A DNA stretch of 64,000 bases from Limnohabitans sp. TEGF004 (lineage in GTDB: Bacteria; Pseudomonadota; Gammaproteobacteria; Burkholderiales; Burkholderiaceae_C): NCBI RefSeq assembly GCF_027924965.1, contig NZ_AP027056.1, positions 1,860,001 to 1,924,000 of the forward strand, read 5' to 3'. The number at the start of each line of letters is the position of its first letter. Position 1 is the stretch's first letter. The translations under genes and the position numbers were made by a program. Positions 1 through 64,000 of the stretch are shown piece after piece. The notes below the pieces were generated by a model. The model saw only the letters and a list, made by a program, of their open reading frames with translations, had not been told where the DNA came from and did not search any database.

Positions 1-740
1 TCGCAGGCGCACAACACGCTGACCTGGACCTTCACCTCGCCACGCACGACGCAAGCAAGCGCGTGAATGGTGGCCGCCACCCGCTGCCCCAGCGCGACGT
101 GTTTGCAGCTTGGTTGCAAAGCATGGGCGTGAACCAAGACACCCAAGTGGTGGTGTACGACCGCAACGGCATGAACTACTGCGGCCGCTTGTGGTGGATG
201 CTCAAGTGGTGTGGCCACGATGCTGTGGCCGTGCTGGATGGTGGCTTTCAAGCTTGGGTGGCTGCGAGTGGCTCTGTGACTTCAGGCGAGACAACTACAG
301 CGACCAAAACCACGCAGGCGATAGGCAACTTTGCACTGCGCGAGCCGCTGGTGAGATTGGTAGACACCGCCACCGTGTCTGCGCATTTGAACGACGGCTC
401 ACAAACCCTCATCGACGCACGCGGCGCACCGCGCTATCGCGGCGAGGTGGAGCCACTCGATCCTGTGGCAGGCCACATTCCCGGAGCACTGAACCGCCCA
501 TTCAACACCAACCTCAACGCCAAGGGTTTTTTCAAAAGCGCAGACGAATTGCGTGCTGAATTTGCTGCCTTGCTGGGTGATGCCAAACCAGACACCGTGG
601 TGCACCACTGCGGCAGTGGCGTGAGCGCTGTGCCCAATGTGCTGGCCATGGAAGTAGCGGGCCTAGGACGCACCGCCTTGTATGCAGGCAGCTGGAGCGA
701 GTGGTGCAACACCCCTAGCCTGCCCTGCAAAAGATCTTGA
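1..740 (+). CDS. sseA: 3-mercaptopyruvate sulfurtransferase, 5' truncated by window edge
   Basis: A two-domain rhodanese-fold enzyme that transfers sulfur from 3-mercaptopyruvate to thiol or cyanide acceptors. The frame is open from base 3, so the true start lies before the window; a GTG at 63 is internal, because the residues before it (ADLDLHLATHDASKRVNGGR) read as normal family sequence. The C-terminal active-site loop reads CGSGVSA near the end of the protein; this CG(S/T)G(V/T)(S/T)A loop typifies mercaptopyruvate sulfurtransferases rather than thiosulfate rhodaneses. It ends two bases before the convergent ZIP transporter gene, with no terminator between them. Family assignment is firm; substrate preference is inferred from the loop. 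Confidence 0.88.
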   Translation, partial: AGAQHADLDLHLATHDASKRVNGGRHPLPQRDVFAAWLQSMGVNQDTQVVVYDRNGMNYCGRLWWMLKWCGHDAVAVLDGGFQAWVAASGSVTSGETTTATKTTQAIGNFALREPLVRLVDTATVSAHLNDGSQTLIDARGAPRYRGEVEPLDPVAGHIPGALNRPFNTNLNAKGFFKSADELRAEFAALLGDAKPDTVVHHCGSGVSAVPNVLAMEVAGLGRTALYAGSWSEWCNTPSLPCKRS

Positions 741-742
741 AA

Positions 743-1582
743 TCAGTGCTGTGCCCACTCGCCTAAAGCGGCGACCAGGGCAATGCCTGCAAACAGCCAA
801 GCCACTTGGGCTGCTGTCTCTTTCGGCGAGAGACGTTTTTGCAACTGCGGAATCAAATCAGCCAGCGCGACATAAATAAAGCTGCTGGCAGCCACCACCA
901 AGAAAAACGGCAAGTACTCGTGCAATGCACCCACGAGCAGATAGCCCATCACGCCACCGATCGCCGTCACGCCACCGGCCAGCGTGAGTTTGAACAAGGC
1001 AGCGCGTGGGTTACTCAGCGTTTGGCGCAACACCACCAAGTCGCCCACATGGTGCGGCACTTCGTGCGCCATCACCGCCAACGCAGCGGCCACACCCAAA
1101 CGCGGGTCTGCCACAAAAGCCGCCGCAATCAAAATGCCATCGCCAAAGGCGTGCACGCTGTCGCCCAACAGCACCGCCCAGCCACCGCTGTGGTGGCTAT
1201 GGTCGTGATGCTGGTGATGCACATCGTGCGTGTGATGTGCGTGTTCATGCGTATGGTCGTGTGCATGGCTGTGAGCATGGTCATGGTCATGCCCATGCTC
1301 ATGCCCGTGGTGCCACAACTCAGCTTTGTCGAGCAAGAAGAAAAACACCAAGCCCACCAGAAGCGCCACGAACAAAGCATGTGCTGAAACGCCCGCCTCC
1401 ACAGACAGCTCAAAAGCCTCTGGCAACAGGCGTGTGAACGCCGTCGCGAGCAAAGCGCCCGCCGCAAGGCTCAACAAATGCTGGGTGAAACGCGACAGCA
1501 GCGCATAAGCCAACAAGGCCGCCAGCCACACACTGCCCATGCCGGCAACTAAGGTACCCACAAGAATTGAAATCAAAGTCAT
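743..1582 (-). CDS. ZIP family divalent metal transporter with His-rich loop
   Basis: Inner-membrane ZIP (ZupT/GufA-like) transporter, 279 residues, expected to import zinc or related divalent metals. Hydrophobic segments flank a cytosolic loop at residues 91-131 in which 23 of 41 residues are histidine, followed by the conserved DSVHAFGDGI segment and the metal-binding helix motif HEVPHHVGD. The first helix follows the chosen ATG directly. The histidine loop is characteristic of the family and probably buffers or senses the metal. No metal-responsive operator was recognised upstream. The exact metal cannot be read from sequence. Confidence 0.85.
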   Translation of the reverse strand: MTLISILVGTLVAGMGSVWLAALLAYALLSRFTQHLLSLAAGALLATAFTRLLPEAFELSVEAGVSAHALFVALLVGLVFFFLLDKAELWHHGHEHGHDHDHAHSHAHDHTHEHAHHTHDVHHQHHDHSHHSGGWAVLLGDSVHAFGDGILIAAAFVADPRLGVAAALAVMAHEVPHHVGDLVVLRQTLSNPRAALFKLTLAGGVTAIGGVMGYLLVGALHEYLPFFLVVAASSFIYVALADLIPQLQKRLSPKETAAQVAWLFAGIALVAALGEWAQH

Positions 1583-1635
1583 GAGCAGATTATCTCGCGC
1601 CCAAAGACGACCACTAAAAATAGGAAAGGTTTAGT

Positions 1636-2838
1636 TCAAACCCGCTTGATGATCAAGGCAATCCCCTGCCCCACCCCAATGCACATGGTGCACAGCGCAT
1701 AGCGCCCACCTGTGGTGTGCAAACGGTTGATGGCCGTGGTGACCAAACGCGCGCCCGAAGCACCTAAGGGATGACCCAGCGCAATGGCACCGCCCCAAGC
1801 GTTCACGCGGGCATCGTCGTCCTTCAAGCCCAACATACGCAGTACGGCCAGGCCTTGAGCAGCAAAAGCCTCGTTCAGTTCAATGACATCCATTTGCTCA
1901 ATCGTTAAACCCGTTTGTGCCAGCACTTTTTGAGTGGCAGGCGCAGGGCCAATGCCCATCACGCGCGGAGCCACGCCAGCAGTGGCCATGCCCACCACGC
2001 GAGCTTTGGGCGTCAGACCATATTGCTTCACGCTCGCTTCGTTGGCCAACAACAAAGCACAAGCGCCATCGTTCACGCCACTGGCATTGCCTGCTGTCAC
2101 GCTGCCCTCGGGGCGCACCACACCTTTGAGTTTGGCCAACGACTCTAGGTTGGTGTCGCGTGGGTGTTCGTCTTGGCTCACCACCAAAGCATCGCCTTTT
2201 TTCTGGGGAATGGTCACAGCACAAATTTCGCGTGCAAAGTGACCATCTTGGATGGCGGCCAATGCATTGCGCTGGCTACGCAAAGCCATTTGGTCCTGCG
2301 CTTCGCGCTCAATCTTGTAATCGACTGCCACGTTTTCTGCGGTTTCGGGCATGCTGTCCACGCCGTATTGCGCCTTCATGAGCTTGTTCACAAAGCGCCA
2401 GCCAATGGTGGTGTCATACACCGCGTTGTTGCGGCTGAATGCGCTCTCGGCTTTGGGCATGACAAAGGGGGCACGGCTCATGCTCTCGACACCGCCCGCG
2501 ATCATCAGCGCCGCTTCGCCCGATTTGATGGCGCGTGCTGCGGTGCCCACCGCGTCTAAGCCTGAACCACACAAGCGATTGATCGTGCCACCTGGCACCT
2601 CCATGGGCAAGCCTGCGAGCAAAGCAGCCATGCGCGCCACGTTGCGGTTGTCTTCGCCGGCTTGGTTGGCACAGCCATAAAGCACATCGGTCACTTGCGA
2701 CCAGTCGACTGTGGGGTTGCGCTCCATCAAGGCCTTGATTGGAACTGCGGCCAAATCATCAGCACGAACGCTACTCAACGCGCCGCCATAACGTCCAAAG
2801 GGGGTACGAATTGCATCGCAAATATAGGCTTCAGTCAT
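1636..2838 (-). CDS. pcaF: 3-oxoadipyl-CoA thiolase
   Basis: Last step of the beta-ketoadipate pathway: 3-oxoadipyl-CoA plus CoA gives succinyl-CoA and acetyl-CoA. The 400-residue protein has the thiolase nucleophile Cys90 (NRLCGSG), His356 (GHPLG) and Cys386 (CMCIGVGQG), the standard catalytic set. The N-terminus MTEAYICDAIRTPFGRYGG is typical of PcaF. It is the last gene of the minus-strand catB-catC-Bug-pcaD-pcaI-pcaJ-pcaF run, 52 bp after pcaJ, and this context favours the adipyl substrate over a generic acetyl-CoA acetyltransferase. Confidence 0.93.
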   Translation of the reverse strand: MTEAYICDAIRTPFGRYGGALSSVRADDLAAVPIKALMERNPTVDWSQVTDVLYGCANQAGEDNRNVARMAALLAGLPMEVPGGTINRLCGSGLDAVGTAARAIKSGEAALMIAGGVESMSRAPFVMPKAESAFSRNNAVYDTTIGWRFVNKLMKAQYGVDSMPETAENVAVDYKIEREAQDQMALRSQRNALAAIQDGHFAREICAVTIPQKKGDALVVSQDEHPRDTNLESLAKLKGVVRPEGSVTAGNASGVNDGACALLLANEASVKQYGLTPKARVVGMATAGVAPRVMGIGPAPATQKVLAQTGLTIEQMDVIELNEAFAAQGLAVLRMLGLKDDDARVNAWGGAIALGHPLGASGARLVTTAINRLHTTGGRYALCTMCIGVGQGIALIIKRV

Positions 2839-2890
2839 ATGAGTTCTCTTAAAAATTCTTCTTCAACATTTCAGTCCTGATTTTTGTTCA

Positions 2891-3535
2891 TCAGACGTGA
2901 ACTGGGAGACCGATGAGTCGTTCAAGCTCTTCTTTGCTCAAACCATCCACTTGATCGATCAGCTTCAAACCTTCAGGGGTGCATTCCAACGTTGCCAAAT
3001 CAGAATAAATGCGCTTGACGCAGCCCAATCCCGTGAGGGGATATGAGCACTCTTGCACAACCTTGCTCTCGCCTTTTTTAGTGAGGAGATCCATCATGAC
3101 CCAAGTCTGTTTGGCACCAACCGCCAAGTCCATCGCACCACCCACCGCAGGAATCGCACCTGCTTCACCCGTGCTCCAATTGGCAAGATCGCCAGTCGCT
3201 GACACCTGAAATGCGCCCAAAACACTGATGTCGAGATGACCACCACGCATCATGGCAAAGCTGTCTGCATGATGGAAATAAGCACCGCCTGCCAATAAGG
3301 TCACAGGCTGCTTGCCAGCGTTGATCAAGTCGTAATCTTCCTCTCCAGTCAACGGTGCCTGTCCCATCCCTAGGATGCCGTTTTCGCTGTGAAGGACGAC
3401 CTCCATGCCCTCAGGCAAGTAATTGGCAACCAGTGTGGGTTGACCGATGCCAAGATTGACATACGCGCCATCAAAAATATCTTGCGCCACGCGCTGAGCG
3501 AGTTCTTGCTTTGTTCGTTTTGTGTAATTAGTCAT
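2891..3535 (-). CDS. pcaJ: 3-oxoadipate CoA-transferase subunit B
   Basis: Beta subunit of the heterodimeric enzyme that moves CoA from succinyl-CoA to 3-oxoadipate. It has 214 residues; the catalytic glutamate is Glu51 in the conserved LHSENGILGMG segment, and the NLGIGQPTLV stretch near residue 27 is family-typical. It lies 11 bp downstream of pcaI, so the subunits are presumably co-translated. Succinyl-CoA:acetoacetate transferases are close relatives; neighbouring pcaD and pcaF make 3-oxoadipate the likelier substrate. Confidence 0.92.
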   Translation of the reverse strand: MTNYTKRTKQELAQRVAQDIFDGAYVNLGIGQPTLVANYLPEGMEVVLHSENGILGMGQAPLTGEEDYDLINAGKQPVTLLAGGAYFHHADSFAMMRGGHLDISVLGAFQVSATGDLANWSTGEAGAIPAVGGAMDLAVGAKQTWVMMDLLTKKGESKVVQECSYPLTGLGCVKRIYSDLATLECTPEGLKLIDQVDGLSKEELERLIGLPVHV

Positions 3536-3546
3536 ACAAGTTTTCC

Positions 3547-4263
3547 TTACGCAGCTTGCTTGAAGCCGCCCGCTTGTGTCGCCACGCGTTCAATCTTCAC
3601 GATGCGTGAGACGAATATTCCAGGGGTCACGATTGACTCAGGATCCATCTTGCCCAGTTCGACCACATCGTGAACAGTTGCAATGGTGCATTTGGCTGCA
3701 GTGGCCATGACAGGTCCAAAATTACGCGCTGCTTTACGGAAGGTTAGGTTCCCCCAACGATCGCCCGTTTCAGCTTTGATCAAGGCCACATCGCCGTAGA
3801 TTGGATACTCGAGCACATAGTCTTTGCCATTGATACGACGCGTCTCTTTGGGTGTTCCGTCTACATTCAATGACAGCTCTGTTCCGAAGCCAGTTGGCGT
3901 GTAGAACGCACCAACACCAGCGCCAGCGGCACGAAGTCGTTCAGCCAAGTTCCCTTGAGGTACCAACTCCAACTCGATCTTTCCGCTTCGATAGAGCTCA
4001 TCAAAGACGTATGAGTCAGCTTGCCGAGGAAAGCTACAAATGATTTTTCGTACTTGTCCTGCCTTGAGCAAGGCAGCCAACCCGGTGCCTCCGTTGCCAG
4101 CGTTGTTGTTGACGACTGTCAGTTCGCGTGCACCATGCTGAATCAATCCGTCGATGAGCTCATTTGGGATACCGGCAGTACCGAAACCGCCAATCAAGAC
4201 CGTCGATCCGTCTTTGATTCCGGACAAAGCATCAGGAATACTTTTGCAAATTTTGTTGATCAT
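3547..4263 (-). CDS. pcaI: 3-oxoadipate CoA-transferase subunit A
   Basis: Alpha subunit partner of PcaJ, 238 residues. The glycine-rich N-terminal segment GSTVLIGGFGTAGIPNELID (about residues 18-37) and the later VDGTPKETRRINGKDYVLEYP region are characteristic of class I CoA-transferase alpha subunits. It sits 42 bp after pcaD and 11 bp before pcaJ. It contributes the CoA-binding half, while the catalytic Glu is on PcaJ. Confidence 0.92.
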   Translation of the reverse strand: MINKICKSIPDALSGIKDGSTVLIGGFGTAGIPNELIDGLIQHGARELTVVNNNAGNGGTGLAALLKAGQVRKIICSFPRQADSYVFDELYRSGKIELELVPQGNLAERLRAAGAGVGAFYTPTGFGTELSLNVDGTPKETRRINGKDYVLEYPIYGDVALIKAETGDRWGNLTFRKAARNFGPVMATAAKCTIATVHDVVELGKMDPESIVTPGIFVSRIVKIERVATQAGGFKQAA

Positions 4264-4305
4264 ATTTTTATGAAATTTTTCAAATAAAAAGGCGGGGAAA
4301 TAGAC

Positions 4306-5076
4306 TCAAAGTCTATTTAAAAACTCACCAACAGCGTGTTGGAATTTTTCTGGTTGCTCAAGTGGGCTCAGATGAGATGCATGCTCAAAAATTTCTAATT
4401 GCGAACCTGAGATTTCATGATGTATCGCTTCTGCCATCGCTGGCGTTGCCCCCATGTCTAACGCTCCAGCTAAAACCAAGGTGGGGCAGCCGATCAATTT
4501 CAAATCATTCAACCAATTGACGCTGGCAACCGCTTGGCAATTGGCAACATAGGCTTTTGCATCGTTAGCCAAAATCTGAGCGCGAAGTGCATCTGTGACT
4601 TGAGGGTTGTTTGCTCGAAAATCTTCAGACAAATACCGCTGTGAAATCAGGTCGACAACAGCTGCTATTCCGCGCTGCTCAACAATAGCGATGCGCTCCT
4701 TCCAAGCGGCTTGCGCTGCAGGTGCATAACTCCCTACGGTGTGAGCCAACACAAGTCCCCTCACCAAACTCGGGTGCTTGATGGCCAATCCTTGCCCGAC
4801 CATGCCACCCTGCGACAGGCCTACGAAGACGACAGGACCGCGCTTCCACGCGTTGACGAGTGTGGCTGCATCTTCTACCAAGAGGTCTAAATCAAGCGGG
4901 CGCAAGCCGAGCTTAGATCGGCCCTGTCCACGATGGTCATACGCCAATATGGGACGTTGTCCTTTTTGGGCATCTATCCAGCCCGACCACATGGCGTGAT
5001 CCAGGCCCAAGGCATGGCTCACGACAACTGGAAGTCCTGGTCCATCTGAAAGTTGCACTGAGTAAATATCAGACAT
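4306..5076 (-). CDS. pcaD: 3-oxoadipate enol-lactonase
   Basis: Alpha/beta hydrolase of 256 residues that opens 3-oxoadipate enol-lactone to 3-oxoadipate. The nucleophile elbow is GLSQGG with Ser88, the oxyanion region is SHALGLDHAMW near residue 20, and the catalytic His lies in HASHLSPLEQPEKF near the C-terminus, all matching PcaD/CatD proteins. It lies between the Bug gene and pcaI in the operon, exactly where the muconolactone isomerase product must be hydrolysed. Confidence 0.9.
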   Translation of the reverse strand: MSDIYSVQLSDGPGLPVVVSHALGLDHAMWSGWIDAQKGQRPILAYDHRGQGRSKLGLRPLDLDLLVEDAATLVNAWKRGPVVFVGLSQGGMVGQGLAIKHPSLVRGLVLAHTVGSYAPAAQAAWKERIAIVEQRGIAAVVDLISQRYLSEDFRANNPQVTDALRAQILANDAKAYVANCQAVASVNWLNDLKLIGCPTLVLAGALDMGATPAMAEAIHHEISGSQLEIFEHASHLSPLEQPEKFQHAVGEFLNRL

Positions 5077-5086
5077 TCATTCTCTT

Positions 5087-6079
5087 TCAGTCAGGCTGGA
5101 TATTTTTCTCGCGAATGAGCTTTTCCCATTTCGCGCTCTCTGCCAGCAAACTAGAAGCAAATGCTTCTGGTGTGCTGCCAATCGCTTCCGCACCTAATAC
5201 GGAGAAGCGCGCTTTGACTTCAGTGCGGCTCATCGCCTCGATCAACGCTACATTCATAAATTTCACAATATCGGGCGGCGTTGCTGCAGGCATGAAGACA
5301 CCAAACCAAGGAGAAAGCACGTACCCTGGAACGCCAGCCTCTGCAATGGTTGGCACTTCTGGCATGGCGGTTGACCGCTTTGACGTGGTGACACCCAAGG
5401 CATTCAACTTACCTGCCTGTACATAGGGACGTGCCGATGACACGCTGTCGAACATCATGTCCACTTGTCCACCCAGTAAATCGGAAACAGCAGGGCCACT
5501 GCCGCGATAAGGGATGTGTTGGATGTCCAAACCGGTCATGGATGTGAACAACTCACCGGCCAAATGGATTGAAGTTCCGTTACCTGCTGATGCATAGGTC
5601 AGCTTTCCGGGTTTTGCCTTGACTTCAGTAATCAAGTCACGCAGGCTTTTTGCTTTCACCTTCGTTGGATTGACCACCAGCATGTTGGGCACGACAGCCA
5701 GCATCGACACCGGCGCAAAGTCTTTGATTGGGTCATAGCCCAACTTGGCGTACAAGTGACGATTGGTCACCATACCAATGGATGTGATCACCATGGTGTA
5801 ACCATCGGCAGGTGACTTGGCCACGAAGTCAACGCCTAAGTTACCACCCGCACCCGCTTTGTTTTCAATCACCACAGGTTGCCCAAACTTGCGCGACAGC
5901 TGCTCGCCAACAGAGCGCGCAATACTGTCCATGGCGCCACCAGGTGGGAACGGAACAATCCAGCGGATGGGTTTGTCTGGATAGGCTGCATGCACAGATG
6001 AGATGGCCATCCAACCGCAGGCTGCAATAGCCAGCCATTTCAAGCTGACGCTGTTGACTAGTTTGTGAAGTTTCATCAT
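5087..6079 (-). CDS. Bug/TctC-family periplasmic solute-binding protein
   Basis: Periplasmic receptor of the tripartite tricarboxylate transporter (Bug) family, 330 residues from the chosen start. The ATG at 6079 is preferred over an upstream ATG at 6178, which would overlap catC by 95 bp: it follows the catC stop by 4 bp, has a GAGG ribosome site just upstream, and begins a clear signal peptide (MMKLHKLVNS...SSVHA, cleavage before AYPDKP). The mature part shows family hallmarks such as YPDKPIRWIVPFPPGGAMD and IPYRGSGPA. No TctA/TctB membrane subunits are visible in the window. Its position between catC and pcaD suggests it binds an aromatic acid or a pathway dicarboxylate, but the ligand is unknown. 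Confidence 0.85.
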   Translation of the reverse strand: MMKLHKLVNSVSLKWLAIAACGWMAISSVHAAYPDKPIRWIVPFPPGGAMDSIARSVGEQLSRKFGQPVVIENKAGAGGNLGVDFVAKSPADGYTMVITSIGMVTNRHLYAKLGYDPIKDFAPVSMLAVVPNMLVVNPTKVKAKSLRDLITEVKAKPGKLTYASAGNGTSIHLAGELFTSMTGLDIQHIPYRGSGPAVSDLLGGQVDMMFDSVSSARPYVQAGKLNALGVTTSKRSTAMPEVPTIAEAGVPGYVLSPWFGVFMPAATPPDIVKFMNVALIEAMSRTEVKARFSVLGAEAIGSTPEAFASSLLAESAKWEKLIREKNIQPD

Positions 6080-6083
6080 GACC

Positions 6084-6362
6084 TCAGACAATGGAAGATG
6101 GATGTTGAGCCAGAGGTGTGACATGGATCTCCATGTATGGAAACAGAGGCAACGCAGAAAGAAGCTGATGCAACTCATCGTTTGAACTCACATCAAACAC
6201 ACTGTAGTTGGCGTACTCACCGACGACACGCCACAAATGAACCCAACGTCCGTCACGCTGCAGCTCTTGCGAATACGCTTTTTCGAGAGCCTTGATTTCA
6301 TCCATCTGTTTAGGATCAGCACCTGTGGGAATACGAACATCCATGCGCACGAGATACAACAT
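6084..6362 (-). CDS. catC: Muconolactone delta-isomerase
   Basis: Small enzyme (92 residues, usual family length) converting muconolactone to 3-oxoadipate enol-lactone. The N-terminus MLYLVRMDVRIPTGADP and the C-terminal LPLFPYMEIHVTPLAQHPS segment are diagnostic of CatC. It lies 38 bp after catB and 4 bp before the Bug gene, within one apparent operon. Confidence 0.93.
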   Translation of the reverse strand: MLYLVRMDVRIPTGADPKQMDEIKALEKAYSQELQRDGRWVHLWRVVGEYANYSVFDVSSNDELHQLLSALPLFPYMEIHVTPLAQHPSSIV

Positions 6363-6400
6363 TAATTTCTCCTTGGGTTAATTGGCTGATTTCAGGATGC

Positions 6401-7561
6401 TTATTTGCGTCCGAGATCAAAATGTGTGGGGGTCAGGCCTTGCTTCTCTCTGTCGAAGCGATCGAGCTTTTTCTCATCAATCGTGACGCCAAATCCTGGA
6501 CCATCTGGAATATGCAAATCGAAGTCTTTCACCAACATGGGTGTCTCGACAATGTCGTCAACCAGCAGTTGCGGCCCGAACAATTCGCAACCATGGTGCT
6601 TACCTGGGAGCGTCGAGAAAACGTGCGCCGATGCAGCACTGCCCAGCGATGTCTCGAGCATCGTGCCGCCATACCAATCGATGTCAGCAGCCTCGGCAAC
6701 CGCAGCGACTTTGCGTGTGCGAAGTAAGCCACCATGCTTTGCCACTTTCAGTGAAAAAACATGTGACGCGTTTTGTTTTGACAACATGAGTGCCTCCTGA
6801 GGTGTACAAACGCTCTCATCAGCCATGATGAGCGTGCGCATCTGCATACCGACCAACGAAGTCAAACCTTCAATGTTCCACTTTGCAACAGGTTGCTCAA
6901 TCAAGTCCACACCAGCATCTGCCAATTCGGGGACGTATCTTCGAGCCGTATTGACATCCCAAGCCTGATTCACATCCACCGTGAATCGTGCTTTACCAGC
7001 CAATTCGCGCGCGATGGCACTGACCAGTGCGACATCGTCTTGCGGCGAACGTGCGCCAATTTTTATTTTGAAGATGCGGTGACGCCGCTCTTCTAGTTTT
7101 CGGTAAGCCTCTTCTAGATCTTTGCCAACATCGCCTGTCGCCAAAGTCCAAGCCAAAGGCAAACGCTCATGCAACTTACCGCCAAGCAATTGCCAAGCTG
7201 GCAAATTCTGAGACCGAGCCACTGCATCAATGAGCGCCATCTCAACGGCACTTTTGGCGAAGTAGTTGCCACGGCAGCTTTTATCCATGCGAAGCAAAAT
7301 CGATTCAAAACCACCTGCTTCTTGGTTGAGAACTGCTGGCGTCAAATACGCCTTGACTGCATGCAAGATGCTCTCGGGGGACTCTTCATTCCAAGACGCA
7401 CCACCAATGGTGGCCGCCTCGCCCCACCCCACTGCACCGTCGGACAACTCGATCCGAACGATGCAATAACTTTGTTGCTGTATTGAACCAAAGGACAGTT
7501 TATGAGGCCGAACTGTTGGAATATCGATGATGCGCGGTTGCAGCGAAATGATGTGAGGCAT
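6401..7561 (-). CDS. catB: Muconate cycloisomerase
   Basis: Enolase-superfamily enzyme, 386 residues, cyclising cis,cis-muconate to muconolactone. Visible active-site residues are Lys165 and Lys167 (KIKIG), metal ligands Asp196 (DVNQAW), Glu222 (IEQP) and Asp248 (ADES), and the opposing Lys272 (SLKVAKHGG), the full muconate cycloisomerase set. It is the first gene of the minus-strand catB-to-pcaF operon and is divergent from a LysR gene starting at 7740. Chloromuconate and dipeptide epimerases share the fold; adjacent catC makes CatB secure. Confidence 0.93.
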   Translation of the reverse strand: MPHIISLQPRIIDIPTVRPHKLSFGSIQQQSYCIVRIELSDGAVGWGEAATIGGASWNEESPESILHAVKAYLTPAVLNQEAGGFESILLRMDKSCRGNYFAKSAVEMALIDAVARSQNLPAWQLLGGKLHERLPLAWTLATGDVGKDLEEAYRKLEERRHRIFKIKIGARSPQDDVALVSAIARELAGKARFTVDVNQAWDVNTARRYVPELADAGVDLIEQPVAKWNIEGLTSLVGMQMRTLIMADESVCTPQEALMLSKQNASHVFSLKVAKHGGLLRTRKVAAVAEAADIDWYGGTMLETSLGSAASAHVFSTLPGKHHGCELFGPQLLVDDIVETPMLVKDFDLHIPDGPGFGVTIDEKKLDRFDREKQGLTPTHFDLGRK

Positions 7562-7739
7562 GGCGTCTTATTCAGTGATGAAATTGGAATGGATGTTTCT
7601 TGATCTATCGACGCGCACCGTTTTGAAGAAAATCAAAAATTCAGCACATCGACAACGCAATCCTATGTGTCACAAATCAATTCATCAAATGAATTATTTA
7701 GAACATAATGTTCGTTTCAATCGAACTATATTTTGAACC
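7562..7739. promoter_or_regulatory. Divergent catB / LysR control region with overlapping inverted repeats
   Basis: This 178-bp gap must hold promoters for the catB operon and the divergent LysR gene. It contains a perfect inverted repeat, GAACAT-A-ATGTTC, at 7701-7713, which overlaps a second one, GTTCG-N7-CGAAC, at 7710-7726. Both are close to the LysR start at 7740, which has no obvious Shine-Dalgarno sequence. LysR regulators bind interrupted dyads in such gaps, so these are candidate operators, inferred only from symmetry and position. Confidence 0.5.
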
Positions 7740-8636
7740 ATGGAACTTCGACAACTCAGATACTTCCTCAGTCTTGCCGAAACTGAACATCTCACGCAGT
7801 CTGCACAAGCCCTGTTCATCACCCAATCCACACTCTCCCACGGTCTGCGTCAATTGGAAGATGAGTTGGGGACGGTCTTATTTGACCGAATTGGACGAGG
7901 TCTCAAAATTTCTCAGGCTGGATTGGCCTACAAAAGTTTTGTAGGCAGAGCAATACAAGAGCTAGAAGCAGGTCGCATGGCGCTCGCTCAATTGAATGGA
8001 CTGCAATCTGGGACATTGACCGTCGGCGTTATTCCCACGTTCATGGATACCCTTGTGCCTGCTGCTGTGGCGCACTTCAGTGCAAACTACCCTGGCATTC
8101 GTGTTTCGATCCGGGATCTTCGTGCTGATCTGATTGAAAAACACTTAGTCTCAGGACAACTCGATGTGGGTATTGCTTTCCATCCAACCCAACATGCAGA
8201 CATTGATGCCGAGCATTTGTTCAGCGAACAGTTACAGCTGCTCGTCAGCGTGGATCACCGTTTGGCCAAACGCCGTTCGCTGCGCATGCAAGATTTAAAA
8301 AACGTCCCGTTGTGTTTGCTGCCCAAAAGTTTTGCGACTCGGCGAATGCTCGATGAAGCTTTCAAATCAGCAAACATCTCACCCGAAATTCGTGTCGAGA
8401 TGGAATCCGTCAATGCGTTGATCGAGGCCTGCAAAACGGGAACGCTGGCCACGATCGTTCCTGAACGAGCCGCATCTATGAACCAAACGCAATTTCGGGC
8501 AATTTCATTACATGCCCCACAGCCTCTGCGACACGCTGGGATTTTGTGGCGCAAGGGCGCATCACGCTCAATGGCAGCCCAAGCCTTCGTGCAGGAACTG
8601 GGAAGTCAGACCCAAAGTGGCGGCAAGTTTAGTTAG
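7740..8636 (+). CDS. LysR-type regulator divergent from catB
   Basis: Transcriptional regulator of 298 residues. The N-terminal winged helix-turn-helix spans about residues 1-60 (MELRQLRYFLSLAETEHLTQ, then ITQSTLSHGLRQLEDELGTVLFDR without its usual Pro), followed by a periplasmic-binding-like effector domain (TVGVIPTFMDTLVPAAV onwards). It faces catB, so it probably controls the catB-pcaF operon, perhaps with muconate as inducer. The effector domain looks more CynR-like than BenM-like to me, so I give no gene symbol. Its 3' end overlaps the convergent second LysR gene by 8 bp. Confidence 0.85.
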   Translation: MELRQLRYFLSLAETEHLTQSAQALFITQSTLSHGLRQLEDELGTVLFDRIGRGLKISQAGLAYKSFVGRAIQELEAGRMALAQLNGLQSGTLTVGVIPTFMDTLVPAAVAHFSANYPGIRVSIRDLRADLIEKHLVSGQLDVGIAFHPTQHADIDAEHLFSEQLQLLVSVDHRLAKRRSLRMQDLKNVPLCLLPKSFATRRMLDEAFKSANISPEIRVEMESVNALIEACKTGTLATIVPERAASMNQTQFRAISLHAPQPLRHAGILWRKGASRSMAAQAFVQELGSQTQSGGKFS

Positions 8637-9633
8637 ACGACAGCTTTTGACTGCTTCCTTTTCGTCGACTGACTTTTGTAGACGTTGTGATGGGCACCTC
8701 TTTGCCTAACAGGGATGGGAATGCATTGTTCTCTAGGTCTAACCATGGCGGATTCTCTGCATACATTTCCACGATCAGTTCTTTGATAGCAGCGATATAC
8801 CAAGAATCGTCATTGAGACGATGACTCAAGATGATCGGAGAAGTCGCACGCTCATCATCTATGACGCGATACACCAGATCGGACCTGACCCGAGCCGCTG
8901 CAGGAATAATGCACACCCCCATTTCTGATGCCACCAAACCCAGAGCGGCTTGTATCTCACGAACTTCGTGAATTTCACCGAGCTGAATGCCTTGGTCATG
9001 AACCAAGCTCAAGACGTGGTCTGCATAACTTGGCCGTGGATCCTTGGGGAAAACAATCAGATTCTGATTGACCAACTCCTTCAGACTGATCCTGCCGCGT
9101 GCCTTCGCCAAGGGAGAACTTGGCGGCAAGGCAAGAACCAGACGCTCCTCCCTTAAAACCACGCGAGCCACTGACGTGTCGCCAGTTCGGATCCGCCCGA
9201 ATCCCAAGTCGATACGCCCTGATTTCAGCTCCGCGATCTGATGCACCGAACTCAGATCGACCAAGTGAATGTCTGTTTCGGGGTAACGCTTGCGAAACAT
9301 GCGAATCAGCATAGGAAGGCCGCCGTACAAAGTCGATGCGACATAGGCAATTGAAATGGATTGGCGTCGATCTTGACCAACGCGTTTGGCACCCGCTTTC
9401 ATTTGCTCGACCCGATGAAGCACCTGCAAGGCTTCTTCGTAAAAAACGCGCCCCGCGTCGGTCAAGCGCAAAGGCCTGCTGCTGCGTTGAATCAACAGGA
9501 CACCGAGCTCCTCCTCAAGGAGCTGAATCTGTCGACTCAGTGGTGGCTGTGCAATGTGCATTTGCTCAGCTGCACGCGTGAAGTTCTTGGTCGTGGCAAC
9601 TGCTACGAAATAACGTAATTGACGAAGATCCAT
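8629..9633 (-). CDS. BenM/CatM/CatR-type LysR regulator
   Basis: LysR activator of 334 residues. The helix-turn-helix region (RAAEQMHIAQPPLSRQIQLL) and effector-domain segments (SIAYVASTLYGGLPMLIRMF; EIQAALGLVASEMGVCIIPA) closely resemble, from memory, BenM and CatM of Acinetobacter, which respond to benzoate and cis,cis-muconate. It is divergent from catA-benABCD across a 238-bp gap holding two BenM-like boxes, which supports control of that operon and of itself. A charged, Ser/Lys-rich tail (about the last 25 residues) extends beyond the usual family end. Whether it is functionally BenM or CatR cannot be decided from sequence. Confidence 0.87.
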   Translation of the reverse strand: MDLRQLRYFVAVATTKNFTRAAEQMHIAQPPLSRQIQLLEEELGVLLIQRSSRPLRLTDAGRVFYEEALQVLHRVEQMKAGAKRVGQDRRQSISIAYVASTLYGGLPMLIRMFRKRYPETDIHLVDLSSVHQIAELKSGRIDLGFGRIRTGDTSVARVVLREERLVLALPPSSPLAKARGRISLKELVNQNLIVFPKDPRPSYADHVLSLVHDQGIQLGEIHEVREIQAALGLVASEMGVCIIPAAARVRSDLVYRVIDDERATSPIILSHRLNDDSWYIAAIKELIVEMYAENPPWLDLENNAFPSLLGKEVPITTSTKVSRRKGSSQKLSSN

Positions 9634-9644
9634 TAGGGTAATCC

Positions 9645-9659
9645 ATACCCGCTAGATAT
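9645..9659. promoter_or_regulatory. BenM/CatM-like operator box 1
   Basis: The sequence ATAC-N7-ATAT lies 12-26 bp upstream of the divergent LysR gene start and differs by one base from the ATAC-N7-GTAT consensus known for BenM/CatM. It is embedded in a dyad with arms CCATA (9644-9648 less one base) and TATGG. Position suggests autoregulation as well as catA control. Confidence 0.55.
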
Positions 9660-9703
9660 GGTGCGTTGTAAGTGGCTGATTTTTAACACAAAAACCATTC
9701 ACT

Positions 9704-9718
9704 ATATGCAAAAGGTAT
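9704..9718. promoter_or_regulatory. BenM/CatM-like operator box 2
   Basis: A second match, ATAT-N7-GTAT, also one base from the ATAC-N7-GTAT consensus. Its centre is about 59 bp from that of box 1, and it lies on the catA side of the same gap. Two imperfect copies in one intergenic region next to a BenM-like gene are unlikely to be chance. The rest of 9634-9871 holds a 63-codon open frame that I regard as non-coding leader. Confidence 0.55.
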
Positions 9719-9871
9719 CGCTACGGATGAATTTGGTATTGGATGTATTGATGGCACTGCCCTTTAATTCAACCCATGCAACAAACACGTTAACTAACTC
9801 AGACAGTTTTTTGCAATGTGAAGGGGGCGTTCCCCAAGCAACCAAGTAAGACCAACCTCTAGGAGATAACC

Positions 9872-10807
9872 ATGACCGTTCAAATTTTCAAAACAAATGA
9901 AGTTCAAGATTTTTTAAAGATAGCCAGTGGCCTGACACAAACAGGCGGCAATCCACGCACCAAAACCATCATTCATCGCATCTTGTCTGACCTGTTCAAG
10001 GCCATCGAAGACTTGGACATCACATCGGATGAATACTGGGCCGGCGTTGCTTACCTGAATCAGCTTGGCGCACGCAGCGAGGCAGGCTTGTTGTCTCCTG
10101 GTTTGGGACTGGACCGCTATTTCGACATGCGCATGGACGCCGAAGACGCAGCACTTGGCTTGACCGATGGCACACCACGTGCGATCGAAGGACCTCTTTA
10201 CGTCGCTGGTGCGCCTGTCGTTCATGGCTTTACACGATTAGATGATGGCAGCGATACATCAGGTAAAACTCTCATCATGCACGGCACTGTGTATGGTGCA
10301 GATGGCAAGCCTGTGTCGAACGCATCTGTTGAAGTCTGGCACGCCAACACCAAGGGGTTCTATTCTCACTTTGATCCTACTGGCGAGCAAAAGGCCTTCA
10401 ACATGCGCCGCACCATCATGACCGATGCACAGGGTCGTTATAAGTTCCAGAGCATCGTGCCAGTGGGATATGGCTGCCCACCCGACGGTCCAACTCAGGC
10501 GTTGCTGAATCAGTTGGGTCGTCATGGCAATCGTCCTGCGCACATCCACTTCTTTGTCACAGCAGATGGCCACCGCAAGTTGACAACACAAATCAACATT
10601 GATGGTGACCCATTGGTGAATGATGATTTCGCGTACGCAACACGAGACGGCTTGGTTCCCCCAGTTGTTGAACACGCGGACGAGGCCAGCATCAAAGCGC
10701 ATGGTCTGAGTGGCCCATTCTGTGAAATCAAATTCGACATGACGCTGAGCCCCTTGGTCAATGGCTCAGATAACCAGATCGTTGAGCGCCCTCGTCTAGC
10801 AGCCTGA
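9872..10807 (+). CDS. catA: Catechol 1,2-dioxygenase
   Basis: Intradiol Fe(III) dioxygenase cleaving catechol to cis,cis-muconate; 311 residues, normal for the family. The iron ligands fall exactly at the classical positions Tyr164 (GFYSHFD), Tyr200 ([12 protein letters not shown]), His224 and His226 (RPAHIHFF). The N-terminal helical dimerisation/lipid-binding region precedes the catalytic domain. The start is supported by an AGGAGA site 6 bp upstream. It is the first gene of the catA-benABCD run, whereas many bacteria place catA with catBC. Confidence 0.95.
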
Positions 10808-10818
10808 TCTTCAACCGA

Positions 10819-10890
10819 GGTGGGCCGAATGACTTTCATTCGGCACCACCAGGCATGACGACAGACGAAAAACCGCAACCTCAGTTGCGG
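10819..10890 (+). promoter_or_regulatory. Two RNA hairpins in the catA-benA spacer
   Basis: Hairpin one (10819-10850) has arms GGTGGGCCGAATGA and TCATTCGGCACCACC around a 3-nt loop, with one extra base in the right arm. Hairpin two (10873-10890) is a perfect CCGCAAC-CTCA-GTTGCGG stem. Neither has a U tract, so they are more likely processing or stability elements, or weak attenuators, than simple terminators. Their presence argues that benA starts at 10921, not at the ATG at 10855. Confidence 0.55.
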
Positions 10891-10920
10891 CGGACGCCCC
10901 TACCCAAAGGAAACACACCC

Positions 10921-12282
10921 ATGAATACGAACGTATCCGTCGACAAATATGCCGACGTGGAAAACTTATTGAACAACGCCTTGCAAGACGATCCTGAAAA
11001 CGGCGTTTTTCGTTGCCGTCGCGATATTTTTACGGACGCGGATCTCTTTGAACTCGAGATGAAACACATCTTCGAAGGCAACTGGATTTACTTGGCGCAT
11101 GAAAGCCAAATCCCAGAGATCAACGACTACTTCACCACCTACATCGGCCGACAGCCAATCGTCATCACTCGTACCAAAGATGGCAGCTTGAACGCTGTCA
11201 TCAATGCATGTGCGCACAGAGGCGCGATGCTGTGCCGCCGCAAGCACGGCAACAAAGGCAGCTTCACCTGCCCGTTTCATGGATGGACGTTCGCAAACAC
11301 AGGCAAGTTGCTGAAGGTCAAAGATGAGAAGACCACGGAATATCCCATCCAATTCAACACCAATGGCTCGCATGACCTGAAGAAGGTGGCTCGCTTTGAA
11401 AGCTACAAAGGCTTCTTGTTTGGTAGCTTGAACGCTGATGTGCAACCCCTGCAAGAGTTTTTAGGTGAAACGAAAGTGGTGATCGACCAAATCGTTGACC
11501 AAGCCGCTGAAGGACTGGAAGTTTTGCGTGGTAGCTCGACTTACACCTACGACGGCAATTGGAAACTTCAAATGGAAAACGGCAGCGACGGTTACCACGT
11601 GAGCTCTGTCCATTGGAATTACGCCGCAACGATGGGACGACGCAAAGATGGTGGCACCAAGGCTGTCGATGCAAACGGCTGGAGCAAGAGCGTGGGTGGT
11701 GTGTACGGATTTGAAAACGGTCACATCCTGCTGTGGACGAAGACCATGAACCCAGAAGTGCGTCCTGTGTATGACCATCGTGCAGAGCTCAAAGATCGCC
11801 TCGGAGAAGCCAAGGCCGATTTGATCGTGAACCAAACACGCAACCTTTGCCTTTACCCGAATGTGTATTTGATGGATCAATTTTCTACACAGATCCGAGT
11901 CACGCGCCCCATCAGTGTGGATAAGACAGAAGTCACGATTTACTGTTTCGCACCTAAGGGTGAAAGTGCTGAAAGCCGCGCCACCCGCATTCGTCAGTAC
12001 GAGGACTTCTTCAACGTCTCGGGCATGGGAACAGCGGATGACCTCGAGGAATTTCGCTCTTGCCAAACAGGTTATGCCGCCAAGGCTGCACCTTGGAATG
12101 ATTTGAGTCGCGGCGCGCCGCTTTGGGTGCATGGTCCAGATGAAAACGCCCGACAAATGGGTATGACCCCACTGGTCAGCGGCGGTCGAAGTGAAGACGA
12201 AGGTCTGTTCGTTTGTCAACACAACTATTGGGCAGAGAGCATGCAAAAAGCGCTGACCAAAGAGCGAGAAGGAGCAAAGTGA
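10921..12282 (+). CDS. benA: Benzoate 1,2-dioxygenase, large (alpha) subunit
   Basis: Rieske oxygenase alpha subunit, 453 residues, dihydroxylating benzoate to the 1,2-cis-diol. The Rieske [2Fe-2S] ligands are Cys97/His99 (CAHRG) and Cys117/His120 (CPFHGW). The mononuclear iron site includes His226 and His231 in the DGYHVSSVH segment. The start at 10921 is chosen for the AAAGGAAA site upstream and the alignment-like N-terminus; an ATG at 10855 would put two hairpins in coding sequence. The stop overlaps the benB start (TGATG). Anthranilate and toluate dioxygenases are relatives; benD and catA favour benzoate. Confidence 0.92.
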
Positions 12283-12773
12283 TGAGCCAAAAATTCAGCG
12301 ATGTTTGCGGCTTTTTATTCAAAGAAGCGCGCCACCTTGACGACCGCGAGTGGGATGCTTGGTTGGACATGTATGCCCCAGAGGTTCAATACTGGATGCC
12401 ATCTTGGGACGATGACGATCAGTTGACAGAGGATCCACAAAGTGAGATTTCACTGATTTACTACCCCAACCGCAATGGTTTGGAGGATCGTGTGTTTCGC
12501 ATCAAGACGGAGCGCTCTAGTGCCTCCATGCCCGAACCACGCACCAATCACATGATCAGCAATGTGGAGATCTTGGCGGACCGTGGTGACTCACTGGACG
12601 TCAGATACAACTTCCACACGTTGAGCCACCGCTACAAGGTCACAGATCATTTTTTCGGCGCCATCTTTTTAACGCTAAAGGTGATGGGCGACGACAGTTT
12701 CCAAATCACGCGCAAAAAGATTGTCTTAAAGAATGACTACATCAGCCAAGTCATTGACATCTATCACATCTGA
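12282..12773 (+). CDS. benB: Benzoate 1,2-dioxygenase, small (beta) subunit
   Basis: Beta subunit, 163 residues, a cone-shaped structural partner of BenA in the oxygenase hexamer. Typical stretches are FLFKEARHLDDREWDAWLDM near the N-terminus and SLIYYPNRNGLEDRVFRI in the middle. The ATG at 12282 overlaps the benA TGA and follows GAAGGAG; an open extension to 12213 lies inside benA and is not needed. Confidence 0.92.
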   Translation: MSQKFSDVCGFLFKEARHLDDREWDAWLDMYAPEVQYWMPSWDDDDQLTEDPQSEISLIYYPNRNGLEDRVFRIKTERSSASMPEPRTNHMISNVEILADRGDSLDVRYNFHTLSHRYKVTDHFFGAIFLTLKVMGDDSFQITRKKIVLKNDYISQVIDIYHI

Positions 12774-12792
12774 GATCAGAAGGGTTCACAAG

Positions 12793-13818
12793 ATGACCAG
12801 CTATCGAATAGCCTTGAACTTCGAGGATGGTGTCACACGCTTCATAGAGTGTGGCGCAGACGAAAAAGTGCTCGACAGTGCTTTCAGAAATCGCATCAAT
12901 TTGCCCATGGACTGCTCGGACGGTGTGTGTGGCACATGCAAATGCCGAGCAGAAAGTGGCTCGTATGACATGGGCGATGAATACATTGATGAAGCCTTGA
13001 CACAAGATGAAGCCAATGAGGGCTTGGTTCTGACATGTCAAATGGTGCCTAGTTCAGATTGCGTCATCTCGGTGCCTGTGCCCTCCACTGCTTGTAAAAC
13101 TGGCACGGCGCAGTTCTCTGCCACATTGGCTGAGGTCTCCTCGCTTGGCGATGCTGCCTATGAGTTGGTCTTAGATGCCCCATCGGATGCACCGGACTTC
13201 TTACCAGGTCAATACGTCAACATCGGCGTTCCAGGCAGCGACCAACACCGGTCTTACTCGTTCAGTTCAGCACCGGGAAGTGCCCGCATGACTTTCTTGG
13301 TCAAGCAAGTTCCTGAGGGGCTGATGAGCGGCTGGTTGAATCGCGCCCAGTCAGGCGAGACGCTTGACATCAAAGGGCCCATGGGCAGCTTTTATCTGCG
13401 AACTCCCACTCGACCCTTGCTCTTTCTAGCAGGTGGCACTGGGCTTGCGCCGTTTTTGTCAATGCTAGAAGTCCTTGAGAAACAAGCGCACGCTCTGCCG
13501 ATTCACTTGATCTATGGCGTGACACGCGATCAAGATTTAGTCATGGTCGATCGTTTAGTGAATTTTGCTAACCGACTGCCCAACTTCACCTTCACCACCT
13601 GTGTGGCCGACCCGCAAACAGGCCATGACAAACAAGGATTTGTCACGCAATACATGTCACCAGATGTCTTGCATGACGGCGATGTCGATGTGTATTTGTG
13701 CGGTCCGCCTCCCATGGTGGATGCCGTACAAAAACATTTCAAAGACATCGCCTTGAGTCCCGTGAGTTTTCATTATGAAAAGTTCACGCCCAATGCGACC
13801 ACCCCCATTTCGGAGTAA
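12793..13818 (+). CDS. benC: Benzoate dioxygenase reductase component
   Basis: Electron-transfer flavoprotein, 341 residues, passing electrons from NADH to BenAB. An N-terminal plant-type [2Fe-2S] domain has Cys41, Cys46, Cys49 (CSDGVCGTC) and Cys82; an FAD-binding domain follows with RSYSFSSAPG, then an NAD domain with GGTGLAPF and CGPPPMVDAV. The ATG at 12793 is chosen because it begins the ferredoxin domain directly; an earlier ATG at 12733 would overlap benB. Confidence 0.93.
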   Translation: MTSYRIALNFEDGVTRFIECGADEKVLDSAFRNRINLPMDCSDGVCGTCKCRAESGSYDMGDEYIDEALTQDEANEGLVLTCQMVPSSDCVISVPVPSTACKTGTAQFSATLAEVSSLGDAAYELVLDAPSDAPDFLPGQYVNIGVPGSDQHRSYSFSSAPGSARMTFLVKQVPEGLMSGWLNRAQSGETLDIKGPMGSFYLRTPTRPLLFLAGGTGLAPFLSMLEVLEKQAHALPIHLIYGVTRDQDLVMVDRLVNFANRLPNFTFTTCVADPQTGHDKQGFVTQYMSPDVLHDGDVDVYLCGPPPMVDAVQKHFKDIALSPVSFHYEKFTPNATTPISE

Positions 13819-13823
13819 CCCAT

Positions 13824-14600
13824 ATGAACAAAGAATTTGCAGGCAAAGTCATGCTCATCACAGGCGCTGCACAAGGCATTGGCCAACGTGTTGCTGAGCT
13901 TGCAGCAGCGCAAGGCGCCCGCTTAGCGCTGGTTGACAGATCGCCTCTGGTTCAAGAATTACGCGAGCAGCTGTCAGCCATCACTGAGGTCATTGCCATT
14001 GAAGCAGACCTTGAGCAATTTGAGGGCGCAGAACAAGCAGCAGAGAGAACGCATAAGGCGTTTGGTCGGATCGACATTTTGGTGAACAACATCGGTGGCA
14101 CCATCTGGACCAAACCATTTGAGCACTACGACCCTAAACAGATCGAAGCTGAAGTACGACGCTCGCTATTTCCCACCTTGTGGAGCTGTCGCGCAGTGTT
14201 GCCCTACATGCTGAAGAAAAAAAAGGGCGCCATTGTGAACGTGTCCTCCATCGCGACACGCAGCGTCAACCGCGTTCCGTACGGCTCAGCGAAGGGTGGT
14301 GTCAATGCATTGACTGCATGCTTGGCATTCGAAAACGGTGAGCGTGGTATTCGCGTCAACGCGATAGCACCTGGTGGAACAGAAGCACCCCCACGTCGCA
14401 TTCCACGCAACACGTCAAATCTGGGTCGCAAAGATAAAGCTTGGTACCAAGAAATTGTCGATCAAACGATCTCTAGCACCTTGATGAAGCGTTACGGAAC
14501 GCTCGACGAACAAGCAGAAGCCATCCTCTTTTTGGCTTCAGACCGTTCGTCTTACATCACTGGCACGGTTCTGCCGGTCGGTGGTGGCGACCAAGGTTGA
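13824..14600 (+). CDS. benD: 1,2-dihydroxycyclohexa-3,5-diene-1-carboxylate dehydrogenase
   Basis: Short-chain dehydrogenase, 258 residues, oxidising the benzoate cis-diol with decarboxylation to catechol. The cofactor motif is TGAAQGIG (13-20), NNIGG follows near residue 88, and the catalytic pair is Tyr153/Lys157 (YGSAK) with an upstream SS at 141-142. It starts 5 bp after benC, completing the benABCD set. Confidence 0.93.
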   Translation: MNKEFAGKVMLITGAAQGIGQRVAELAAAQGARLALVDRSPLVQELREQLSAITEVIAIEADLEQFEGAEQAAERTHKAFGRIDILVNNIGGTIWTKPFEHYDPKQIEAEVRRSLFPTLWSCRAVLPYMLKKKKGAIVNVSSIATRSVNRVPYGSAKGGVNALTACLAFENGERGIRVNAIAPGGTEAPPRRIPRNTSNLGRKDKAWYQEIVDQTISSTLMKRYGTLDEQAEAILFLASDRSSYITGTVLPVGGGDQG

Positions 14601-14679
14601 TGCATTTTTCCGTTGATAAAACCCCTCACCCACAGATAAAAAGCCGTCACTGATCGGCACATCCCAGGAGACAAACACC

Positions 14680-15852
14680 ATGAATATCTCGCAATTTTCT
14701 CGCCGTGCTGCACTCGCCGCAGCGGTTTCATTCACCATTCCAATGGCCATGGCACAGACCTCACAAAAACTCAAGGTTGGTTTCATGTTGCCCGCCACTG
14801 GCACTTTTGCCGCATTGGGCACCGCTATTGAAAATGGTTTCAGGCTTTACCTTGCTGAACAAGGTGGAAAGATCGGTGGGCGTGAAGTTGAATTTTTCAA
14901 AGTCGACGACGAGTCAGATCCATCTAAAGCGATTGACAACGTCAACAAACTGATCAAACGCGACAACGTGGACGTTTTGATCGGCAGCGTGCACTCAGGC
15001 GTCGCAATGGCCATGGCTCGCGTCGCCAAGGGCACCGGCACCTTGATGATCAATCCCAACGGTGGCGCTGACGCCGTCACAGGCTCCATGTGTGCGGTGA
15101 ACATTTTCCGCAGCAGCTTTAGCAATTGGCAGCCGGGTTTCGCGATTGGTCAAGCCATGGCGGCTAAAGGCCATAAAACCGCAGCCACCATCACTTGGAA
15201 ATACGCCGCTGGTGATGAGATGGCCAAAGGCTTCAAAGAAGGCTTTGAGAAATCGGGTGGAAAGGTAACCAAAGAATTGACGCTGCCCTTCCCGAACGTT
15301 GAATTCCAATCCCTGTTGACTGAAATTGCCTCTGCCAAACCTGATGCTGTTTTCTCCTTCTTTGCTGGCGGCGCTGCCGTGAAGTTTGTCAAAGACTATG
15401 ACGGTGCTGGCCTGAAGAAAAACATCCCTCTCTTTGGCACTGGCTTTCTGACCGATGGCACATTGGAAGCTCAGGGTGCATCTGCTGAAGGTGTACTGAC
15501 ATCGCTGCATTACGCGGACAACTTAAACACCCCACGTGACAACGCTTTCCGTCTTGCCTATGTGAAGACCTTCAAAATGCAGCCTGATGTGTATGCCGTC
15601 CAAGGCTACGACGCTGCGCAAATGTTGGGCATCGGTTTGACTGCGGTCAAGGGTGACGCAAAAAATACGGCAGGCTTTGCCGCTGCACTGACCAAAGCCA
15701 CCATCGACAGTCCGCGTGGGAAATTCACGATTTCCAAAGCGCACAACCCCATTCAAGACATGTACTTGCGCCAAGTTTCCGGCAAGGAAAACAAGGTGAT
15801 TGGCATTGCCAGCAAAGCGCTTGAAGATCCTGCAACGGGTTGCCGCCTGTAA
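14680..15852 (+). CDS. LivK-type ABC transporter substrate-binding protein
   Basis: Periplasmic receptor, 390 residues, of the branched-chain amino acid (HAAT) importer family. An N-terminal export signal carries twin arginines (FSRRAALAAAVSF) and ends after AMAQ; type I periplasmic binding folds follow (KVGFMLPATGTFAALG). An AGGAGA site precedes the ATG. Location 79 bp after benD and before livHMGF genes suggests uptake of benzoate or a benzoyl derivative such as hippurate, which is inference. The RR pair could indicate Tat export but is not conclusive. Confidence 0.87.
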   Translation: MNISQFSRRAALAAAVSFTIPMAMAQTSQKLKVGFMLPATGTFAALGTAIENGFRLYLAEQGGKIGGREVEFFKVDDESDPSKAIDNVNKLIKRDNVDVLIGSVHSGVAMAMARVAKGTGTLMINPNGGADAVTGSMCAVNIFRSSFSNWQPGFAIGQAMAAKGHKTAATITWKYAAGDEMAKGFKEGFEKSGGKVTKELTLPFPNVEFQSLLTEIASAKPDAVFSFFAGGAAVKFVKDYDGAGLKKNIPLFGTGFLTDGTLEAQGASAEGVLTSLHYADNLNTPRDNAFRLAYVKTFKMQPDVYAVQGYDAAQMLGIGLTAVKGDAKNTAGFAAALTKATIDSPRGKFTISKAHNPIQDMYLRQVSGKENKVIGIASKALEDPATGCRL

Positions 15853-15873
15853 TTTCGGCCCTTCGTCAACACC

Positions 15874-15899
15874 CGTCCTTTCCAACCGTGGAAAGGACG
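15874..15899 (+). other. Perfect hairpin between binding-protein and permease genes
   Basis: CGTCCTTTCC-N6-GGAAAGGACG, a perfect 10-bp stem with a 6-nt loop and no U tract, in the 62-bp gap after the substrate-binding gene. Such intra-operon stems are known to protect upstream binding-protein mRNA, giving more receptor than membrane subunits. The right arm also carries a GGAAAGGA stretch about 15 bp upstream of the permease start. Confidence 0.6.
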
Positions 15900-15914
15900 T
15901 AACGCATCAGCTCT

Positions 15915-16799
15915 ATGGATCTCACAAACTTTCTCATTCAGTGTCTGAATGCGGTGCAGTACGGCTTATTGCTGTTTCTGGTCGCTTCAGGTTTGACACT
16001 CATCTTCGGCATCATGGGCGTGATCAACCTAGCGCACGGTAGCTTTTACATGATTGGTGCCTACATGGCCTTCGCGTTGTCACCCATCGTGAGCGGCACC
16101 TTTGGCGGAGGGTTCTTTGCGGTTCTATGTGTCGGCGTGGTGCTGTCCGTTCTGTTGGGTTATTTTTTGGAATGGGCGTTTTACAGCTACCTCTACGACC
16201 GTGAACACTTACAGCAAGTGCTGATGACATACGGGCTGATTCTCGTGTTTGAGGAACTGCGCAGTTTGCTGGTGGGTGATGATGTGTATGGCGTTCAGGT
16301 GCCAGACCTCTTAGCGGGCTCACTGCAACTGGGCGAGGTCATGACCTATCCCATTTATCGACTGTTCGTATCAGCCGTCTGCTTAGGGTTGGCATTGGCC
16401 ATGTTTTTCGTGTTCACACGAACCCGACTGGGCATGATGATTCGCGCGGGCGCAAGCAACCGCGAAATGGTGCAATCGCTAGGCATTGACATCCAGTTTT
16501 TATACCGCGTGGTGTTCGCTGCGGGTGTGGCCATTGCAGCGTTGGCCGGCATGGTGGCCGCGCCAGTGTCATCGGTGTATCCGGGCATGGGCAACCAAGT
16601 GTTGATCATCTGCTTTGTCGTGGTGGTCATTGGTGGCATTGGATCTATCAAAGGTGCACTGGCTGCGGCTCTGATGATTGGCGTGGTGGACACCTTTGGC
16701 AAGGTGCTATTACCCCAAGCCTCTGGCGTATTGATTTATCTCTTGATGGCTGGGATCTTGTTATGGAAACCAGATGGCCTTTTTAAAGTGGGTGGATGA
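15915..16799 (+). CDS. LivH-type ABC transporter permease
   Basis: Inner-membrane permease, 294 residues, with about eight hydrophobic helices and the LivH-family opening GLTLIFGIMGVINLAHGSFY near residue 28 and the conserved VVVIGGIGSIKGALAAALMIG near residue 235. It forms the membrane pore with the LivM-type protein encoded immediately downstream. Confidence 0.9.
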   Translation: MDLTNFLIQCLNAVQYGLLLFLVASGLTLIFGIMGVINLAHGSFYMIGAYMAFALSPIVSGTFGGGFFAVLCVGVVLSVLLGYFLEWAFYSYLYDREHLQQVLMTYGLILVFEELRSLLVGDDVYGVQVPDLLAGSLQLGEVMTYPIYRLFVSAVCLGLALAMFFVFTRTRLGMMIRAGASNREMVQSLGIDIQFLYRVVFAAGVAIAALAGMVAAPVSSVYPGMGNQVLIICFVVVVIGGIGSIKGALAAALMIGVVDTFGKVLLPQASGVLIYLLMAGILLWKPDGLFKVGG

Positions 16800-16800
16800 A

Positions 16801-17820
16801 ATGACTGACAACAAAAACCCAAAACTCCCTTTTGTCGTGCTGTTTTTTGCATCGCTTGCGTGCTTTCCATGGCTGAGCGGCAATTTCGGCATTGATCTGA
16901 TGAGCAAGATCATGATCTACGCCATCTTGGCACTCAGCCTTGAGTTGATTGTGGGAGGCGCTGGCTTGGTGTGTTTTGGCCAAGCCGCTTTCTTTGGCAT
17001 TGGTGCTTACGTAGCAGTTCGCGCGTCGTCAGACACTGAAGCCGCATCGCTGGTGTGGTTGTTGCCAGCGGCTGTGCTGGCGGCAGGACTCTATGCCTTT
17101 GTGGTCGGCTCCTTGTCGTTACGTACCAAGGGCGCGTACTTCATCATGGTGACGTTGGCATTTGCCCAGATGGCCTACTTTGTGGTGCATGACACCCCAC
17201 TGGGTGGCGGGTCAGATGGTATTTATCTCAACATCAAGCCTGTCTTGGGAGATCTCATCAACCTTGACTCTCCAACGTCGATGTATTTCTTCACCTTGGC
17301 TTGTCTCTTTCTGGTGTTTGTATTTTTAGCGGTGCTTTTACGCTCCCGATTTGGCAGAGCCTTGGCGGGTATTCGGGTCAATGAGCAACGCATGCTCGCC
17401 ACTGGTTTTTCAACCTACACCTATAAGTTGGCAGCGTTCACCCTCTCTGGCGCCATTGCGGGGTTGGCAGGCTTTTTGTTTGCAGTGAAAGACGGTTTTG
17501 TGAACCCCGAGATGATGAGCTGGCACTTGTCAGGTGCGGTCTTGGTGATGATCATTCTGGGCGGCCTTGGCCATCTGCGCGGTGCACTTGTTGGCGCCTT
17601 TGCATTTGCGCTGTTGCAAGAATTTTTCAAATCAGAGTCTGTGTTTGGCGAGTTCGCCAAGCACTGGCACTTAGGACTAGGCCTGGCCATCATTGCCACT
17701 GTGGCACTTTTACCCAATGGGCTGGTCAGTCTTCCGGGGCAACTGCGAACCCGTTTGGTTGGAGCGCAGTCAGATGACTCAGGGTTGGGTGACCTGACCA
17801 CCACGAAAGGTACATCATGA
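16801..17820 (+). CDS. LivM-type ABC transporter permease
   Basis: Second membrane subunit, 339 residues from the chosen start, with multiple hydrophobic helices and family segments LIVGGAGLVCFGQAAFFGIG and VMIILGGLGHLRGALVGAF. The ATG at 16801 lies one base after the livH-type stop; an ATG at 16774 inside livH is possible but adds nine non-hydrophobic residues. Its stop overlaps the next ATG (ATGA). Confidence 0.88.
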   Translation: MTDNKNPKLPFVVLFFASLACFPWLSGNFGIDLMSKIMIYAILALSLELIVGGAGLVCFGQAAFFGIGAYVAVRASSDTEAASLVWLLPAAVLAAGLYAFVVGSLSLRTKGAYFIMVTLAFAQMAYFVVHDTPLGGGSDGIYLNIKPVLGDLINLDSPTSMYFFTLACLFLVFVFLAVLLRSRFGRALAGIRVNEQRMLATGFSTYTYKLAAFTLSGAIAGLAGFLFAVKDGFVNPEMMSWHLSGAVLVMIILGGLGHLRGALVGAFAFALLQEFFKSESVFGEFAKHWHLGLGLAIIATVALLPNGLVSLPGQLRTRLVGAQSDDSGLGDLTTTKGTS

Positions 17821-18572
17821 AGCCTTCAGAAGTTTTGCTACGCGGCAGCCACATCACACGACGTTGGGGAGGTCTGGTTGCGGTCAACGATGTCTCCATC
17901 GAATTGACACGTGGCACTGTGCATGCCGTCATCGGCACAAACGGTGCAGGAAAGTCCACGCTGATCAACATGTTGTCTGGCGAGATTCCAGCCTCCAGCG
18001 GCTCAGTGCATTTGATGGGTGAAGATGTGACGCAGTGGACGCAAGCGCGTCGTGCGCGTGCAGGCCTGGGTAGAAGCTACCAAAGAAACACGATCTACCC
18101 AACATTCACGGTCTACGAGAACTGCCGATTGGCTGCCCAAGCCCAATCACAAAAACCTTGGCTTTGGTGGCAATCAGCCAATGCATGCCCAGTGACCCAG
18201 GCTGCAGCGCACGATGCCGCCAGTCGTGCGGGTTTAGAACACATGCTCGATCGTCAAGCCAACATGTTGTCACATGGTCAAAAGCGTCAACTTGAAATCG
18301 CGATGTGCTTAGCGACTCAGCCACAAGTTCTGCTGCTTGATGAGCCACTTGCGGGCATGGGCGCAGAAGAAACAGACCGAATGCTGAAGCTACTCGACAC
18401 CCTGCGTGCTGAGCACGCCATTTTGTTGGTAGAGCACGACATGGATGCAGTGTTTCGCATTGCCGATGTCATCACGGTGATGGTCAACGGCGTCAAGATC
18501 GCTTCAGGTGACGCGGCCTTTATTCGTCAGAGCCCTGAAGTGCGCAACGCTTACCTTGGAGAAGGACACTGA
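17817..18572 (+). CDS. LivG-type ABC transporter ATPase
   Basis: Cytosolic ATP-binding subunit, 251 residues: Walker A GTNGAGKST at 40-48, signature-like LSHGQKRQLEI (the usual Gly pair replaced by HG), Walker B VLLLDEPLAG, and H-loop LLVEHDMD. It overlaps the livM-type gene by ATGA and is followed one base later by the livF-type gene. Confidence 0.9.
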   Translation: MKPSEVLLRGSHITRRWGGLVAVNDVSIELTRGTVHAVIGTNGAGKSTLINMLSGEIPASSGSVHLMGEDVTQWTQARRARAGLGRSYQRNTIYPTFTVYENCRLAAQAQSQKPWLWWQSANACPVTQAAAHDAASRAGLEHMLDRQANMLSHGQKRQLEIAMCLATQPQVLLLDEPLAGMGAEETDRMLKLLDTLRAEHAILLVEHDMDAVFRIADVITVMVNGVKIASGDAAFIRQSPEVRNAYLGEGH

Positions 18573-18573
18573 C

Positions 18574-19290
18574 ATGACAACCAACGACTATTTGATCGAC
18601 GCTAAAGGCTTGCATGCCTGGTATGGGTCAAGCCATGTGCTGCATGGCATTGATATCAAGATTCAGCGCAGCCAGACCATGGGCCTACTCGGGCGAAATG
18701 GCATGGGTAAAAGCACACTGATCCGAACGCTATTGGGTCATCTCACGCAGCGCGAGGGATCGATCACGCTGTTTGGTGAAGATGCCTCCCGATTCAAACC
18801 CCACCAAGTCGCACGTTTGGGCGTTGCCTATGTGCCTGAAGGCCGCGGCATCTTTCCAAATCTGACGGTGCGAGAAAATTTATTGATGTCTGCACGCCCC
18901 GGAACCGATGGCCGAAAAGACTGGACCTTTGACCGCGTCATGCAGACTTTTCCACGTCTCACAGAGCGACTAAGCAATATGGGTAACCAGCTATCAGGCG
19001 GCGAGCAACAAATGCTATCTATTGGACGGGCCTTGATGACGCACCCTGACTTGATTGTTCTGGATGAAGCCACGGAAGGGTTGGCACCCTTGATCGTGAA
19101 TGAAATTTGGAACGTCATTGCCAACATCCGGGACAGTGGCATTGCGACGCTCATTGTTGACCGCGACTACCGTCGTGTGTTGGCTCACAGCGATCAAGCG
19201 ATCGTGCTGCAAAAAGGTTTAGTGGCACTTGCAGGACCGTCTAGCCAAGTGGCAGTTGACGATACCTTACCCAAATTACTTGGCGTTTAA
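18574..19290 (+). CDS. LivF-type ABC transporter ATPase
   Basis: Second ATPase, 238 residues: Walker A GRNGMGKST at 40-48, signature LSGGEQQML, Walker B LIVLDEATEGLAP. The switch region reads LIVDRDYRRVL where LivF proteins usually have a VEQN-type sequence. The ATG at 18574, one base after the preceding stop and after GGAGAAGG, is preferred to an earlier in-frame ATG at 18508 inside livG. Confidence 0.9.
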   Translation: MTTNDYLIDAKGLHAWYGSSHVLHGIDIKIQRSQTMGLLGRNGMGKSTLIRTLLGHLTQREGSITLFGEDASRFKPHQVARLGVAYVPEGRGIFPNLTVRENLLMSARPGTDGRKDWTFDRVMQTFPRLTERLSNMGNQLSGGEQQMLSIGRALMTHPDLIVLDEATEGLAPLIVNEIWNVIANIRDSGIATLIVDRDYRRVLAHSDQAIVLQKGLVALAGPSSQVAVDDTLPKLLGV

Positions 19291-19302
19291 AGGTTGCAGT
19301 GA

Positions 19303-19338
19303 ATCAAGACGTCGCTTGCCATCAAGTGGCGTCTTGAT
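19303..19338. terminator. Hairpin between convergent livF-type and LysR genes
   Basis: Outer arms ATCAAGACG (19303-19311) and CGTCTTGAT (19330-19338) are perfectly complementary, with further inner pairing CTTG/CAAG. It sits in the 65-bp gap between convergent genes. No strong U tract follows on either side, so intrinsic termination is plausible but not certain. Confidence 0.5.
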
Positions 19339-19355
19339 GGTCTGAGGGAGCATGG

Positions 19356-20240
19356 CTAATGCCCGCTCAATATTTCTTTTGTAGCCGTGCGTAAATAGCT
19401 GCACAAAGGTGACTCACTGCGGGACCTGAGCGAGACCCAGCCAAACTTTGCCGTTGCATTCAACTCCGGCGACATCTTGAGGGCCACTAAGTCTGGTCCT
19501 AAAGATCGAACAGCGACCAAGATGGCATCTGTCGATCGCACCACATCCAGCAAACTTGAAATTTCATCGCAACGCACATTGACCAGAACATCAGGATGTG
19601 CATCTGCACCATAACGATCCACCAGGATGCGGGCGACCTCATCGCTGAGAGGTGTTGAGGCAACAGGATAGTCCTTGAGTCTTGCTAACGTGACTTGACG
19701 CGCTTTGCTCAAAGGATGGCCTTTGCGACACATGAATGCACCTGGCAGTTCGCACAAACTTTCCACCTCCAGGTCACTGGACGGACTCAAAGACCGAATG
19801 TCCAACACCAGCGCATCAAGATGCCGATCACGCAAAGCCTGAACCAACAGAGTTGTATGACCCCTTGCAATTTCTAGATGGGCTTTTGGAAATTCACTGG
19901 CAACGTACTTCATCAAAGGCGACGTCAGCAAGGCGCCTGGACCAGACCCCAAACCGACTCTGACCTTACCCGTTTGACCACTGAGCAACTGATGGCTGCT
20001 TTGCTTCAAGTTGGTAGCACGGTCAACTAAGTCTCGTGCCTGCACATAGAAGTACTGCCCAAATGCAGTGAGTTCAATTTTTCGCCTCACACGGTCAAAG
20101 AGTTGGTGACCAAACTCGTCCTCTATGGACTTGATGCTTCGACTCAGCGCAGGCTGACTCAAGTGCAATTTGACAGCAGACTTGCTGAACGAAGCGGTAT
20201 TGGCTAGCTCTAAAAAATGTCGCAATTGCACCAAAGTCAT
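19356..20240 (-). CDS. LysR-type regulator divergent from Bug-amidohydrolase pair
   Basis: Regulator of 294 residues from the ATG at 20240: helix-turn-helix about residues 15-40 (SFSKSAVKLHLSQPALSRSI), then an effector-binding domain (KVRVGLGSGPGALL onwards). Five extra codons upstream to 20255 are open but start inside the divergent control region. It faces the Bug and M20 genes and is their likely regulator; the inducer is unknown. Confidence 0.83.
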   Translation of the reverse strand: MTLVQLRHFLELANTASFSKSAVKLHLSQPALSRSIKSIEDEFGHQLFDRVRRKIELTAFGQYFYVQARDLVDRATNLKQSSHQLLSGQTGKVRVGLGSGPGALLTSPLMKYVASEFPKAHLEIARGHTTLLVQALRDRHLDALVLDIRSLSPSSDLEVESLCELPGAFMCRKGHPLSKARQVTLARLKDYPVASTPLSDEVARILVDRYGADAHPDVLVNVRCDEISSLLDVVRSTDAILVAVRSLGPDLVALKMSPELNATAKFGWVSLRSRSESPLCSYLRTATKEILSGH

Positions 20241-20252
20241 CGCGGCTCCAAT

Positions 20253-20293
20253 CAATGCATTTAAATTATGGATTCATTAATTATTATGCATTG
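20253..20293. promoter_or_regulatory. Candidate operator, LysR / Bug intergenic region
   Basis: Perfect 8-bp arms CAATGCAT (20253-20260) and ATGCATTG (20286-20293) separated by 25 very A+T-rich bases, in the gap between the divergent LysR and Bug genes. Symmetry and location suit a regulator site; binding is inferred. Confidence 0.45.
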
Positions 20294-20347
20294 GACATAC
20301 AAACCATCACTTCTTACGATTCATTCATATCAACAAGGAGACAACCC

Positions 20348-21343
20348 ATGACATTCAATCGCCGTACAACTCTGAATCTACTCACAGTGCTATGCAGCCT
20401 GTTTGTTACAGCATCAGCCCAAGCAGATGCTTACCCAAGCAAACCCGTCACGCTGTTGGTGCCCTACCCAGCAGGCGGCTTGTCTGATGTGATTGCACGC
20501 ACGGTCAACAACACATTGTCCAAGAACCTGGGACAAACTGTGATCGTCGACAACTTGGGAGGTGCCAGTGGTTCCATCGCTGCACAAAAAGTGTTGAACG
20601 CACCGGCCGATGGTCAGATCATTTTTCAAGGCTCGCCGAACGAATTGATCTTGGCGCCTTTGGCTATTTCTGCTGTGAAGTTCAAGAGCGAAGACTTCCG
20701 TTTGGTGCAGATGATCGCGACAGCACAAATTGCATTTTTGGCACGCAAAGATTTGCCCGTGAACTCTGTCGATGAGTTTTTGGTCTACGCTAAAAAAGAA
20801 GCACAAGCCGGTCGCCCCATCACCTACGCCAGCGTTGGGCCTGGCAGTTTTTATCACCTGCTGGGTGAGCACTTGTCCAAAGTGACCAACATTCCCATGA
20901 CGCATGTGCCCTACAAAGGCGCGGCACCTGCAAACCAAGATTTGATGGGCAGCCAAGTCGATATCTTTTTGGCCCCCTTTGGTAAGGCTTATGAGGAGTT
21001 GCAAAAGCAAGGCAAGCTCAAAGTGCTCGCCATGCTCAACAGCGAGCGCCTAGAGTCTGTCAAAGACTACCCCGCGATCAGCGAAAGCAAGTCACTCAAG
21101 AATTTCACCTTCAACATTTGGACAGGCTACTTTGTAAAAAAAGACACGCCTGAACCTGTGGTTCAAGTCATTCACAAAGCGATCACTGATTCGCTGTCAG
21201 ATCCTGCCGTCAGAAGTGGTCTGGCCGCCAATAGCCAATTGGTTGCCAAGCCTTTGTCCTTGAAGGCTGTGGATAAAGCCTATGTGGATGGCACGGCACA
21301 ATTCCGCGCCATCGCGAAATCGATCGACTTGCAGCCCCAGTGA
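20348..21343 (+). CDS. Bug/TctC-family periplasmic solute-binding protein
   Basis: 331 residues from the ATG at 20348, which follows AAGGAGA and opens a signal peptide (MTFNRRTTLNLLTVLCSLFV, cleavage near AQA-DA). The mature protein begins YPSKPVTLLVPYPAGGLSD, the Bug-family signature, with HVPYKGAAPANQDLMG later. It is separated from the M20 amidohydrolase gene by one base, implying that the bound ligand is, or yields, the hydrolase substrate. No TctAB genes are nearby. Confidence 0.86.
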   Translation: MTFNRRTTLNLLTVLCSLFVTASAQADAYPSKPVTLLVPYPAGGLSDVIARTVNNTLSKNLGQTVIVDNLGGASGSIAAQKVLNAPADGQIIFQGSPNELILAPLAISAVKFKSEDFRLVQMIATAQIAFLARKDLPVNSVDEFLVYAKKEAQAGRPITYASVGPGSFYHLLGEHLSKVTNIPMTHVPYKGAAPANQDLMGSQVDIFLAPFGKAYEELQKQGKLKVLAMLNSERLESVKDYPAISESKSLKNFTFNIWTGYFVKKDTPEPVVQVIHKAITDSLSDPAVRSGLAANSQLVAKPLSLKAVDKAYVDGTAQFRAIAKSIDLQPQ

Positions 21344-21344
21344 T

Positions 21345-22517
21345 ATGACCTACTTGCGTGATGCACTGACCGAGCGAGTGGGTGAATTCATCCAACTGCG
21401 CCGCGACATCCACCGCCACCCCGAGTTGGCATTTGAAGAGCACCGCACGTCTGACTTGGTCGCTGCCAAGCTAGAGGGCTGGGGCTATGCTGTTCACCGT
21501 GGTTTGGGTGGCACAGGTGTGGTGGGCACATTGACGCGAGGGCAAGGCCGTCGCTTAGGCCTGCGCGCGGACATGGATGCTCTGCCCATTCAAGAAGCGA
21601 CAGGGGCTGAATGGTCGAGTGTGAAACCCGGCGTGATGCATGCATGCGGCCACGATGGTCATACCGCTATGCTCTTGGCTGCTGCCAAATCGATTGCGCA
21701 AGATGCGTCATTCACAGGCACTTTGAACTTGATTTTTCAGCCGGCCGAAGAAGGTGGTGGTGGCGCGGTGCGCATGATCGAAGACGGCTTGTTTGAGCAC
21801 CATCCGTGCGATGCCGTTTTTGCCATGCACAACATGCCAGGCACACCCGTGGGGCACTTTGTGTTTCGTGACGGTGCAGCCATGGCCTCGAGCGATTACG
21901 TGACCATCCGTGTGCACGGCACCGGTGGTCATGGGGCTATGCCCCACAGATCTGCAGACCCCTTAGTGGCGGCATCGTCCATCGTCATGGCGCTGCAAAC
22001 CATCGTGTCGCGCAACGTCGACCCGCTCGATACGGCCGTCGTCACGGTGGGCGCATTGCATGCAGGTCAAGCCAACAACGTCATTCCTGCGTTGGCCACC
22101 CTAGAGCTCAGCGTGCGATCCCTCAACCCAGCCGTGCGATGTTTGCTTGAGCAACGCATCAAAGCTTTGGTGGTGGCTCAAGCCGAGAGTTTCGGCGTGA
22201 GTGCCGATATCGATTGGCGTCCCGGCTACTGTGTGCTGGTGAACTCAAAATCTGAAACAGACTTTGCACGACAAGTGGCGCTTGATTTAGTAGGCTCCGA
22301 ACGCGTGACCTTGCAAGGCCCAGCCTTGACAGGCAGTGAAGACTTTGCGTTCATGCTTGAAAAAATACCGGGCAGCTATTTACTCATTGGCAACGGTGAT
22401 GCAGACTCAGCTGGTGCGTGCATGGTGCACAACCCAGGCTACGATTTCAATGACGACAACATTGCCACTGGCGCTGCTTATTGGGTCGCGTTGGTAGAAA
22501 GATTTCTGGCAAACTGA
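21345..22517 (+). CDS. M20-family amidohydrolase, hippurate hydrolase type
   Basis: Zinc-dependent amidohydrolase of 390 residues, peptidase M20D type, whose members split N-acyl or N-aroyl amino acids (hippurate to benzoate plus glycine is the model reaction). Metal-binding Cys101 and His103 lie in MHACGHDGH, Glu135/136 in PAEEGGGG, His162 in AMHNMPG, and the C-terminal His in MVHNPGYDFND. The dimerisation domain includes GTGGHGAMPH. The ATG at 21345 begins one base after the Bug stop. Hippurate as substrate is inferred from the adjacent ben/cat genes and the glycine riboswitch downstream; other N-acyl amino acids are possible. Confidence 0.85.
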   Translation: MTYLRDALTERVGEFIQLRRDIHRHPELAFEEHRTSDLVAAKLEGWGYAVHRGLGGTGVVGTLTRGQGRRLGLRADMDALPIQEATGAEWSSVKPGVMHACGHDGHTAMLLAAAKSIAQDASFTGTLNLIFQPAEEGGGGAVRMIEDGLFEHHPCDAVFAMHNMPGTPVGHFVFRDGAAMASSDYVTIRVHGTGGHGAMPHRSADPLVAASSIVMALQTIVSRNVDPLDTAVVTVGALHAGQANNVIPALATLELSVRSLNPAVRCLLEQRIKALVVAQAESFGVSADIDWRPGYCVLVNSKSETDFARQVALDLVGSERVTLQGPALTGSEDFAFMLEKIPGSYLLIGNGDADSAGACMVHNPGYDFNDDNIATGAAYWVALVERFLAN

Positions 22518-22547
22518 TATTTGATTTTTACTCGACCTTGTGTCGAC

Positions 22548-22747
22548 ATGTCATCGGGAGAGACTGCCAACGCCCAAGCGTGCTGGGCAGCGCCGAAGGA
22601 GCAACCGCCCCGGAAACTCTCAGGCAAACGGACCGGTGACATGACCCAACTCTGAAGAGCTGCTGACGCATTCGTCCGTCAGTGCACCGAAGGAGCAAGC
22701 GATGGCCGTCACACGCCACCGTGAATCTCTCAGGTCCAAAAACAGAG
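22548..22747 (+). promoter_or_regulatory. Tandem glycine riboswitch
   Basis: Two consecutive glycine-aptamer motifs. Aptamer 1 (22548-22642) has closing stem ATGTCA/TGACAT, a CGGGAGAGAC opening, GCCGAAGGAGCAA and GGAAACTCTCAGGCAAA. Aptamer 2 (22650-22747) closes with CTCTG/CAGAG and repeats ACCGAAGGAGCAAGC and GAATCTCTCAGGTCCAAAA. These are the conserved cores of the gcvT-class riboswitch; the tandem form binds two glycines. The downstream 68 nt contain a GCTTTG/CAAAGC stem (22753-22783) without a U tract, so the expression platform may act on translation. It controls the dehydrogenase gene at 22816, presumably switching it on when glycine is abundant. Confidence 0.93.
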
Positions 22748-22815
22748 GGGGCGCTTTGTGTATGCGTGTTTGCATGCCAAAGCTCAACCCTTGACGTTTT
22801 GAAAGTTCCTTCATC

Positions 22816-24090
22816 ATGAAAACAATCGCAGTTATTGGCGGCGGCATCACGGGTGTCACAACAGCCTATGCCTTGGCCAAACGCGGCTTTGCCGTGACCT
22901 TGTTTGAACGCCATCGCTATGCTGCGATGGAAACCTCGTTTGCGAACGGCGGGCAACTGTCTGCATCCAACGCAGAAGTTTGGACGCATTGGTCCACCAT
23001 CCTCAAAGGCCTCAAGTGGATGCTCAAAAGTGACGCGCCGCTGCTGGTCAACCCAGCACCTACATGGCACAAACTCTCTTGGTTTGCTGAGTTCATTGCA
23101 GCCATGCCCCATTACGAACGCAACACCATTGAAACAGCGCGTTTGGCAGTGGCCGCGCGTCAACACTTGTTTGCTTGGGCGCAAGAAGAAGGCATTGATT
23201 TCGACCTGAAGAAAGAAGGCATCCTGCACATCTACCGTGACAAAAAAGGGTTTGACCATGCAGGCAAAGTGTCAGTCATGCTGGCCAAGGGTGGACTTCC
23301 TCGCCATGCCGTGACCCCAGAGGAAATGAAAGCCATCGAGCCAACCTTGGCTGGTACTTACTACGGTGGCTACTTCACGGAAAGTGATGCCACGGGCGAC
23401 ATTCACAAATTCACCAACGGATTAGCCGCTGCGGCAGCACGACTGGGTGTGCACACGCTGTATGGCCAAGATGTGACTTCGGTTCAAAGCAACGGACAAC
23501 AAGCCGTCATCACCGTGGCACAAGAGGATGCGTCCCCCTGTGTTCATACCTTTGACAGCGTGGTCGTGTGTGCAGGTGTTGCCAGCCGAAACTTTGCGGC
23601 ACAGCTGGGAGACCGCGTGAACATTTACCCCGTCAAAGGCTACTCCATCACAGTCAACCTCAACGACGAAGAAAGCCAAATGGGCGCACCCAATGTGAGC
23701 CTGCTGGATGACGAAACCAAATTGGTCACCAGCCGCTTAGGCCTCAACCGCTTCCGCGTAGCGGGTACTGCCGAATTCAATGGCATCGACCGTGACATTC
23801 GTGCGGACCGCATTCGTCCCTTGGTTGAGTGGGTTGAACAATGCTTCCCCCGCATCAACACCCGCTCGGTGGTGCCATGGGCTGGCTTGCGACCCATGAT
23901 GCCCAATATGATGCCGCGCGTAGGCCAGGGCAAAGCCGCCAACGTGTTCTACAACACCGGTCACGGGCACTTGGGCTGGACGCTGTCTGCCGTGACCGCT
24001 GAGCTGGTATCAGACACCATCGTCAAAGCATCAGCTCAAACGTCGGTGCAAGCGATGAATTTGCACGCAGCCACTGCTGGCAATCTGTAA
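22816..24090 (+). CDS. dadA: FAD-dependent D-amino acid dehydrogenase, glycine-riboswitch controlled
   Basis: DadA-like flavoprotein of 424 residues with an N-terminal dinucleotide site GGGITG (8-13) and the DAO-type C-terminal FAD segment GHGHLGWTLS. DadA enzymes oxidise D-amino acids to 2-oxo acids, passing electrons to the respiratory chain; relatives act on glycine or sarcosine. The glycine riboswitch directly upstream suggests that glycine is a physiological substrate or signal here. Fold and cofactor are visible; substrate is inferred. Confidence 0.85.
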   Translation: MKTIAVIGGGITGVTTAYALAKRGFAVTLFERHRYAAMETSFANGGQLSASNAEVWTHWSTILKGLKWMLKSDAPLLVNPAPTWHKLSWFAEFIAAMPHYERNTIETARLAVAARQHLFAWAQEEGIDFDLKKEGILHIYRDKKGFDHAGKVSVMLAKGGLPRHAVTPEEMKAIEPTLAGTYYGGYFTESDATGDIHKFTNGLAAAAARLGVHTLYGQDVTSVQSNGQQAVITVAQEDASPCVHTFDSVVVCAGVASRNFAAQLGDRVNIYPVKGYSITVNLNDEESQMGAPNVSLLDDETKLVTSRLGLNRFRVAGTAEFNGIDRDIRADRIRPLVEWVEQCFPRINTRSVVPWAGLRPMMPNMMPRVGQGKAANVFYNTGHGHLGWTLSAVTAELVSDTIVKASAQTSVQAMNLHAATAGNL

Positions 24091-24106
24091 GCTGAAAGCA
24101 CCTTCA

Positions 24107-24151
24107 CCGAACGTTAGAGGTACCTTGTGCATCTCTACCGTTCGGTTTTTT
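24107..24151 (+). terminator. Rho-independent terminator after dadA
   Basis: Arms CCGAACGTTAGAG (24107-24119) and CTCTACCGTTCGG (24133-24145) pair at 12 of 13 positions and are followed by six T. The remaining bases to the mobA end at 24288 show no recognisable gene. Confidence 0.85.
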
Positions 24152-24287
24152 AGCTATGTCAAAGCGCTATATCTAGACCCAACAGACGCATCGCGGGTCT
24201 TTCTAAAAGCTACGTTTTCTAAAAAATTACAGAGCGACGGACTGCTGCAGTCAACCCTGGCTCAACTCGTGCTGGGCCAAGAGCTAA

Positions 24288-26198
24288 TCAGCGCAGAACG
24301 CCCGCAAAGAAAGCGGACAGTTCCTCATAGCCATCCAACGGCAACACATGCGCCACATATTGGTCAGGACGAACCACCACCATGCAGCCCTTGTCGCGAT
24401 CGATGCCACGCATGTCAAAAATATCGCCCACACCTTTGTGGTCCACACAGAAAACTTTTGCGTGGTCTTGCAAACCCAGCTTGCCTGTTTTAGGTTTAAG
24501 CAACGAGGGCATGTGTTCGTAAGCGAGCTGATCGAAGGTTTGTTGAAACACGGCGCGGAAATCGATGACCGCATCAATGTCTTCACCCTTGCGTGTGTGC
24601 TTGACGATGGGTGAGTTGGCGTTGGTCTCCAACCAGTCGGCCAGCTTGTGAATGGCTGAGCCCGCGCTAGAGGTATCTGCCTTGCCAGCAAATGCATAAA
24701 TGCGCCAGCGTGCATCGGCCTGTGCCACATGGCCCAGTTGCATTTGCTTAGCGTCTGACACGCGCACCACGGGCGCTGAATGGAAACGACGGCCAATTTC
24801 TTCGCCTGTGGCCAATGCTTGGTGTGCGCTGGCTGCAAACAAAGTCGAGGTGTCGTACTTCACGGCTGTGCCGCCTGTGAACTCTAAGTTGTCTTTGAAC
24901 TGGCGAATGATGCGAGGCTCTTCGGTGCCATCGCGCTCGGCCTGTGTGGTGGGAGCGGACATGACGCGTGACCATTTGTGGTCGGTCTCTACCAAACGCT
25001 TGGCTTCGGTCAATCGCTCTTGGGTGTAGCTGCGCAGCAGGCTGGGGTTGGCGCGGCCTTGCAGCACATGCACCATTTTCCAGCCGAGGTTGAAGGTGTC
25101 TTGCATCGACACATTCATGCCCTGCCCCGCTTTGGGTGAATGGGTGTGACACGCGTCGCCTGCGATGAACACGCGGGGGTCGCGGTCCTCGCCATCGGGC
25201 ACATCGTCAAAGCGATCGGTGATGCTGTGGCCAATGTCATAGATGGACCACCACACCACCTCTTTCACATCAATCGCATACGGCTTGATGATGCGGTTGG
25301 CCGCTGCAATCATGTCGTCTTGGGTGAACTTGCGGTGTGCAGCTTTTTCGTCTGGGCGAAGTTTGTCTAGCTCCACATACATGCGGAACACATAGCCCCC
25401 TTCACGCGGCAAGATGAGCACGTTGCCTTCATTGGCCGAAGAGATCAAACACTTCTGGCGCACATCAGGAAAATCGGTGTTGGCCAAAATATCCATCACG
25501 CCCCAGGCTTGGTGCGCGGCGTCACCATGCAGTTCGCCGCCGATGGCTTTGCGCACCGCCGAATGTGCGCCGTCGCAGCCCACCACGTAGTTGGCGCGCA
25601 CCGTGCGTGTTGCCCCCCAGTTCACACCGCTGGAATCGCGCAGCGTGACGGTCACGGGGTGGTCGTCGGTTGTCTCGTCAATGGTCAGGCCCACCACTTC
25701 CCAGCTGTAGTCGGGCTCTAAGCGTGAGGGTGAGTTCTTCATCACCTCTAAAAACAACTCGTGCAGTCGCGCTTGGTTGATCAAGATGTGCGGCATCTCA
25801 GAGCTGTCGTCGGCCACGTCTTGCACGCGGCCTACGCGCTTGATGTGCTTGGGGTTTTTCGGGTCAGGCATCCAAAACGCGGTTTGGTTGACCCAATACG
25901 TTTCGCGCTTGACCTTGTCGGCAAACCCAAACGCTTGGAACATCTCCATCGTGCGCGTGTTGATGCCGTCGGCCTTGCCTTTGATGATGTTGCTGGGCAT
26001 GCGCTCGGTAATCATCACCTCAATCTCTGAAAACTGCGCCAGCTGTGCCGCCAAGCAAAGGCCTGCAGGGCCTGTGCCGGAAATCAACACATCTACTTTT
26101 TCGGGCAAGGGCTCGTTGATGCCACGGTTGCGTCGGTTGGGTGCTGCTGGTTTGATGTCTGGGCTGCCACCACGAAATCCGTCTTTGTAAAACTGCAT
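24288..26198 (-). CDS. mobA: 3-hydroxybenzoate 4-monooxygenase
   Basis: Class A FAD monooxygenase of 636 residues, hydroxylating 3-hydroxybenzoate to protocatechuate with NAD(P)H and oxygen. FAD motif GTGPAG is at 41-46, the DG motif in VVGCDGAHSAVRKA, and the GD motif in FIAGDACHTHSPKAGQGMN; a C-terminal thioredoxin-like domain (about the last 200 residues) includes HSAPVVRVSDAKQMQLGH. From memory, these segments closely match Comamonas MobA. Phenol 2-monooxygenase is the main alternative. The divergent MarR gene mirrors the known mobA-mobR layout. No protocatechuate ring-cleavage genes lie in the window. Confidence 0.87.
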   Translation of the reverse strand: MQFYKDGFRGGSPDIKPAAPNRRNRGINEPLPEKVDVLISGTGPAGLCLAAQLAQFSEIEVMITERMPSNIIKGKADGINTRTMEMFQAFGFADKVKRETYWVNQTAFWMPDPKNPKHIKRVGRVQDVADDSSEMPHILINQARLHELFLEVMKNSPSRLEPDYSWEVVGLTIDETTDDHPVTVTLRDSSGVNWGATRTVRANYVVGCDGAHSAVRKAIGGELHGDAAHQAWGVMDILANTDFPDVRQKCLISSANEGNVLILPREGGYVFRMYVELDKLRPDEKAAHRKFTQDDMIAAANRIIKPYAIDVKEVVWWSIYDIGHSITDRFDDVPDGEDRDPRVFIAGDACHTHSPKAGQGMNVSMQDTFNLGWKMVHVLQGRANPSLLRSYTQERLTEAKRLVETDHKWSRVMSAPTTQAERDGTEEPRIIRQFKDNLEFTGGTAVKYDTSTLFAASAHQALATGEEIGRRFHSAPVVRVSDAKQMQLGHVAQADARWRIYAFAGKADTSSAGSAIHKLADWLETNANSPIVKHTRKGEDIDAVIDFRAVFQQTFDQLAYEHMPSLLKPKTGKLGLQDHAKVFCVDHKGVGDIFDMRGIDRDKGCMVVVRPDQYVAHVLPLDGYEELSAFFAGVLR

Positions 26199-26276
26199 GT
26201 CTTGTCTCCATTGTTGAAACCTCGCCGAAACCTCGGCACAGGCAAATGATAACTATGCTTACTAATATCCGTCAAG

Positions 26277-26303
26277 ATGGTATGTATGATTACCATATCG
26301 GTA
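26277..26303. promoter_or_regulatory. Candidate MobR operator
   Basis: A perfect inverted repeat ATGGTA-N8-TACCAT (26277-26296) overlaps a second dyad TACC-N5-GGTA (26291-26303) in the 124-bp gap between divergent mobA and the MarR gene. MarR dimers bind such palindromes. A small hairpin GCCGA-AACC-TCGGC lies nearby at 26224-26237 in the mobA leader. Confidence 0.55.
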
Positions 26304-26322
26304 TTTCTACGGAGACACAGGC

Positions 26323-26763
26323 ATGGCAATGCAAGACATGGCGGGGCACTTGATACGTCGCCTGCAACAGCAATCCACACAAATCTTTGCGCAGCGCACC
26401 CAAGCCGCGGGCTATGACCTGACCTCAGTGCAATACGCCGCGCTAGACGCCATCGCCAACAACCCGCATGTCGACCAAGCCACCGTGGCCGAAATCATTG
26501 GCTACGACCGCGCCACCATTGGCGGCGTGATTGAGCGTTTAGACACCAAGGGCTGGGTGCGCCGCGTGGTGAGCGAGCAAGACCGCAGATCGCGCGAGTT
26601 GTCACTCACAGCCAAAGGCAACAAAATTTACTCGGCTCTGCAGCCCATCGTGCATGAGCTGCAAGCTGACATTCTTCACCCCTTGAGCGCGGCCGAGCAA
26701 GAGCGCTTTATCAAACTGGCACGACAAGTGGTGTGGCACGACAAATCGGCCGACGAGGCCTAA
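26323..26763 (+). CDS. mobR: MarR-family regulator, probably MobR
   Basis: 146-residue winged helix repressor. The DNA-binding region reads VDQATVAEIIGYDRATIGGVIERLDTK (about 50-75, split here only for reference) followed by the wing RRVVSEQDRRSRELSLT. GGAG precedes the ATG. Divergence from mobA suggests repression of mobA relieved by 3-hydroxybenzoate, as described for Comamonas MobR. Its stop overlaps the convergent LysE-type gene by 4 bp. Confidence 0.82.
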   Translation: MAMQDMAGHLIRRLQQQSTQIFAQRTQAAGYDLTSVQYAALDAIANNPHVDQATVAEIIGYDRATIGGVIERLDTKGWVRRVVSEQDRRSRELSLTAKGNKIYSALQPIVHELQADILHPLSAAEQERFIKLARQVVWHDKSADEA

Positions 26764-27392
26764 GAGATAAAAATTAAACGTGCGCCAAGGCCGCAAAAGA
26801 TAACACCGGCCAAACGGTCAAACCACAGCGCCACCAGCGGCCAGCGCGCAAACCACTGCCCAACCTTGCCCGCAAAGTAACCCAACAAGCCAAACAACAA
26901 CGCTGCTTGCACGGTAAACGCCCCCCCCAGTTGAGCCAACTGCCAAGGCACATCGCCACGGTCAGCCTGCACAAACTGCGGCAAGAAAGCCAAGAAGAAC
27001 AGCATCACTTTGGGGTTGATCGCGTTGGCAAACACACCGCGCCACAGCAGCTGCATGGCTGACTGTTCGGGTGCATCGGCGGCATGGGTGGGCACAGTGG
27101 CCCCGCCCCGGCTGCGCAAAGCCTGCACACCCAACCAAAACAAATACGCACCGCCGCCAATACGCAGCGCCGCAAACGCCACAGGCGACGCCACCAACAA
27201 CGAGCTAACCCCCACCACCGCCAGCAGCGTGTGGCTAAAGCAACCCAGCGCACACCCCAAGCCAAACGCCATGCCCTGCTTGCGACCACGCGACATGCCG
27301 AGGCTGAGCACCATCAGGTTGTCGGGGCCGGGCGAAATGGTGATGAGGCTGGCGGCTAGCAAGAAGGCTAGTAACTGGTCGAGGGTGAGCAT
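26760..27392 (-). CDS. LysE/RhtB-family exporter
   Basis: Inner-membrane protein of 210 residues with about six hydrophobic helices and the family opening SPGPDNLMVLSLGMSRGRKQG near residue 21. Members export amino acids such as lysine, threonine or homoserine lactone. The substrate cannot be read. It is 21 bp downstream of polA on the same strand, so may be cotranscribed. Confidence 0.85.
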   Translation of the reverse strand: MLTLDQLLAFLLAASLITISPGPDNLMVLSLGMSRGRKQGMAFGLGCALGCFSHTLLAVVGVSSLLVASPVAFAALRIGGGAYLFWLGVQALRSRGGATVPTHAADAPEQSAMQLLWRGVFANAINPKVMLFFLAFLPQFVQADRGDVPWQLAQLGGAFTVQAALLFGLLGYFAGKVGQWFARWPLVALWFDRLAGVIFCGLGARLIFIS

Positions 27393-27413
27393 GGTGCTGG
27401 TTTCTACAAAGCC

Positions 27414-30194
27414 TTAGTGCGCCTTGTCCCAATTCGGCCCAACGCCGACTTCTGCGAGCAAAGGCACTTTGAGCTGCGCCACGTCAGCCATCAGACGTGG
27501 CACTTCGGTGCGAACCCATGCCACTTCTGACTCGGGCACTTCAAACACCAGTTCATCGTGCACTTGCATGATGACTTTGGTTTGGCGTTGTTGCTCGTCA
27601 ATGGCTTTTTGCACGGACACCATGCTCATCTTGATGAGGTCGGCGGCTGTGCCTTGCATCGGCGCGTTAATCGCTGCGCGCTCTGCGCCTGCGCGGCGTG
27701 GGCCGTTGGGGCTGTTGATTTCGGGCAAGTACAAGCGGCGGCCAAACACGGTTTCTACATAGCCTTGTGCTTTGGCTTGTTCGCGTGTGTCGTCCATGTA
27801 GCGCTTCACGCCCGCGAAGCGTTCAAAGTAGCGGGTGATGTAGTTCTTAGCCGCACCGTTGTCGATGCCCAGCGCCTTAGCCAAACCAAACGCGCTCATG
27901 CCGTAGATGAGGCCAAAGTTAATGACCTTGGCATAGCGGCGCTGCTCGGTGCTGACTGCATCCACACCCACGCCAAACACTTCGGCAGCCGTGGCGCGGT
28001 GCACGTCTAAGCCATCATGGAATGCTTTAACCAACGCCTCGTCACCACTGATGTGCGCCATGATGCGCAGCTCGATCTGGCTGTAGTCGGCACTGGCGAT
28101 CACGCAGCCCGCAGGGGCCACAAACGCTTCGCGCACTTTGCGGCCTTCGGCGGTGCGAATTGGGATGTTCTGTAAATTGGGGTCGTTGCTCGACAAGCGG
28201 CCTGTCACCGCCACCGCTTGCGCGTAGTGCGTGTGCACGCGGCCTGTGCGGGGCAAGGCCATGAGCGCCAGCTTGTCGGTGTAAGTGCCTTTAAGTTTGC
28301 TGAGAGACCGGTGCTCCAAAATTTTGGCAGGCAGTGGGTAGTCTTCGGCCAATTTCTCCAGCACTTCTTCGTCGGTGCTGCGTGCGCCGGTGGCGGTTTT
28401 TTTGATAACGGGTAAGCCCAGTTTGTCAAAGAAGATTTCGCCCAGTTGCTTAGGACTGGCCAAGTTAAATGGCTGGCCTGCAATTTCATAGGCTTCGGTT
28501 TCTAGCTGCACGATGCGTTGGCCTAGCGCGTGGCTTTGTGCCGCCAGCGTAGGCGCGTCAATCAACACACCGTTGCGCTCGATGCGATACAGGGCTTCGC
28601 TGCTGTCGATTTCCAATTGGTAGATGAAGCGCAGTTTGTCGTCGGCTTGCAAGCGCGGCCACAGCACTTGATGCACGTCCAGCGTCATGTCCGAGTCTTC
28701 GCAGGAGTATTCGGTGGCACGCGCCACCTCGACTTGCGAGAACGGAATTTGGTGCGCACCCTTGCCGCACAGGTCTTCGTAGTTCAATCCTTTGCGTCCC
28801 ACATGGCGCTCGGCCAAGCTGGCCAGGCCGTGGGGCTTGTGCACTTCCAGCACATAGCTTTGCAGCATGGTGTCGTGCGCGTAGCCCTTGACCTCGATGC
28901 CGTGGTTGGCCATGACATGGCGGTCGTATTTGATGTGCTGGCCCAACTTGTGAATGGCTGGGTTTTCAAACCAAGGCTTGAGCTTGGCCAACACCTCGTC
29001 CATGGGCAACTGCGTGGGCGCATCGCCATAACTGTGTGCCAATGGGATGTAGCAGGCTTCACCGGGTTTCACTGAAAAACTCAAACCCACAATCTCGGCG
29101 CGCATGGCATCAAGCGATGTGGTCTCGGTGTCAAACGCCACCAACTCGGCAGCGTTGAGTTTGGCCAGCCATGTGTCGAACATGGCCCAGTCCAACACGC
29201 AGTCGTAATGTTTGTCGGTGACGGTAGATACAACTGCTTCGGGTTCGTCAAACAAGCTGGGGTTGGGTTCAAACTTTGGCTTAGCTTCGGATGCTCCAGC
29301 TGAATCGCCACCTTCGCTGATGGCGCGAGCCAAGCCTTTGAAACCATAGGTTTCGTAAAAGGTTTTGAGTGCAGGCTTATCAGGCTCGGCCAAGTGCAGC
29401 GCATCGAGTGCTGGCAAGTTGGGCACGTAGGCCGACAAATCGCAATCGGTTTTCATGGTCACCAGCTGACGGCCTGTGGGCAGCCACTCAACGGCTTGAC
29501 GCAAGTTCTCGCCCGCCACGCCTTTGATGGCGCTGGCGTTTTGCAGCAAGTTGTCGAGCGAGCCATATTCCATCAGCCACTTGGCAGCAGTCTTTGGGCC
29601 CACCTTGGCCACGCCGGGCACGTTGTCAACCGTGTCGCCCACCAAGGTTTGATAGTCGATCATCAGCGAGGGCGGCACGCCAAACTCGGCGGTCACGCCA
29701 GCCACATCGCGCTTTTTTCCGTTCATGGTGTCCATGATGGTGATGTGTTCGTTCACCAGTTGGCTCAAATCTTTGTCACCACTCGACACCACTACCGTCA
29801 CACCTTGTTTGGCTGCAGTCACGGCCAAAGTGGCAATCACGTCATCCGCCTCTACGCCCGGTACATCAAGCACCGTCCAGCCCAACATGCGCACCATGGC
29901 GTGGATGGGTTCGATTTGCGAGCGCAAGTCATCCGGCATGGGCGAGCGGTTGGCTTTGTACGCGGGGTACATCTCGTCGCGAAAGGTGGGGCCTTTGGCG
30001 TCAAATACACAAGCGGCCAGTTGAGTGGGCACTTCTTTGCGCAAGGCCTGCATCATGTTGATCATGCCGCGAATGGCACCTGTGGCCGCACTCGTTGGGT
30101 CGCCTGGCACAGCGCGCAGGTCGGGCATGGCATGGAAGGCGCGGTAAAGGTAGCTGGAGCCGTCAACCAGCAGCAATGTTTTGGATTCACTCAT
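27414..30194 (-). CDS. polA: DNA polymerase I
   Basis: 926 residues with the three usual domains: 5'-3' exonuclease (about 1-300, with LLVDGSSYLYRAFHAMP and VEADDVIATLA), 3'-5' exonuclease (about 340-520; acidic DTETTSLDAM and the EYSCEDSDMT segment, so proofreading is probably active), and the polymerase domain (about 540-926; DYSQIELRIMAH, KVINFGLIYGMSAFG, and MQVHDELVFEV). It fills gaps and removes Okazaki primers. Upstream lies the palindromic element at 30226-30538. Confidence 0.96.
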   Translation of the reverse strand: MSESKTLLLVDGSSYLYRAFHAMPDLRAVPGDPTSAATGAIRGMINMMQALRKEVPTQLAACVFDAKGPTFRDEMYPAYKANRSPMPDDLRSQIEPIHAMVRMLGWTVLDVPGVEADDVIATLAVTAAKQGVTVVVSSGDKDLSQLVNEHITIMDTMNGKKRDVAGVTAEFGVPPSLMIDYQTLVGDTVDNVPGVAKVGPKTAAKWLMEYGSLDNLLQNASAIKGVAGENLRQAVEWLPTGRQLVTMKTDCDLSAYVPNLPALDALHLAEPDKPALKTFYETYGFKGLARAISEGGDSAGASEAKPKFEPNPSLFDEPEAVVSTVTDKHYDCVLDWAMFDTWLAKLNAAELVAFDTETTSLDAMRAEIVGLSFSVKPGEACYIPLAHSYGDAPTQLPMDEVLAKLKPWFENPAIHKLGQHIKYDRHVMANHGIEVKGYAHDTMLQSYVLEVHKPHGLASLAERHVGRKGLNYEDLCGKGAHQIPFSQVEVARATEYSCEDSDMTLDVHQVLWPRLQADDKLRFIYQLEIDSSEALYRIERNGVLIDAPTLAAQSHALGQRIVQLETEAYEIAGQPFNLASPKQLGEIFFDKLGLPVIKKTATGARSTDEEVLEKLAEDYPLPAKILEHRSLSKLKGTYTDKLALMALPRTGRVHTHYAQAVAVTGRLSSNDPNLQNIPIRTAEGRKVREAFVAPAGCVIASADYSQIELRIMAHISGDEALVKAFHDGLDVHRATAAEVFGVGVDAVSTEQRRYAKVINFGLIYGMSAFGLAKALGIDNGAAKNYITRYFERFAGVKRYMDDTREQAKAQGYVETVFGRRLYLPEINSPNGPRRAGAERAAINAPMQGTAADLIKMSMVSVQKAIDEQQRQTKVIMQVHDELVFEVPESEVAWVRTEVPRLMADVAQLKVPLLAEVGVGPNWDKAH

Positions 30195-30225
30195 AGGTTG
30201 TGATTGTGCCTTGTGTGCTTTTTTG

Positions 30226-30538
30226 GCTGGGCTCGCTGGACGCGGCTGGTGGGCGTCGCTGCTTCATGCTGGAGTACCAGAAATCATGGCGACGCCCACC
30301 AGCCACGCCCAGTCTGCGACACAGGTTTTGGAACGCCTGCAGCATGGCTCGTGCCGTTGGCACATTGCCACGCAGCGCAAACACAACTGCCGTTCGTACG
30401 AACTGATATGGCAATCGCAACAGCGGAGCCACAAACCCGCAGGCCGTAGTCTTGGGGGTTGGGGGATGAGCGGGTGACGATTTCTGGTACCCCAGCATGA
30501 GGAACCCGCTCATCCCTCAACCCCCAAGCGAGCCCAGC
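30226..30538. repeat. Nested inverted-repeat element with complementary hairpin loops
   Basis: This gene-free stretch between divergent polA and thrB-type genes has outer inverted arms GCTGGGCTCGCT (30226-30237) and its complement (30527-30538). Inside are hairpin 1, perfect 15-bp arms at 30244-30258 and 30290-30304, and hairpin 2, 25-bp arms at 30451-30475 and 30504-30528 with one mismatch. Loop 1 (30264-30283) and loop 2 (30481-30500) are reverse complements at 19 of 20 positions. The middle holds a perfect palindrome GTTCGTACGAAC (30392-30403). Short open frames occur on both strands, the best being minus 30284-30520, but the constraint looks structural. No transposase is present. It could be a non-autonomous mobile repeat, a BIME-like element or a structured RNA. 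Confidence 0.75.
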
Positions 30539-30594
30539 AAAAGTAAACAGTCACGCAAACTACAATGACGCCAACTTTTAATACCTTGGCAGTC

Positions 30595-31557
30595 ATGGCA
30601 GTTTTCACCGAAGTTTCAGAGTCCTCCGCGCAAGAACTGCTCACTCAACTCAAGCTTGGCGAGTTGGTCGAACTCAAAGGCATCCAAGGCGGCATTGAGA
30701 ACACCAATTACTTTCTCACCAGCGCCGAGGGCCAATACGTGCTCACGCTGTTTGAGCGCCTTACGCACGAGCAACTGCCGTTTTATCTGTACCTGATGAA
30801 ACACTTGGCACAAGGCGGTATTCCTGTGCCAGACCCCATGTCTAACCAAGACGGCGACATCTTGCTCACCGTTGAAGACAAGCCTGCTGCGGTGGTCAAC
30901 CGCTTGCGTGGAAAAAGCGAACTTAGTCCCACCGCTGCCCACTGCGCCGCTGTGGGCGACATGCTGGCCCGCATGCATCTAGCTGGGCGCGACTACAACC
31001 GCCAGCAGCCAAACTTGCGCGGCCTGCCTTGGTGGAACGACACCGTGCCTGTGGTGCTGCCGTATTTGGATGCCTCACAAGCCGCACTCATTCAAACCGA
31101 GCTGGCCTATCAAAACCACACAGCCGCGTCATCGGCCTACGCCGCCCTGCCCCGTGGCCCCATCCACGCCGACTTGTTCCGCGACAACGTGATGTTTGAT
31201 GGCACAGCCGAAGCACCTGAGCTAACGGGCTTCTTCGACTTTTACTTTGCAGGCGTGGACACCTGGCTGTTTGATGTGGCCGTGTGTTTGAACGACTGGT
31301 GCATCACCCATGCTGACGGCACGCACGATGCAGCCAAAGCCAAAGCGTTCATTGGTGCGTACCAAGCCGTGCGCCCCTTCACACCAGCTGAGCGCCAGCT
31401 GCTCAACCCCATGTTGCGTGCGGGTGCCTTGCGTTTTTGGACATCGCGTCTATGGGACTTCCACCTGCCGCGCGAAGCGAGCATGTTGCAACCCCACGAT
31501 CCGACACACTTTGAGCGTGTGTTGCGCCAACGTGTGGCACACCCTGTCACACTCTGA
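30595..31557 (+). CDS. thrB: Homoserine kinase, ThrB type II (choline-kinase fold)
   Basis: Kinase of 320 residues phosphorylating homoserine in threonine synthesis, of the aminoglycoside-phosphotransferase-like type. Visible motifs are LKGIQGGIENTNYFL near residue 22, the Brenner-type loop HADLFRDNVMF, and GFFDFYFAGVDTW. The ATG at 30595 (MAVFTEV) is the normal family start; ten further codons upstream to 30565 are open but lack support. The next gene starts 3 bp after the stop. Confidence 0.87.
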   Translation: MAVFTEVSESSAQELLTQLKLGELVELKGIQGGIENTNYFLTSAEGQYVLTLFERLTHEQLPFYLYLMKHLAQGGIPVPDPMSNQDGDILLTVEDKPAAVVNRLRGKSELSPTAAHCAAVGDMLARMHLAGRDYNRQQPNLRGLPWWNDTVPVVLPYLDASQAALIQTELAYQNHTAASSAYAALPRGPIHADLFRDNVMFDGTAEAPELTGFFDFYFAGVDTWLFDVAVCLNDWCITHADGTHDAAKAKAFIGAYQAVRPFTPAERQLLNPMLRAGALRFWTSRLWDFHLPREASMLQPHDPTHFERVLRQRVAHPVTL

Positions 31558-31560
31558 GCT

Positions 31561-32337
31561 ATGAAACTCAACGTCGTTCCCGCAAAAACTGGCTCACTCT
31601 GGGTGCGCCAAGGCATCCGTGCTTTTTGGAAGCAACCGCTGGCACTCACAGGCTTGTTCTTCATGTTCATGGCAAGCATGTCCATCCTGTCTATCGTGCC
31701 AGTGCTGGGCGGCTTCTTGGCGTTGATGCTGTTGCCCGCCGCATCACTGGGCTTGATGGCCGCCACGCGTGAAGTGGAACTGGGCAAGTTCCCCATGCCC
31801 TTCATATTGGCCGCGGGGTTCAGGACCGGTGCAGATGGCAAGCGCAACATGGTCGTGTTGGGCCTGATTTACGCACTCTGCTTTGTGGGTGTCATGGGCT
31901 TGTCCACCCTGATGGATGGCGGTGACTTTGCTAAGTTGTACTTGGTGGGTGGTTCGCTAGAAGTCGAAACCGTGATGGACCCCGATTTTCAGAATGCCAT
32001 GTGGCTTTCGCTGCTGCTGTACTTGCCTTTGTCTTTGGTGTTTTGGCATGCACCTGCGCTCACGCATTGGCATGGTCTCCAAGTGGCTAAAAGCCTGTTC
32101 TTCAGCACCGTGGCCTGCATGAGCAACTGGCGTGCGTTTTTGGTGTTTGGCCTCATGTGGTCGTTCATCTTTTTGGGCACCACCTTGGCCATCACACTCA
32201 TTGGCAGCTTGATGGGCGACAGCGAGTTTGCCGCCATGGCACTGCTGCCCGCCATGCTGATGCTGGCCTCGATGTTCTTTTGCTCGACGTACTACAGCTT
32301 CAAAGACTGCTTCACGTCAGACACGCTGTACGCTTAA
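31561..32337 (+). CDS. BPSS1780-family membrane protein
   Basis: 258-residue integral membrane protein with about six hydrophobic segments and N-terminal sequence VVPAKTGSLWVRQGIRAFWK, which I recall from a conserved Burkholderiales family of unknown function. The tight link to the thrB-type gene (3 bp) suggests cotranscription. No enzymatic motif is seen. Confidence 0.75.
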   Translation: MKLNVVPAKTGSLWVRQGIRAFWKQPLALTGLFFMFMASMSILSIVPVLGGFLALMLLPAASLGLMAATREVELGKFPMPFILAAGFRTGADGKRNMVVLGLIYALCFVGVMGLSTLMDGGDFAKLYLVGGSLEVETVMDPDFQNAMWLSLLLYLPLSLVFWHAPALTHWHGLQVAKSLFFSTVACMSNWRAFLVFGLMWSFIFLGTTLAITLIGSLMGDSEFAAMALLPAMLMLASMFFCSTYYSFKDCFTSDTLYA

Positions 32338-32375
32338 AGCAGCAGCGTGGTGCTGCGCACCACGCTTGAATCACC

Positions 32376-34760
32376 TCAAACCTGCGTGAGCTTGGCCACA
32401 CTCAGCGCCAACCACTTGATGCCGTGACGCGGGAAGTTCACTTGTGCACGGGCATCGTCGCCCACGCCTTCAATGCTGATGACCGCACCCTCGCCAAACT
32501 TGGCGTGGAACACCTGCACACCGCTGCGCACCCATGCATTAGGGCCACTGGTCACAGGGGCTGCACGTTGAGGAACAGGCTTTGGCGCCGCAGCGGTGGC
32601 TGCACCGCCACCCCATGCGTTGTTTTGCCAGCCGTTGTTGTTCTGCCATGCATCGCGGCGTGAGGGCATCGCATCTGCAAACGCTGAACGCGCAGGCGTG
32701 ATCCACTTCATGGTGTGCTCTGGCAGTTCTTCAAAGAAACGGCTTTTCAGGTTGTAGCGCGTTTGGCCATGCAACATACGGGTTTGTGAATGGCTCAGAT
32801 ACAAACGTTTGCGCGCACGCGTGATGGCCACGTACATGAGGCGGCGCTCTTCTTCCAGGCCATCAAAATCGTTCATCGAGTTTTCGTGAGGGAACAAGCC
32901 CTCTTCCATGCCCGTGATGAACACGCAGTCAAACTCCAAACCTTTGGATGCGTGCACCGTCATCAGCTGAATCGCGTCTTGACCCGCTTGCGCTTGGTTG
33001 TCGCCCGACTCCAACGCGGCGTGCGTGAGGAAGGCGGCCAAGGGCGACAAGGTTTCGCCGGTGTCGGCATTGATCATGGTTTGCGGCGCTGCGGGTTCAG
33101 TGCCATCCGTCACCACAGGCTGACCGTGTTCATCGATGGGCAAGGCCACGGCATCGCGGCCAAAGCCTTCTTGTGTGACGAAGCTCTCGGCAGCGTTAAC
33201 CAATTCCTGCAAGTTTTCAATGCGGTCTTGGCCTTCGCGTTCGCCTTGGTAATGCGTGATGAGGCCTGAGTGGTCGAGCAACAGCTCAATGATTTGGCGC
33301 AGGTTTTGGCCTTGTGTTTGCTCGCGCAACACATCAATCTTGGCCACAAAGGCGCTGAGGTTGGTACCAGCTTTGCCTGCCACAGCAGTGACGGCGTCGC
33401 TCATGGCACAGCCCATGGCTCGCGAGGCGTCTTGCAACTGTTCGATGCTGCGCGCGCCAATGCCACGCGGCGGGAAGTTGACCACGCGCATGAAGCTGGT
33501 GTCGTCGCGTGGGTTTTCTAACAAGCGCAAATAGGCCAAGGCGTGTTTGATTTCAGCGCGCTCAAAGAAGCGCAAACCACCGTACACGCGGTACGGCATG
33601 GCGGCGTTGAACAACGCGGTTTCAATCACACGGCTTTGTGCGTTGCTGCGGTACAGCACGGCAATCTCGCTGCGGTGTTGCACGCCATTCGTGCCATCAC
33701 CGTTTTGGCCATCGCGCAAGAGTTGCTTCATTTCTTCCACCATCCATTGCGCTTCGGCAAAGTCTGTGGGCGATTCATACACACGCACGGGCTCGCCTGC
33801 GCCCTGCGTGGTGTGCAGGTTTTTACCCAAGCGGCCTTTGTTGTGGCTGATGAGGTGGTTGGCACTGTCCAAAATGTTGCTGAAGCTGCGGTAGTTTTGC
33901 TCGAGCTTGATTTGGTGCGTGACGTTGTACTCACGCACAAAGTCGGCCATGTTGCCCACGCGTGCGCCACGGAAGGCGTAAATGCTTTGGTCATCGTCAC
34001 CCACCGCCAAGATGGCACCGCCACCTTGGTCCACAGGGCCAGCGAGTTGTTTGAGCCAGGCGTATTGCAGCTTGTTGGTGTCTTGAAACTCGTCCACCAA
34101 AATGTGCTGAAAGCGGCGGCGATAGTGCTCACGCAGCGGATCGTTGTCGCGCAGCAGTTCGTATGAGCGCAGCATGAGTTCCCCAAAGTCCACCACACCT
34201 TCGCGTTGGCATTGGGCTTCGTACAGCTCGTACAACTCAACACGCTTGCGGTCATCAGGATCACGGGCCACCACATCTTTGGGGCGCAGGCCATCTTCTT
34301 TGCAACCGGCAATGAAACGCATGGTTTCTTTGGGTGGAAAACGCTCGTCATCCACATTGAACTGTTTGCTCAAGCGCTTGATGGCGCTGAGCTGGTCTTG
34401 GGTGTCCAAGATTTGAAAAGACTGGGGCAAATTGGCCAGCTTCCAGTGGGCGCGTAAAAAGCGGTTGCACAACCCGTGGAAGGTGCCCACCCACATGCCG
34501 CGCACGCTCACAGGCAGCATGGCCGACAAACGCGTGAGCATTTCTTTGGCGGCCTTGTTGGTAAACGTCACCGCCAAGATGCCGCCTGGCGACACCTGCC
34601 CGGTTTGCATGAGCCACGCAATGCGCGTGGTCAGCACCCGCGTCTTACCCGACCCCGCCCCCGCCAAGATGAGGGCATGCGCCTGCGGCAGCGTGACTGC
34701 GGCGGCTTGCTCGTTGTTGAGGCCTTGGAGCAAGGGCGAGGTATCGGGTGAAAAATGCAT
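32376..34760 (-). CDS. uvrD: DNA helicase II
   Basis: Superfamily 1A 3'-5' helicase, 794 residues, acting in mismatch and nucleotide excision repair. Motif I is AGAGSGKTRVL near residue 33, motif II VDEFQDTN, motif III GDDDQSIYAFRGA, motif V/VI region VHASKGLEFDCVF and YVAITRARKRLYL. The C-terminal tail KFGEGAVISIEGVGDDARAQ is the tudor-like domain of UvrD/PcrA. Rep is excluded by that tail and by overall length. Confidence 0.93.
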   Translation of the reverse strand: MHFSPDTSPLLQGLNNEQAAAVTLPQAHALILAGAGSGKTRVLTTRIAWLMQTGQVSPGGILAVTFTNKAAKEMLTRLSAMLPVSVRGMWVGTFHGLCNRFLRAHWKLANLPQSFQILDTQDQLSAIKRLSKQFNVDDERFPPKETMRFIAGCKEDGLRPKDVVARDPDDRKRVELYELYEAQCQREGVVDFGELMLRSYELLRDNDPLREHYRRRFQHILVDEFQDTNKLQYAWLKQLAGPVDQGGGAILAVGDDDQSIYAFRGARVGNMADFVREYNVTHQIKLEQNYRSFSNILDSANHLISHNKGRLGKNLHTTQGAGEPVRVYESPTDFAEAQWMVEEMKQLLRDGQNGDGTNGVQHRSEIAVLYRSNAQSRVIETALFNAAMPYRVYGGLRFFERAEIKHALAYLRLLENPRDDTSFMRVVNFPPRGIGARSIEQLQDASRAMGCAMSDAVTAVAGKAGTNLSAFVAKIDVLREQTQGQNLRQIIELLLDHSGLITHYQGEREGQDRIENLQELVNAAESFVTQEGFGRDAVALPIDEHGQPVVTDGTEPAAPQTMINADTGETLSPLAAFLTHAALESGDNQAQAGQDAIQLMTVHASKGLEFDCVFITGMEEGLFPHENSMNDFDGLEEERRLMYVAITRARKRLYLSHSQTRMLHGQTRYNLKSRFFEELPEHTMKWITPARSAFADAMPSRRDAWQNNNGWQNNAWGGGAATAAAPKPVPQRAAPVTSGPNAWVRSGVQVFHAKFGEGAVISIEGVGDDARAQVNFPRHGIKWLALSVAKLTQV

Positions 34761-34900
34761 CCGTCAATTTTAGGGTTTAGAATCAGCCACCGGGCCCAAG
34801 ATTCTTGTGCTCGGTTTTTTTTGGTCTGCCTTTTGCACCTGAAAAAACCGGCCAAGCCAAGCGCTCAATCTTCGAACGTTATTTTCTGGAGCTTGGGAAT

Positions 34901-35878
34901 ATGGAAATTTTTGATTACGACAACATCTTGTTGCTGCCACGCAAGTGCCGCGTGGAAAGCCGCTCTGAATGCGATGCAGGTGTTGAACTCGGTGGCCGCA
35001 AGTTTCGCTTGCCAGTTGTCCCCGCCAATATGAAAACCGTGGTGGATGAAAGCATCTGCTTGTGGATGGCGCAAAACAACTACTTCTACGTGATGCACCG
35101 CTTCGATTTGGACAATGTCCAATTCGTGAAAGACATGCACGCAAAGGGTGTCTACGCCTCGATCTCTTTGGGCGTGAAAGCCCCAGACCGCGAAACCGTG
35201 GACACACTGGCTGCAGCTGGTTTAACACCCGAATACATCACCATCGACATCGCCCATGGCCACGCCGACAGCGTGCGCGACATGATTGGCTACATCAAGG
35301 CCAAGTTGCCTAAGAGCTTCATCATCGCGGGCAACGTGGCCACGCCTGAAGCCGTGATCGACCTCGAAAACTGGGGCGCTGACGCGACCAAAGTGGGCGT
35401 GGGTCCAGGCAAGGTGTGTATCACCAAGCTCAAAACAGGTTTTGGCACAGGCGGCTGGCAGTTGTCAGCGCTCAAGTGGTGCGCCCGCGTGGCGACCAAG
35501 CCGATCATTGCGGACGGCGGCATTCGCAGCCACGGTGACATCGCCAAGAGCATCCGCTTTGGCGCAAGCATGGTGATGATTGGTTCGCTGTTTGCAGGCC
35601 ACGAAGAGTCGCCAGGCAAGACGGTGGAAGTGGACGGCGAGTTGTTCAAGGAATACTACGGCTCAGCCTCTGACTTCAACAAAGGCGAATACAAGCATGT
35701 GGAAGGCAAACGCATCCTCGAGCCCGTCAAAGGCAAGTTGGCCAACACGCTCATCGAAATGGAACAAGACGTGCAAAGCTCGATCAGCTACGCCGGCGGC
35801 ACCAAGTTGATGGACGTGCGCAAGGTGAACTACGTTATCTTGGGCGGGGATAACGCTGGCGAACATCTGTTGATGTAA
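34901..35878 (+). CDS. guaC: GMP reductase
   Basis: IMPDH/GMPR-family TIM barrel of 325 residues converting GMP to IMP with NADPH. The catalytic Cys173 lies in [13 protein letters not shown], with [18 protein letters not shown] downstream and no CBS domains, which separates it from IMP dehydrogenase. The short length matches the GuaC2-type (Firmicute-like) reductase. The ATG at 34901 follows GGAG and begins [13 protein letters not shown], the family start; the open frame upstream to 34805 is leader. Confidence 0.92.
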
Positions 35879-35909
35879 ACCCCGCGTGACGGCCCACTTT
35901 CGGCCAAAC

Positions 35910-35947
35910 AAAAAAGCCTGTCTGCTTTGCGCATGACAGGCTTTTTT
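35910..35947. terminator. Bidirectional terminator, guaC / hydrolase
   Basis: Arms AAAAAAGCCTGTC and GACAGGCTTTTTT are perfect, with T tracts available in both directions. It lies between convergent genes and should stop transcription from both. Confidence 0.92.
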
Positions 35948-35979
35948 ATTGCTTTTGCGCAGCTGAGTGTTGACGCGGC

Positions 35980-36837
35980 CTATTTGTTCAACAGTTCAAG
36001 CGCCAGCGTATGCAAACGGTGACCAGGCTGCGTCATCGCTTCGACGATGCTGAAGTGCTGCAAGCCGTCCAAGGTCTCGGCCACAGGCACGCGCGCTTTG
36101 CCCCATGCTTGCTGAATCAAAAAGTTGTGGCGAATGAATTCTTCGCTCTCAATGTCACCCGCCACGCTGTAGAGAGTGCCCTGCTTGGGCGCTGGCATCC
36201 ATGCGGGGCTGTTGCGTAACACCACCTCATCGCTCAAACGCAAGCTGTCTTTGAGGTAGGGCGTGGCTTGCACGGACTCAAGCTCATACAAACCAGAAAT
36301 CGACAACGCTTTGGTCACCAAGTGGGCGGGTAAATCGGGCACATACGCTTTCCAATCGCAAGCCAGCAACATGGTCACCAAGTGACCACCCGCCGAGTGG
36401 CCCACCAGAGTGATGCGGCTGGGGTCGCCACCAAAGCGGTGAATATTGCGCCACACCCAAGCCACGCACTTGACCATTTGCAATGTGATGTCTGACACCG
36501 TCACAGCCGGGCACAACGCATAGTTGGGCACCACCACATGCGCGCCTTGCGCGGTGAAGGTGGGCGCGATGAACGAATGGTCGGCCTTGTCGAGCGAGCG
36601 CCAATAGCCGCCATGAATGAAGACCACCACGGGAGCTTTGTCGCTTGCTGTGTCGCTCGGAAAAATATCTAAGGTTTCATTCAACCCACGGCCATAGGCC
36701 ACGTCTTGAAAGCAACGGTGTGTGGCACGTGTCTGCGCAGACGCATCACGCCAATAAGCAAAGTGCGCCGCATGCTCGGGCACCAAGGCTCGGTTGTTGT
36801 ACATGCGGTCATACCAAGCGCCATCGCGTTGCATCAT
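35980..36837 (-). CDS. Alpha/beta hydrolase, kynurenine-formamidase-like
   Basis: 285-residue hydrolase. The oxyanion motif HGGYW (75-79) and nucleophile elbow GHSAGG with Ser148 are typical of the esterase group containing bacterial and animal arylformamidases; the catalytic His is likely in LDGLQHFSI near residue 266. Its start overlaps the stop of the TonB-dependent receptor gene (ATGA, 36834-36837), so the two are probably translationally coupled. A role in hydrolysing an imported ester or siderophore is conceivable; no kyn genes are nearby, so kynurenine formamidase is not asserted. Confidence 0.78.
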   Translation of the reverse strand: MMQRDGAWYDRMYNNRALVPEHAAHFAYWRDASAQTRATHRCFQDVAYGRGLNETLDIFPSDTASDKAPVVVFIHGGYWRSLDKADHSFIAPTFTAQGAHVVVPNYALCPAVTVSDITLQMVKCVAWVWRNIHRFGGDPSRITLVGHSAGGHLVTMLLACDWKAYVPDLPAHLVTKALSISGLYELESVQATPYLKDSLRLSDEVVLRNSPAWMPAPKQGTLYSVAGDIESEEFIRHNFLIQQAWGKARVPVAETLDGLQHFSIVEAMTQPGHRLHTLALELLNK

Positions 36838-39023
36838 AGTTTTTTCTCCAGAAGAATTTGCACATTGGTCCAGCTTCGGTTGCTGGTGCGGCTGTTTTCA
36901 ATGACGCGAGGGACGCTAGGCGTACCGACGTTGTCATAACTGCTGCCCGTGTTGTAGTTCAAGGGGTTGAGGTTACTCAAGGTCAAACGCCATGCAGTGC
37001 TGCCGTCCACACGCCACAAACCATACACATCCATCACGCGTTTTTGCGAAATGGTGGTGAGTTGCTCAGCACTCAAACGGGTGTTGTAGCCGGGGTTGTA
37101 GTTGATGTTGCCGCCAATCGTGAGTGGCGCACTTTTGAGTCGGTAATCCGCCCCTAAGTTGGCCGTCATGCTGGGCTGCTGGTCCAGACGGTTGTCAGGC
37201 CCCATGATGCTGAGCACGCGTGAGCGGTAAAAACTCAGGTTGTTGCGCAGGTCGATGTGCGGGGCATCAGTGATCCACTGATCCATGCGGAACTTGGCTT
37301 CTAGCTCGATGCCTTCTGTGATGGCTTCGCTGATGTTTTGTGGGCTGGACAACCATCGGCCATTTGACTCGCGTGTGGTCACATTACGGATGAGGTTTTG
37401 CACGCGGCGATGGAATGCGCTGGCGCTCAGCACACCACCTTGTGGCAAATAGCGCTCGACGGCAACATCCAAGCCCGTGGCAGTTTCAGGTTTGAGATTG
37501 GGGTTACCAGACACATCGGGGTTGGTGGGGGTATTGTCATCACGCGTGTAAACACGACGCGCCAACAAAGTGGGCATGGTGGGTGTTTTGAAGCTTCGCG
37601 TGAGGCTCATGCGAACTTGATCGCGGCTGTCTGGGTCTGGACGCCACATGGCATGCATCAAAGGCGTGAACACACTGTTGCGGTTGGTCACATCCCCTGC
37701 GGATGTGTTGCCTTCGGTGGTCAAACCCTCGTAGCGTGCGCCAAGGTGTGTGGCCCAATGGGGCGTGAGCTGCCATTCATCTTGCGAATACACGGCATAA
37801 CGCATAGAGCTGGCTTGGTAGTTCGCGCTGCCCGACATGCTGGGCCCCACGATGTAAGTCCCCACCACCGACTGTGTGCGTCGCACCGATTCGGTTTCTG
37901 CCCCACTCACCCACTGATGCCCCCCGCCCATGACATTCGTGTACTTGCCACTGAGATTGGCAGAACGGTCTTGCACATGAGAATTTTCTGTGACCCCAGG
38001 TATCAACGATGAATTGGTGGATGTTTGCTGAAACTCGTTGTGACTGTTCCAGCCTCCGACATTGAACTTCCACTCCATGCTGCTGTCCGTGGAGAGCTTG
38101 CGTCGCCACTGACCGTTCAAACGCGCCACTGCAAAGTGATTTTTATTTTCGCTATTCGCTGTCGCGGGGCTATTGGCCACAGCCGTGCCATTGAGCGTTT
38201 CTGTGGCCTGCATAGTGCCTGGCGTCTTGCCTTGCGACAGCGCTACAAATGGCATCAAGGTAAACGTTTCAGCCGGATCACCTTTGAGCTGCAAACGTGC
38301 GGTGGCATTCATGCCTTCACGGTCGTAATGGCTGTCGCTCACACGATGACGCACGGTCGTGCCCAGGTTATCGACACGGGTTAGGTCGTTCTCACTGTGA
38401 TCCGGTGCTGCATAGCGATTGACCGACAGGGTGTAGTTGGCCGTCCACTTGTCGGCGTCGTGGTACTTGACCAACGAAGCCGAGGGCGAGGCATAGCCAC
38501 CTTGAAACGATGAACCCACTTTCAACTCGGTGGGCATGCCTTTGCGGCCTTCGCGCGTGATGATGTTGATGGTGCCGGCAATCGCTTGTGCACCTGTTTC
38601 TGCGGTGGGTGCGCGGTAAATTTCCACGCGTTCAATCATCTCCGGCGTGAGGGACTCGACACTGAAACCCGGTGGTACGCGTTGACCATCGAGCAAGATT
38701 TGTGTGTAGCCTTGGCTCAAGCCACGCATGCGGATGCCGCCGCCTCGGCCTGGCACACCACCCAAGGTGATGCCAGGCATGCGCTTCAAAATCTCACCAA
38801 GGTTGGAATCACCTTGACGCTCAATCTCTTCACGGCCAATCACAATTTTGCTGGCAGTAGATTCACGGCGCTGCTGCGTGTCGTTGTCGCGGCCACTGGT
38901 GATTTCGATGCGCCCCATGTCGGATGCCGTCGTTGCAGGTGCCGTGGTTTGCTGCGCCAGAGCGGCAACGGCACTTAAAGCAAATGGGATGAAAACGGTG
39001 CGAGCAGTGGGCGTGAAATGCAT
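36834..39023 (-). CDS. TonB-dependent outer membrane receptor
   Basis: 729 residues from the ATG at 39023, which opens a signal peptide (MHFTPTARTVFIPFALSAVA, cleavage after ALAQ). The plug domain follows (SKIVIGREEIERQGDSNLGE; IRMRGLSQGYTQILLDGQRV; APTAETGAQAIAGTINIITR), then a 22-strand-type barrel ending in the aromatic-rich terminus TNVQILLEKKL. Receptors of this class import iron siderophores, heme, cobalamin or other ligands; the ligand here is unknown. Upstream codons to 39116 are open but lie in the divergent minC leader. Confidence 0.88.
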   Translation of the reverse strand: MHFTPTARTVFIPFALSAVAALAQQTTAPATTASDMGRIEITSGRDNDTQQRRESTASKIVIGREEIERQGDSNLGEILKRMPGITLGGVPGRGGGIRMRGLSQGYTQILLDGQRVPPGFSVESLTPEMIERVEIYRAPTAETGAQAIAGTINIITREGRKGMPTELKVGSSFQGGYASPSASLVKYHDADKWTANYTLSVNRYAAPDHSENDLTRVDNLGTTVRHRVSDSHYDREGMNATARLQLKGDPAETFTLMPFVALSQGKTPGTMQATETLNGTAVANSPATANSENKNHFAVARLNGQWRRKLSTDSSMEWKFNVGGWNSHNEFQQTSTNSSLIPGVTENSHVQDRSANLSGKYTNVMGGGHQWVSGAETESVRRTQSVVGTYIVGPSMSGSANYQASSMRYAVYSQDEWQLTPHWATHLGARYEGLTTEGNTSAGDVTNRNSVFTPLMHAMWRPDPDSRDQVRMSLTRSFKTPTMPTLLARRVYTRDDNTPTNPDVSGNPNLKPETATGLDVAVERYLPQGGVLSASAFHRRVQNLIRNVTTRESNGRWLSSPQNISEAITEGIELEAKFRMDQWITDAPHIDLRNNLSFYRSRVLSIMGPDNRLDQQPSMTANLGADYRLKSAPLTIGGNINYNPGYNTRLSAEQLTTISQKRVMDVYGLWRVDGSTAWRLTLSNLNPLNYNTGSSYDNVGTPSVPRVIENSRTSNRSWTNVQILLEKKL

Positions 39024-39094
39024 ATCAAAAAGTTTACCGAGGTATGAATACCCTTGCCGTGTAAAGTTCAGGTTTTCTTTCTGATCCACCTTCC

Positions 39095-39841
39095 ATGAGC
39101 CAAGCTGCCGCACCACACGCCTACGAAATCAAAAGTGCCTCGTTGCCCTTGGTGTCTTTTCTCCTCAAAACCCCCGACACATCAGCCCTCCAAGCCGATA
39201 TGGCACGACGTCTGGGTGCTACCCCCGGCTTCTTTGACAACGACCCTGTGGTAATCGATCTGAGCGTCCTAGAAGACCCTCACGAGCAGCTCGACCTCCC
39301 ATCGGTCTGCCTGATGCTACGCACACACCAAATGCTGCCTGTCGCTGTGCGCGGCGCAAATGAACACCAATTAGCTAACGCACGCAAAGCGGGCTTGTTT
39401 GAAGCCAGTGATTTGAACATTCAAGCGCCTGCCTCCCCGCGCGTAGAAACCGTGGTGCAAGAGGTGATTCGAGAGGTAGAAGTGGTACGCGAAGTACAAA
39501 CGGGCGGTGGCGCCGCCATGGTCATCGACAAGCCGCTGCGCTCTGGTCAGCACGTGTATGCCAAGGGTCGCGACCTGATCGTGTTGGCCATGGTCAACCC
39601 GGGTGCAGAGATCATGGCCGATGGTCACATCCATGTTTACGCACCACTGCGTGGCAAAGCCATCGCAGGTGCACGTGGTGATGAGCAAGCGCGCATCTTC
39701 ACTTCATGCCTTGAAGCAGAACTGCTTTCGATTGCGGGTACCTACCGCACCAGTGGCGATGCGCCCTTACCTGCTGATGTGGCTGGCAAAGCCGCACAAA
39801 TCAGCCTTCAAGGCGATAAGTTGGTGATGCAAGCACTGTAA
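39095..39841 (+). CDS. minC: Septum site-determining protein MinC
   Basis: FtsZ antagonist of 248 residues: N-terminal MinC domain (YEIKSASLPLVSFLLK; FDNDPVVIDLSVL) and C-terminal beta-helix domain (PLRSGQHVYAKGRDLIVLAM; YAPLRGKAIAGARGDEQARI). A long linker includes EVVREVQTGGG near residue 135. It heads the minCDE operon and is divergent from the TonB receptor gene. Confidence 0.95.
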   Translation: MSQAAAPHAYEIKSASLPLVSFLLKTPDTSALQADMARRLGATPGFFDNDPVVIDLSVLEDPHEQLDLPSVCLMLRTHQMLPVAVRGANEHQLANARKAGLFEASDLNIQAPASPRVETVVQEVIREVEVVREVQTGGGAAMVIDKPLRSGQHVYAKGRDLIVLAMVNPGAEIMADGHIHVYAPLRGKAIAGARGDEQARIFTSCLEAELLSIAGTYRTSGDAPLPADVAGKAAQISLQGDKLVMQAL

Positions 39842-39882
39842 AATTCGGCAATTAAATAACAGAAACAACTAGGGCTTTATTC

Positions 39883-40698
39883 ATGACAAAAATCGTGGTG
39901 GTGACTTCTGGCAAGGGCGGCGTGGGCAAGACCACAACCAGCGCCAGTTTTTCCTCTGGCCTCGCCTTGCGCGGCTTCAAAACGGTGGTCATCGACTTTG
40001 ACGTCGGCCTGCGTAACCTCGACCTGATCATGGGTTGCGAGCGTCGTGTGGTGTATGACTTCATCAACGTCATCAACGGTGAAGCTACGCTGAACCAAGC
40101 CTTGATCAAAGACAAGCAGTGCGACAACTTGTACGTGCTGGCGGCCTCTCAAACCCGCGACAAAGATGCGTTGTCACAAGACGGCGTGGAGCGTGTGTTG
40201 AACGAACTCAAAGAAATGAAGTTCGATTACATCGTGTGCGACTCCCCTGCCGGTATCGAAGTGGGCGCCATGATGGCCATGCACTTTGCCGACGAAGCCT
40301 TGGTCGTCACCAACCCTGAAGTCTCTTCAGTGCGCGACTCGGACCGCATCTTGGGCATGCTCAGCAGCAAGACCAAACGCGCCATCGAAGGTGACACCCC
40401 CATCAAAGAACACTTGCTCATCACGCGCTACAACCCGAGTCGCGTGGAAGAAGGTCACATGTTGTCGCTAGACGACATCCAAGACATCTTGCGCATTCCT
40501 TTGATCGGTGTGATTCCCGAATCAGAAACTGTGTTGACCGCTTCGAACCAAGGTTTGCCCGCGGTTCATCTGGAAAACACCGATGTGTCCGAAGCCTACA
40601 AAGACGTGATCAGCCGCTTCTTGGGCGAAGACTTGCCCATGCGCTTTACGGAGCACGTTAAGCCAGGTTTGTTCAAACGTATTTTTGGCGGGAAGTAA
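39883..40698 (+). CDS. minD: Septum site-determining ATPase MinD
   Basis: ParA-type ATPase, 271 residues, recruiting MinC to the membrane. The deviant Walker A is KGGVGKTT (11-18), followed by the FDVGLRNLDLIMGC segment, and the C-terminal membrane-targeting helix is VKPGLFKRIFGGK. It starts 41 bp after minC. Confidence 0.97.
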   Translation: MTKIVVVTSGKGGVGKTTTSASFSSGLALRGFKTVVIDFDVGLRNLDLIMGCERRVVYDFINVINGEATLNQALIKDKQCDNLYVLAASQTRDKDALSQDGVERVLNELKEMKFDYIVCDSPAGIEVGAMMAMHFADEALVVTNPEVSSVRDSDRILGMLSSKTKRAIEGDTPIKEHLLITRYNPSRVEEGHMLSLDDIQDILRIPLIGVIPESETVLTASNQGLPAVHLENTDVSEAYKDVISRFLGEDLPMRFTEHVKPGLFKRIFGGK

Positions 40699-40701
40699 GC
40701 C

Positions 40702-40953
40702 ATGTCGTTGCTCTCTCTCTTACTTGGTGAGAAGAAAAAAACAGCGAACGTTGCCAAAGAACGTTTGCAGTTCATCCTCACCCACGAACGCACAGGCCGC
40801 AACCCGCAGCCAGACTACCTGCCTGATTTGCAGCGCGACTTGGTGGCCGTTCTGTCCAAATACGTGAAGATCAATCCAAACGACATCAAGGTCAATTTGG
40901 AGCGTCATGACAACCTCGAAGTGCTCGAAGTCAAAATCGAACTCCCAGAGTAA
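40702..40953 (+). CDS. minE: Cell division topological specificity factor MinE
   Basis: 83-residue regulator of MinD oscillation. The N-terminal MinD-activating region contains [14 protein letters not shown], followed by the dimerisation domain ([20 protein letters not shown]). It starts 3 bp after minD. Confidence 0.96.
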
Positions 40954-40975
40954 AAAGCTTCATAGCCCACAAAAC

Positions 40976-41001
40976 AAAAAGCGACCCGAGGGTCGCTTTT
41001 T
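40976..41001 (+). terminator. Rho-independent terminator after minE
   Basis: AAAAAGCGACCC-GA-GGGTCGCTTTTT is a compact, perfect GC-rich stem with flanking A and T tracts, able to act in both directions between minE and the convergent small gene at 41028. Confidence 0.93.
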
Positions 41002-41027
41002 ATTTGGCTTTCACAAGCAAAAGGGGA

Positions 41028-41198
41028 TTAACCGCCTTTGTTTGAACGCTTGCCAGGGTTCTTTTTGCTACGTGTCGCAACACCGCGCTCAAGACTCACA
41101 CGTTGACCACGACCACCGGTGCGCAGCATGGTGCCTGGCAGGGGGATTGGCTTTGGTGCGCGTTGGCGATCGGCTTCGGTGACGATTTTGTTTCCCAT
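41028..41198 (-). CDS. Small basic protein of unknown function
   Basis: 56-residue protein beginning MGNKIVTEADRQRAPKPIPL and ending in a Lys/Arg/Gly-rich tail (RSKKNPGKRSNKGG). The ATG at 41198 is preferred over a much longer open frame because it follows a GGA ribosome site and begins the compositionally coherent part; the upstream extension is the antisense of the next gene. The basic tail suggests nucleic-acid or ribosome contact, which is inference only. Confidence 0.6.
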   Translation of the reverse strand: MGNKIVTEADRQRAPKPIPLPGTMLRTGGRGQRVSLERGVATRSKKNPGKRSNKGG

Positions 41199-41298
41199 GA
41201 AATTTTTCCAAATAAAAAAGTGACAGGCCCTAATTAGGCCACAGGTTCGCTGTATTTTCGCATGTAACCGCCCATAATCTAGTGAAACAAGGTGATTT

Positions 41299-41898
41299 AT
41301 GAATCCAAAAATCAGTGAATTACTGGCCCGCATCCAACAAATGGAGCGAGAAATCGAGCAAGAGATGAAGCGCAAGCGCGCTGAACTGCAGGCCGATTTC
41401 GAAGAAACGCGCGTGCGCTTTGAGCGAGAAGTGCGGGAACAGCAGCGCCGCTTCAAAACAGGCATCCTCCCCTACATGCTGTCAGCCAACCTGCTGAGTG
41501 TGTTGACGGCCCCCGTGATTTACTCGGTACTGCTTCCCATGCTGCTGCTAGACCTTTTCATCACGGTCTACCAGCACATTTGTTTTCGAGCCTATGGTAT
41601 TGCCCGTGTCAATCGCAGCGATTACTTTGTGTATGACCGTACGCATTTGGCCTATCTGAACCTGATTGAAAAAATCAACTGTGCATACTGCTCGTATGGC
41701 AACGGCCTGATGGCCTATGGCCGCGAAGTGGTGGCGCGCACCGAGCAGTATTGGTGCCCTATCAAACATGCCCGAAAAATCATGGCAGCACACCCTTACT
41801 ACACCGGGTTTGTGGACTTTGGTGACGCCGAAAGCTACAAGCAAGAGCTAGAGCGCCTGCGAAACCAGCTGGCTGAAATCAATCAAACAAGCGAATAA
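41299..41898 (+). CDS. Conserved membrane-associated protein of unknown function
   Basis: 199 residues. Residues 1-50 form a highly charged predicted coiled coil (QQMEREIEQEMKRKRAELQA), followed by a hydrophobic stretch at about 55-90 that could form one or two membrane helices. The C-terminal part contains a cysteine pattern CAYCSYG...YWCPIKHA that might bind a metal. It precedes slyX by 13 bp. I do not recognise a function. Confidence 0.75.
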   Translation: MNPKISELLARIQQMEREIEQEMKRKRAELQADFEETRVRFEREVREQQRRFKTGILPYMLSANLLSVLTAPVIYSVLLPMLLLDLFITVYQHICFRAYGIARVNRSDYFVYDRTHLAYLNLIEKINCAYCSYGNGLMAYGREVVARTEQYWCPIKHARKIMAAHPYYTGFVDFGDAESYKQELERLRNQLAEINQTSE

Positions 41899-41911
41899 CA
41901 CGCCAGCACAC

Positions 41912-42127
41912 ATGCCACACACCGACATTGACAAACGCTTGATGGACCTAGAAATCAAGGCCAGCTTCACCGAAGACTTGGTGGAGCAACTCAACCAAAC
42001 CATCTTTCAGCAACAACAGCAAATCGACGCACTCATTCGCGAAGTGAGCCAACTGCGTCAACAAACACCCGATGGCGGATCGGGCGGCTTCACCAGTCTG
42101 CGTGATGAACTACCGCCCCACTATTGA
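41912..42127 (+). CDS. slyX: SlyX family protein
   Basis: 71-residue coiled-coil protein with the SlyX pattern: DKRLMDLEIKASFTEDLVEQ, a heptad-rich middle (LNQTIFQQQQQIDALIREV) and the C-terminal LRDELPPHY. Function is unknown in the family. It is 13 bp after the preceding hypothetical gene. Confidence 0.9.
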   Translation: MPHTDIDKRLMDLEIKASFTEDLVEQLNQTIFQQQQQIDALIREVSQLRQQTPDGGSGGFTSLRDELPPHY

Positions 42128-42143
42128 GCCCACGATCCAAGCA

Positions 42144-42281
42144 ATGACGAAGACCATGCAAGCGGTACCGTCTGGGGACGAAGTGCGTGAACTTGTACTA
42201 TCCACGCTGTACCGGCTGAGCGCCTACGCCGTCATCAACCTCATTGACGATGCGGCCATGCTGTCTATCGTGTTTATTTAA
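42144..42281 (+). CDS. Possible small protein, weak
   Basis: An open frame of 45 codons (MTKTMQAVPSGDEVRELVLS onwards) fills the gap between slyX and the isomerase gene and ends in a hydrophobic stretch. No Shine-Dalgarno site precedes it, and the frame also extends back into slyX. It may be chance; it is listed because the 175-bp gap has no other explanation. Confidence 0.25.
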   Translation: MTKTMQAVPSGDEVRELVLSTLYRLSAYAVINLIDDAAMLSIVFI

Positions 42282-42302
42282 AAATTTCAAAAGGAGACAT
42301 CC

Positions 42303-42902
42303 ATGTCAAAAACCGTCGATTACTACTTGGCCCCACAAAGCCCTTGGACTTATTTGGGCCACCAACGTTTGGTACAAATTGCCAAAGCAACAGGTTCTAA
42401 GGTACGAGTCATGCCCATGGACTTAGGTCAAGTGTTTCCCATCTCCGGTGGATTGCCTTTGGGTAAACGTGCGCCACAGCGTCAAGCGTATCGACTGGTA
42501 GAAATGGCACGTTTCAGCAAAGCCTTGAGCTTGCCAATGAATCTGCACCCCAAGTTTTTCCCTGTAGCCGGCGACCCTGCAGCCAAGCTCATCATTGCGG
42601 TGGACATGCACCACGGCACAGATGCGGCCTTGGCCATCACAGGTGCGGTACTCGCTGCGGTGTGGCACGAAGAACGCGATATTGCTGATGCTGCCACCTT
42701 GGCAGCCTTGCTGAGCGAACACAAGTTAGATGCAGCCTGCTTGGCGCTGTCCAATACGCCCGAGGTGCAAGCCCGTTATGACAGCTACACCCAAAGCGCG
42801 ATCGATGCCCAAGTGTTTGGCGCCCCCACTTATGTGATTGATGGCGAGATGTTCTGGGGCCAAGACCGTTTGGATTTTGTAGCCAACGCTCTCAAGTCGT
42901 AA
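42303..42902 (+). CDS. 2-hydroxychromene-2-carboxylate isomerase family protein
   Basis: DsbA-fold, glutathione S-transferase kappa-like protein, 199 residues. The N-terminal SPWTYLGHQRL replaces the CxxC redox site with the SPW/SPY motif of glutathione-dependent isomerases, and the C-terminal GAPTYVIDGEMFWGQDRLD is diagnostic. In naphthalene degradation NahD isomerises hydroxychromene carboxylate; no naphthalene genes are present, so the substrate is unknown. A strong AAGGAGA site precedes the ATG. Confidence 0.85.
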   Translation: MSKTVDYYLAPQSPWTYLGHQRLVQIAKATGSKVRVMPMDLGQVFPISGGLPLGKRAPQRQAYRLVEMARFSKALSLPMNLHPKFFPVAGDPAAKLIIAVDMHHGTDAALAITGAVLAAVWHEERDIADAATLAALLSEHKLDAACLALSNTPEVQARYDSYTQSAIDAQVFGAPTYVIDGEMFWGQDRLDFVANALKS

Positions 42903-42933
42903 AAGTACAAACCCAAAACACGGCGCACAAACA

Positions 42934-42979
42934 ATTCAGCCACCGGAGTTGCACACAAAGTGCAACGCGGTGGCTGAAT
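42934..42979. terminator. Long two-part hairpin between convergent genes
   Basis: Outer arms ATTCAGCCACCG (42934-42945) and CGGTGGCTGAAT (42968-42979) are perfect, and inner arms GTTGCA/TGCAAC (42948-42953, 42961-42966) extend the stem. A short T4 tract follows on the plus strand. It probably terminates the isomerase and helicase transcripts. Confidence 0.7.
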
Positions 42980-43013
42980 GCGTTTTAAGCCCGCTGTTTA
43001 GGCGGACACTTAA

Positions 43014-45011
43014 TTAACGAGGTGTACGTGGCTTAGGTGCGCGTTTTTTAGCGTCAAAACCACCAAACGACTTGCCACCGGCTGGGCGTGCTGGCTTGTC
43101 AAACGGTGTGCGGCCTGCTTCAAACGGAGCGCGTGGGCCACGTGCTGGGGCACGGTCATCAAAGCTGCGCGGAGCGCGGTCTTCGAAGCTACGTGGAGCA
43201 CCGAAGTTGCCGCGTGGTGCGCCTTGGCCTTCGCCAAAGTTGCCACGAGGAGCGCCACGGCCTTCGCCGCCGAAGCCACGGTTTTCATTGAAACCGCGGT
43301 TATCACCAAAGTTGCCGCGTGGTGCGCCTTGACGTGGCTCGAAGCTGTTGCCACGAGGTGCGTCAGAACGGTGGTTGTCTTGACGACCTTCGAAACGGCC
43401 CTCAGAACGACCTTCCGAACGTGGCTCGAAGCGACCTTGGCCATTGCCTTCAAAACGTCCACCGCCGCCACCAAACTTGTTGCCGCCGAAGCCGCCACGG
43501 TTGCCGCCGCCACCAAACTTGCCGCCGCCTTTGCGGTCGTAGTCACGGCCCGCACCGCCACGTTGTTCAACGCGTTGTGTGGGTTCCATGCCTGGAATCA
43601 CTTCAGCAGTGAACTGCTGGCGTGTGTAGGCTTCGATGTCATAAATTTTGCGCTTGTCGCGGAACTCAGCCAACGTGATCGCCAAGCCATCACGGCCAGC
43701 ACGACCCGTACGGCCAATGCGGTGGGTGTAGTCCTCAGACTTCATAGGCAAGCCGAAGTTGAACACGTGCGTGATGGTGGGCACGTCAATGCCGCGAGCA
43801 GCCACGTCAGTGGCAACCAAGAACTGCACTTGACCTTGGCGCAAAGCCATCAAGCGGCGGTTACGCAAGCCTTGGCTCAACGCGCCGTGCAATGCCACAG
43901 CAGAGAAGCCTTCTTGTTGCAAGTCATTGGCCAAGCCGTCGCACTCGATTTGGGTGCTAGCAAAGATGATGGCTTGGTTGATGGTGGTGTCGCGCAAGAG
44001 GTGATCCAACAAACGGCGCTTGTGTTGCGCGTTGTCTGCCCAATGCAGCACTTGGCGAATGTTGTTGTGCTTTTCTTGAGGTGAGTCAATTTGCACGCGT
44101 TGGGGTTGACGCATGACGCGTGTGGCCAACTGTTGAATGCGCGGCGCAAACGTAGCGCTGAACATCATGGTTTGCTTGCGGTCGATGGTGAGCTGGTTGA
44201 TTTCAGCCAAGTCATCAGAGAAACCGAGGTCCAACATGCGGTCGGCTTCGTCCACCACCAAGAATTGAACTTTGTCCAACTTGATTTGCATGGAGCGTTG
44301 CAGATCGAGCAAACGGCCAGGTGTAGCCACAACCAAGTCAGCGTTTTGCAGTTTGGCGATTTGCAACTGGTAAGGCATACCGCCCACCACGTTAGCCACG
44401 CGCAAACCACGGCAATGTTTGACCAAGTCGATGGCGTCGTGCGCCACCTGTTGAGCCAATTCGCGGGTTGGGCAAACGATCAAGGCACCAGGTGTTGGGG
44501 CTTTGAAGTTGCGTGTGTTGGTGGGGTCTTTGCGCTTAGCGCGCTTAGGTGCCTCTTCGCCATTGGCCGCAGCGTCAGCCACGAGCTTGTCCCAAGCAGC
44601 TTTGTCAGCAGCTTCGGCTTGGGCTTGTTGTTGAATCAAGGTGTGCAACACAGGCAGCAAGAACGCAGCTGTTTTGCCACTACCAGTTTGGCTAGATACC
44701 ATCAAGTCGATGAAGCCTGCTTTGGCATCTGCGTTGTCGTTTGGCAAAGCCAAAGGAATGGTTTTGAGCTGAACGGTGGTGGGTTGGGTGTAGCCCAAAT
44801 CGCCCACGGCTTGCACCAATTCAGGAGCTAAGCCTAGTTCAACGAAGCCATTAGGAACATCAACTTTAGGCACATCGGCTTGAGGTGCTTCAGCTTCAGC
44901 GTGAGCGACTTCGGGTGCGTGAACACCCTCAGTGGCAACTGCGTTTTCAGCAGCAATAGAAATAGTTTCGGCAGGCGCAAATTCGCCTGTCACATTTAAA
45001 GTGTCAGTCAT
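43014..45011 (-). CDS. DEAD-box RNA helicase, RhlE-like
   Basis: 665 residues. Core motifs: QTGSGKTAAF (I), PTRELAQQ (Ia), VATPGRLLDL (Ib), VDEADRMLDLGF (II), SATF (III), HRIGRTGRAGR (VI). A charged insertion with AAWDKLVADAAANGEEAPKR sits between motifs I and Ia, and the C-terminal tail of about 170 residues is Gly/Arg/Phe-rich with repeated GAPRGNFG and GRFE units, an RNA-binding low-complexity region. The start at 45011 (MTDTLNVTGEFAP) is preferred; the open frame upstream to 45077 lies in a hairpin-rich leader. Likely roles are ribosome assembly or cold adaptation. Confidence 0.88.
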   Translation of the reverse strand: MTDTLNVTGEFAPAETISIAAENAVATEGVHAPEVAHAEAEAPQADVPKVDVPNGFVELGLAPELVQAVGDLGYTQPTTVQLKTIPLALPNDNADAKAGFIDLMVSSQTGSGKTAAFLLPVLHTLIQQQAQAEAADKAAWDKLVADAAANGEEAPKRAKRKDPTNTRNFKAPTPGALIVCPTRELAQQVAHDAIDLVKHCRGLRVANVVGGMPYQLQIAKLQNADLVVATPGRLLDLQRSMQIKLDKVQFLVVDEADRMLDLGFSDDLAEINQLTIDRKQTMMFSATFAPRIQQLATRVMRQPQRVQIDSPQEKHNNIRQVLHWADNAQHKRRLLDHLLRDTTINQAIIFASTQIECDGLANDLQQEGFSAVALHGALSQGLRNRRLMALRQGQVQFLVATDVAARGIDVPTITHVFNFGLPMKSEDYTHRIGRTGRAGRDGLAITLAEFRDKRKIYDIEAYTRQQFTAEVIPGMEPTQRVEQRGGAGRDYDRKGGGKFGGGGNRGGFGGNKFGGGGGRFEGNGQGRFEPRSEGRSEGRFEGRQDNHRSDAPRGNSFEPRQGAPRGNFGDNRGFNENRGFGGEGRGAPRGNFGEGQGAPRGNFGAPRSFEDRAPRSFDDRAPARGPRAPFEAGRTPFDKPARPAGGKSFGGFDAKKRAPKPRTPR

Positions 45012-45028
45012 GATTTTTTCTCGCACGT

Positions 45029-45191
45029 GAGCGCCGCAAGTTGTGCGGCTGCTCCGTTCTAGGTTAAAAAACATCAACCATCAAACGGAACCTGCTCTGA
45101 CCCGCTGGGGGTTTATTCAGTGCTTGGGGCTCATTTGGCGAGCCCGGTGAATGAAGGGAGATGTACAAATTCGCTACGGCTTTGTAGCGAA
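45029..45191 (-). promoter_or_regulatory. Hairpin-rich leader upstream of DEAD-box helicase
   Basis: The 217-bp gap upstream of the helicase gene contains three stems: GAGC-GCCGC/GCGGC-t-GCTC (45029-45054), GGGCTC-N7-GAGCCC (45127-45145) and TTCGCTAC-N6-GTAGCGAA (45170-45191). Long structured leaders are known for cold-inducible helicase genes. The last stem, nearest to the orn stop, could instead terminate orn, but has no clear U tract. Confidence 0.45.
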
Positions 45192-45228
45192 GAGCGCAAT
45201 TATGGCACGGATTCGGGTTTTTACCTAA

Positions 45229-45819
45229 TTAAAGTTTCAAGAAGTGTTCACGGTAGTGAATCATCTCGTCAATCGACTCGTGCACATCGGCCAGCGCCGT
45301 ATGTTTCTGGGCCTTTTTAAAGGCATTCAACACCTCTGGCTTCCAGCGGCGAGACAGCTCTTTGAGCGTACTCACGTCCACGTTGCGGTAGTGAAACCAG
45401 CCTTCGAGCTTGGGCATGTATTTGTTCAAGAAGCGGCGATCTTGACCAATGGTATTGCCACACATGGGCGACACGCCTTTGGATACATAGGGCTTCATGA
45501 AGGCAATGAGTTGCTCTTGCGCTTGTTCTTCGGTCACGGTGGAGGCTTTGACTTTGTCAATCAGCCCGCTCTTGCCGTGTGTGCCTTTGTTCCATGCGTC
45601 CATCTTGCTCAGCAACTCGTCGCTTTGGTGAATCACAAACACTGGGCCTTCAATGCGCACCGACAAATCGGGGCTGGTCACGATGACCGCGATTTCAAGC
45701 AAGCGCTCGCGCTCGGGGTCAAGGCCAGACATTTCGCAATCGAGCCAAACCAAGTTCAGGTCTGACTTGGCGAGTTTGGGGACGACAGGGGTAACAGGAG
45801 TGGTTGCAACTTCAGACAT
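45229..45819 (-). CDS. orn: Oligoribonuclease
   Basis: DEDDh 3'-5' exonuclease, 196 residues, degrading 2-5-nt RNAs and pGpG. The first motif is [20 protein letters not shown] near residue 23, the second [18 protein letters not shown], and the third [14 protein letters not shown]. About 15 extra N-terminal residues precede the usual start, and a later start within that stretch is possible. It is divergent from the M48 protease gene. Confidence 0.94.
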
Positions 45820-45872
45820 GGGCTAGATTGTCGCCCATCACACACGGGCAGCTTCATCTAAACTCCTCCCCC

Positions 45873-47132
45873 ATGATGAATCCCTCTCTCGCGATGACCT
45901 TGACACTGGCAGTTCTGCTGGTGGCCAACCTGCTTACCAAACTCTGGCTCAGCGGCCGTCAAGTGCGTCACGTGGCGCAACACCGCTCTCAAGTGCCTGC
46001 GACTTTCGCACACACCATCAGCCTAGAGGCTCACCAAAAAGCAGCGGACTACACCCTGGCCAAGGCGCGCGTGGGTGTGATGGATTTAGGGCTAGACGCC
46101 ATCACTTTAATGGCGTGGACATTGCTCGGCGGTTTGGACTTGCTCAACCAAGTCACGCTGAACTGGATGGGCGAAGGCATGGGCCAACAAATCATGCTGG
46201 TGGTGAGCTTTAGCCTGATTGGCGGCTTGATTGGCTTGCCCTTGTCACTGTTTCAAACCTTTGGCGTTGAGCAACGCTTTGGCTTTAACAACACCACGCC
46301 CAAGCTGTGGGTGAGCGACATGCTCAAAGGCTTGTTGGTTGGCATGGTGTTGGGATTGCCTATTCTTTGGCTGGTGTTGTGGCTCATGCAAGCAGGTGGC
46401 TCTCTGTGGTGGCTCTACACCTGGGCTGCCTTGGTGGTATACCAACTGTTTGTGATGTGGATTGCACCCAACGTCATCATGCCCTTGTTCAACAAATTCA
46501 CACCTCTGGAAGACGCCACGCTCAAAGACCGTGTAACCGCGCTGATGACACGCTCTGGCTTTACTGCCAAGGGCTTTTTTGTAATGGACGGCAGCCGCCG
46601 CTCGGCCCACTCGAATGCTTTCTTCACAGGCTTTGGTGCCGCCAAACGCGTGGTGTTTTTCGACACCCTGCTGGCCAAACTCAATGGCGATGAAATGGAA
46701 GCTGTGTTGGCCCACGAACTGGGCCACTTCAAACATCGTCACATTTTGAAAATGATGGCCACCAGCTTTGCCACCAGCCTTGCTGGTCTTGCTTTGTTGG
46801 GCTGGGTGTCGCAACAAGTTTGGTTTTATACAGGCCTCGGCGTGATGCCCAACCTCAACGGCAACAACAGCGCATTGGCCTTGTTGCTGTTCATGCTGGT
46901 GCTGCCTTTGTTCACCTTCTTTGTGTCGCCTTTGTCTGCACGTCGCTCACGCAAGTTTGAGTTTGAAGCCGACGCGTATGCCGTGGCGAATAGCGATGGC
47001 AAGGCTTTGGCCAACGCCCTGCTCAAGCTCTACCAAGACAATGCCTCCACCCTCACGCCCGACCCTTGGTATGTGGCGTTTTACTACTCGCACCCGCCTG
47101 CTTCACAGCGCTTGGCGCGGATGGCCGCATGA
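45873..47132 (+). CDS. M48-family (Ste24-like) membrane metalloprotease
   Basis: 419 residues with several membrane helices and the zinc motif AHELGHFKHRH; a third ligand is expected in KFEFEADAYAV. The domain order matches CAAX-prenyl-protease-1-like bacterial proteins; in bacteria, these are thought to act in membrane protein quality control. The ATG at 45873 begins the first helix; the upstream open frame overlaps the orn start region. The stop overlaps the rsgA start (ATGA). Confidence 0.87.
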   Translation: MMNPSLAMTLTLAVLLVANLLTKLWLSGRQVRHVAQHRSQVPATFAHTISLEAHQKAADYTLAKARVGVMDLGLDAITLMAWTLLGGLDLLNQVTLNWMGEGMGQQIMLVVSFSLIGGLIGLPLSLFQTFGVEQRFGFNNTTPKLWVSDMLKGLLVGMVLGLPILWLVLWLMQAGGSLWWLYTWAALVVYQLFVMWIAPNVIMPLFNKFTPLEDATLKDRVTALMTRSGFTAKGFFVMDGSRRSAHSNAFFTGFGAAKRVVFFDTLLAKLNGDEMEAVLAHELGHFKHRHILKMMATSFATSLAGLALLGWVSQQVWFYTGLGVMPNLNGNNSALALLLFMLVLPLFTFFVSPLSARRSRKFEFEADAYAVANSDGKALANALLKLYQDNASTLTPDPWYVAFYYSHPPASQRLARMAA

Positions 47133-48016
47133 AGCAAAGCGGCTTAGTGGTAGCCAGCCACGGACGACACTGCGTGGTGGAGACGCCCGATGGCGAACGA
47201 CGCATTTGCCACCCGCGAGGCAAGAAAAGCCAGGTGGTCGTGGGCGATCGTGTGCAATGGTTGGCCAGCACCGACGAAGGCACGATTGAAAAAGTGGAGC
47301 CTCGCCACAACTTGTTTTACCGACAAGACGAGATTCGCACCAAGTCATTCGCAGCCAACTTAGACCAAGTGTTGATTCTGTTGGCGGCTGAGCCAGAGTT
47401 CTCTGAAATGCAGCTCACGCGTGCTTTGATTGCTGCGGAAGCCGAACATATCAAGCCCCTCATCGTGCTCAACAAGCGTGACTTGACCGAGTTGCATGCC
47501 CGCGCCCTCGCCCGCTTAGAGCCTTATGTGAAGATGGGCTATACCGTGCTGCAAGGTGCCTTTAAATCGGGTGATTTAGGCGACTTGCCTGAACGCCTAA
47601 AACACAAAACCACCTTGGTGCTTGGGCCCTCAGGCACAGGCAAAAGCACGCTCATCAACGCCCTTGTGCCCAACGCCAATGTGGCCACTGCAGAGATTTC
47701 GCAAGCACTCAATTCAGGCAAACACACCACCACATCAACCACCTGGCACTGGGTCGATGCTGAGCGCAAAACAGGATTGATTGACTCACCAGGCTTTCAA
47801 GAGTTTGGGGTGCATCACATTGATGCCATGCAGTTGGCGGCCTACATGCCAGACTTCAAACCGCATGTGGCGAACTGCAAGTTTTACAACTGCACGCATT
47901 TGCACGAACCTTCGTGCGGGGTACAAGACGCGGTAGCAGCTGGGGCCATCAGCCCATCGCGCTACAAGCTGTACGGCATGTTGTTTGCCGAGCTCACACA
48001 GCCTGTGAATTACTAG
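47129..48016 (+). CDS. rsgA: Ribosome small subunit biogenesis GTPase RsgA
   Basis: Circularly permuted GTPase of 295 residues assisting 30S maturation. An OB domain (about 1-80) is followed by G4 NKRD (115-118), then G1 GPSGTGKS (166-173), and a C-terminal zinc site CKFYNCTHLHEPSC. The ATG overlaps the preceding stop by 4 bp, so translation is coupled. Confidence 0.94.
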   Translation: MKQSGLVVASHGRHCVVETPDGERRICHPRGKKSQVVVGDRVQWLASTDEGTIEKVEPRHNLFYRQDEIRTKSFAANLDQVLILLAAEPEFSEMQLTRALIAAEAEHIKPLIVLNKRDLTELHARALARLEPYVKMGYTVLQGAFKSGDLGDLPERLKHKTTLVLGPSGTGKSTLINALVPNANVATAEISQALNSGKHTTTSTTWHWVDAERKTGLIDSPGFQEFGVHHIDAMQLAAYMPDFKPHVANCKFYNCTHLHEPSCGVQDAVAAGAISPSRYKLYGMLFAELTQPVNY

Positions 48017-48030
48017 CCTGCGAAGAGTTC

Positions 48031-48059
48031 ATCAGCGCACGATTCAATGTTGCGCTGAT
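48031..48059. terminator. Hairpin between convergent rsgA and CobD-like genes
   Basis: Perfect 9-bp arms ATCAGCGCA and TGCGCTGAT with an 11-nt loop in the 52-bp gap between convergent genes. There is no U tract, so it may act with other signals or as an mRNA 3' stabiliser. Confidence 0.5.
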
Positions 48060-48068
48060 CCTTGGGGT

Positions 48069-49031
48069 TTAGCCCAGTAAGCGGGCCAACGTGAGTAAGG
48101 CCAGCAACACCATCCATAACACGACGCTGCGCCAAACCAAACCCACCACGCTAGACAAATGTGCCATCTCAGGTGTGCGGCCTGGCGTACTTTCACTGTC
48201 TTGATCGTGGACTTCGCTGGCATCATCTGCACGCAAAGCTTCACCGCCCAAACGCACATTCAACGCCCCCGCTGTGGCGGCTAGTACTACGCCGTCATTG
48301 TCATCAGGGAAACGTTGTGCATGGTTGCGCCAGCAGTCGATGGCTTCTTCAAAGTTACCCACCACGGCAAAGGCCGTAGCCGTCAAGCGGGCTGGCAACC
48401 AATCCACACGACGCCATGCTTCGCAAGCCGCGCTTTGCAAGGTGTCACTGACCCAACCTTTGGTGGCTTTAGGCTTCGCTTGCCAAGCATGCGACACCAT
48501 CTCGCTCATGCGGTAAATCACAGCACCTGCGGGGCCAAAACCCAAGGCAGCGAGCACAGAGAACCAAGTGAGCACACCAAACACATGGTGGTGTGCCGAG
48601 AGCACCGAATGCTCAATCACATGACGCAGCAACTCGCTGCGTGGCAAGTTGTCAACTTCGACATGTTGCCACTCAGCTAGCAACTCACGCGCTAAGCGCT
48701 CATCGCCCACATCCAAGGCATCACGAATGTCGGTGAAATGGTGGCTGAACTGACGGAAACCCAAGGTGACATACAACACCGCCACGCTCCAAATCATGGC
48801 TACAGGCCAGCCAAACACGCCGATCAAAAACCAATGCACCAAAGTGGCGATGACGGCAGGCAAGCCCACAGCCAATGACCAAGTGGTCCACGCCAAACGG
48901 GGGTGGCCTGCATCTAAGGTCTGGCTGATCCAATTGGCCCACGAGCGCACTGTGCCGTGCACCCAATTGCCGCGTACCAAAGGACGGGCTTGTTCAATCA
49001 ACAACGCGAGGAGCAGGGATAGAAAACTCAT
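48069..49031 (-). CDS. CobD/CbiB family membrane protein
   Basis: 320-residue integral membrane protein with N-terminal SLLLALLIEQARPLVRGNWV and a conserved VLTWFSVLAALGFGPAGAVIYR segment, similar to CobD/CbiB adenosylcobinamide-phosphate synthases and AmpE. No other cobalamin genes are in the window, so it may be a divergent family member with another role. Confidence 0.72.
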   Translation of the reverse strand: MSFLSLLLALLIEQARPLVRGNWVHGTVRSWANWISQTLDAGHPRLAWTTWSLAVGLPAVIATLVHWFLIGVFGWPVAMIWSVAVLYVTLGFRQFSHHFTDIRDALDVGDERLARELLAEWQHVEVDNLPRSELLRHVIEHSVLSAHHHVFGVLTWFSVLAALGFGPAGAVIYRMSEMVSHAWQAKPKATKGWVSDTLQSAACEAWRRVDWLPARLTATAFAVVGNFEEAIDCWRNHAQRFPDDNDGVVLAATAGALNVRLGGEALRADDASEVHDQDSESTPGRTPEMAHLSSVVGLVWRSVVLWMVLLALLTLARLLG

Positions 49032-49070
49032 AGTCGGATGATAGCGGTAGGTACACGCAATTTAAGAGCC

Positions 49071-49745
49071 TCAAGCCCGCAAGAAACGGTAAAAGTTGCG
49101 CAGCATGCCAGCGGTCGCGCCCCATACAAAGCGCAGTTGCTCACCGTCTTGGTAAGGCATGGACAGCCACTCGCGGGTGACCCCCTCAAACTCGTAGCGA
49201 TGCCAGCGGTGGTTGGCGGGGTTCATCAAAAAAGCCAAGGGCACTTCAAACGCATCTGCCACCTCGTGGGTGTTGAGCTGCAACGTCATATCTGGCGAAA
49301 TCAAAGCCACTACAGGCGTCACATAAAAAGCTGAGCCTGTCACGTATTCAGGCAAAGTACCCAGCACCTGCACATGGTGCGCTTCTAGCCCAACCTCTTC
49401 CTGCGCCTCACGCAAAGCGGTGGCAGCCACATCGGCATCGCCCTCGTCACACTTGCCACCTGCAAAGGCGATTTGCCCTGCATGCGTAGACATGTGCGCA
49501 GGTCGCTGGGTCAGCAACACCGTAGGTTCGTCACGCATCACCAGCCCCAGCAACACTGCGGCTTGGGCGGGTGCGCGGTCCATGAACTTGCGCTCGCGCA
49601 CCAATTCGGGCTGCCACACGGGCGGGTTGGCAAAACGGGCTTGCAAAGCCTCAGCAGTGAGATGCTGCGCAGGCACGGCTTGCAAGTGCGCATCCACTTG
49701 GAACACGGGCACTTGTTGGGGGTCAAAGGCTGGGAGTTGGGACAT
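49071..49745 (-). CDS. Nudix hydrolase, CoA pyrophosphatase type
   Basis: 224 residues. The Nudix box reads GGKCDEGDADVAATALREAQ-EEVGL (hyphen only for reading) near the middle, and the upstream VLLTQRPAHMSTHAGQIAFA matches the NudL/YeaB CoA-pyrophosphatase signature. The ATG at 49745 follows a GGTGG stretch; a GTG 12 bp earlier is open. It probably hydrolyses CoA or acyl-CoA to phosphopantetheine products. Confidence 0.86.
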   Translation of the reverse strand: MSQLPAFDPQQVPVFQVDAHLQAVPAQHLTAEALQARFANPPVWQPELVRERKFMDRAPAQAAVLLGLVMRDEPTVLLTQRPAHMSTHAGQIAFAGGKCDEGDADVAATALREAQEEVGLEAHHVQVLGTLPEYVTGSAFYVTPVVALISPDMTLQLNTHEVADAFEVPLAFLMNPANHRWHRYEFEGVTREWLSMPYQDGEQLRFVWGATAGMLRNFYRFLRA

Positions 49746-49802
49746 AGAAAAAGCCACCGCAAGTTTTCACTTGGGGTGGCTTCTAAGCAAGGTAAGACCT
49801 GC

Positions 49803-50198
49803 TTATTTAGCGGCTGCTGCGGCTTTGAGCGCTGCGGCCGACTTGCTGACCAATTTTTCTTTGATACGAGCAGACTTACCGCTACGGTCGCGCAAGTAAT
49901 ACAACTTGGCACGACGCACATCACCGCGACGCTTGACTTCGATGCTCGCGATCAATGGGCTGTAAGTTTGGAACGTACGCTCCACGCCTTCACCGCTGGA
50001 CATTTTGCGCACTGTGAAGCCGCTGTTGAGGCCACGGTTGCGCTTAGCGATCACCACACCTTCGTAGGCCTGCACACGCTTGCGTGTACCTTCAACCACG
50101 TTGACGCTCACAATGACTGTGTCGCCAGGTGCAAATTCGGGGATAACTTTGGCGAGGCGAGCAATTTCTTCTGCCTCAAGGGTTTGGATCAGGTTCAT
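49803..50198 (-). CDS. rplS: 50S ribosomal protein L19
   Basis: 131 residues, with [20 protein letters not shown], the [20 protein letters not shown] segment and [20 protein letters not shown], all L19 landmarks. The C-terminus adds an Ala-rich tail. It is last in the rpsP-rimM-trmD-rplS operon; a 92-bp gap to trmD contains an imperfect inverted repeat (GATCTTGGTCG/CGACCAGAGGATC) that could be a processing or control site. Confidence 0.97.
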
Positions 50199-50290
50199 GT
50201 TTTCCTCTAAAGGATCTTGGTCGCGCTACACAAAAGGCTTCTTGCAACAAAGGCGCGAAGCGGCCGACCAGAGGATCGAAAAGCCCACCA

Positions 50291-51052
50291 TTATAGCGAG
50301 TTTTGAGCCTTCAAAACAGCCTCATCTTGGGCTGTGAGCTTGGCCTCGGCGCGTGCTGCATCAATCAGCTCTGGGCGCAGGCGAGCTGTGAGCAGCAAAC
50401 GCTGGTCACGGCGCCAGCGCTCGATGTTGATGTGATGGCCAGACACCAGCGCAGCGGGCACGCCCTGCCCTTTCCATTGCTCGGGACGGGTGTAATGCGG
50501 GCAGTCCAACAAACCATCCAAAGCAGGGTTAAAGCTGTCCAGCTGATGGCTGCCTTCGTCGCTGAGTACGCCAGGCTGCAAGCGGGCCACGGCATCCAGC
50601 AGGGTCATGGCGGCAATCTCACCACCGGACAGCACAAAGTCGCCCACGCTGATTTGCAGGTCCACATGGGTGTCGATGAAGCGTTGGTCCACGCCTTCAT
50701 AGCGGCCACACAACAACACTGCGCCTTGGCTGTCTGACCAGTGCTGTACGGCAGAGTGGCGCAGCGTCTCGCCAATGGGCGAGAACAACACCAGCGGTGC
50801 CAGATCACGGCCTTGGGCACGATCGGCACGAATGGCAGCCAAACAGGCAGACAGGGGCTCGGCCATCATCACCATGCCAGGGCCACCGCCAAAGGGGCGG
50901 TCGTCCACACGACGGTAATTGCCTTCGGCGTAATCACGGGGGTTCCACAAGCGCACATCCACCAGTCCAGCCTCGTAGGCGCGACGTGTGATGCCGATTT
51001 TTAAAAACGGCTCAAACAGTTCAGGAAACAGGGTGATGATGTCAAAGCGCAT
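50291..51052 (-). CDS. trmD: tRNA (guanine-N1)-methyltransferase
   Basis: SPOUT methyltransferase of 253 residues making m1G37. N-terminus MRFDIITLFPELFEPFLKIG, the knot motifs LCGRYEGVDQRF and VGDFVLSGGEIAAM, and the C-terminal SGHHINIERWRRDQRLLLTA are all characteristic. Confidence 0.97.
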   Translation of the reverse strand: MRFDIITLFPELFEPFLKIGITRRAYEAGLVDVRLWNPRDYAEGNYRRVDDRPFGGGPGMVMMAEPLSACLAAIRADRAQGRDLAPLVLFSPIGETLRHSAVQHWSDSQGAVLLCGRYEGVDQRFIDTHVDLQISVGDFVLSGGEIAAMTLLDAVARLQPGVLSDEGSHQLDSFNPALDGLLDCPHYTRPEQWKGQGVPAALVSGHHINIERWRRDQRLLLTARLRPELIDAARAEAKLTAQDEAVLKAQNSL

Positions 51053-51076
51053 GGCGATGGCCTTGGACGGGCCAAT

Positions 51077-51640
51077 TTAGTAATCGGGCTGCCAATCGGC
51101 GGTGATGCGGCGTCCAGCCAAATCGACGGTGTCGATGTAGGCAGACACAAAGGGAATCATGCGCTCTTGAGCCTTGCCATCTTCCTCGTAAGCAAGTACC
51201 AACACGGTTTGTGGACCTGTATGCAACAGCTCGCGCACAGCGCCAAGCGCCACGCCTTCACGGTTAACCACATCAAGACCAATCAGGTCGACCCAGTAGT
51301 ACTCGTCTTTCGCGGGGGTAGGAAAGCTAGCGCGGGACACAAAAATGCGTGCGCCTTTGAGCAGTTCTGCGGTGTTACGGTCGGGCACCTCTTGGGCCGT
51401 GGCCACCACAGAATCAGAATGTTCTTTGGCTTCGATGATTTTCAGAAGCACGGTACCAGCAAAGGTCTTGGCACCTCTTTCCGAGGGTTGTAAAAACCAA
51501 CGCTTGGAAGAAAAAAGCGCTTCCGGAGAAGCGCTGTGGGGCAAGACCTTGAACCAGCCTTTGATGCCCCAAGCATCTGCAATGCGCCCAACCTCGATGG
51601 CGTCCGCAGGAAGTTCCGCAGACTCAAGGTTCAGCATCAT
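51077..51640 (-). CDS. rimM: 16S rRNA processing protein RimM
   Basis: 187 residues from the ATG at 51640, which follows AAAGG; a TTG at 51658 is open but less likely. The RimM domain begins ADAIEVGRIADAWGIKGWFK and a PRC-barrel domain follows (DEYYWVDLIGLDVVNREGVA; RMIPFVSAYIDTVDLAGRRI). It binds S19 during 30S assembly. Confidence 0.94.
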   Translation of the reverse strand: MMLNLESAELPADAIEVGRIADAWGIKGWFKVLPHSASPEALFSSKRWFLQPSERGAKTFAGTVLLKIIEAKEHSDSVVATAQEVPDRNTAELLKGARIFVSRASFPTPAKDEYYWVDLIGLDVVNREGVALGAVRELLHTGPQTVLVLAYEEDGKAQERMIPFVSAYIDTVDLAGRRITADWQPDY

Positions 51641-51658
51641 TGCATTGCCTTTGTTCAA

Positions 51659-51913
51659 TTAAGCAGCAACCTTAGCAGCAGCTTGCTTGACCAAACGGAT
51701 CACGGTAGGAGAGCACTGAGCGCCCACGCTGGTCCAGTGGTTCAAACGGTCATGCGCAACGCGCAAGCTTTCAGCTTGACCTTTGGCGATTGGGTTGTAA
51801 AAACCAATGCGCTCAATGAAACGGCCGTCGCGACGATCGCGCTTGTCGGCAACAACAATGTTAAAAAACGGACGGGCTTTAGAACCGCCGCGTGAAAGTC
51901 GGATGACGACCAT
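51659..51913 (-). CDS. rpsP: 30S ribosomal protein S16
   Basis: 84 residues beginning [20 protein letters not shown], the invariant S16 start, and containing [18 protein letters not shown] and [15 protein letters not shown]. The open frame upstream to 51955 is leader. It is the first gene of the ribosomal operon. Confidence 0.97.
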
Positions 51914-52020
51914 GATGAATCCTTCGGGTGGAATTTTTTTCAACGTTTGAGACACGCGCTAAGCCACCCGGCCTGCGACACGCTGAAAAGCCTTCTATTA
52001 TAGCGCTCTACACTCAGGCT

Positions 52021-52467
52021 ATGAAAAATAAAACCATCGCAGCCTGGTTGGCCTTCTTGGGCGGCCCTTTTGGCCTTCACCGTTTTTACCTGTTTGGCCT
52101 CTGGGACACCCTGGGCTGGTTGTTGCCCATTCCAACGGCCCTGGGCTTTTACGGGGTCGAGCGGGTCCAGCAATACGGTTTAGACGATGTCGCCAGTTGG
52201 TGGCTCATTCCCATCGCAGGCTTCACCTTTGCGGCCTGCGCCTTGAACGCCATCGTGTATGGCCTGATGACGCCGGAAGCTTGGAATACACGTTTCAACG
52301 GCACCGAAAACAAAGACGCACCGGCTGGTCAAACCAATTGGTTGACCATCGGTGCGATTGCATTTGCCTTATTGATTGGCACCACGGTGCTCATGTCGAG
52401 CATCGTGTTCAGCTTTCAACGCTACTTCGAATACCAAATCGAAGCGGCCAAAGAGCTGTCGGAATAA
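52021..52467 (+). CDS. TM2-domain membrane protein
   Basis: 148-residue protein with the TM2 domain opening KNKTIAAWLAFLGGPFGLHR-FYLFG (hyphen for reading), a second helix region around residue 60 and a third near 110. TM2 proteins have no established bacterial function. The stop abuts the convergent pit gene, with no space for a terminator. Confidence 0.8.
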   Translation: MKNKTIAAWLAFLGGPFGLHRFYLFGLWDTLGWLLPIPTALGFYGVERVQQYGLDDVASWWLIPIAGFTFAACALNAIVYGLMTPEAWNTRFNGTENKDAPAGQTNWLTIGAIAFALLIGTTVLMSSIVFSFQRYFEYQIEAAKELSE

Positions 52468-53478
52468 TTAAAAAATCTGCAGGCTGATCCAATACGCCAC
52501 GCCAGCCACAAAGGCACTGGCGGGAATCGTCAAAATCCAAGCCCACACAATGCCGCCAGCTACACCCCAACGCACGGCACTGGCGCGTTGCGTAGAGCCC
52601 ACGCCCACGATGGCACCCGTGATGGTGTGCGTCGTTGAAACGGGGATACCCAGGCCTGTCGCCAAGAACAGCGTCATGGCACCGCCTGTTTCCGCGCAAA
52701 AGCCACCCACCGGCTTGAGCTTGGTGATCTTTTGACCCATGGTCTTCACAATGCGCCAGCCACCAAACATGGTGCCCAAGCCAATCGCCATGTAGCAACT
52801 CACGATGGTCCAGCTGGGTGGTGACTTGTCCTCGGCCGAGGCATAGCCTGTGGCCAGCAGCAACATCCAAATGATGCCAATGGTTTTTTGCGCATCGTTA
52901 CCGCCGTGGCCCAAGCTGTAAGCGCCCGCAGACACCAGCTGCAAGCGACGGAACCACTTGTCCACGCGTGAAGGACGAAAGCTTCGGAAAATCCAAGCCA
53001 CCGCCACCATCATCAACGAGCCAAGTGTGAAGCCCAACAAAGGCGACACAAAAATAAACGCCACGGTCTTGAAGATGCCAGCAGAAATCAAGGCGCCCGT
53101 GCCTGCTTTGGCAATCACAGCGCCCGAAATACCACCAATCAACGCATGCGACGAACTACTGGGGATGCCGTAGTACCAAGTGATGACGTTCCAAGTGATC
53201 GCTCCCACCAGCGCCCCAAACACCACATGGGTGTCGACGATGCCGGGCTGCACGATCCCTTTGCCCACGGTGGCAGCAACGCTCAAATGGAAAATAAAAA
53301 TGGCGACGAAGTTAAAGAAGGCAGCAAACAACACGGCCTGACCGGGCTTTAACACCCCCGTTGACACCACAGTCGCAATTGAATTGGCAGCATCGTGAAA
53401 GCCGTTCATGAAATCGAACATCAGGGCCAACACTACCAACAAAGCGACCACCCAAAAGGCGGTTTGTACGGTTTCCAT
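52468..53478 (-). CDS. pit: Low-affinity inorganic phosphate transporter (Pit)
   Basis: 336-residue permease with two repeats of the PiT signature: GFHDAANSIATVVSTGVL near residue 26 and GGNDAQKTIGIIWMLL near residue 193, plus VSTTHTITGAIVGVG. Ten hydrophobic segments are consistent with the family. It lies 13 bp after its DUF47 partner, the usual arrangement. Confidence 0.92.
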   Translation of the reverse strand: METVQTAFWVVALLVVLALMFDFMNGFHDAANSIATVVSTGVLKPGQAVLFAAFFNFVAIFIFHLSVAATVGKGIVQPGIVDTHVVFGALVGAITWNVITWYYGIPSSSSHALIGGISGAVIAKAGTGALISAGIFKTVAFIFVSPLLGFTLGSLMMVAVAWIFRSFRPSRVDKWFRRLQLVSAGAYSLGHGGNDAQKTIGIIWMLLLATGYASAEDKSPPSWTIVSCYMAIGLGTMFGGWRIVKTMGQKITKLKPVGGFCAETGGAMTLFLATGLGIPVSTTHTITGAIVGVGSTQRASAVRWGVAGGIVWAWILTIPASAFVAGVAYWISLQIF

Positions 53479-53491
53479 ACGGCGCTCGTGA

Positions 53492-54139
53492 TTAAGAGTT
53501 TTCGAGGACGATGCCCTCGATCAAGTTGGCCACGTCTTCACACTTGTCCGTGATGGTTTCCAACAATTGGTAAATGGCTTTGAGTTTGATCACTTCACGC
53601 ACATCAGGCTCTTCGCGGAACAACTTGCTCATCGCGCCGCGCATCACGCGATCGGCATCTGACTCGAGCTTGTCGATTTCTTCACACGTCTTGAGGGCCG
53701 CCTCTGCCGTGTTGTGGTCAGAGATTTTTTCCAACATGTACACCGCATCGCGCAAGCGCTCGCAACACTTCAAGCTCAGGTCTGTCAAACGGACGATCTC
53801 TTCATTCATGACGCGCACGTCATACAAAGCCATGGTTTCAGCGCTGTCTTGAATCAAGTCGGCCACATCGTCCATGGTGTTGATGAGCGAGTGAATTTGC
53901 TCGCGATCGATGGGGGTGATGAAGGTTTTGTGAATCGCCACATTGCACTCGTGTGTGATGCGATCGGCGGCACGCTCAGCGTTGTCTACCTCTTGGTTGT
54001 ATTTGTCACGCAAATTGGCGTCACCGTAATTGGCCACCAAATTTGAAAAAGCATGCGCAGCTTCGACGATGCGATCAGCGTGCTGGTTGAACATGACGAA
54101 AAAATTGCCCTCGGTGGGCAGCAACTTTCCAAACAGCAT
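53492..54139 (-). CDS. DUF47 (PhoU-like) phosphate transport accessory protein
   Basis: 215-residue all-helical protein: MLFGKLLPTEGNFFVMFNQH at the N-terminus, repeated acidic metal-binding helices (CNVAIHKTFITPIDREQIHS; LINTMDDVADLIQDSAETMA; ETITDKCEDVANLIEGIVLE). DUF47 proteins regulate adjacent Pit transporters. It is the first gene of the pair. Confidence 0.92.
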   Translation of the reverse strand: MLFGKLLPTEGNFFVMFNQHADRIVEAAHAFSNLVANYGDANLRDKYNQEVDNAERAADRITHECNVAIHKTFITPIDREQIHSLINTMDDVADLIQDSAETMALYDVRVMNEEIVRLTDLSLKCCERLRDAVYMLEKISDHNTAEAALKTCEEIDKLESDADRVMRGAMSKLFREEPDVREVIKLKAIYQLLETITDKCEDVANLIEGIVLENS

Positions 54140-54200
54140 TTGGATCTCCTGTGGATGACTTATTTGTGACAGTTAAATGACACGGAAGTGTAAACCCAGC

Positions 54201-54563
54201 TCACGTGCGAAAGATGAAATACACAGCCCCCACCATGCATAACCCAGCCCACAAATAATCCAATTTCAGTGGCTCATTCAAGAAAAAGACGGAGAACGGC
54301 ACAAAGATTGCCAAAGTGATCACTTCTTGCATGATTTTGAGCTGCCCTACTTGCAAGCCCGCTTCATGAAACCCAATGCGGTTGGCCGGCACTTGCAGCA
54401 AATACTCCATCAGCGCAATGCCCCAGCTCACCAATGCCGCTGTGTACCAAGGCGAGTTGGCCAGGCTCTTGAGGTGGCTGTACCAAGCAAACGTCATGAA
54501 CACGTTGGCTGCGACCAGCAACAACACCGCTTGCAAAGCGAGGGGAATGGCAGAGAAGTTCAT
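54201..54563 (-). CDS. DUF486 family membrane protein
   Basis: 120-residue protein with four hydrophobic helices and the family segments FMTFAWYSHLKSLANSPWYT and QLKIMQEVITLAIFVPFSVF. It belongs to the drug/metabolite transporter superfamily in form; function is unknown. Confidence 0.85.
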   Translation of the reverse strand: MNFSAIPLALQAVLLLVAANVFMTFAWYSHLKSLANSPWYTAALVSWGIALMEYLLQVPANRIGFHEAGLQVGQLKIMQEVITLAIFVPFSVFFLNEPLKLDYLWAGLCMVGAVYFIFRT

Positions 54564-54597
54564 GGCAAATCCGTCGGTCGTGAGATGAAGCAGGGCC

Positions 54598-55068
54598 TCA
54601 GGCCATGCGCTGGATGGCTTGGTCTTTCACCCCAGCCAACTGCACGGCACTGACACGCTCCGGCCAAACTTCGGCCAAGGGCTGCAAGACAAAAGCACGC
54701 TCCTGCCAGCGCGGGTGGGGCAAGGTCAGCTCTTGAGTCGCTAACTCGGTGTCACCATAAAAAATGATGTCAAGGTCCAACGTGCGCGGCGCATTCTTAA
54801 AAGGTCGCTCACGCCCACTTTGCAGCTCTAGCGCTTGCAAGGCATGCAACAGCGCCAGTGGGCTGAGCTGGGTGTGAATCAAGGCCACAGCGTTGATGAA
54901 ATCTGGCCCTTGGGCCTCGTAGGGTGCGCTGCGATACAGCGACGAGGCTTTGAACAGTTGCGTCTCAGGCAAGCCCGCCACATCGCGCAAGGCTTGCTGC
55001 ACCGTGGCCACCGCATCGCCCAAGTTGGCGCCGAGGGCCACACACGCCATGACGGGTGCTGCTGACAT
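54598..55068 (-). CDS. folK: 2-amino-4-hydroxy-6-hydroxymethyldihydropteridine pyrophosphokinase
   Basis: 156-residue HPPK of folate synthesis. N-terminal VALGANLGDAVATVQQALRD, FKASSLYRSAPYEAQGPDFI, and the catalytic APRTLDLDIIFYG motif are present. It lies 14 bp after pcnB on the same strand, the common pcnB-folK order. Confidence 0.94.
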   Translation of the reverse strand: MSAAPVMACVALGANLGDAVATVQQALRDVAGLPETQLFKASSLYRSAPYEAQGPDFINAVALIHTQLSPLALLHALQALELQSGRERPFKNAPRTLDLDIIFYGDTELATQELTLPHPRWQERAFVLQPLAEVWPERVSAVQLAGVKDQAIQRMA

Positions 55069-55082
55069 GGCGAAGACTCTGC

Positions 55083-56627
55083 TTATTCGGCGGCGGGTGT
55101 ACCACCGGCTTCGCCCGTGGGCTTGCGACGGCGACGGCGGCGTTTTTTGGCGGGCGATGCGGCGCCGTCTTCGCCTTCAGGCTCTACCTCACGAAAACGT
55201 GGGTCTTCACCTTCGGGCTTGGGTGCACGACGCACCGCATGCACGCGGGGTGCGCGCTGGGCTTTTTGTTGCTCTAGTCGCACTTGCTGCAACAAGTCTT
55301 CGCGCTCGCTGTCGCTGGCCACGCTGAACTCTTGCCACCAATCCGACAAGGCTTCATCCACCTCGCCCACATCGGCACGCAAGCGCATAAAGTCAAAGCC
55401 GGCACGGAAACGCGCTTGGTCCACCAAGGTCCAAGGACCGCTGCCTGTGCGCTTTTCAAAGCGCGGCTGCATCATCCAAATTTCGCGCATGTCAGCAGCC
55501 AACTTGCCACGGCCCGACACGTCGCCAATGCGGGAATCGAACACTTCGTCAATCGCATCTTGCAGCGCGGGGAACGATGGCTGCTTGACGCTGCGATGCG
55601 CCCAGGTTTCGCGCACGTCAGACCACAACACGCAAGCTAGCAAGAAGCTAGGTGCCACAGGCTTGCCCTCGCCCACGCGACGGTCGGTGTCGTTGAGCGC
55701 GGTGGTGACAAACTGTTCGTCTGAACGGGCCACCACGATATCAAGCAGCGGGTAAATACCTTTGGCCAAGCCTTGCAGCTTGAGTTGCTGAATGCTGGCC
55801 AGCGCGTGACCGGTTTGCAAGAGCTTGAGCATTTCGTCAAACAAGCGGCTTTGCGGCACATCGGCCAGCAGCTTGGCGGCTTTCTTCAACGGAGCGGCCG
55901 TCTTAGCTTCCATCTTGAAGCCCAAGACCGAGAGCTTGGCGGCAAAACGCACCGCGCGAATCACGCGCACGGGGTCTTCACGGTAACGCGTGGCGGGGTC
56001 GCCAATCATGCGGATGACTTTTTTCTTCGCGTCGGCAATGCCGCCGTGGTAGTCGATCACGTTGCCCGTTTCAGGGTCGTAATACATGGCGTTGATGGTG
56101 AAGTCGCGGCGCGCCGCGTCTTGGTCTTGCGGGCCCCACACGTTGTCGCGCAGCACACGGCCGCTGGCATCAACAGCGTGTTTCATGTTGGCCAGCTCTT
56201 GTTTGCTGCTGCGTTCGTTGCCTTTGACTTGCTCGGCTTCGGTGTTATCTAGGTGAGCACGGAAGGTCGAGACCTCAATCACTTCATGCTCACGACCTCG
56301 GCCATACACCACGTGCACGATGCGAAAGCGTCGGCCAATGATGAAGGCGCGGCGAAATGCCGCCTTCACTTGCTCAGGCGTGGCGTTGGTGGCCACGTCA
56401 AAGTCTTTAGGTTTGAGCCCCAACAACAAGTCGCGCACGGCACCGCCCACGATGTAGGCTTCAAAGCCACGGTCTTGCAGGGTACGCACCACATTCAAGG
56501 CGCGTTCGTCCACCCAGTCGACGTTGATGCCGTGCACTTTGGCAGGCACCACATGGCGTTTGCCTAAGTTGGGCAGCGTGCTGGCGGGCGACTTGCCCAT
56601 CAGCTTGTTGATGAATTGTTTGATCAT
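55083..56627 (-). CDS. pcnB: Poly(A) polymerase I
   Basis: 514 residues from the ATG at 56627 (MIKQFINKLMGKSP). The nucleotidyltransferase signature is GGAVRDLLLGLKPKDFDVAT near residue 57, followed by RFRIVHVVYGRGREHEVIEV and RRDFTINAMYYDP. The RNA-binding region follows, and the C-terminal 100 residues are Lys/Arg-rich (KKRRRRRRKPTGEAGG). A longer open frame upstream runs through the HAD gene and is not used. Length and basic tail distinguish it from a CCA enzyme. Confidence 0.92.
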   Translation of the reverse strand: MIKQFINKLMGKSPASTLPNLGKRHVVPAKVHGINVDWVDERALNVVRTLQDRGFEAYIVGGAVRDLLLGLKPKDFDVATNATPEQVKAAFRRAFIIGRRFRIVHVVYGRGREHEVIEVSTFRAHLDNTEAEQVKGNERSSKQELANMKHAVDASGRVLRDNVWGPQDQDAARRDFTINAMYYDPETGNVIDYHGGIADAKKKVIRMIGDPATRYREDPVRVIRAVRFAAKLSVLGFKMEAKTAAPLKKAAKLLADVPQSRLFDEMLKLLQTGHALASIQQLKLQGLAKGIYPLLDIVVARSDEQFVTTALNDTDRRVGEGKPVAPSFLLACVLWSDVRETWAHRSVKQPSFPALQDAIDEVFDSRIGDVSGRGKLAADMREIWMMQPRFEKRTGSGPWTLVDQARFRAGFDFMRLRADVGEVDEALSDWWQEFSVASDSEREDLLQQVRLEQQKAQRAPRVHAVRRAPKPEGEDPRFREVEPEGEDGAASPAKKRRRRRRKPTGEAGGTPAAE

Positions 56628-57295
56628 TGTTTTGGGAACAGTTCCAAAATCGGCCAGCCTTTTTCTAAGGCCACGGCGCGCAGTGTGTCGTCGGGGTTGG
56701 TCGCCACGGGGTGGTTGACGCGCTCCAACAGGGGCAAATCGTTGCGGGAATCGCTGTAGAAGGTGGTCTCTACATCGGCCCAATCCAAGCCTTCGCGTAT
56801 GAGCCATTGTTGCAGACGTTGCACTTTGCCTTCGCGCAGGCTAGGTACGCCCAAAATTTCGTTGGTGAACCAGCCCTTGGCATCGCGCACCAACTCCACC
56901 GCAATCAGCTCGTCCACGCCAAAGGCTTTTGCAATGGGGCGGGTCACGAACTCGTTGGTGGCGGTGATGATGATGACGCGGTCACCCGCATCACGGTGCT
57001 TTTGCACCAGCGCCAGCGCTTCGGAGCGAATGGCAGGCTGAATGACTTCATGCATGAATTGCGCATGGGCCTGCGCCGCAACTTCGGGCCCACGCCGGCA
57101 AAACGCCTCAGACGCAAAACGCACGTAGTCGTGAATATCTAAAGTGCCTGCTTGGTAGTGGGCATAAAACTCGTCGTTGCGCTTGATGAACGCATCACGT
57201 TCGTGCCAACCCAAACGCACGGTGAACTCACCCCACGATTGGTCCGAGTCAATGGGCAACAAAGTGTGGTCGAGGTCAAATAAGGCGAGTTTCAT
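56624..57295 (-). CDS. HAD-family phosphatase, SerB-like
   Basis: 223-residue HAD hydrolase, subfamily IB. Motif I is FDLDHTLLP near residue 7, motif II ITATNEFVTRP, and motif III YSDSRNDLPLLE with Lys in SLREGKVQRL. Histidinol-phosphate and phosphoserine phosphatases are candidates; the substrate is not determined. Its ATG overlaps the hda stop and its stop overlaps the pcnB start. Confidence 0.86.
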   Translation of the reverse strand: MKLALFDLDHTLLPIDSDQSWGEFTVRLGWHERDAFIKRNDEFYAHYQAGTLDIHDYVRFASEAFCRRGPEVAAQAHAQFMHEVIQPAIRSEALALVQKHRDAGDRVIIITATNEFVTRPIAKAFGVDELIAVELVRDAKGWFTNEILGVPSLREGKVQRLQQWLIREGLDWADVETTFYSDSRNDLPLLERVNHPVATNPDDTLRAVALEKGWPILELFPKQ

Positions 57296-57981
57296 CACAT
57301 GGCTTCCAGCATGGCTTTGATCAACGGGATGGTGATGGCGCGTTGCGTTTGCAGGGCATAGCCATCGAGTTGATCGAGGAGTTGAATGAGGCTGCTGAGG
57401 TCGCGGCTGAAGCGGTTGAGCATGAAGTCCATCACCTCATCGCTCAAGAACACACCTCGGTCGTCGGCCTGTTGGCGCAGCACGGCGCGGCGCTCAGGCT
57501 CGCTGAGCACCTGCAATTGAAAAATATGGCCCCAGCCCAAACGGGTGCGCAGGTCTTCGCGCAGGGCCAAGTCGCTGGGCGGCACATTGCCAGCAGCCAA
57601 CACCCAACGCTGCTGGCCATCGCTGGGCGTGGTGGCGTTCACAAACCAATTGAAGGCGGCGTGCTGCTGCACAGCGGTGTAGAGGTGCACGTCGTCCAAG
57701 ATGACCACGCGCCATGACTCTTCAAACGCGGTGGGTTCTGCCACTGACGCATCCATCCAACCAACGGCGCAGCCTTGATCGCGCAAGCTGGCTTGCACGG
57801 CACGCAGCAAATGGGTTTTGCCACTGCCACCCTCGCCCCACACATACGTGGGCACGGGTGAGCGTTTGTCGTTACCCACCCACAGTTGCAAGTGCTGCAA
57901 CGCTGCTTGATTGGGGCCTGCGAAAAAGTTTTTGAGCGTCGGGCCGGGGGCCAAACCAATGTCGAGTGCGATTTGCTTCAT
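57295..57981 (-). CDS. hda: DnaA regulatory inactivator Hda
   Basis: 228-residue AAA+ protein related to DnaA domain III. N-terminal MKQIALDIGLAPGPTLKNFF includes the clamp-binding QIALDIG motif, Walker A is GEGGSGKTH, Walker B VVILDDVHL. It stimulates DnaA-ATP hydrolysis with the beta clamp. The ATG at 57981 is preferred; a GTG two codons earlier follows the previous stop directly. Confidence 0.92.
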   Translation of the reverse strand: MKQIALDIGLAPGPTLKNFFAGPNQAALQHLQLWVGNDKRSPVPTYVWGEGGSGKTHLLRAVQASLRDQGCAVGWMDASVAEPTAFEESWRVVILDDVHLYTAVQQHAAFNWFVNATTPSDGQQRWVLAAGNVPPSDLALREDLRTRLGWGHIFQLQVLSEPERRAVLRQQADDRGVFLSDEVMDFMLNRFSRDLSSLIQLLDQLDGYALQTQRAITIPLIKAMLEAM

Positions 57982-57987
57982 CTGCAC

Positions 57988-59061
57988 TCAAACACCACGG
58001 TACAAAGCGCTGGCTTGGTACTGCGCACGCAAGCGGCGAATGGCCACCAGCAAGACGGCGCTAGCGGGCAAAGCCACCAACACGCCGACAAAACCAAACA
58101 ACTGGCCAAAGGCCATCAAAGCAAAAATCACATGCAGCGGGTGCAAGCCAATGCGCTCACCCACCAAGCGGGGCGTGAGCACAAAACTCTCAATGAGTTG
58201 GCCCAAGCCATAGACCACTGCCACCATCAGCAAAGCTTCGCTGGGCGCAAACTGCAACACACCCGCCAGAACTGCCAAAGCCAAACCCACGCCATAGCCC
58301 ACGTACGGCACGAACACCGCCAAGCCTGTGAATACGCCAATCGGGAATGCCAGCTCCAAGCCAAAGGCCCACAAGGCCACGCTGTAATACACAGCCAACA
58401 AGGCCATGACCGACAACTGGCCACGCAGGTATTGGCCCAGCACTTCGTCGCATTCGTTCACAAAACTGTCGTATGTACCCCGTGCAGGCATGGGCACCAA
58501 GGCTTCCACATGGCGCACCAAACGCTGCCAATCGACCAACAAATAAAACAGCACAACGGGTATCAAGATCAAATTGCCCACCACCGCCAAGGCCACGCTG
58601 CCACCAATGCGCAGCGAAGTCAGCGCTTGTCTGAAGCCATCGTCAAACGAGGTGCTGAAGGTTTGGAGCACAAAGGCTTTGATGCTGGCACTGTCCAACA
58701 TGACCGGAATACCTTTGGCCTGCAGCCAAGGAGCGATGTCGCTTTGCAAGCGCTCAATCAACACAGGTACTTGGTCGCGCATGCGGGGCAGTTCATTAGC
58801 CAAGATGGGGATCAACAAGGTGAACAAGGCCACCAGCAGCAGCAAAAACACCACTTCCACCAACACGACCGCCACCAAACGGGGCAAACGCCCACCAAAC
58901 ACACGCTGGAGACTTCGCACCATCGGGCTCAGTACATAAGCCAACACGGCAGCCACCACAAACGGCATCAGCACAGGGCCCAGCAACCACAGCACAAGCG
59001 CAGTCACGCCGGCGAGGCCAGTCCAAGCGAGGGCGTGTTGTTGTGCGGGGGTGAATTGCAT
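57988..59061 (-). CDS. AI-2E family (PerM-like) membrane protein
   Basis: 357 residues with about eight helices. C-terminal segments [20 protein letters not shown] and [18 protein letters not shown] are typical of the family, which includes proposed autoinducer exporters and Na+/H+ antiporters. The ATG at 59061 is preferred; upstream codons overlap the divergent purM leader. The specific cargo is unknown. Confidence 0.85.
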
Positions 59062-59143
59062 ACAGCGTGTGAAGGTGATGGCTTTAAAATTACCGCTTGA
59101 TTCTATCGGCGCACACCTTGCAGCGCCCCAGCACCTCATCAAT

Positions 59144-60172
59144 ATGAACAAACCCCTCTCCTACAAAGACGCCGGCGTCGACATCGTCGCAGGCGATGCA
59201 TTGGTCGAACGCATCAAACCCTTGGCCAAGAAAACCATGCGCGAGGGCGTGTTGGCAGGCATCGGCGGTTTTGGCGCCTTGTTTGAAGTGCCCAAGCGCT
59301 ACAAAGAACCTGTGCTGGTGAGTGGCACTGACGGCGTGGGCACCAAGCTCAAGCTGGCCTTTGAATGGCAAATGCACGACACCGTGGGCATCGACTTGGT
59401 GGCCATGAGCGTGAACGACGTGTTGGTGCAAGGCGCTGAACCCCTGTTCTTCCTCGACTACTTTGCGTGCGGCAAATTGCACATCGACACCGCCGCTGCG
59501 GTGGTGGGCGGCATTGCCAAAGGCTGCGAGTTGTCAGGCTGCGCCCTGATTGGCGGCGAAACCGCTGAAATGCCCGGCATGTACCCAGACGGCGAATACG
59601 ACCTCGCCGGCTTTGCCGTGGGTGCGGTGGAAAAATCCAAAATCTTGACCGGCCAAAACGTCAAGCCAGGCGATGTAGTGCTCGGCTTGGCTTCGGCTGG
59701 CGTGCACTCCAACGGCTTCTCATTGGTACGCAAGGTGATTGACCGCGCAGGCGCCAACGCCCCCGCCACCTTGGACGGCAAGCCGTTCAAAGAAGCCATC
59801 ATGGCCCCTACCCGCTTGTATGTGAAGAGCGTGTTGGCGGCTTTGGCCGAGACCCCCATCAAAGCCCTCGCCCACATCACCGGTGGCGGCTTGTTAGAAA
59901 ACATCCCACGCGTGTTGCCCGAAGGCACCGCCGCTCACCTGACAAAAGGCAGCTGGCCGCAAACCGAGCTGTTTGCTTGGTTGCAAAACACAGCGGGCAT
60001 TGACGACATCGAAATGAACCGCACTTTCAACAACGGCATTGGCATGGTGGTGGTCATTGACGCCGCCCACGCAGTTGCTTGCGCCGAGGTCCTGAAGGCC
60101 CATGGCGAACAAGTGCACACCATTGGCGTGATTGCAGAACTGGGTGATGGCCCTGCGGTGGTGGTGGCTTAA
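59144..60172 (+). CDS. purM: Phosphoribosylformylglycinamidine cyclo-ligase
   Basis: 342-residue AIR synthetase of purine biosynthesis. Key segments: [55 protein letters not shown] and [15 protein letters not shown]. The ATG at 59144 begins the typical [11 protein letters not shown]; upstream codons to 59051 overlap the divergent gene. Confidence 0.96.
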
Positions 60173-60199
60173 ACAGCCAGAACTCGGACCCCACTCAGC

Positions 60200-60225
60200 A
60201 AAAGACCCGCTGTAGCGGGTCTTTT
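60200..60225. terminator. Terminator after purM
   Basis: AAAAGACCCGC-TGTA-GCGGGTCTTTT is a perfect stem with flanking A and T tracts, bidirectional between convergent purM and the SirB1-like gene. Confidence 0.93.
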
Positions 60226-60258
60226 GCTTTTCTGAACAGGCTAGGTTGTCCCGTGCAT

Positions 60259-60984
60259 TCAATCTTGGTCGTCGACCGAGGGCAACAACACCATCAACCT
60301 TTGCCTCACCAACAGCAATCGCTCTGGGTCTTGATGCGAGGTGTAGACCTCTTCCAAGTTACGCAACATGCGCGCCACGATTTCGCGTGGCGTGGCGGCG
60401 CGTAAATAGTGTTTGAGCAATTCGTCCGACACATGGCCATCACGCAACAAGCCCGACTCGGCATGCAAAGGCACCAAGCGCTCGGACAAATCTTCTTTGC
60501 TGAGCGACTCACCCGTGAATGGGTCAATCACCACCTGCCCTTCGTTCGGGAAAGGCAAACGAACTTTGACTAAGAAGTGCCCCGGAAAGCCTACACCTTG
60601 CGCACGCAGCCCGATGCTTTGCGCCAGCTCTAGCCACAACACCGCCAAGCTGATAGGAATACCACGGCGCGTGCGCAGCATGACATGCAAGTAGCTGTTG
60701 TCGGGGTCGTAGTAGTTGTTGAGGTTGCCGCTGAAACCATGTTCCTCAAAAAAGAACTTATTGAGCAAGCGCAGCTTCTGCAAGGCACCTGCATCTGAGG
60801 GCAAGCGTTGTTTGAGGCGACTGCTGAGCTGATCCACCAGATCCAGCACCTCTTGAATATCTAGCTCTGGGTATTCGTCTTGAGCCAAACTGGCGGCGGC
60901 TTCGAGCAAAGGAAACTGCTCGTCGCTTTGCACCAAGGACGCAAAGTATTCCAAGGCGGTGGGTACTTCGAGTTTGAAATCCAT
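60259..60984 (-). CDS. SirB1 family (transglutaminase-like) protein
   Basis: 241 residues with an N-terminal helical region and a transglutaminase-like core: LRTRRGIPISLAVLWLELAQ, GVGFPGHFLVKVRL and VIDPFTGESLSKEDL. It resembles YchA/SirB1, whose role is not well defined. Confidence 0.87.
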   Translation of the reverse strand: MDFKLEVPTALEYFASLVQSDEQFPLLEAAASLAQDEYPELDIQEVLDLVDQLSSRLKQRLPSDAGALQKLRLLNKFFFEEHGFSGNLNNYYDPDNSYLHVMLRTRRGIPISLAVLWLELAQSIGLRAQGVGFPGHFLVKVRLPFPNEGQVVIDPFTGESLSKEDLSERLVPLHAESGLLRDGHVSDELLKHYLRAATPREIVARMLRNLEEVYTSHQDPERLLLVRQRLMVLLPSVDDQD

Positions 60985-60999
60985 AGCTCTGCCCCTTTT

Positions 61000-62565
61000 T
61001 TATCGACGCAACAACGCACGCAGTTTCAAGCCTGTGATGGCGAGTGTGGCGAAGTACAACAATGCACTCATAGCCAGCACACCTGCCATCAGTCCCACGC
61101 GCAAGAGCGGCGTGGCGTGCAAAGCCGTCCAATCCCAATGCTGGGCCGACCACCACAGCCATGCGCCCAGAACAGCACAGGCCACCAACACTTGCAGCAC
61201 AAAGCGCAACCAACCCTCGCTCATCACATACGTGCCATTCTTGCGCAAGCCCCACAGCAGCCAAGCAGCATTGACCAAGGCTCCCAAGCCAATTGACAAG
61301 GCCAAGCCAGCATGCGCGAAGTATGGAACCAATGCCACGTTAAACAACTGCGTAATGATCAGCACCACCACGGCAATGCGCACCGGCGTGCGAATGTCTT
61401 GACTGGCGTAATAGCCAGGCGCCAGCACCTTGATGGCCACCAGCCCGAGCAAGCCTACGCCGTAGCCCATCAGCGCCAGTGTGGTTTGCTGCACATCGTG
61501 GGCACTAAATGCGCCGTAGTTATAAAGAACAGCGACCAAGGCCTTAGAAAAAATCAGCAAGGCCAAGGCACACGGCAGCGCCAGCAGCAGCACTAGGCGC
61601 AAGCCCCAGTCAAGCATGTCTGAATATTTGGCAGTGTCGTTGGCCGCCTTCGCCGCCGACAGCTGAGGCATCAGCACCACGCCTAAAGCCACGCCTAGCA
61701 AGGCGGTGGGGAACTCCATCAAACGGTCTGCATAACTGAGCCAACTCACACTACCAGCCATGAGGTGCGAGGCGATTTGCGTGTTGATGAGCAAAGAAAT
61801 CTGCGCCACGCTCACGCCCAGCAAAGCAGGCACCATCAGCTGCAAGATGCGTTTGGGGCCTTCGCCGCCCCAAGCCTCGCGCACCGCACGCCAGCTGAGG
61901 CCCATGCGGGGCAACATACCCAAACGACGCAACGCCAAAAGCTGAATACTGAGCTGGGCCACACCGCCCAGCATCACGCCCACGGCCAAGGCATAAATCG
62001 GGGGCACACCCAAAGTTCCAAACCATGGGCCGCCCCACCATGCAGCGGCAATCATGGACACGTTCAGCAACACAGGCGTGGCAGCTGGCACAGCAAAACG
62101 CTTCCAAGTGTTGAGTACCCCTGCGGCCAAAGCCACCAACGACATAAAAGCGATGTACGGAAACATAAAGCGCGTCATCACCACCGCCACTTCAAAACCC
62201 TCGGGCGACTGCTGCAAACCACTGGCCATGGCCCACACCAACCAAGGTGCAGCCAAAACGCCAAACACTGAAGTGATGAACAAGGCCCAAATCAGCAGGG
62301 TGGCCACTTGGTTGATCAACACATGGGTGGCGTCATCACCATGCTGTTGGCGGCTGGCGGCCAACACGGGCACAAAGGCTTGGCTGAAGGCACCTTCGGC
62401 AAACAGACGTCGGAACAAATTGGGGATGCGAAACGCCACATTGAAGGCGTCGGTCAGGGCGCTGGCCCCAAAGGTCGAGGCAATCAGCAGTTCGCGCATC
62501 AGCCCAGTGATGCGGGAAACCAGGGTCAAGCCCGAGACAATGGAGGCAGATTTGAACAGTGACAC
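61000..62565 (-). CDS. murJ: Lipid II flippase MurJ
   Basis: 521-residue MATE-like flippase with about 14 helices. The N-terminus SLFKSASIVSGLTLVSRITG LMRE and FNVAFRIPNLFRRLFAEGAF-SQAF are invariant MurJ features (spacing marks added for reading). I choose the GTG at 62565, which gives the usual N-terminus; in-frame ATGs at 62613/62610 would run into the rpsT promoter region. Confidence 0.92.
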   Translation of the reverse strand: MSLFKSASIVSGLTLVSRITGLMRELLIASTFGASALTDAFNVAFRIPNLFRRLFAEGAFSQAFVPVLAASRQQHGDDATHVLINQVATLLIWALFITSVFGVLAAPWLVWAMASGLQQSPEGFEVAVVMTRFMFPYIAFMSLVALAAGVLNTWKRFAVPAATPVLLNVSMIAAAWWGGPWFGTLGVPPIYALAVGVMLGGVAQLSIQLLALRRLGMLPRMGLSWRAVREAWGGEGPKRILQLMVPALLGVSVAQISLLINTQIASHLMAGSVSWLSYADRLMEFPTALLGVALGVVLMPQLSAAKAANDTAKYSDMLDWGLRLVLLLALPCALALLIFSKALVAVLYNYGAFSAHDVQQTTLALMGYGVGLLGLVAIKVLAPGYYASQDIRTPVRIAVVVLIITQLFNVALVPYFAHAGLALSIGLGALVNAAWLLWGLRKNGTYVMSEGWLRFVLQVLVACAVLGAWLWWSAQHWDWTALHATPLLRVGLMAGVLAMSALLYFATLAITGLKLRALLRR

Positions 62566-62637
62566 GTGATGAGTGTAGCGATTTGCTACAATCGCAGGCT
62601 TTGCTGACATCATCCTCAGACACATAAGGAAACTATC
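62566..62637 (+). promoter_or_regulatory. murJ / rpsT divergent promoter region
   Basis: A good -10-like TACAAT at 62587-62592 lies 46 bp before the rpsT ATG; no clear -35 element was found. AAGGA precedes the rpsT start. S20 autoregulates its own translation in enteric bacteria; no such site can be shown here. Confidence 0.45.
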
Positions 62638-62937
62638 ATGGCTTCAGCCAAACCCAAGAAAAAGAACCCACGCCTGGCATCAGGCCGTAAACGCGTCCGT
62701 CAGGACATCAAAATCAACGCTGCCAACACATCGTTGCGCTCGAAGTACCGCACTGCGGTGAAGAACGTCGAAAAAGCTGTCATCGCTGGCGACAAAACCA
62801 AAGCTACCGAACTGTTTGCCAAGATGCAAGCGGTTGTGGACACGATTGCTGACAAAGGCATCTTCCACAAAAACAAAGCAGCTCGCGATAAGAGCCGCTT
62901 GTCTACCAAGGTGAAAGCCTTGGCACTCGCCGCCTAA
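62638..62937 (+). CDS. rpsT: 30S ribosomal protein S20
   Basis: 99-residue basic protein, [20 protein letters not shown] at the N-terminus, then [19 protein letters not shown] and [20 protein letters not shown], all S20 hallmarks. It is divergent from murJ, a common arrangement in this group. Confidence 0.97.
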
Positions 62938-62955
62938 TTTATTAGGCAACCAGCC

Positions 62956-62975
62956 CGGGCTGAACGTTCAGCCCG
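62956..62975. repeat. Perfect 20-bp palindrome after rpsT
   Basis: CGGGCTGAACGTTCAGCCCG is a perfect palindrome with no loop, 18 bp after the rpsT stop. It may be the first of two 3' stems of the rpsT mRNA or a binding site for a dimeric protein. Confidence 0.65.
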
Positions 62976-63012
62976 CCGTTTGTAACGGGTGCGCTGTCAG
63001 CAAAGAAAAAGC

Positions 63013-63039
63013 AAAAACCCGCTCTTGAGCGGGTTTTTT
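63013..63039. terminator. Terminator between rpsT and DUF3579 genes
   Basis: AAAAACCCGCTC-TT-GAGCGGGTTTTTT is a perfect stem with flanking A and T runs, bidirectional between convergent genes. Confidence 0.93.
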
Positions 63040-63082
63040 GTTGCCTATTCGTTTTTGAAGGCCTGGCCATTGGGCCAGAGAC

Positions 63083-63403
63083 TTAAACCGCAGGTGGGTG
63101 CTCAGGCAGCAAACAAGCCTCAACAACTTGCAAATTGTTATCACGGGCAAAGTTCATCACGAAGTTCCAAGCCATGGGTTCTTCGTCGCGCAAGTCGGTG
63201 TGAACAATCACACATTTTTTGTTGTCCAGCGTGTTGGGCACACACCAAGGCGAATAGCTCAAATGGCTGCCAGGGGTGGCGCCGCCCGGGCGGAATTGGC
63301 TCATCACGCCCGCCAAACGCTCGGCCCAATCGCTGGGGCGAAACGTGCGTCCATCTTGGGTGATACCCAGAATAAAAACTTCTTTGGCGGAGTGTGAAAC
63401 CAT
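63083..63403 (-). CDS. DUF3579 domain-containing protein
   Basis: 106-residue protein with FILGITQDGRTFRPSDWAER, SYSPWCVPNTLDNKKCVIVH and a C-terminal VVEACLLPEHPPAV. This family is common in betaproteobacteria; its function is unknown. The 198-bp gap to argD contains A+T-rich promoter-like DNA with a palindrome CTTATATAAG near 63477. Confidence 0.87.
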   Translation of the reverse strand: MVSHSAKEVFILGITQDGRTFRPSDWAERLAGVMSQFRPGGATPGSHLSYSPWCVPNTLDNKKCVIVHTDLRDEEPMAWNFVMNFARDNNLQVVEACLLPEHPPAV

Positions 63404-63601
63404 CGGGTAGAGGCTGAAAACAGTTGCGTGGCGAACGGGGGATCTCCCTCAGTCGCTAGGGTGACTAGTATTCTATCTTATATAAGACTTGTGGCATTTT
63501 CATGACCTCTGATTTGCCTCTGTTTTGTCACAGCTCTGCCTCTAAAATCTCGTTTCAACGGCTCAACCTTCGTTGGGTCGTTTTCTTTTTGGAGTACCTA
63601 C

Positions 63602-64000
63602 ATGTCATCCGCTACACGCACTGTGCCTACCGAACCTCATGTCATGCCGACTTTTGGGCGCTTGCCCATCGCCATTGCACGCGGTCAAGGCTGCCGCGTG
63701 TGGGACACAGAAGGTCGCGCTTACTTAGACGCCTTGGCTGGCATTGCGGTCAACACCTTGGGCCACAACCACGCTGAGTTTGTGGCCGCTTTGCAGCAAC
63801 AAATGACAGAAGTCATTCACTGCTGCAATTACTACTACACACCCAATGCCGAAAAGCTGGCTGCCAAGCTGACCGAGTTCTCAGGCATGACCAATGTGTT
63901 CTATTGCAACAGCGGCTTGGAAGCCAACGAAGCCGCCATCAAACTGGCACGTAAATACGGCCACGACAAAGGCATCAGCAACCCACAAATCGTGGTCTAC
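63602..64000 (+). CDS. argD: Acetylornithine aminotransferase, 3' truncated by window edge
   Basis: The frame opens at the ATG at 63602 after TTTGGAG and runs off the window after 133 codons. The N-terminal part of a class III PLP aminotransferase is visible: MPTFGRLPIAIARGQGCRVW, DALAGIAVNTLGHNHAEFV and the cofactor-phosphate segment CNSGLEANEAAIKLARKYG. Arginine biosynthesis is the likely role; the PLP lysine is outside the window. Confidence 0.9.
   Translation, partial: MSSATRTVPTEPHVMPTFGRLPIAIARGQGCRVWDTEGRAYLDALAGIAVNTLGHNHAEFVAALQQQMTEVIHCCNYYYTPNAEKLAAKLTEFSGMTNVFYCNSGLEANEAAIKLARKYGHDKGISNPQIVVY

Follow-up and report, generated by a model that had tools for sequence, protein, structure and literature searches.

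A probable N-acylglycine catabolic module with a tandem glycine riboswitch between M20D amidohydrolase and DadA-like flavoenzyme genes in Limnohabitans

Introduction

The closest described relatives of the riboswitch studied here are the glycine riboswitches of gcv operons, such as that of gcvT in the beta-proteobacterium Neisseria gonorrhoeae, which is described as a translational ON switch (PMC13104608). We analyzed a 64,000-nucleotide stretch of Limnohabitans sp. TEGF004 DNA (NZ_AP027056.1, positions 1,860,001 to 1,924,000), hereafter the window. Like these, its riboswitch has two aptamers in tandem and a target in catabolism, along with a putative helix that would cover the ribosome-binding site when glycine is absent. 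It differs from the gcv switches in that its target is a DadA-like flavoenzyme, in that it begins just behind an amidohydrolase gene, and in having benzoate genes nearby.

The neighboring genes also have known counterparts. The amidohydrolase shares the M20D family (TIGR01891) with hippurate hydrolases, and the flavoenzyme shares the DAO family with the glycine oxidase ThiO. The genes of the two known benzoate routes, ben/cat/pca and box, are recognizable in the window or in its relatives; unlike those routes as known, the benzoate genes here have as neighbors a putative front end that would split a conjugate and a back end that would sense glycine. In the literature searched, we found no work that connects glycine riboswitches to hippurate or benzoate, in keeping with the original prediction that such a system had no described precedent. 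Here, we present evidence that the locus is probably a catabolic module for an N-acylglycine, with hippurate (N-benzoylglycine) the likeliest substrate judging from the neighboring genes.

Results

The window combines a benzoate pathway with an amidohydrolase-riboswitch-DadA run

The benzoate genes of the window, with the regulator and receptor genes among them, are as follows.

1636–2838, minus strand: pcaF, 3-oxoadipyl-CoA thiolase (TIGR02430, 709.7 bits; cut-off 597)
2891–3535, minus strand: pcaJ, 3-oxoadipate CoA-transferase (over cut-off; TIGR02428 and TIGR02429 for the pcaJ/pcaI pair)
3547–4263, minus strand: pcaI, 3-oxoadipate CoA-transferase (over cut-off; same profile pair)
4306–5076, minus strand: pcaD-like enol-lactonase (TIGR02427, 187 bits, below the cut-off of 255.85; NF051487, 300.5 bits, below the cut-off of 430)
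5087–6178, minus strand: second Bug/TctC-like receptor (tblastn; no NCBIfam match)
6081–6374, minus strand: catC-like muconolactone isomerase (tblastn only; 56% identity over 98 amino acids to a TIGR03221 protein)
6401–7561, minus strand: catB, muconate cycloisomerase (TIGR02534, 443 bits; cut-off 335)
8629–9633, minus strand: BenM/CatM-like LysR regulator (CatM and BenM are the best NCBIfam matches, below their cut-offs)
9872–10807, plus strand: catA, catechol 1,2-dioxygenase (TIGR02439, 464 bits; cut-off 392)
10855–14600, plus strand: benA, benB, benC, and benD (TIGR03229, TIGR03232, NF040810, and NF040811)

The catechol pathway set for benzoate is thus present, with benB, benC, and benD over their cut-offs, benA slightly below (773.5 bits against 780.95), pcaD clearly below, and catC recognized by tblastn only. 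The ORF start of the second receptor probably overlaps catC, and a counterpart with 52–59% identity lies in six of seven Polynucleobacter clusters. Adjoining these genes are an importer and the run of interest, in the order LysR (divergent), Bug, M20D, tandem riboswitch, DadA.

14680–19290, plus strand: putative five-gene Liv/Urt-type ABC importer (every match below equivalog cut-offs)
19356–20255, minus strand: divergent LysR regulator (PF00126, PF03466)
20348–21343, plus strand: TctC/Bug periplasmic receptor (PF03401)
21345–22517, plus strand: M20D amidohydrolase (TIGR01891, 354 bits; cut-off 153.75; also PF01546 and PF07687)
22545–22645, plus strand: glycine riboswitch aptamer 1 (RF00504, 66 bits, E 1.8e-11; gathering score 32)
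22642–22755, plus strand: glycine riboswitch aptamer 2 (RF00504, 51.6 bits in the genome search; absent from the list of the window scan)
22816–24090, plus strand: DadA/glycine-oxidase-like FAD enzyme (NF009074/PRK12409 "D-amino acid dehydrogenase," 735 bits; cut-off 494)

The original prediction of an amidohydrolase, a tandem glycine riboswitch, and a DadA-like protein in succession was borne out by TIGR01891, RF00504, and NF009074, as was that of a benzoate pathway with a (predicted) importer nearby. Its amidohydrolase coordinate was wrong, since the gene starting at 20348 encodes the Bug receptor, and it overlooked both this protein and the divergent LysR, as well as how closely the riboswitch follows M20D. 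The M20D ATG lies 1 nucleotide past the Bug stop, and aptamer 1 begins 7–31 nucleotides past the M20D stop in 33 of the 35 loci measured.

Importer relatives occupy the same place in the relatives G606 (livK 74%, livF 66% identity) and G009 (livK 76%, livF 67%), and a relative of the LysR regulator, a candidate sensor of the conjugate, adjoins M20D at many loci. The closest PDB relatives of the Bug receptor at 20348–21343 are BugD and terephthalate-binding proteins.

Residues Cys-101, His-103, Glu-135/Glu-136, His-162, and His-362 of the amidohydrolase, which we take to be the metal-ligand positions, were invariant across nine aligned rows (eight different, as the first two are the same protein), in agreement with the profile assignment. 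The solved relatives are ILL2-like, N-acyl-glutamine aminoacylase, and YxeP proteins, none of the five being named a hippurate hydrolase; that role is putative and is suggested by genomic association. A plasmid search with M20D returned 277 records, nine of them at 60–80% identity.

Benzoate genes beside M20D-linked and unlinked loci

Benzoate genes lay near DadA at 11 of 26 M20D-linked loci, compared with 1 of 51 unlinked loci (Fisher p = 1.1e-5). When positives with short flanks were dropped, the counts were 8/23 and 1/51 (p = 0.0002), and when three hand-set loci were dropped as well, 5/20 and 1/51 (p = 0.006). Among the 80 named loci, the corresponding values were 6/25 and 1/55 (p = 0.003), or 6/25 and 0/46 after removal of those cut short upstream (p = 0.001). 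An independent-pairs test correcting for relatedness lacked power, with only seven supported pairs, a mean of 1.5 pointing the same way and 0.0 the opposite way (median p = 1). Order-wide, one of 38 M20D places without a DadA of at least 50% identity nearby stood beside benzoate genes; G150, whose DadA is a 39% match at L297:10365-11576, was set aside.

Two unrelated kinds of benzoate genes occur. The box (benzoyl-CoA) pathway, which is unrelated to ben/cat, flanks the unit in another Limnohabitans and in two MAGs. G606 carries boxA, boxB, boxC, a BoxR-type regulator, 3,4-dehydroadipyl-CoA semialdehyde dehydrogenase, and benzoate-CoA ligase beside the run livKHMGF-LysR-Bug-M20D-riboswitch-DadA, as in the window. 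At L168 and L171, M20D-riboswitch-DadA is followed by box genes, and L181 has a benzoate-CoA ligase at such a locus. Among genomes of the window's genus, a BoxB match was found in 21/26 with M20D versus 32/58 without (p = 0.03).

Benzoate genes as a constant partner were rejected, as nearby ben/box genes were missing at 15 of the 26 assessable linked loci, and several linked loci lie in a neighborhood resembling purine catabolism. These 15 loci would also fit a cassette of wider range, serving any N-acylglycine or other aroyl-glycines (for example, hydroxyhippurates and salicylurate), with benzoylglycine as one substrate among others. M20D enzymes are broad in substrate, and the window also contains a phenol 2-monooxygenase family gene (24288–26198). 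Nevertheless, a search covering benzoate, catechol, and oxoadipate genes showed benzoate pathways as the aromatic neighbors of the unit, and we regard the broader cassette as the unlikelier account.

M20D and the riboswitch-dadA unit are linked repeatedly

Of the 151 genomes searched in the genus Polynucleobacter, seven hold the M20D gene. All seven group it with a riboswitch match, DadA, and a cat-ben-pca cluster, and the gene order takes at least two forms. Across relatives, linked loci show several gene orders and orientations, and the DadA tree has 17 state changes in linkage, at least nine of them forced. The pairing seems to outlast replacement of one partner, because DadA of G616 is 94% identical to that of the window and its M20D only 68%. 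In G612 and G040, no riboswitch was found, and DadA lies directly behind M20D.

These observations argue against the idea that the neighbors share no purpose, the riboswitch-dadA pair being a stand-alone glycine-detoxifying unit and Bug-M20D a general cassette for scavenging N-acyl-amino acids, as does the presence of two unrelated kinds of flanking benzoate genes. That idea draws on the many loci where the partners occur apart: M20D orthologues exist without DadA nearby, and among the 80 named loci riboswitch-dadA occurs without M20D at 51 to 55 (the number varies with the treatment of truncated ends), as it does in Stutzerimonas and Halomonas. We consider the idea improbable.

The same counts bear on the original prediction, which had named regular occurrence of the unit in relatives without hydrolase or benzoate genes as an outcome that would speak against a hippurate module. 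This is literally what we found, because riboswitch-dadA is common without either, and a hippurate-specific unit was therefore rejected. What endured is that the unit and M20D are found side by side again and again, in several arrangements, that the genes near them are ben/cat in some lineages and box in others, and that benzoate genes are commoner at linked loci. Riboswitch-dadA is a general unit, seemingly recruited here.

DadA and glycine

The DadA protein belongs to the PRK12409 family by its profile score and falls below the cut-off of the ThiO family (TIGR02352; 141.7 against 250.8 bits). Glycine oxidases are nonetheless its main solved relatives, as the family profile matched nine PDB entries at E ≤ 1e-8 and seven of these are such enzymes; whether its putative chemistry is that of an oxidase or a dehydrogenase, glycine is the predicted substrate. 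That DadA instead acts on a D-amino acid freed by M20D, with glycine as a regulatory signal only, is suggested by the NCBIfam family name and is improbable given these relatives and the glycine-class riboswitch preceding dadA in 76 of the 80 named loci. No GcvP match was found in the window's genome, where riboswitch-dadA apparently replaces the glycine cleavage system.

A covarying helix may mask the dadA Shine-Dalgarno region

The genome has two RF00504 matches, each over the gathering score; they sit at 22545–22755, and the genome search found no other glycine riboswitch. The score of aptamer 2 in that search indicates that the tandem form is real. Glycine binding and a resulting change in expression are predictions from the sequence. 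An alternative helix was supported by counting pairs among relatives and by permuting the partners.

22737–22801, plus strand: alternative helix pairing 22737–22743 (3' shoulder of aptamer 2) with 22796–22801 (edge of the dadA Shine-Dalgarno region)

Its mean score was 13.2, compared with 10.4 ± 0.39 for permuted partners, none of 2000 permutations scoring as high (36 of 42 rows, 34 unique pairs; the rule chose a wrong 3' segment in some rows). Double-change cells numbered 13, compared with 6.1 in shuffles. Pairs changed on both sides (2 versus 1.6; 333/500 shuffles) and further pair types (5 versus 4.0; 101/500 shuffles) were not above shuffles. With the partner slid by +1, the number of double-change cells was equal and paired cells were fewer. 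A covarying helix able to mask the dadA Shine-Dalgarno region suggests a translational ON switch.

Modeled opening of the window's start region on binding was small (0.51 versus 0.46). Over the 17 of 18 rows computed (all but L235), opening rose by more than 0.1 in 10 and fell in three, with the start codon set by a rule that is probably wrong in some rows. The energy with which the leader in the window folds (z = −0.52) and scans for consensus promoters and terminators (3 versus 2.2 and 5 versus 5.6 in shuffles) were both rejected as support. In G759, a Polynucleobacter, the riboswitch type of dadA also precedes an outer-membrane porin.

Discussion

In the module that we propose, the Bug receptor would bind the conjugate and the M20D enzyme would split it. 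Benzoate would enter the BenABCD/Cat/Pca route, or the box pathway in some relatives, and the released glycine would bind the tandem riboswitch just past the M20D stop codon. Binding would open the helix masking the dadA ribosome-binding site, so that DadA is made and oxidizes glycine, presumably to glyoxylate. Since hardly any sequence separates Bug, M20D, and the riboswitch, the riboswitch probably lies within the Bug-M20D transcript, where it would act as a product-sensing checkpoint.

More tentatively, the locus may represent a hippurate regulon that recurs among bacteria and works as a gate with two signals, in which LysR would open Bug-M20D transcription with the conjugate and the riboswitch in that transcript would allow DadA only after glycine release. 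Such a gate would have been put together repeatedly, with one or the other of two unrelated benzoate pathways alongside, and the G759 porin would also come under this riboswitch type.

Hippurate is a common animal waste product, and the module, if real, predicts its use by freshwater bacteria of two genera, Limnohabitans and Polynucleobacter. Judging from the literature searched, no riboswitch described earlier reports on one of the two products of a conjugate when the second enters a separate pathway, and this one would be the first. Its distribution among relatives presents riboswitch-dadA as a portable unit of glycine catabolism.

Genes of the window and glycine metabolism of the host

The genes of the window are arranged in the order pcaF<, pcaJ<, pcaI<, pcaD<, Bug2<, catC<, catB<, LysR>, CatM<, catA>, benABCD>, ABC importer>, LysR<, Bug>, M20D>, riboswitch, dadA>. 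The M20D amidohydrolase gene, a candidate hippurate hydrolase, begins at 21345, a single base beyond the stop of the gene for the Bug periplasmic receptor. The original prediction had placed the amidohydrolase start at 20348, a coordinate that belongs to the Bug gene. The predicted tandem glycine riboswitch was recovered with both aptamers (66 and 51.6 bits), which are the only RF00504 matches in a search of the host genome (G000; 2.77 Mb, estimated 100% complete).

No GcvP was found in G000; therefore, glycine may be oxidised there mainly by DadA, a glycine-oxidase-like FAD enzyme. A GCV_T-domain search of the same genome returned no full GcvT match and a single 347-aa frame with a partial match, which we take to be a YgfZ-like folate protein. 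The glycine cleavage system seems to have been lost in G000.

Two genes lie directly downstream of dadA:
24288–26198 (−), phenol 2-monooxygenase family gene (PRK08294)
26323–26763 (+), MarR regulator gene
In the close relative G009, the next gene downstream of dadA is not the same as in the window.

Distribution of the riboswitch-dadA unit

The riboswitch-dadA pair is a common unit. In a named collection of 80 DadA loci retained out of 589, a search with a model made from 20 aptamers located a riboswitch just upstream of DadA in 76; L164, L186, and L200 are without one, and the sequence of L174 ends too early. Hosts include Cupriavidus, Comamonas, Polaromonas, Variovorax, Stutzerimonas, and Halomonas. 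Among 150 genomes searched family-wide, DadA orthologues at E ≤ 1e-150 were present in 25, GcvP over the cut-off in 128, and glycine riboswitches in 135. Within Limnohabitans, where many genomes are incomplete, GcvP exceeded the cut-off in 13 of 61 and riboswitch-DadA occurred in 19, of which 14 were without GcvP over the cut-off by cross-reading of the separate searches. Five genomes (G033, G040, G048, G058, and G060) carry DadA with no riboswitch found.

Linkage of M20D to riboswitch-dadA

Co-occurrence of M20D with riboswitch-dadA held for part of the named collection: M20D at ≥62% identity lay within 6 kb of DadA at 25 of the 80 loci, and the remaining 55, 9 of them with upstream sequence cut short, had no M20D match. 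Most commonly, as in the window and many other loci, M20D is upstream of and co-directional with DadA. It is divergent from DadA in L187, convergent and downstream in L192, and precedes Bug in G173; a porin gene stands in between in L224, L229, and G759. At two loci (L344 in G612 and L127 in G040), DadA directly follows M20D with no riboswitch found between them. In 35 loci chosen for an upstream M20D on the same strand, some being near-copies of one another, the gap from M20D to aptamer 1 was 7–31 nt in 33, the exceptions being L368 (211 nt) and L297 (92 nt).

In a tree built from 105 DadA rows, 45 of them linked to M20D and 60 not, there are 17 changes of the linkage label, and supported branches force 9 or more of them. 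Identity between G616 and the window is 94% for DadA and 68% for M20D. In G150 (L297, 8908–11576), the riboswitch match 92 nt behind M20D is followed by a stretch that resembles DadA at only 39% identity, suggesting a separate assembly, possibly with a different flavoenzyme.

In seven Limnohabitans loci (L111, L113, L114, L116–L118, and L123), DadA is located between xanthine dehydrogenase-like (XdhC-like) genes and a urate-oxidase-like and molybdate-transport-like set, identities that were assigned by eye; in some of them a LysR-Bug-M20D cassette lies between XdhC and riboswitch-dadA.

Flanking benzoate pathways

G554 (Polynucleobacter), a 2.05-Mb contig from the taxonomic order to which the window's host belongs, has a cluster of ~20 kb reading catM>, catB<, catC<, catA<, benABCD<, benE<, pcaIJF<, pcaD<, MFS<, Bug2<, porin<, LysR>, Bug<, M20D<, riboswitch, dadA<. 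A search of that genus found M20D in 7 of 151 genomes; in every one of the 7, M20D has the cat-ben-pca cluster, DadA, and a match to the riboswitch close by. G606 (Limnohabitans) shares with the window an importer-LysR-Bug-M20D-riboswitch-DadA run, ahead of which it carries boxA, boxB, boxC, a BoxR-type regulator, a semialdehyde dehydrogenase, and a benzoate-CoA ligase. Box genes follow DadA in L168, L171, and L215, the last with its upstream side cut off, and a benzoate-CoA ligase follows it in L181.

The predicted association with benzoate genes was borne out at 11 of 26 M20D-linked loci, the other 15 showing none nearby. Among de-duplicated loci, with kinship ignored, ben, cat, or box genes lay within 13 kb at these 11 of 26 versus 1 of 51 unlinked loci (p = 1.1e-5), under a flank rule that accepted positives, and not negatives, with short flank; 46 of 123 rows had too little flank for one or both traits. 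Dropping short-flank positives gave 8 of 23 versus 1 of 51 (p = 0.0002), and dropping three hand-set rows as well gave 5 of 20 versus 1 of 51 (p = 0.006), kinship again being ignored. Likewise ignoring kinship, the named loci gave 6 of 25 linked versus 1 of 55 others (p = 0.003), the single positive being L215, whose M20D status is uncertain, and 6 of 25 versus 0 of 46 (p = 0.001) without the 9 cut short upstream. An independent-pairs test had only 7 supported pairs (on average 1.5 in the same direction, 0.0 in the other, and 5.4 with no difference) and a median p of 1; its direction matched the uncorrected tests, with no power at 7 pairs.

Order-wide, 42 M20D places were found in 35 of 399 genomes. 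DadA was nearby in the window, G554, G173, and G150; none of the remaining 38 had a DadA of ≥50% in the stretch fetched, and one of these 38 (L337) adjoins box genes. In 84 Limnohabitans genomes, with fragments counted, a BoxB match was present in 21 of 26 with M20D versus 32 of 58 without (p = 0.03); G000 has ben genes in place of box.

Proposed switch mechanism

In the leaders of relatives, the 3′ edge of aptamer 2 carries a conserved stretch complementary to a segment ending in the dadA Shine-Dalgarno region. The four inner helix pairs were formed in 82.5% of cells versus 76.6% in shuffles, and 13 cells were changed on both sides versus 6.1 (each 0 of 500 as high). Neither the number of pairs with both-side changes (2 versus 1.6) nor that of pair types (5 versus 4.0) stood out from shuffles. 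Own partners scored 13.2 versus 10.4 for permuted partners (0 of 2000 as high). Slid versions of the helix pair less, and a +1 slide gives as many double changes.

The anti-Shine-Dalgarno helix and P1 of aptamer 2 have bases in common, so that glycine binding should free the dadA start region, which would make this an ON switch. Modelled accessibility of the start region rose by >0.1 in 10 of 17 rows and fell in 3; in the window it hardly altered (0.51 versus 0.46). An ON switch would agree with the translational ON switch of Neisseria gonorrhoeae gcvT, as described in an excerpt of PMC13104608, and with the view in the available part of PMC6944388 that glycine upregulates glycine-degradation genes.

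In G759 (Polynucleobacter), the interval from M20D to riboswitch-dadA contains a further glycine riboswitch, placed ahead of a Porin_4 gene (L368, 18289–18486, −). Its first aptamer scored 61.2 bits and its second a weak 25.9, under the gathering score of 32. A porin would be an unusual riboswitch target.

Relation to described systems

In the portions consulted of PMC3766115 and PMC2211319, genes under glycine riboswitches are those of glycine metabolism, transport, serine, and malate synthase; dadA may be among the genes in their supplements. In agreement with the original prediction, a literature search, with subscription papers mostly outside it, found no paper pairing a glycine riboswitch with hippurate or benzoate, none pairing one with a D-amino acid dehydrogenase, and none pairing hippurate with Polynucleobacter. 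Judged by titles and abstract openings among those listed, no match for riboswitch and hippur- was on this subject, and the sole match for glycine riboswitch and amino acid oxidase, as excerpted, concerns a Fusarium protein.

The Bug-M20D-riboswitch-dadA module is real; it is built of known parts, in an arrangement of which the literature searched held no description. A hippurate module, as originally proposed, was judged the best reading: the module probably serves an N-acylglycine such as hippurate, the glycine being sensed by the switch.
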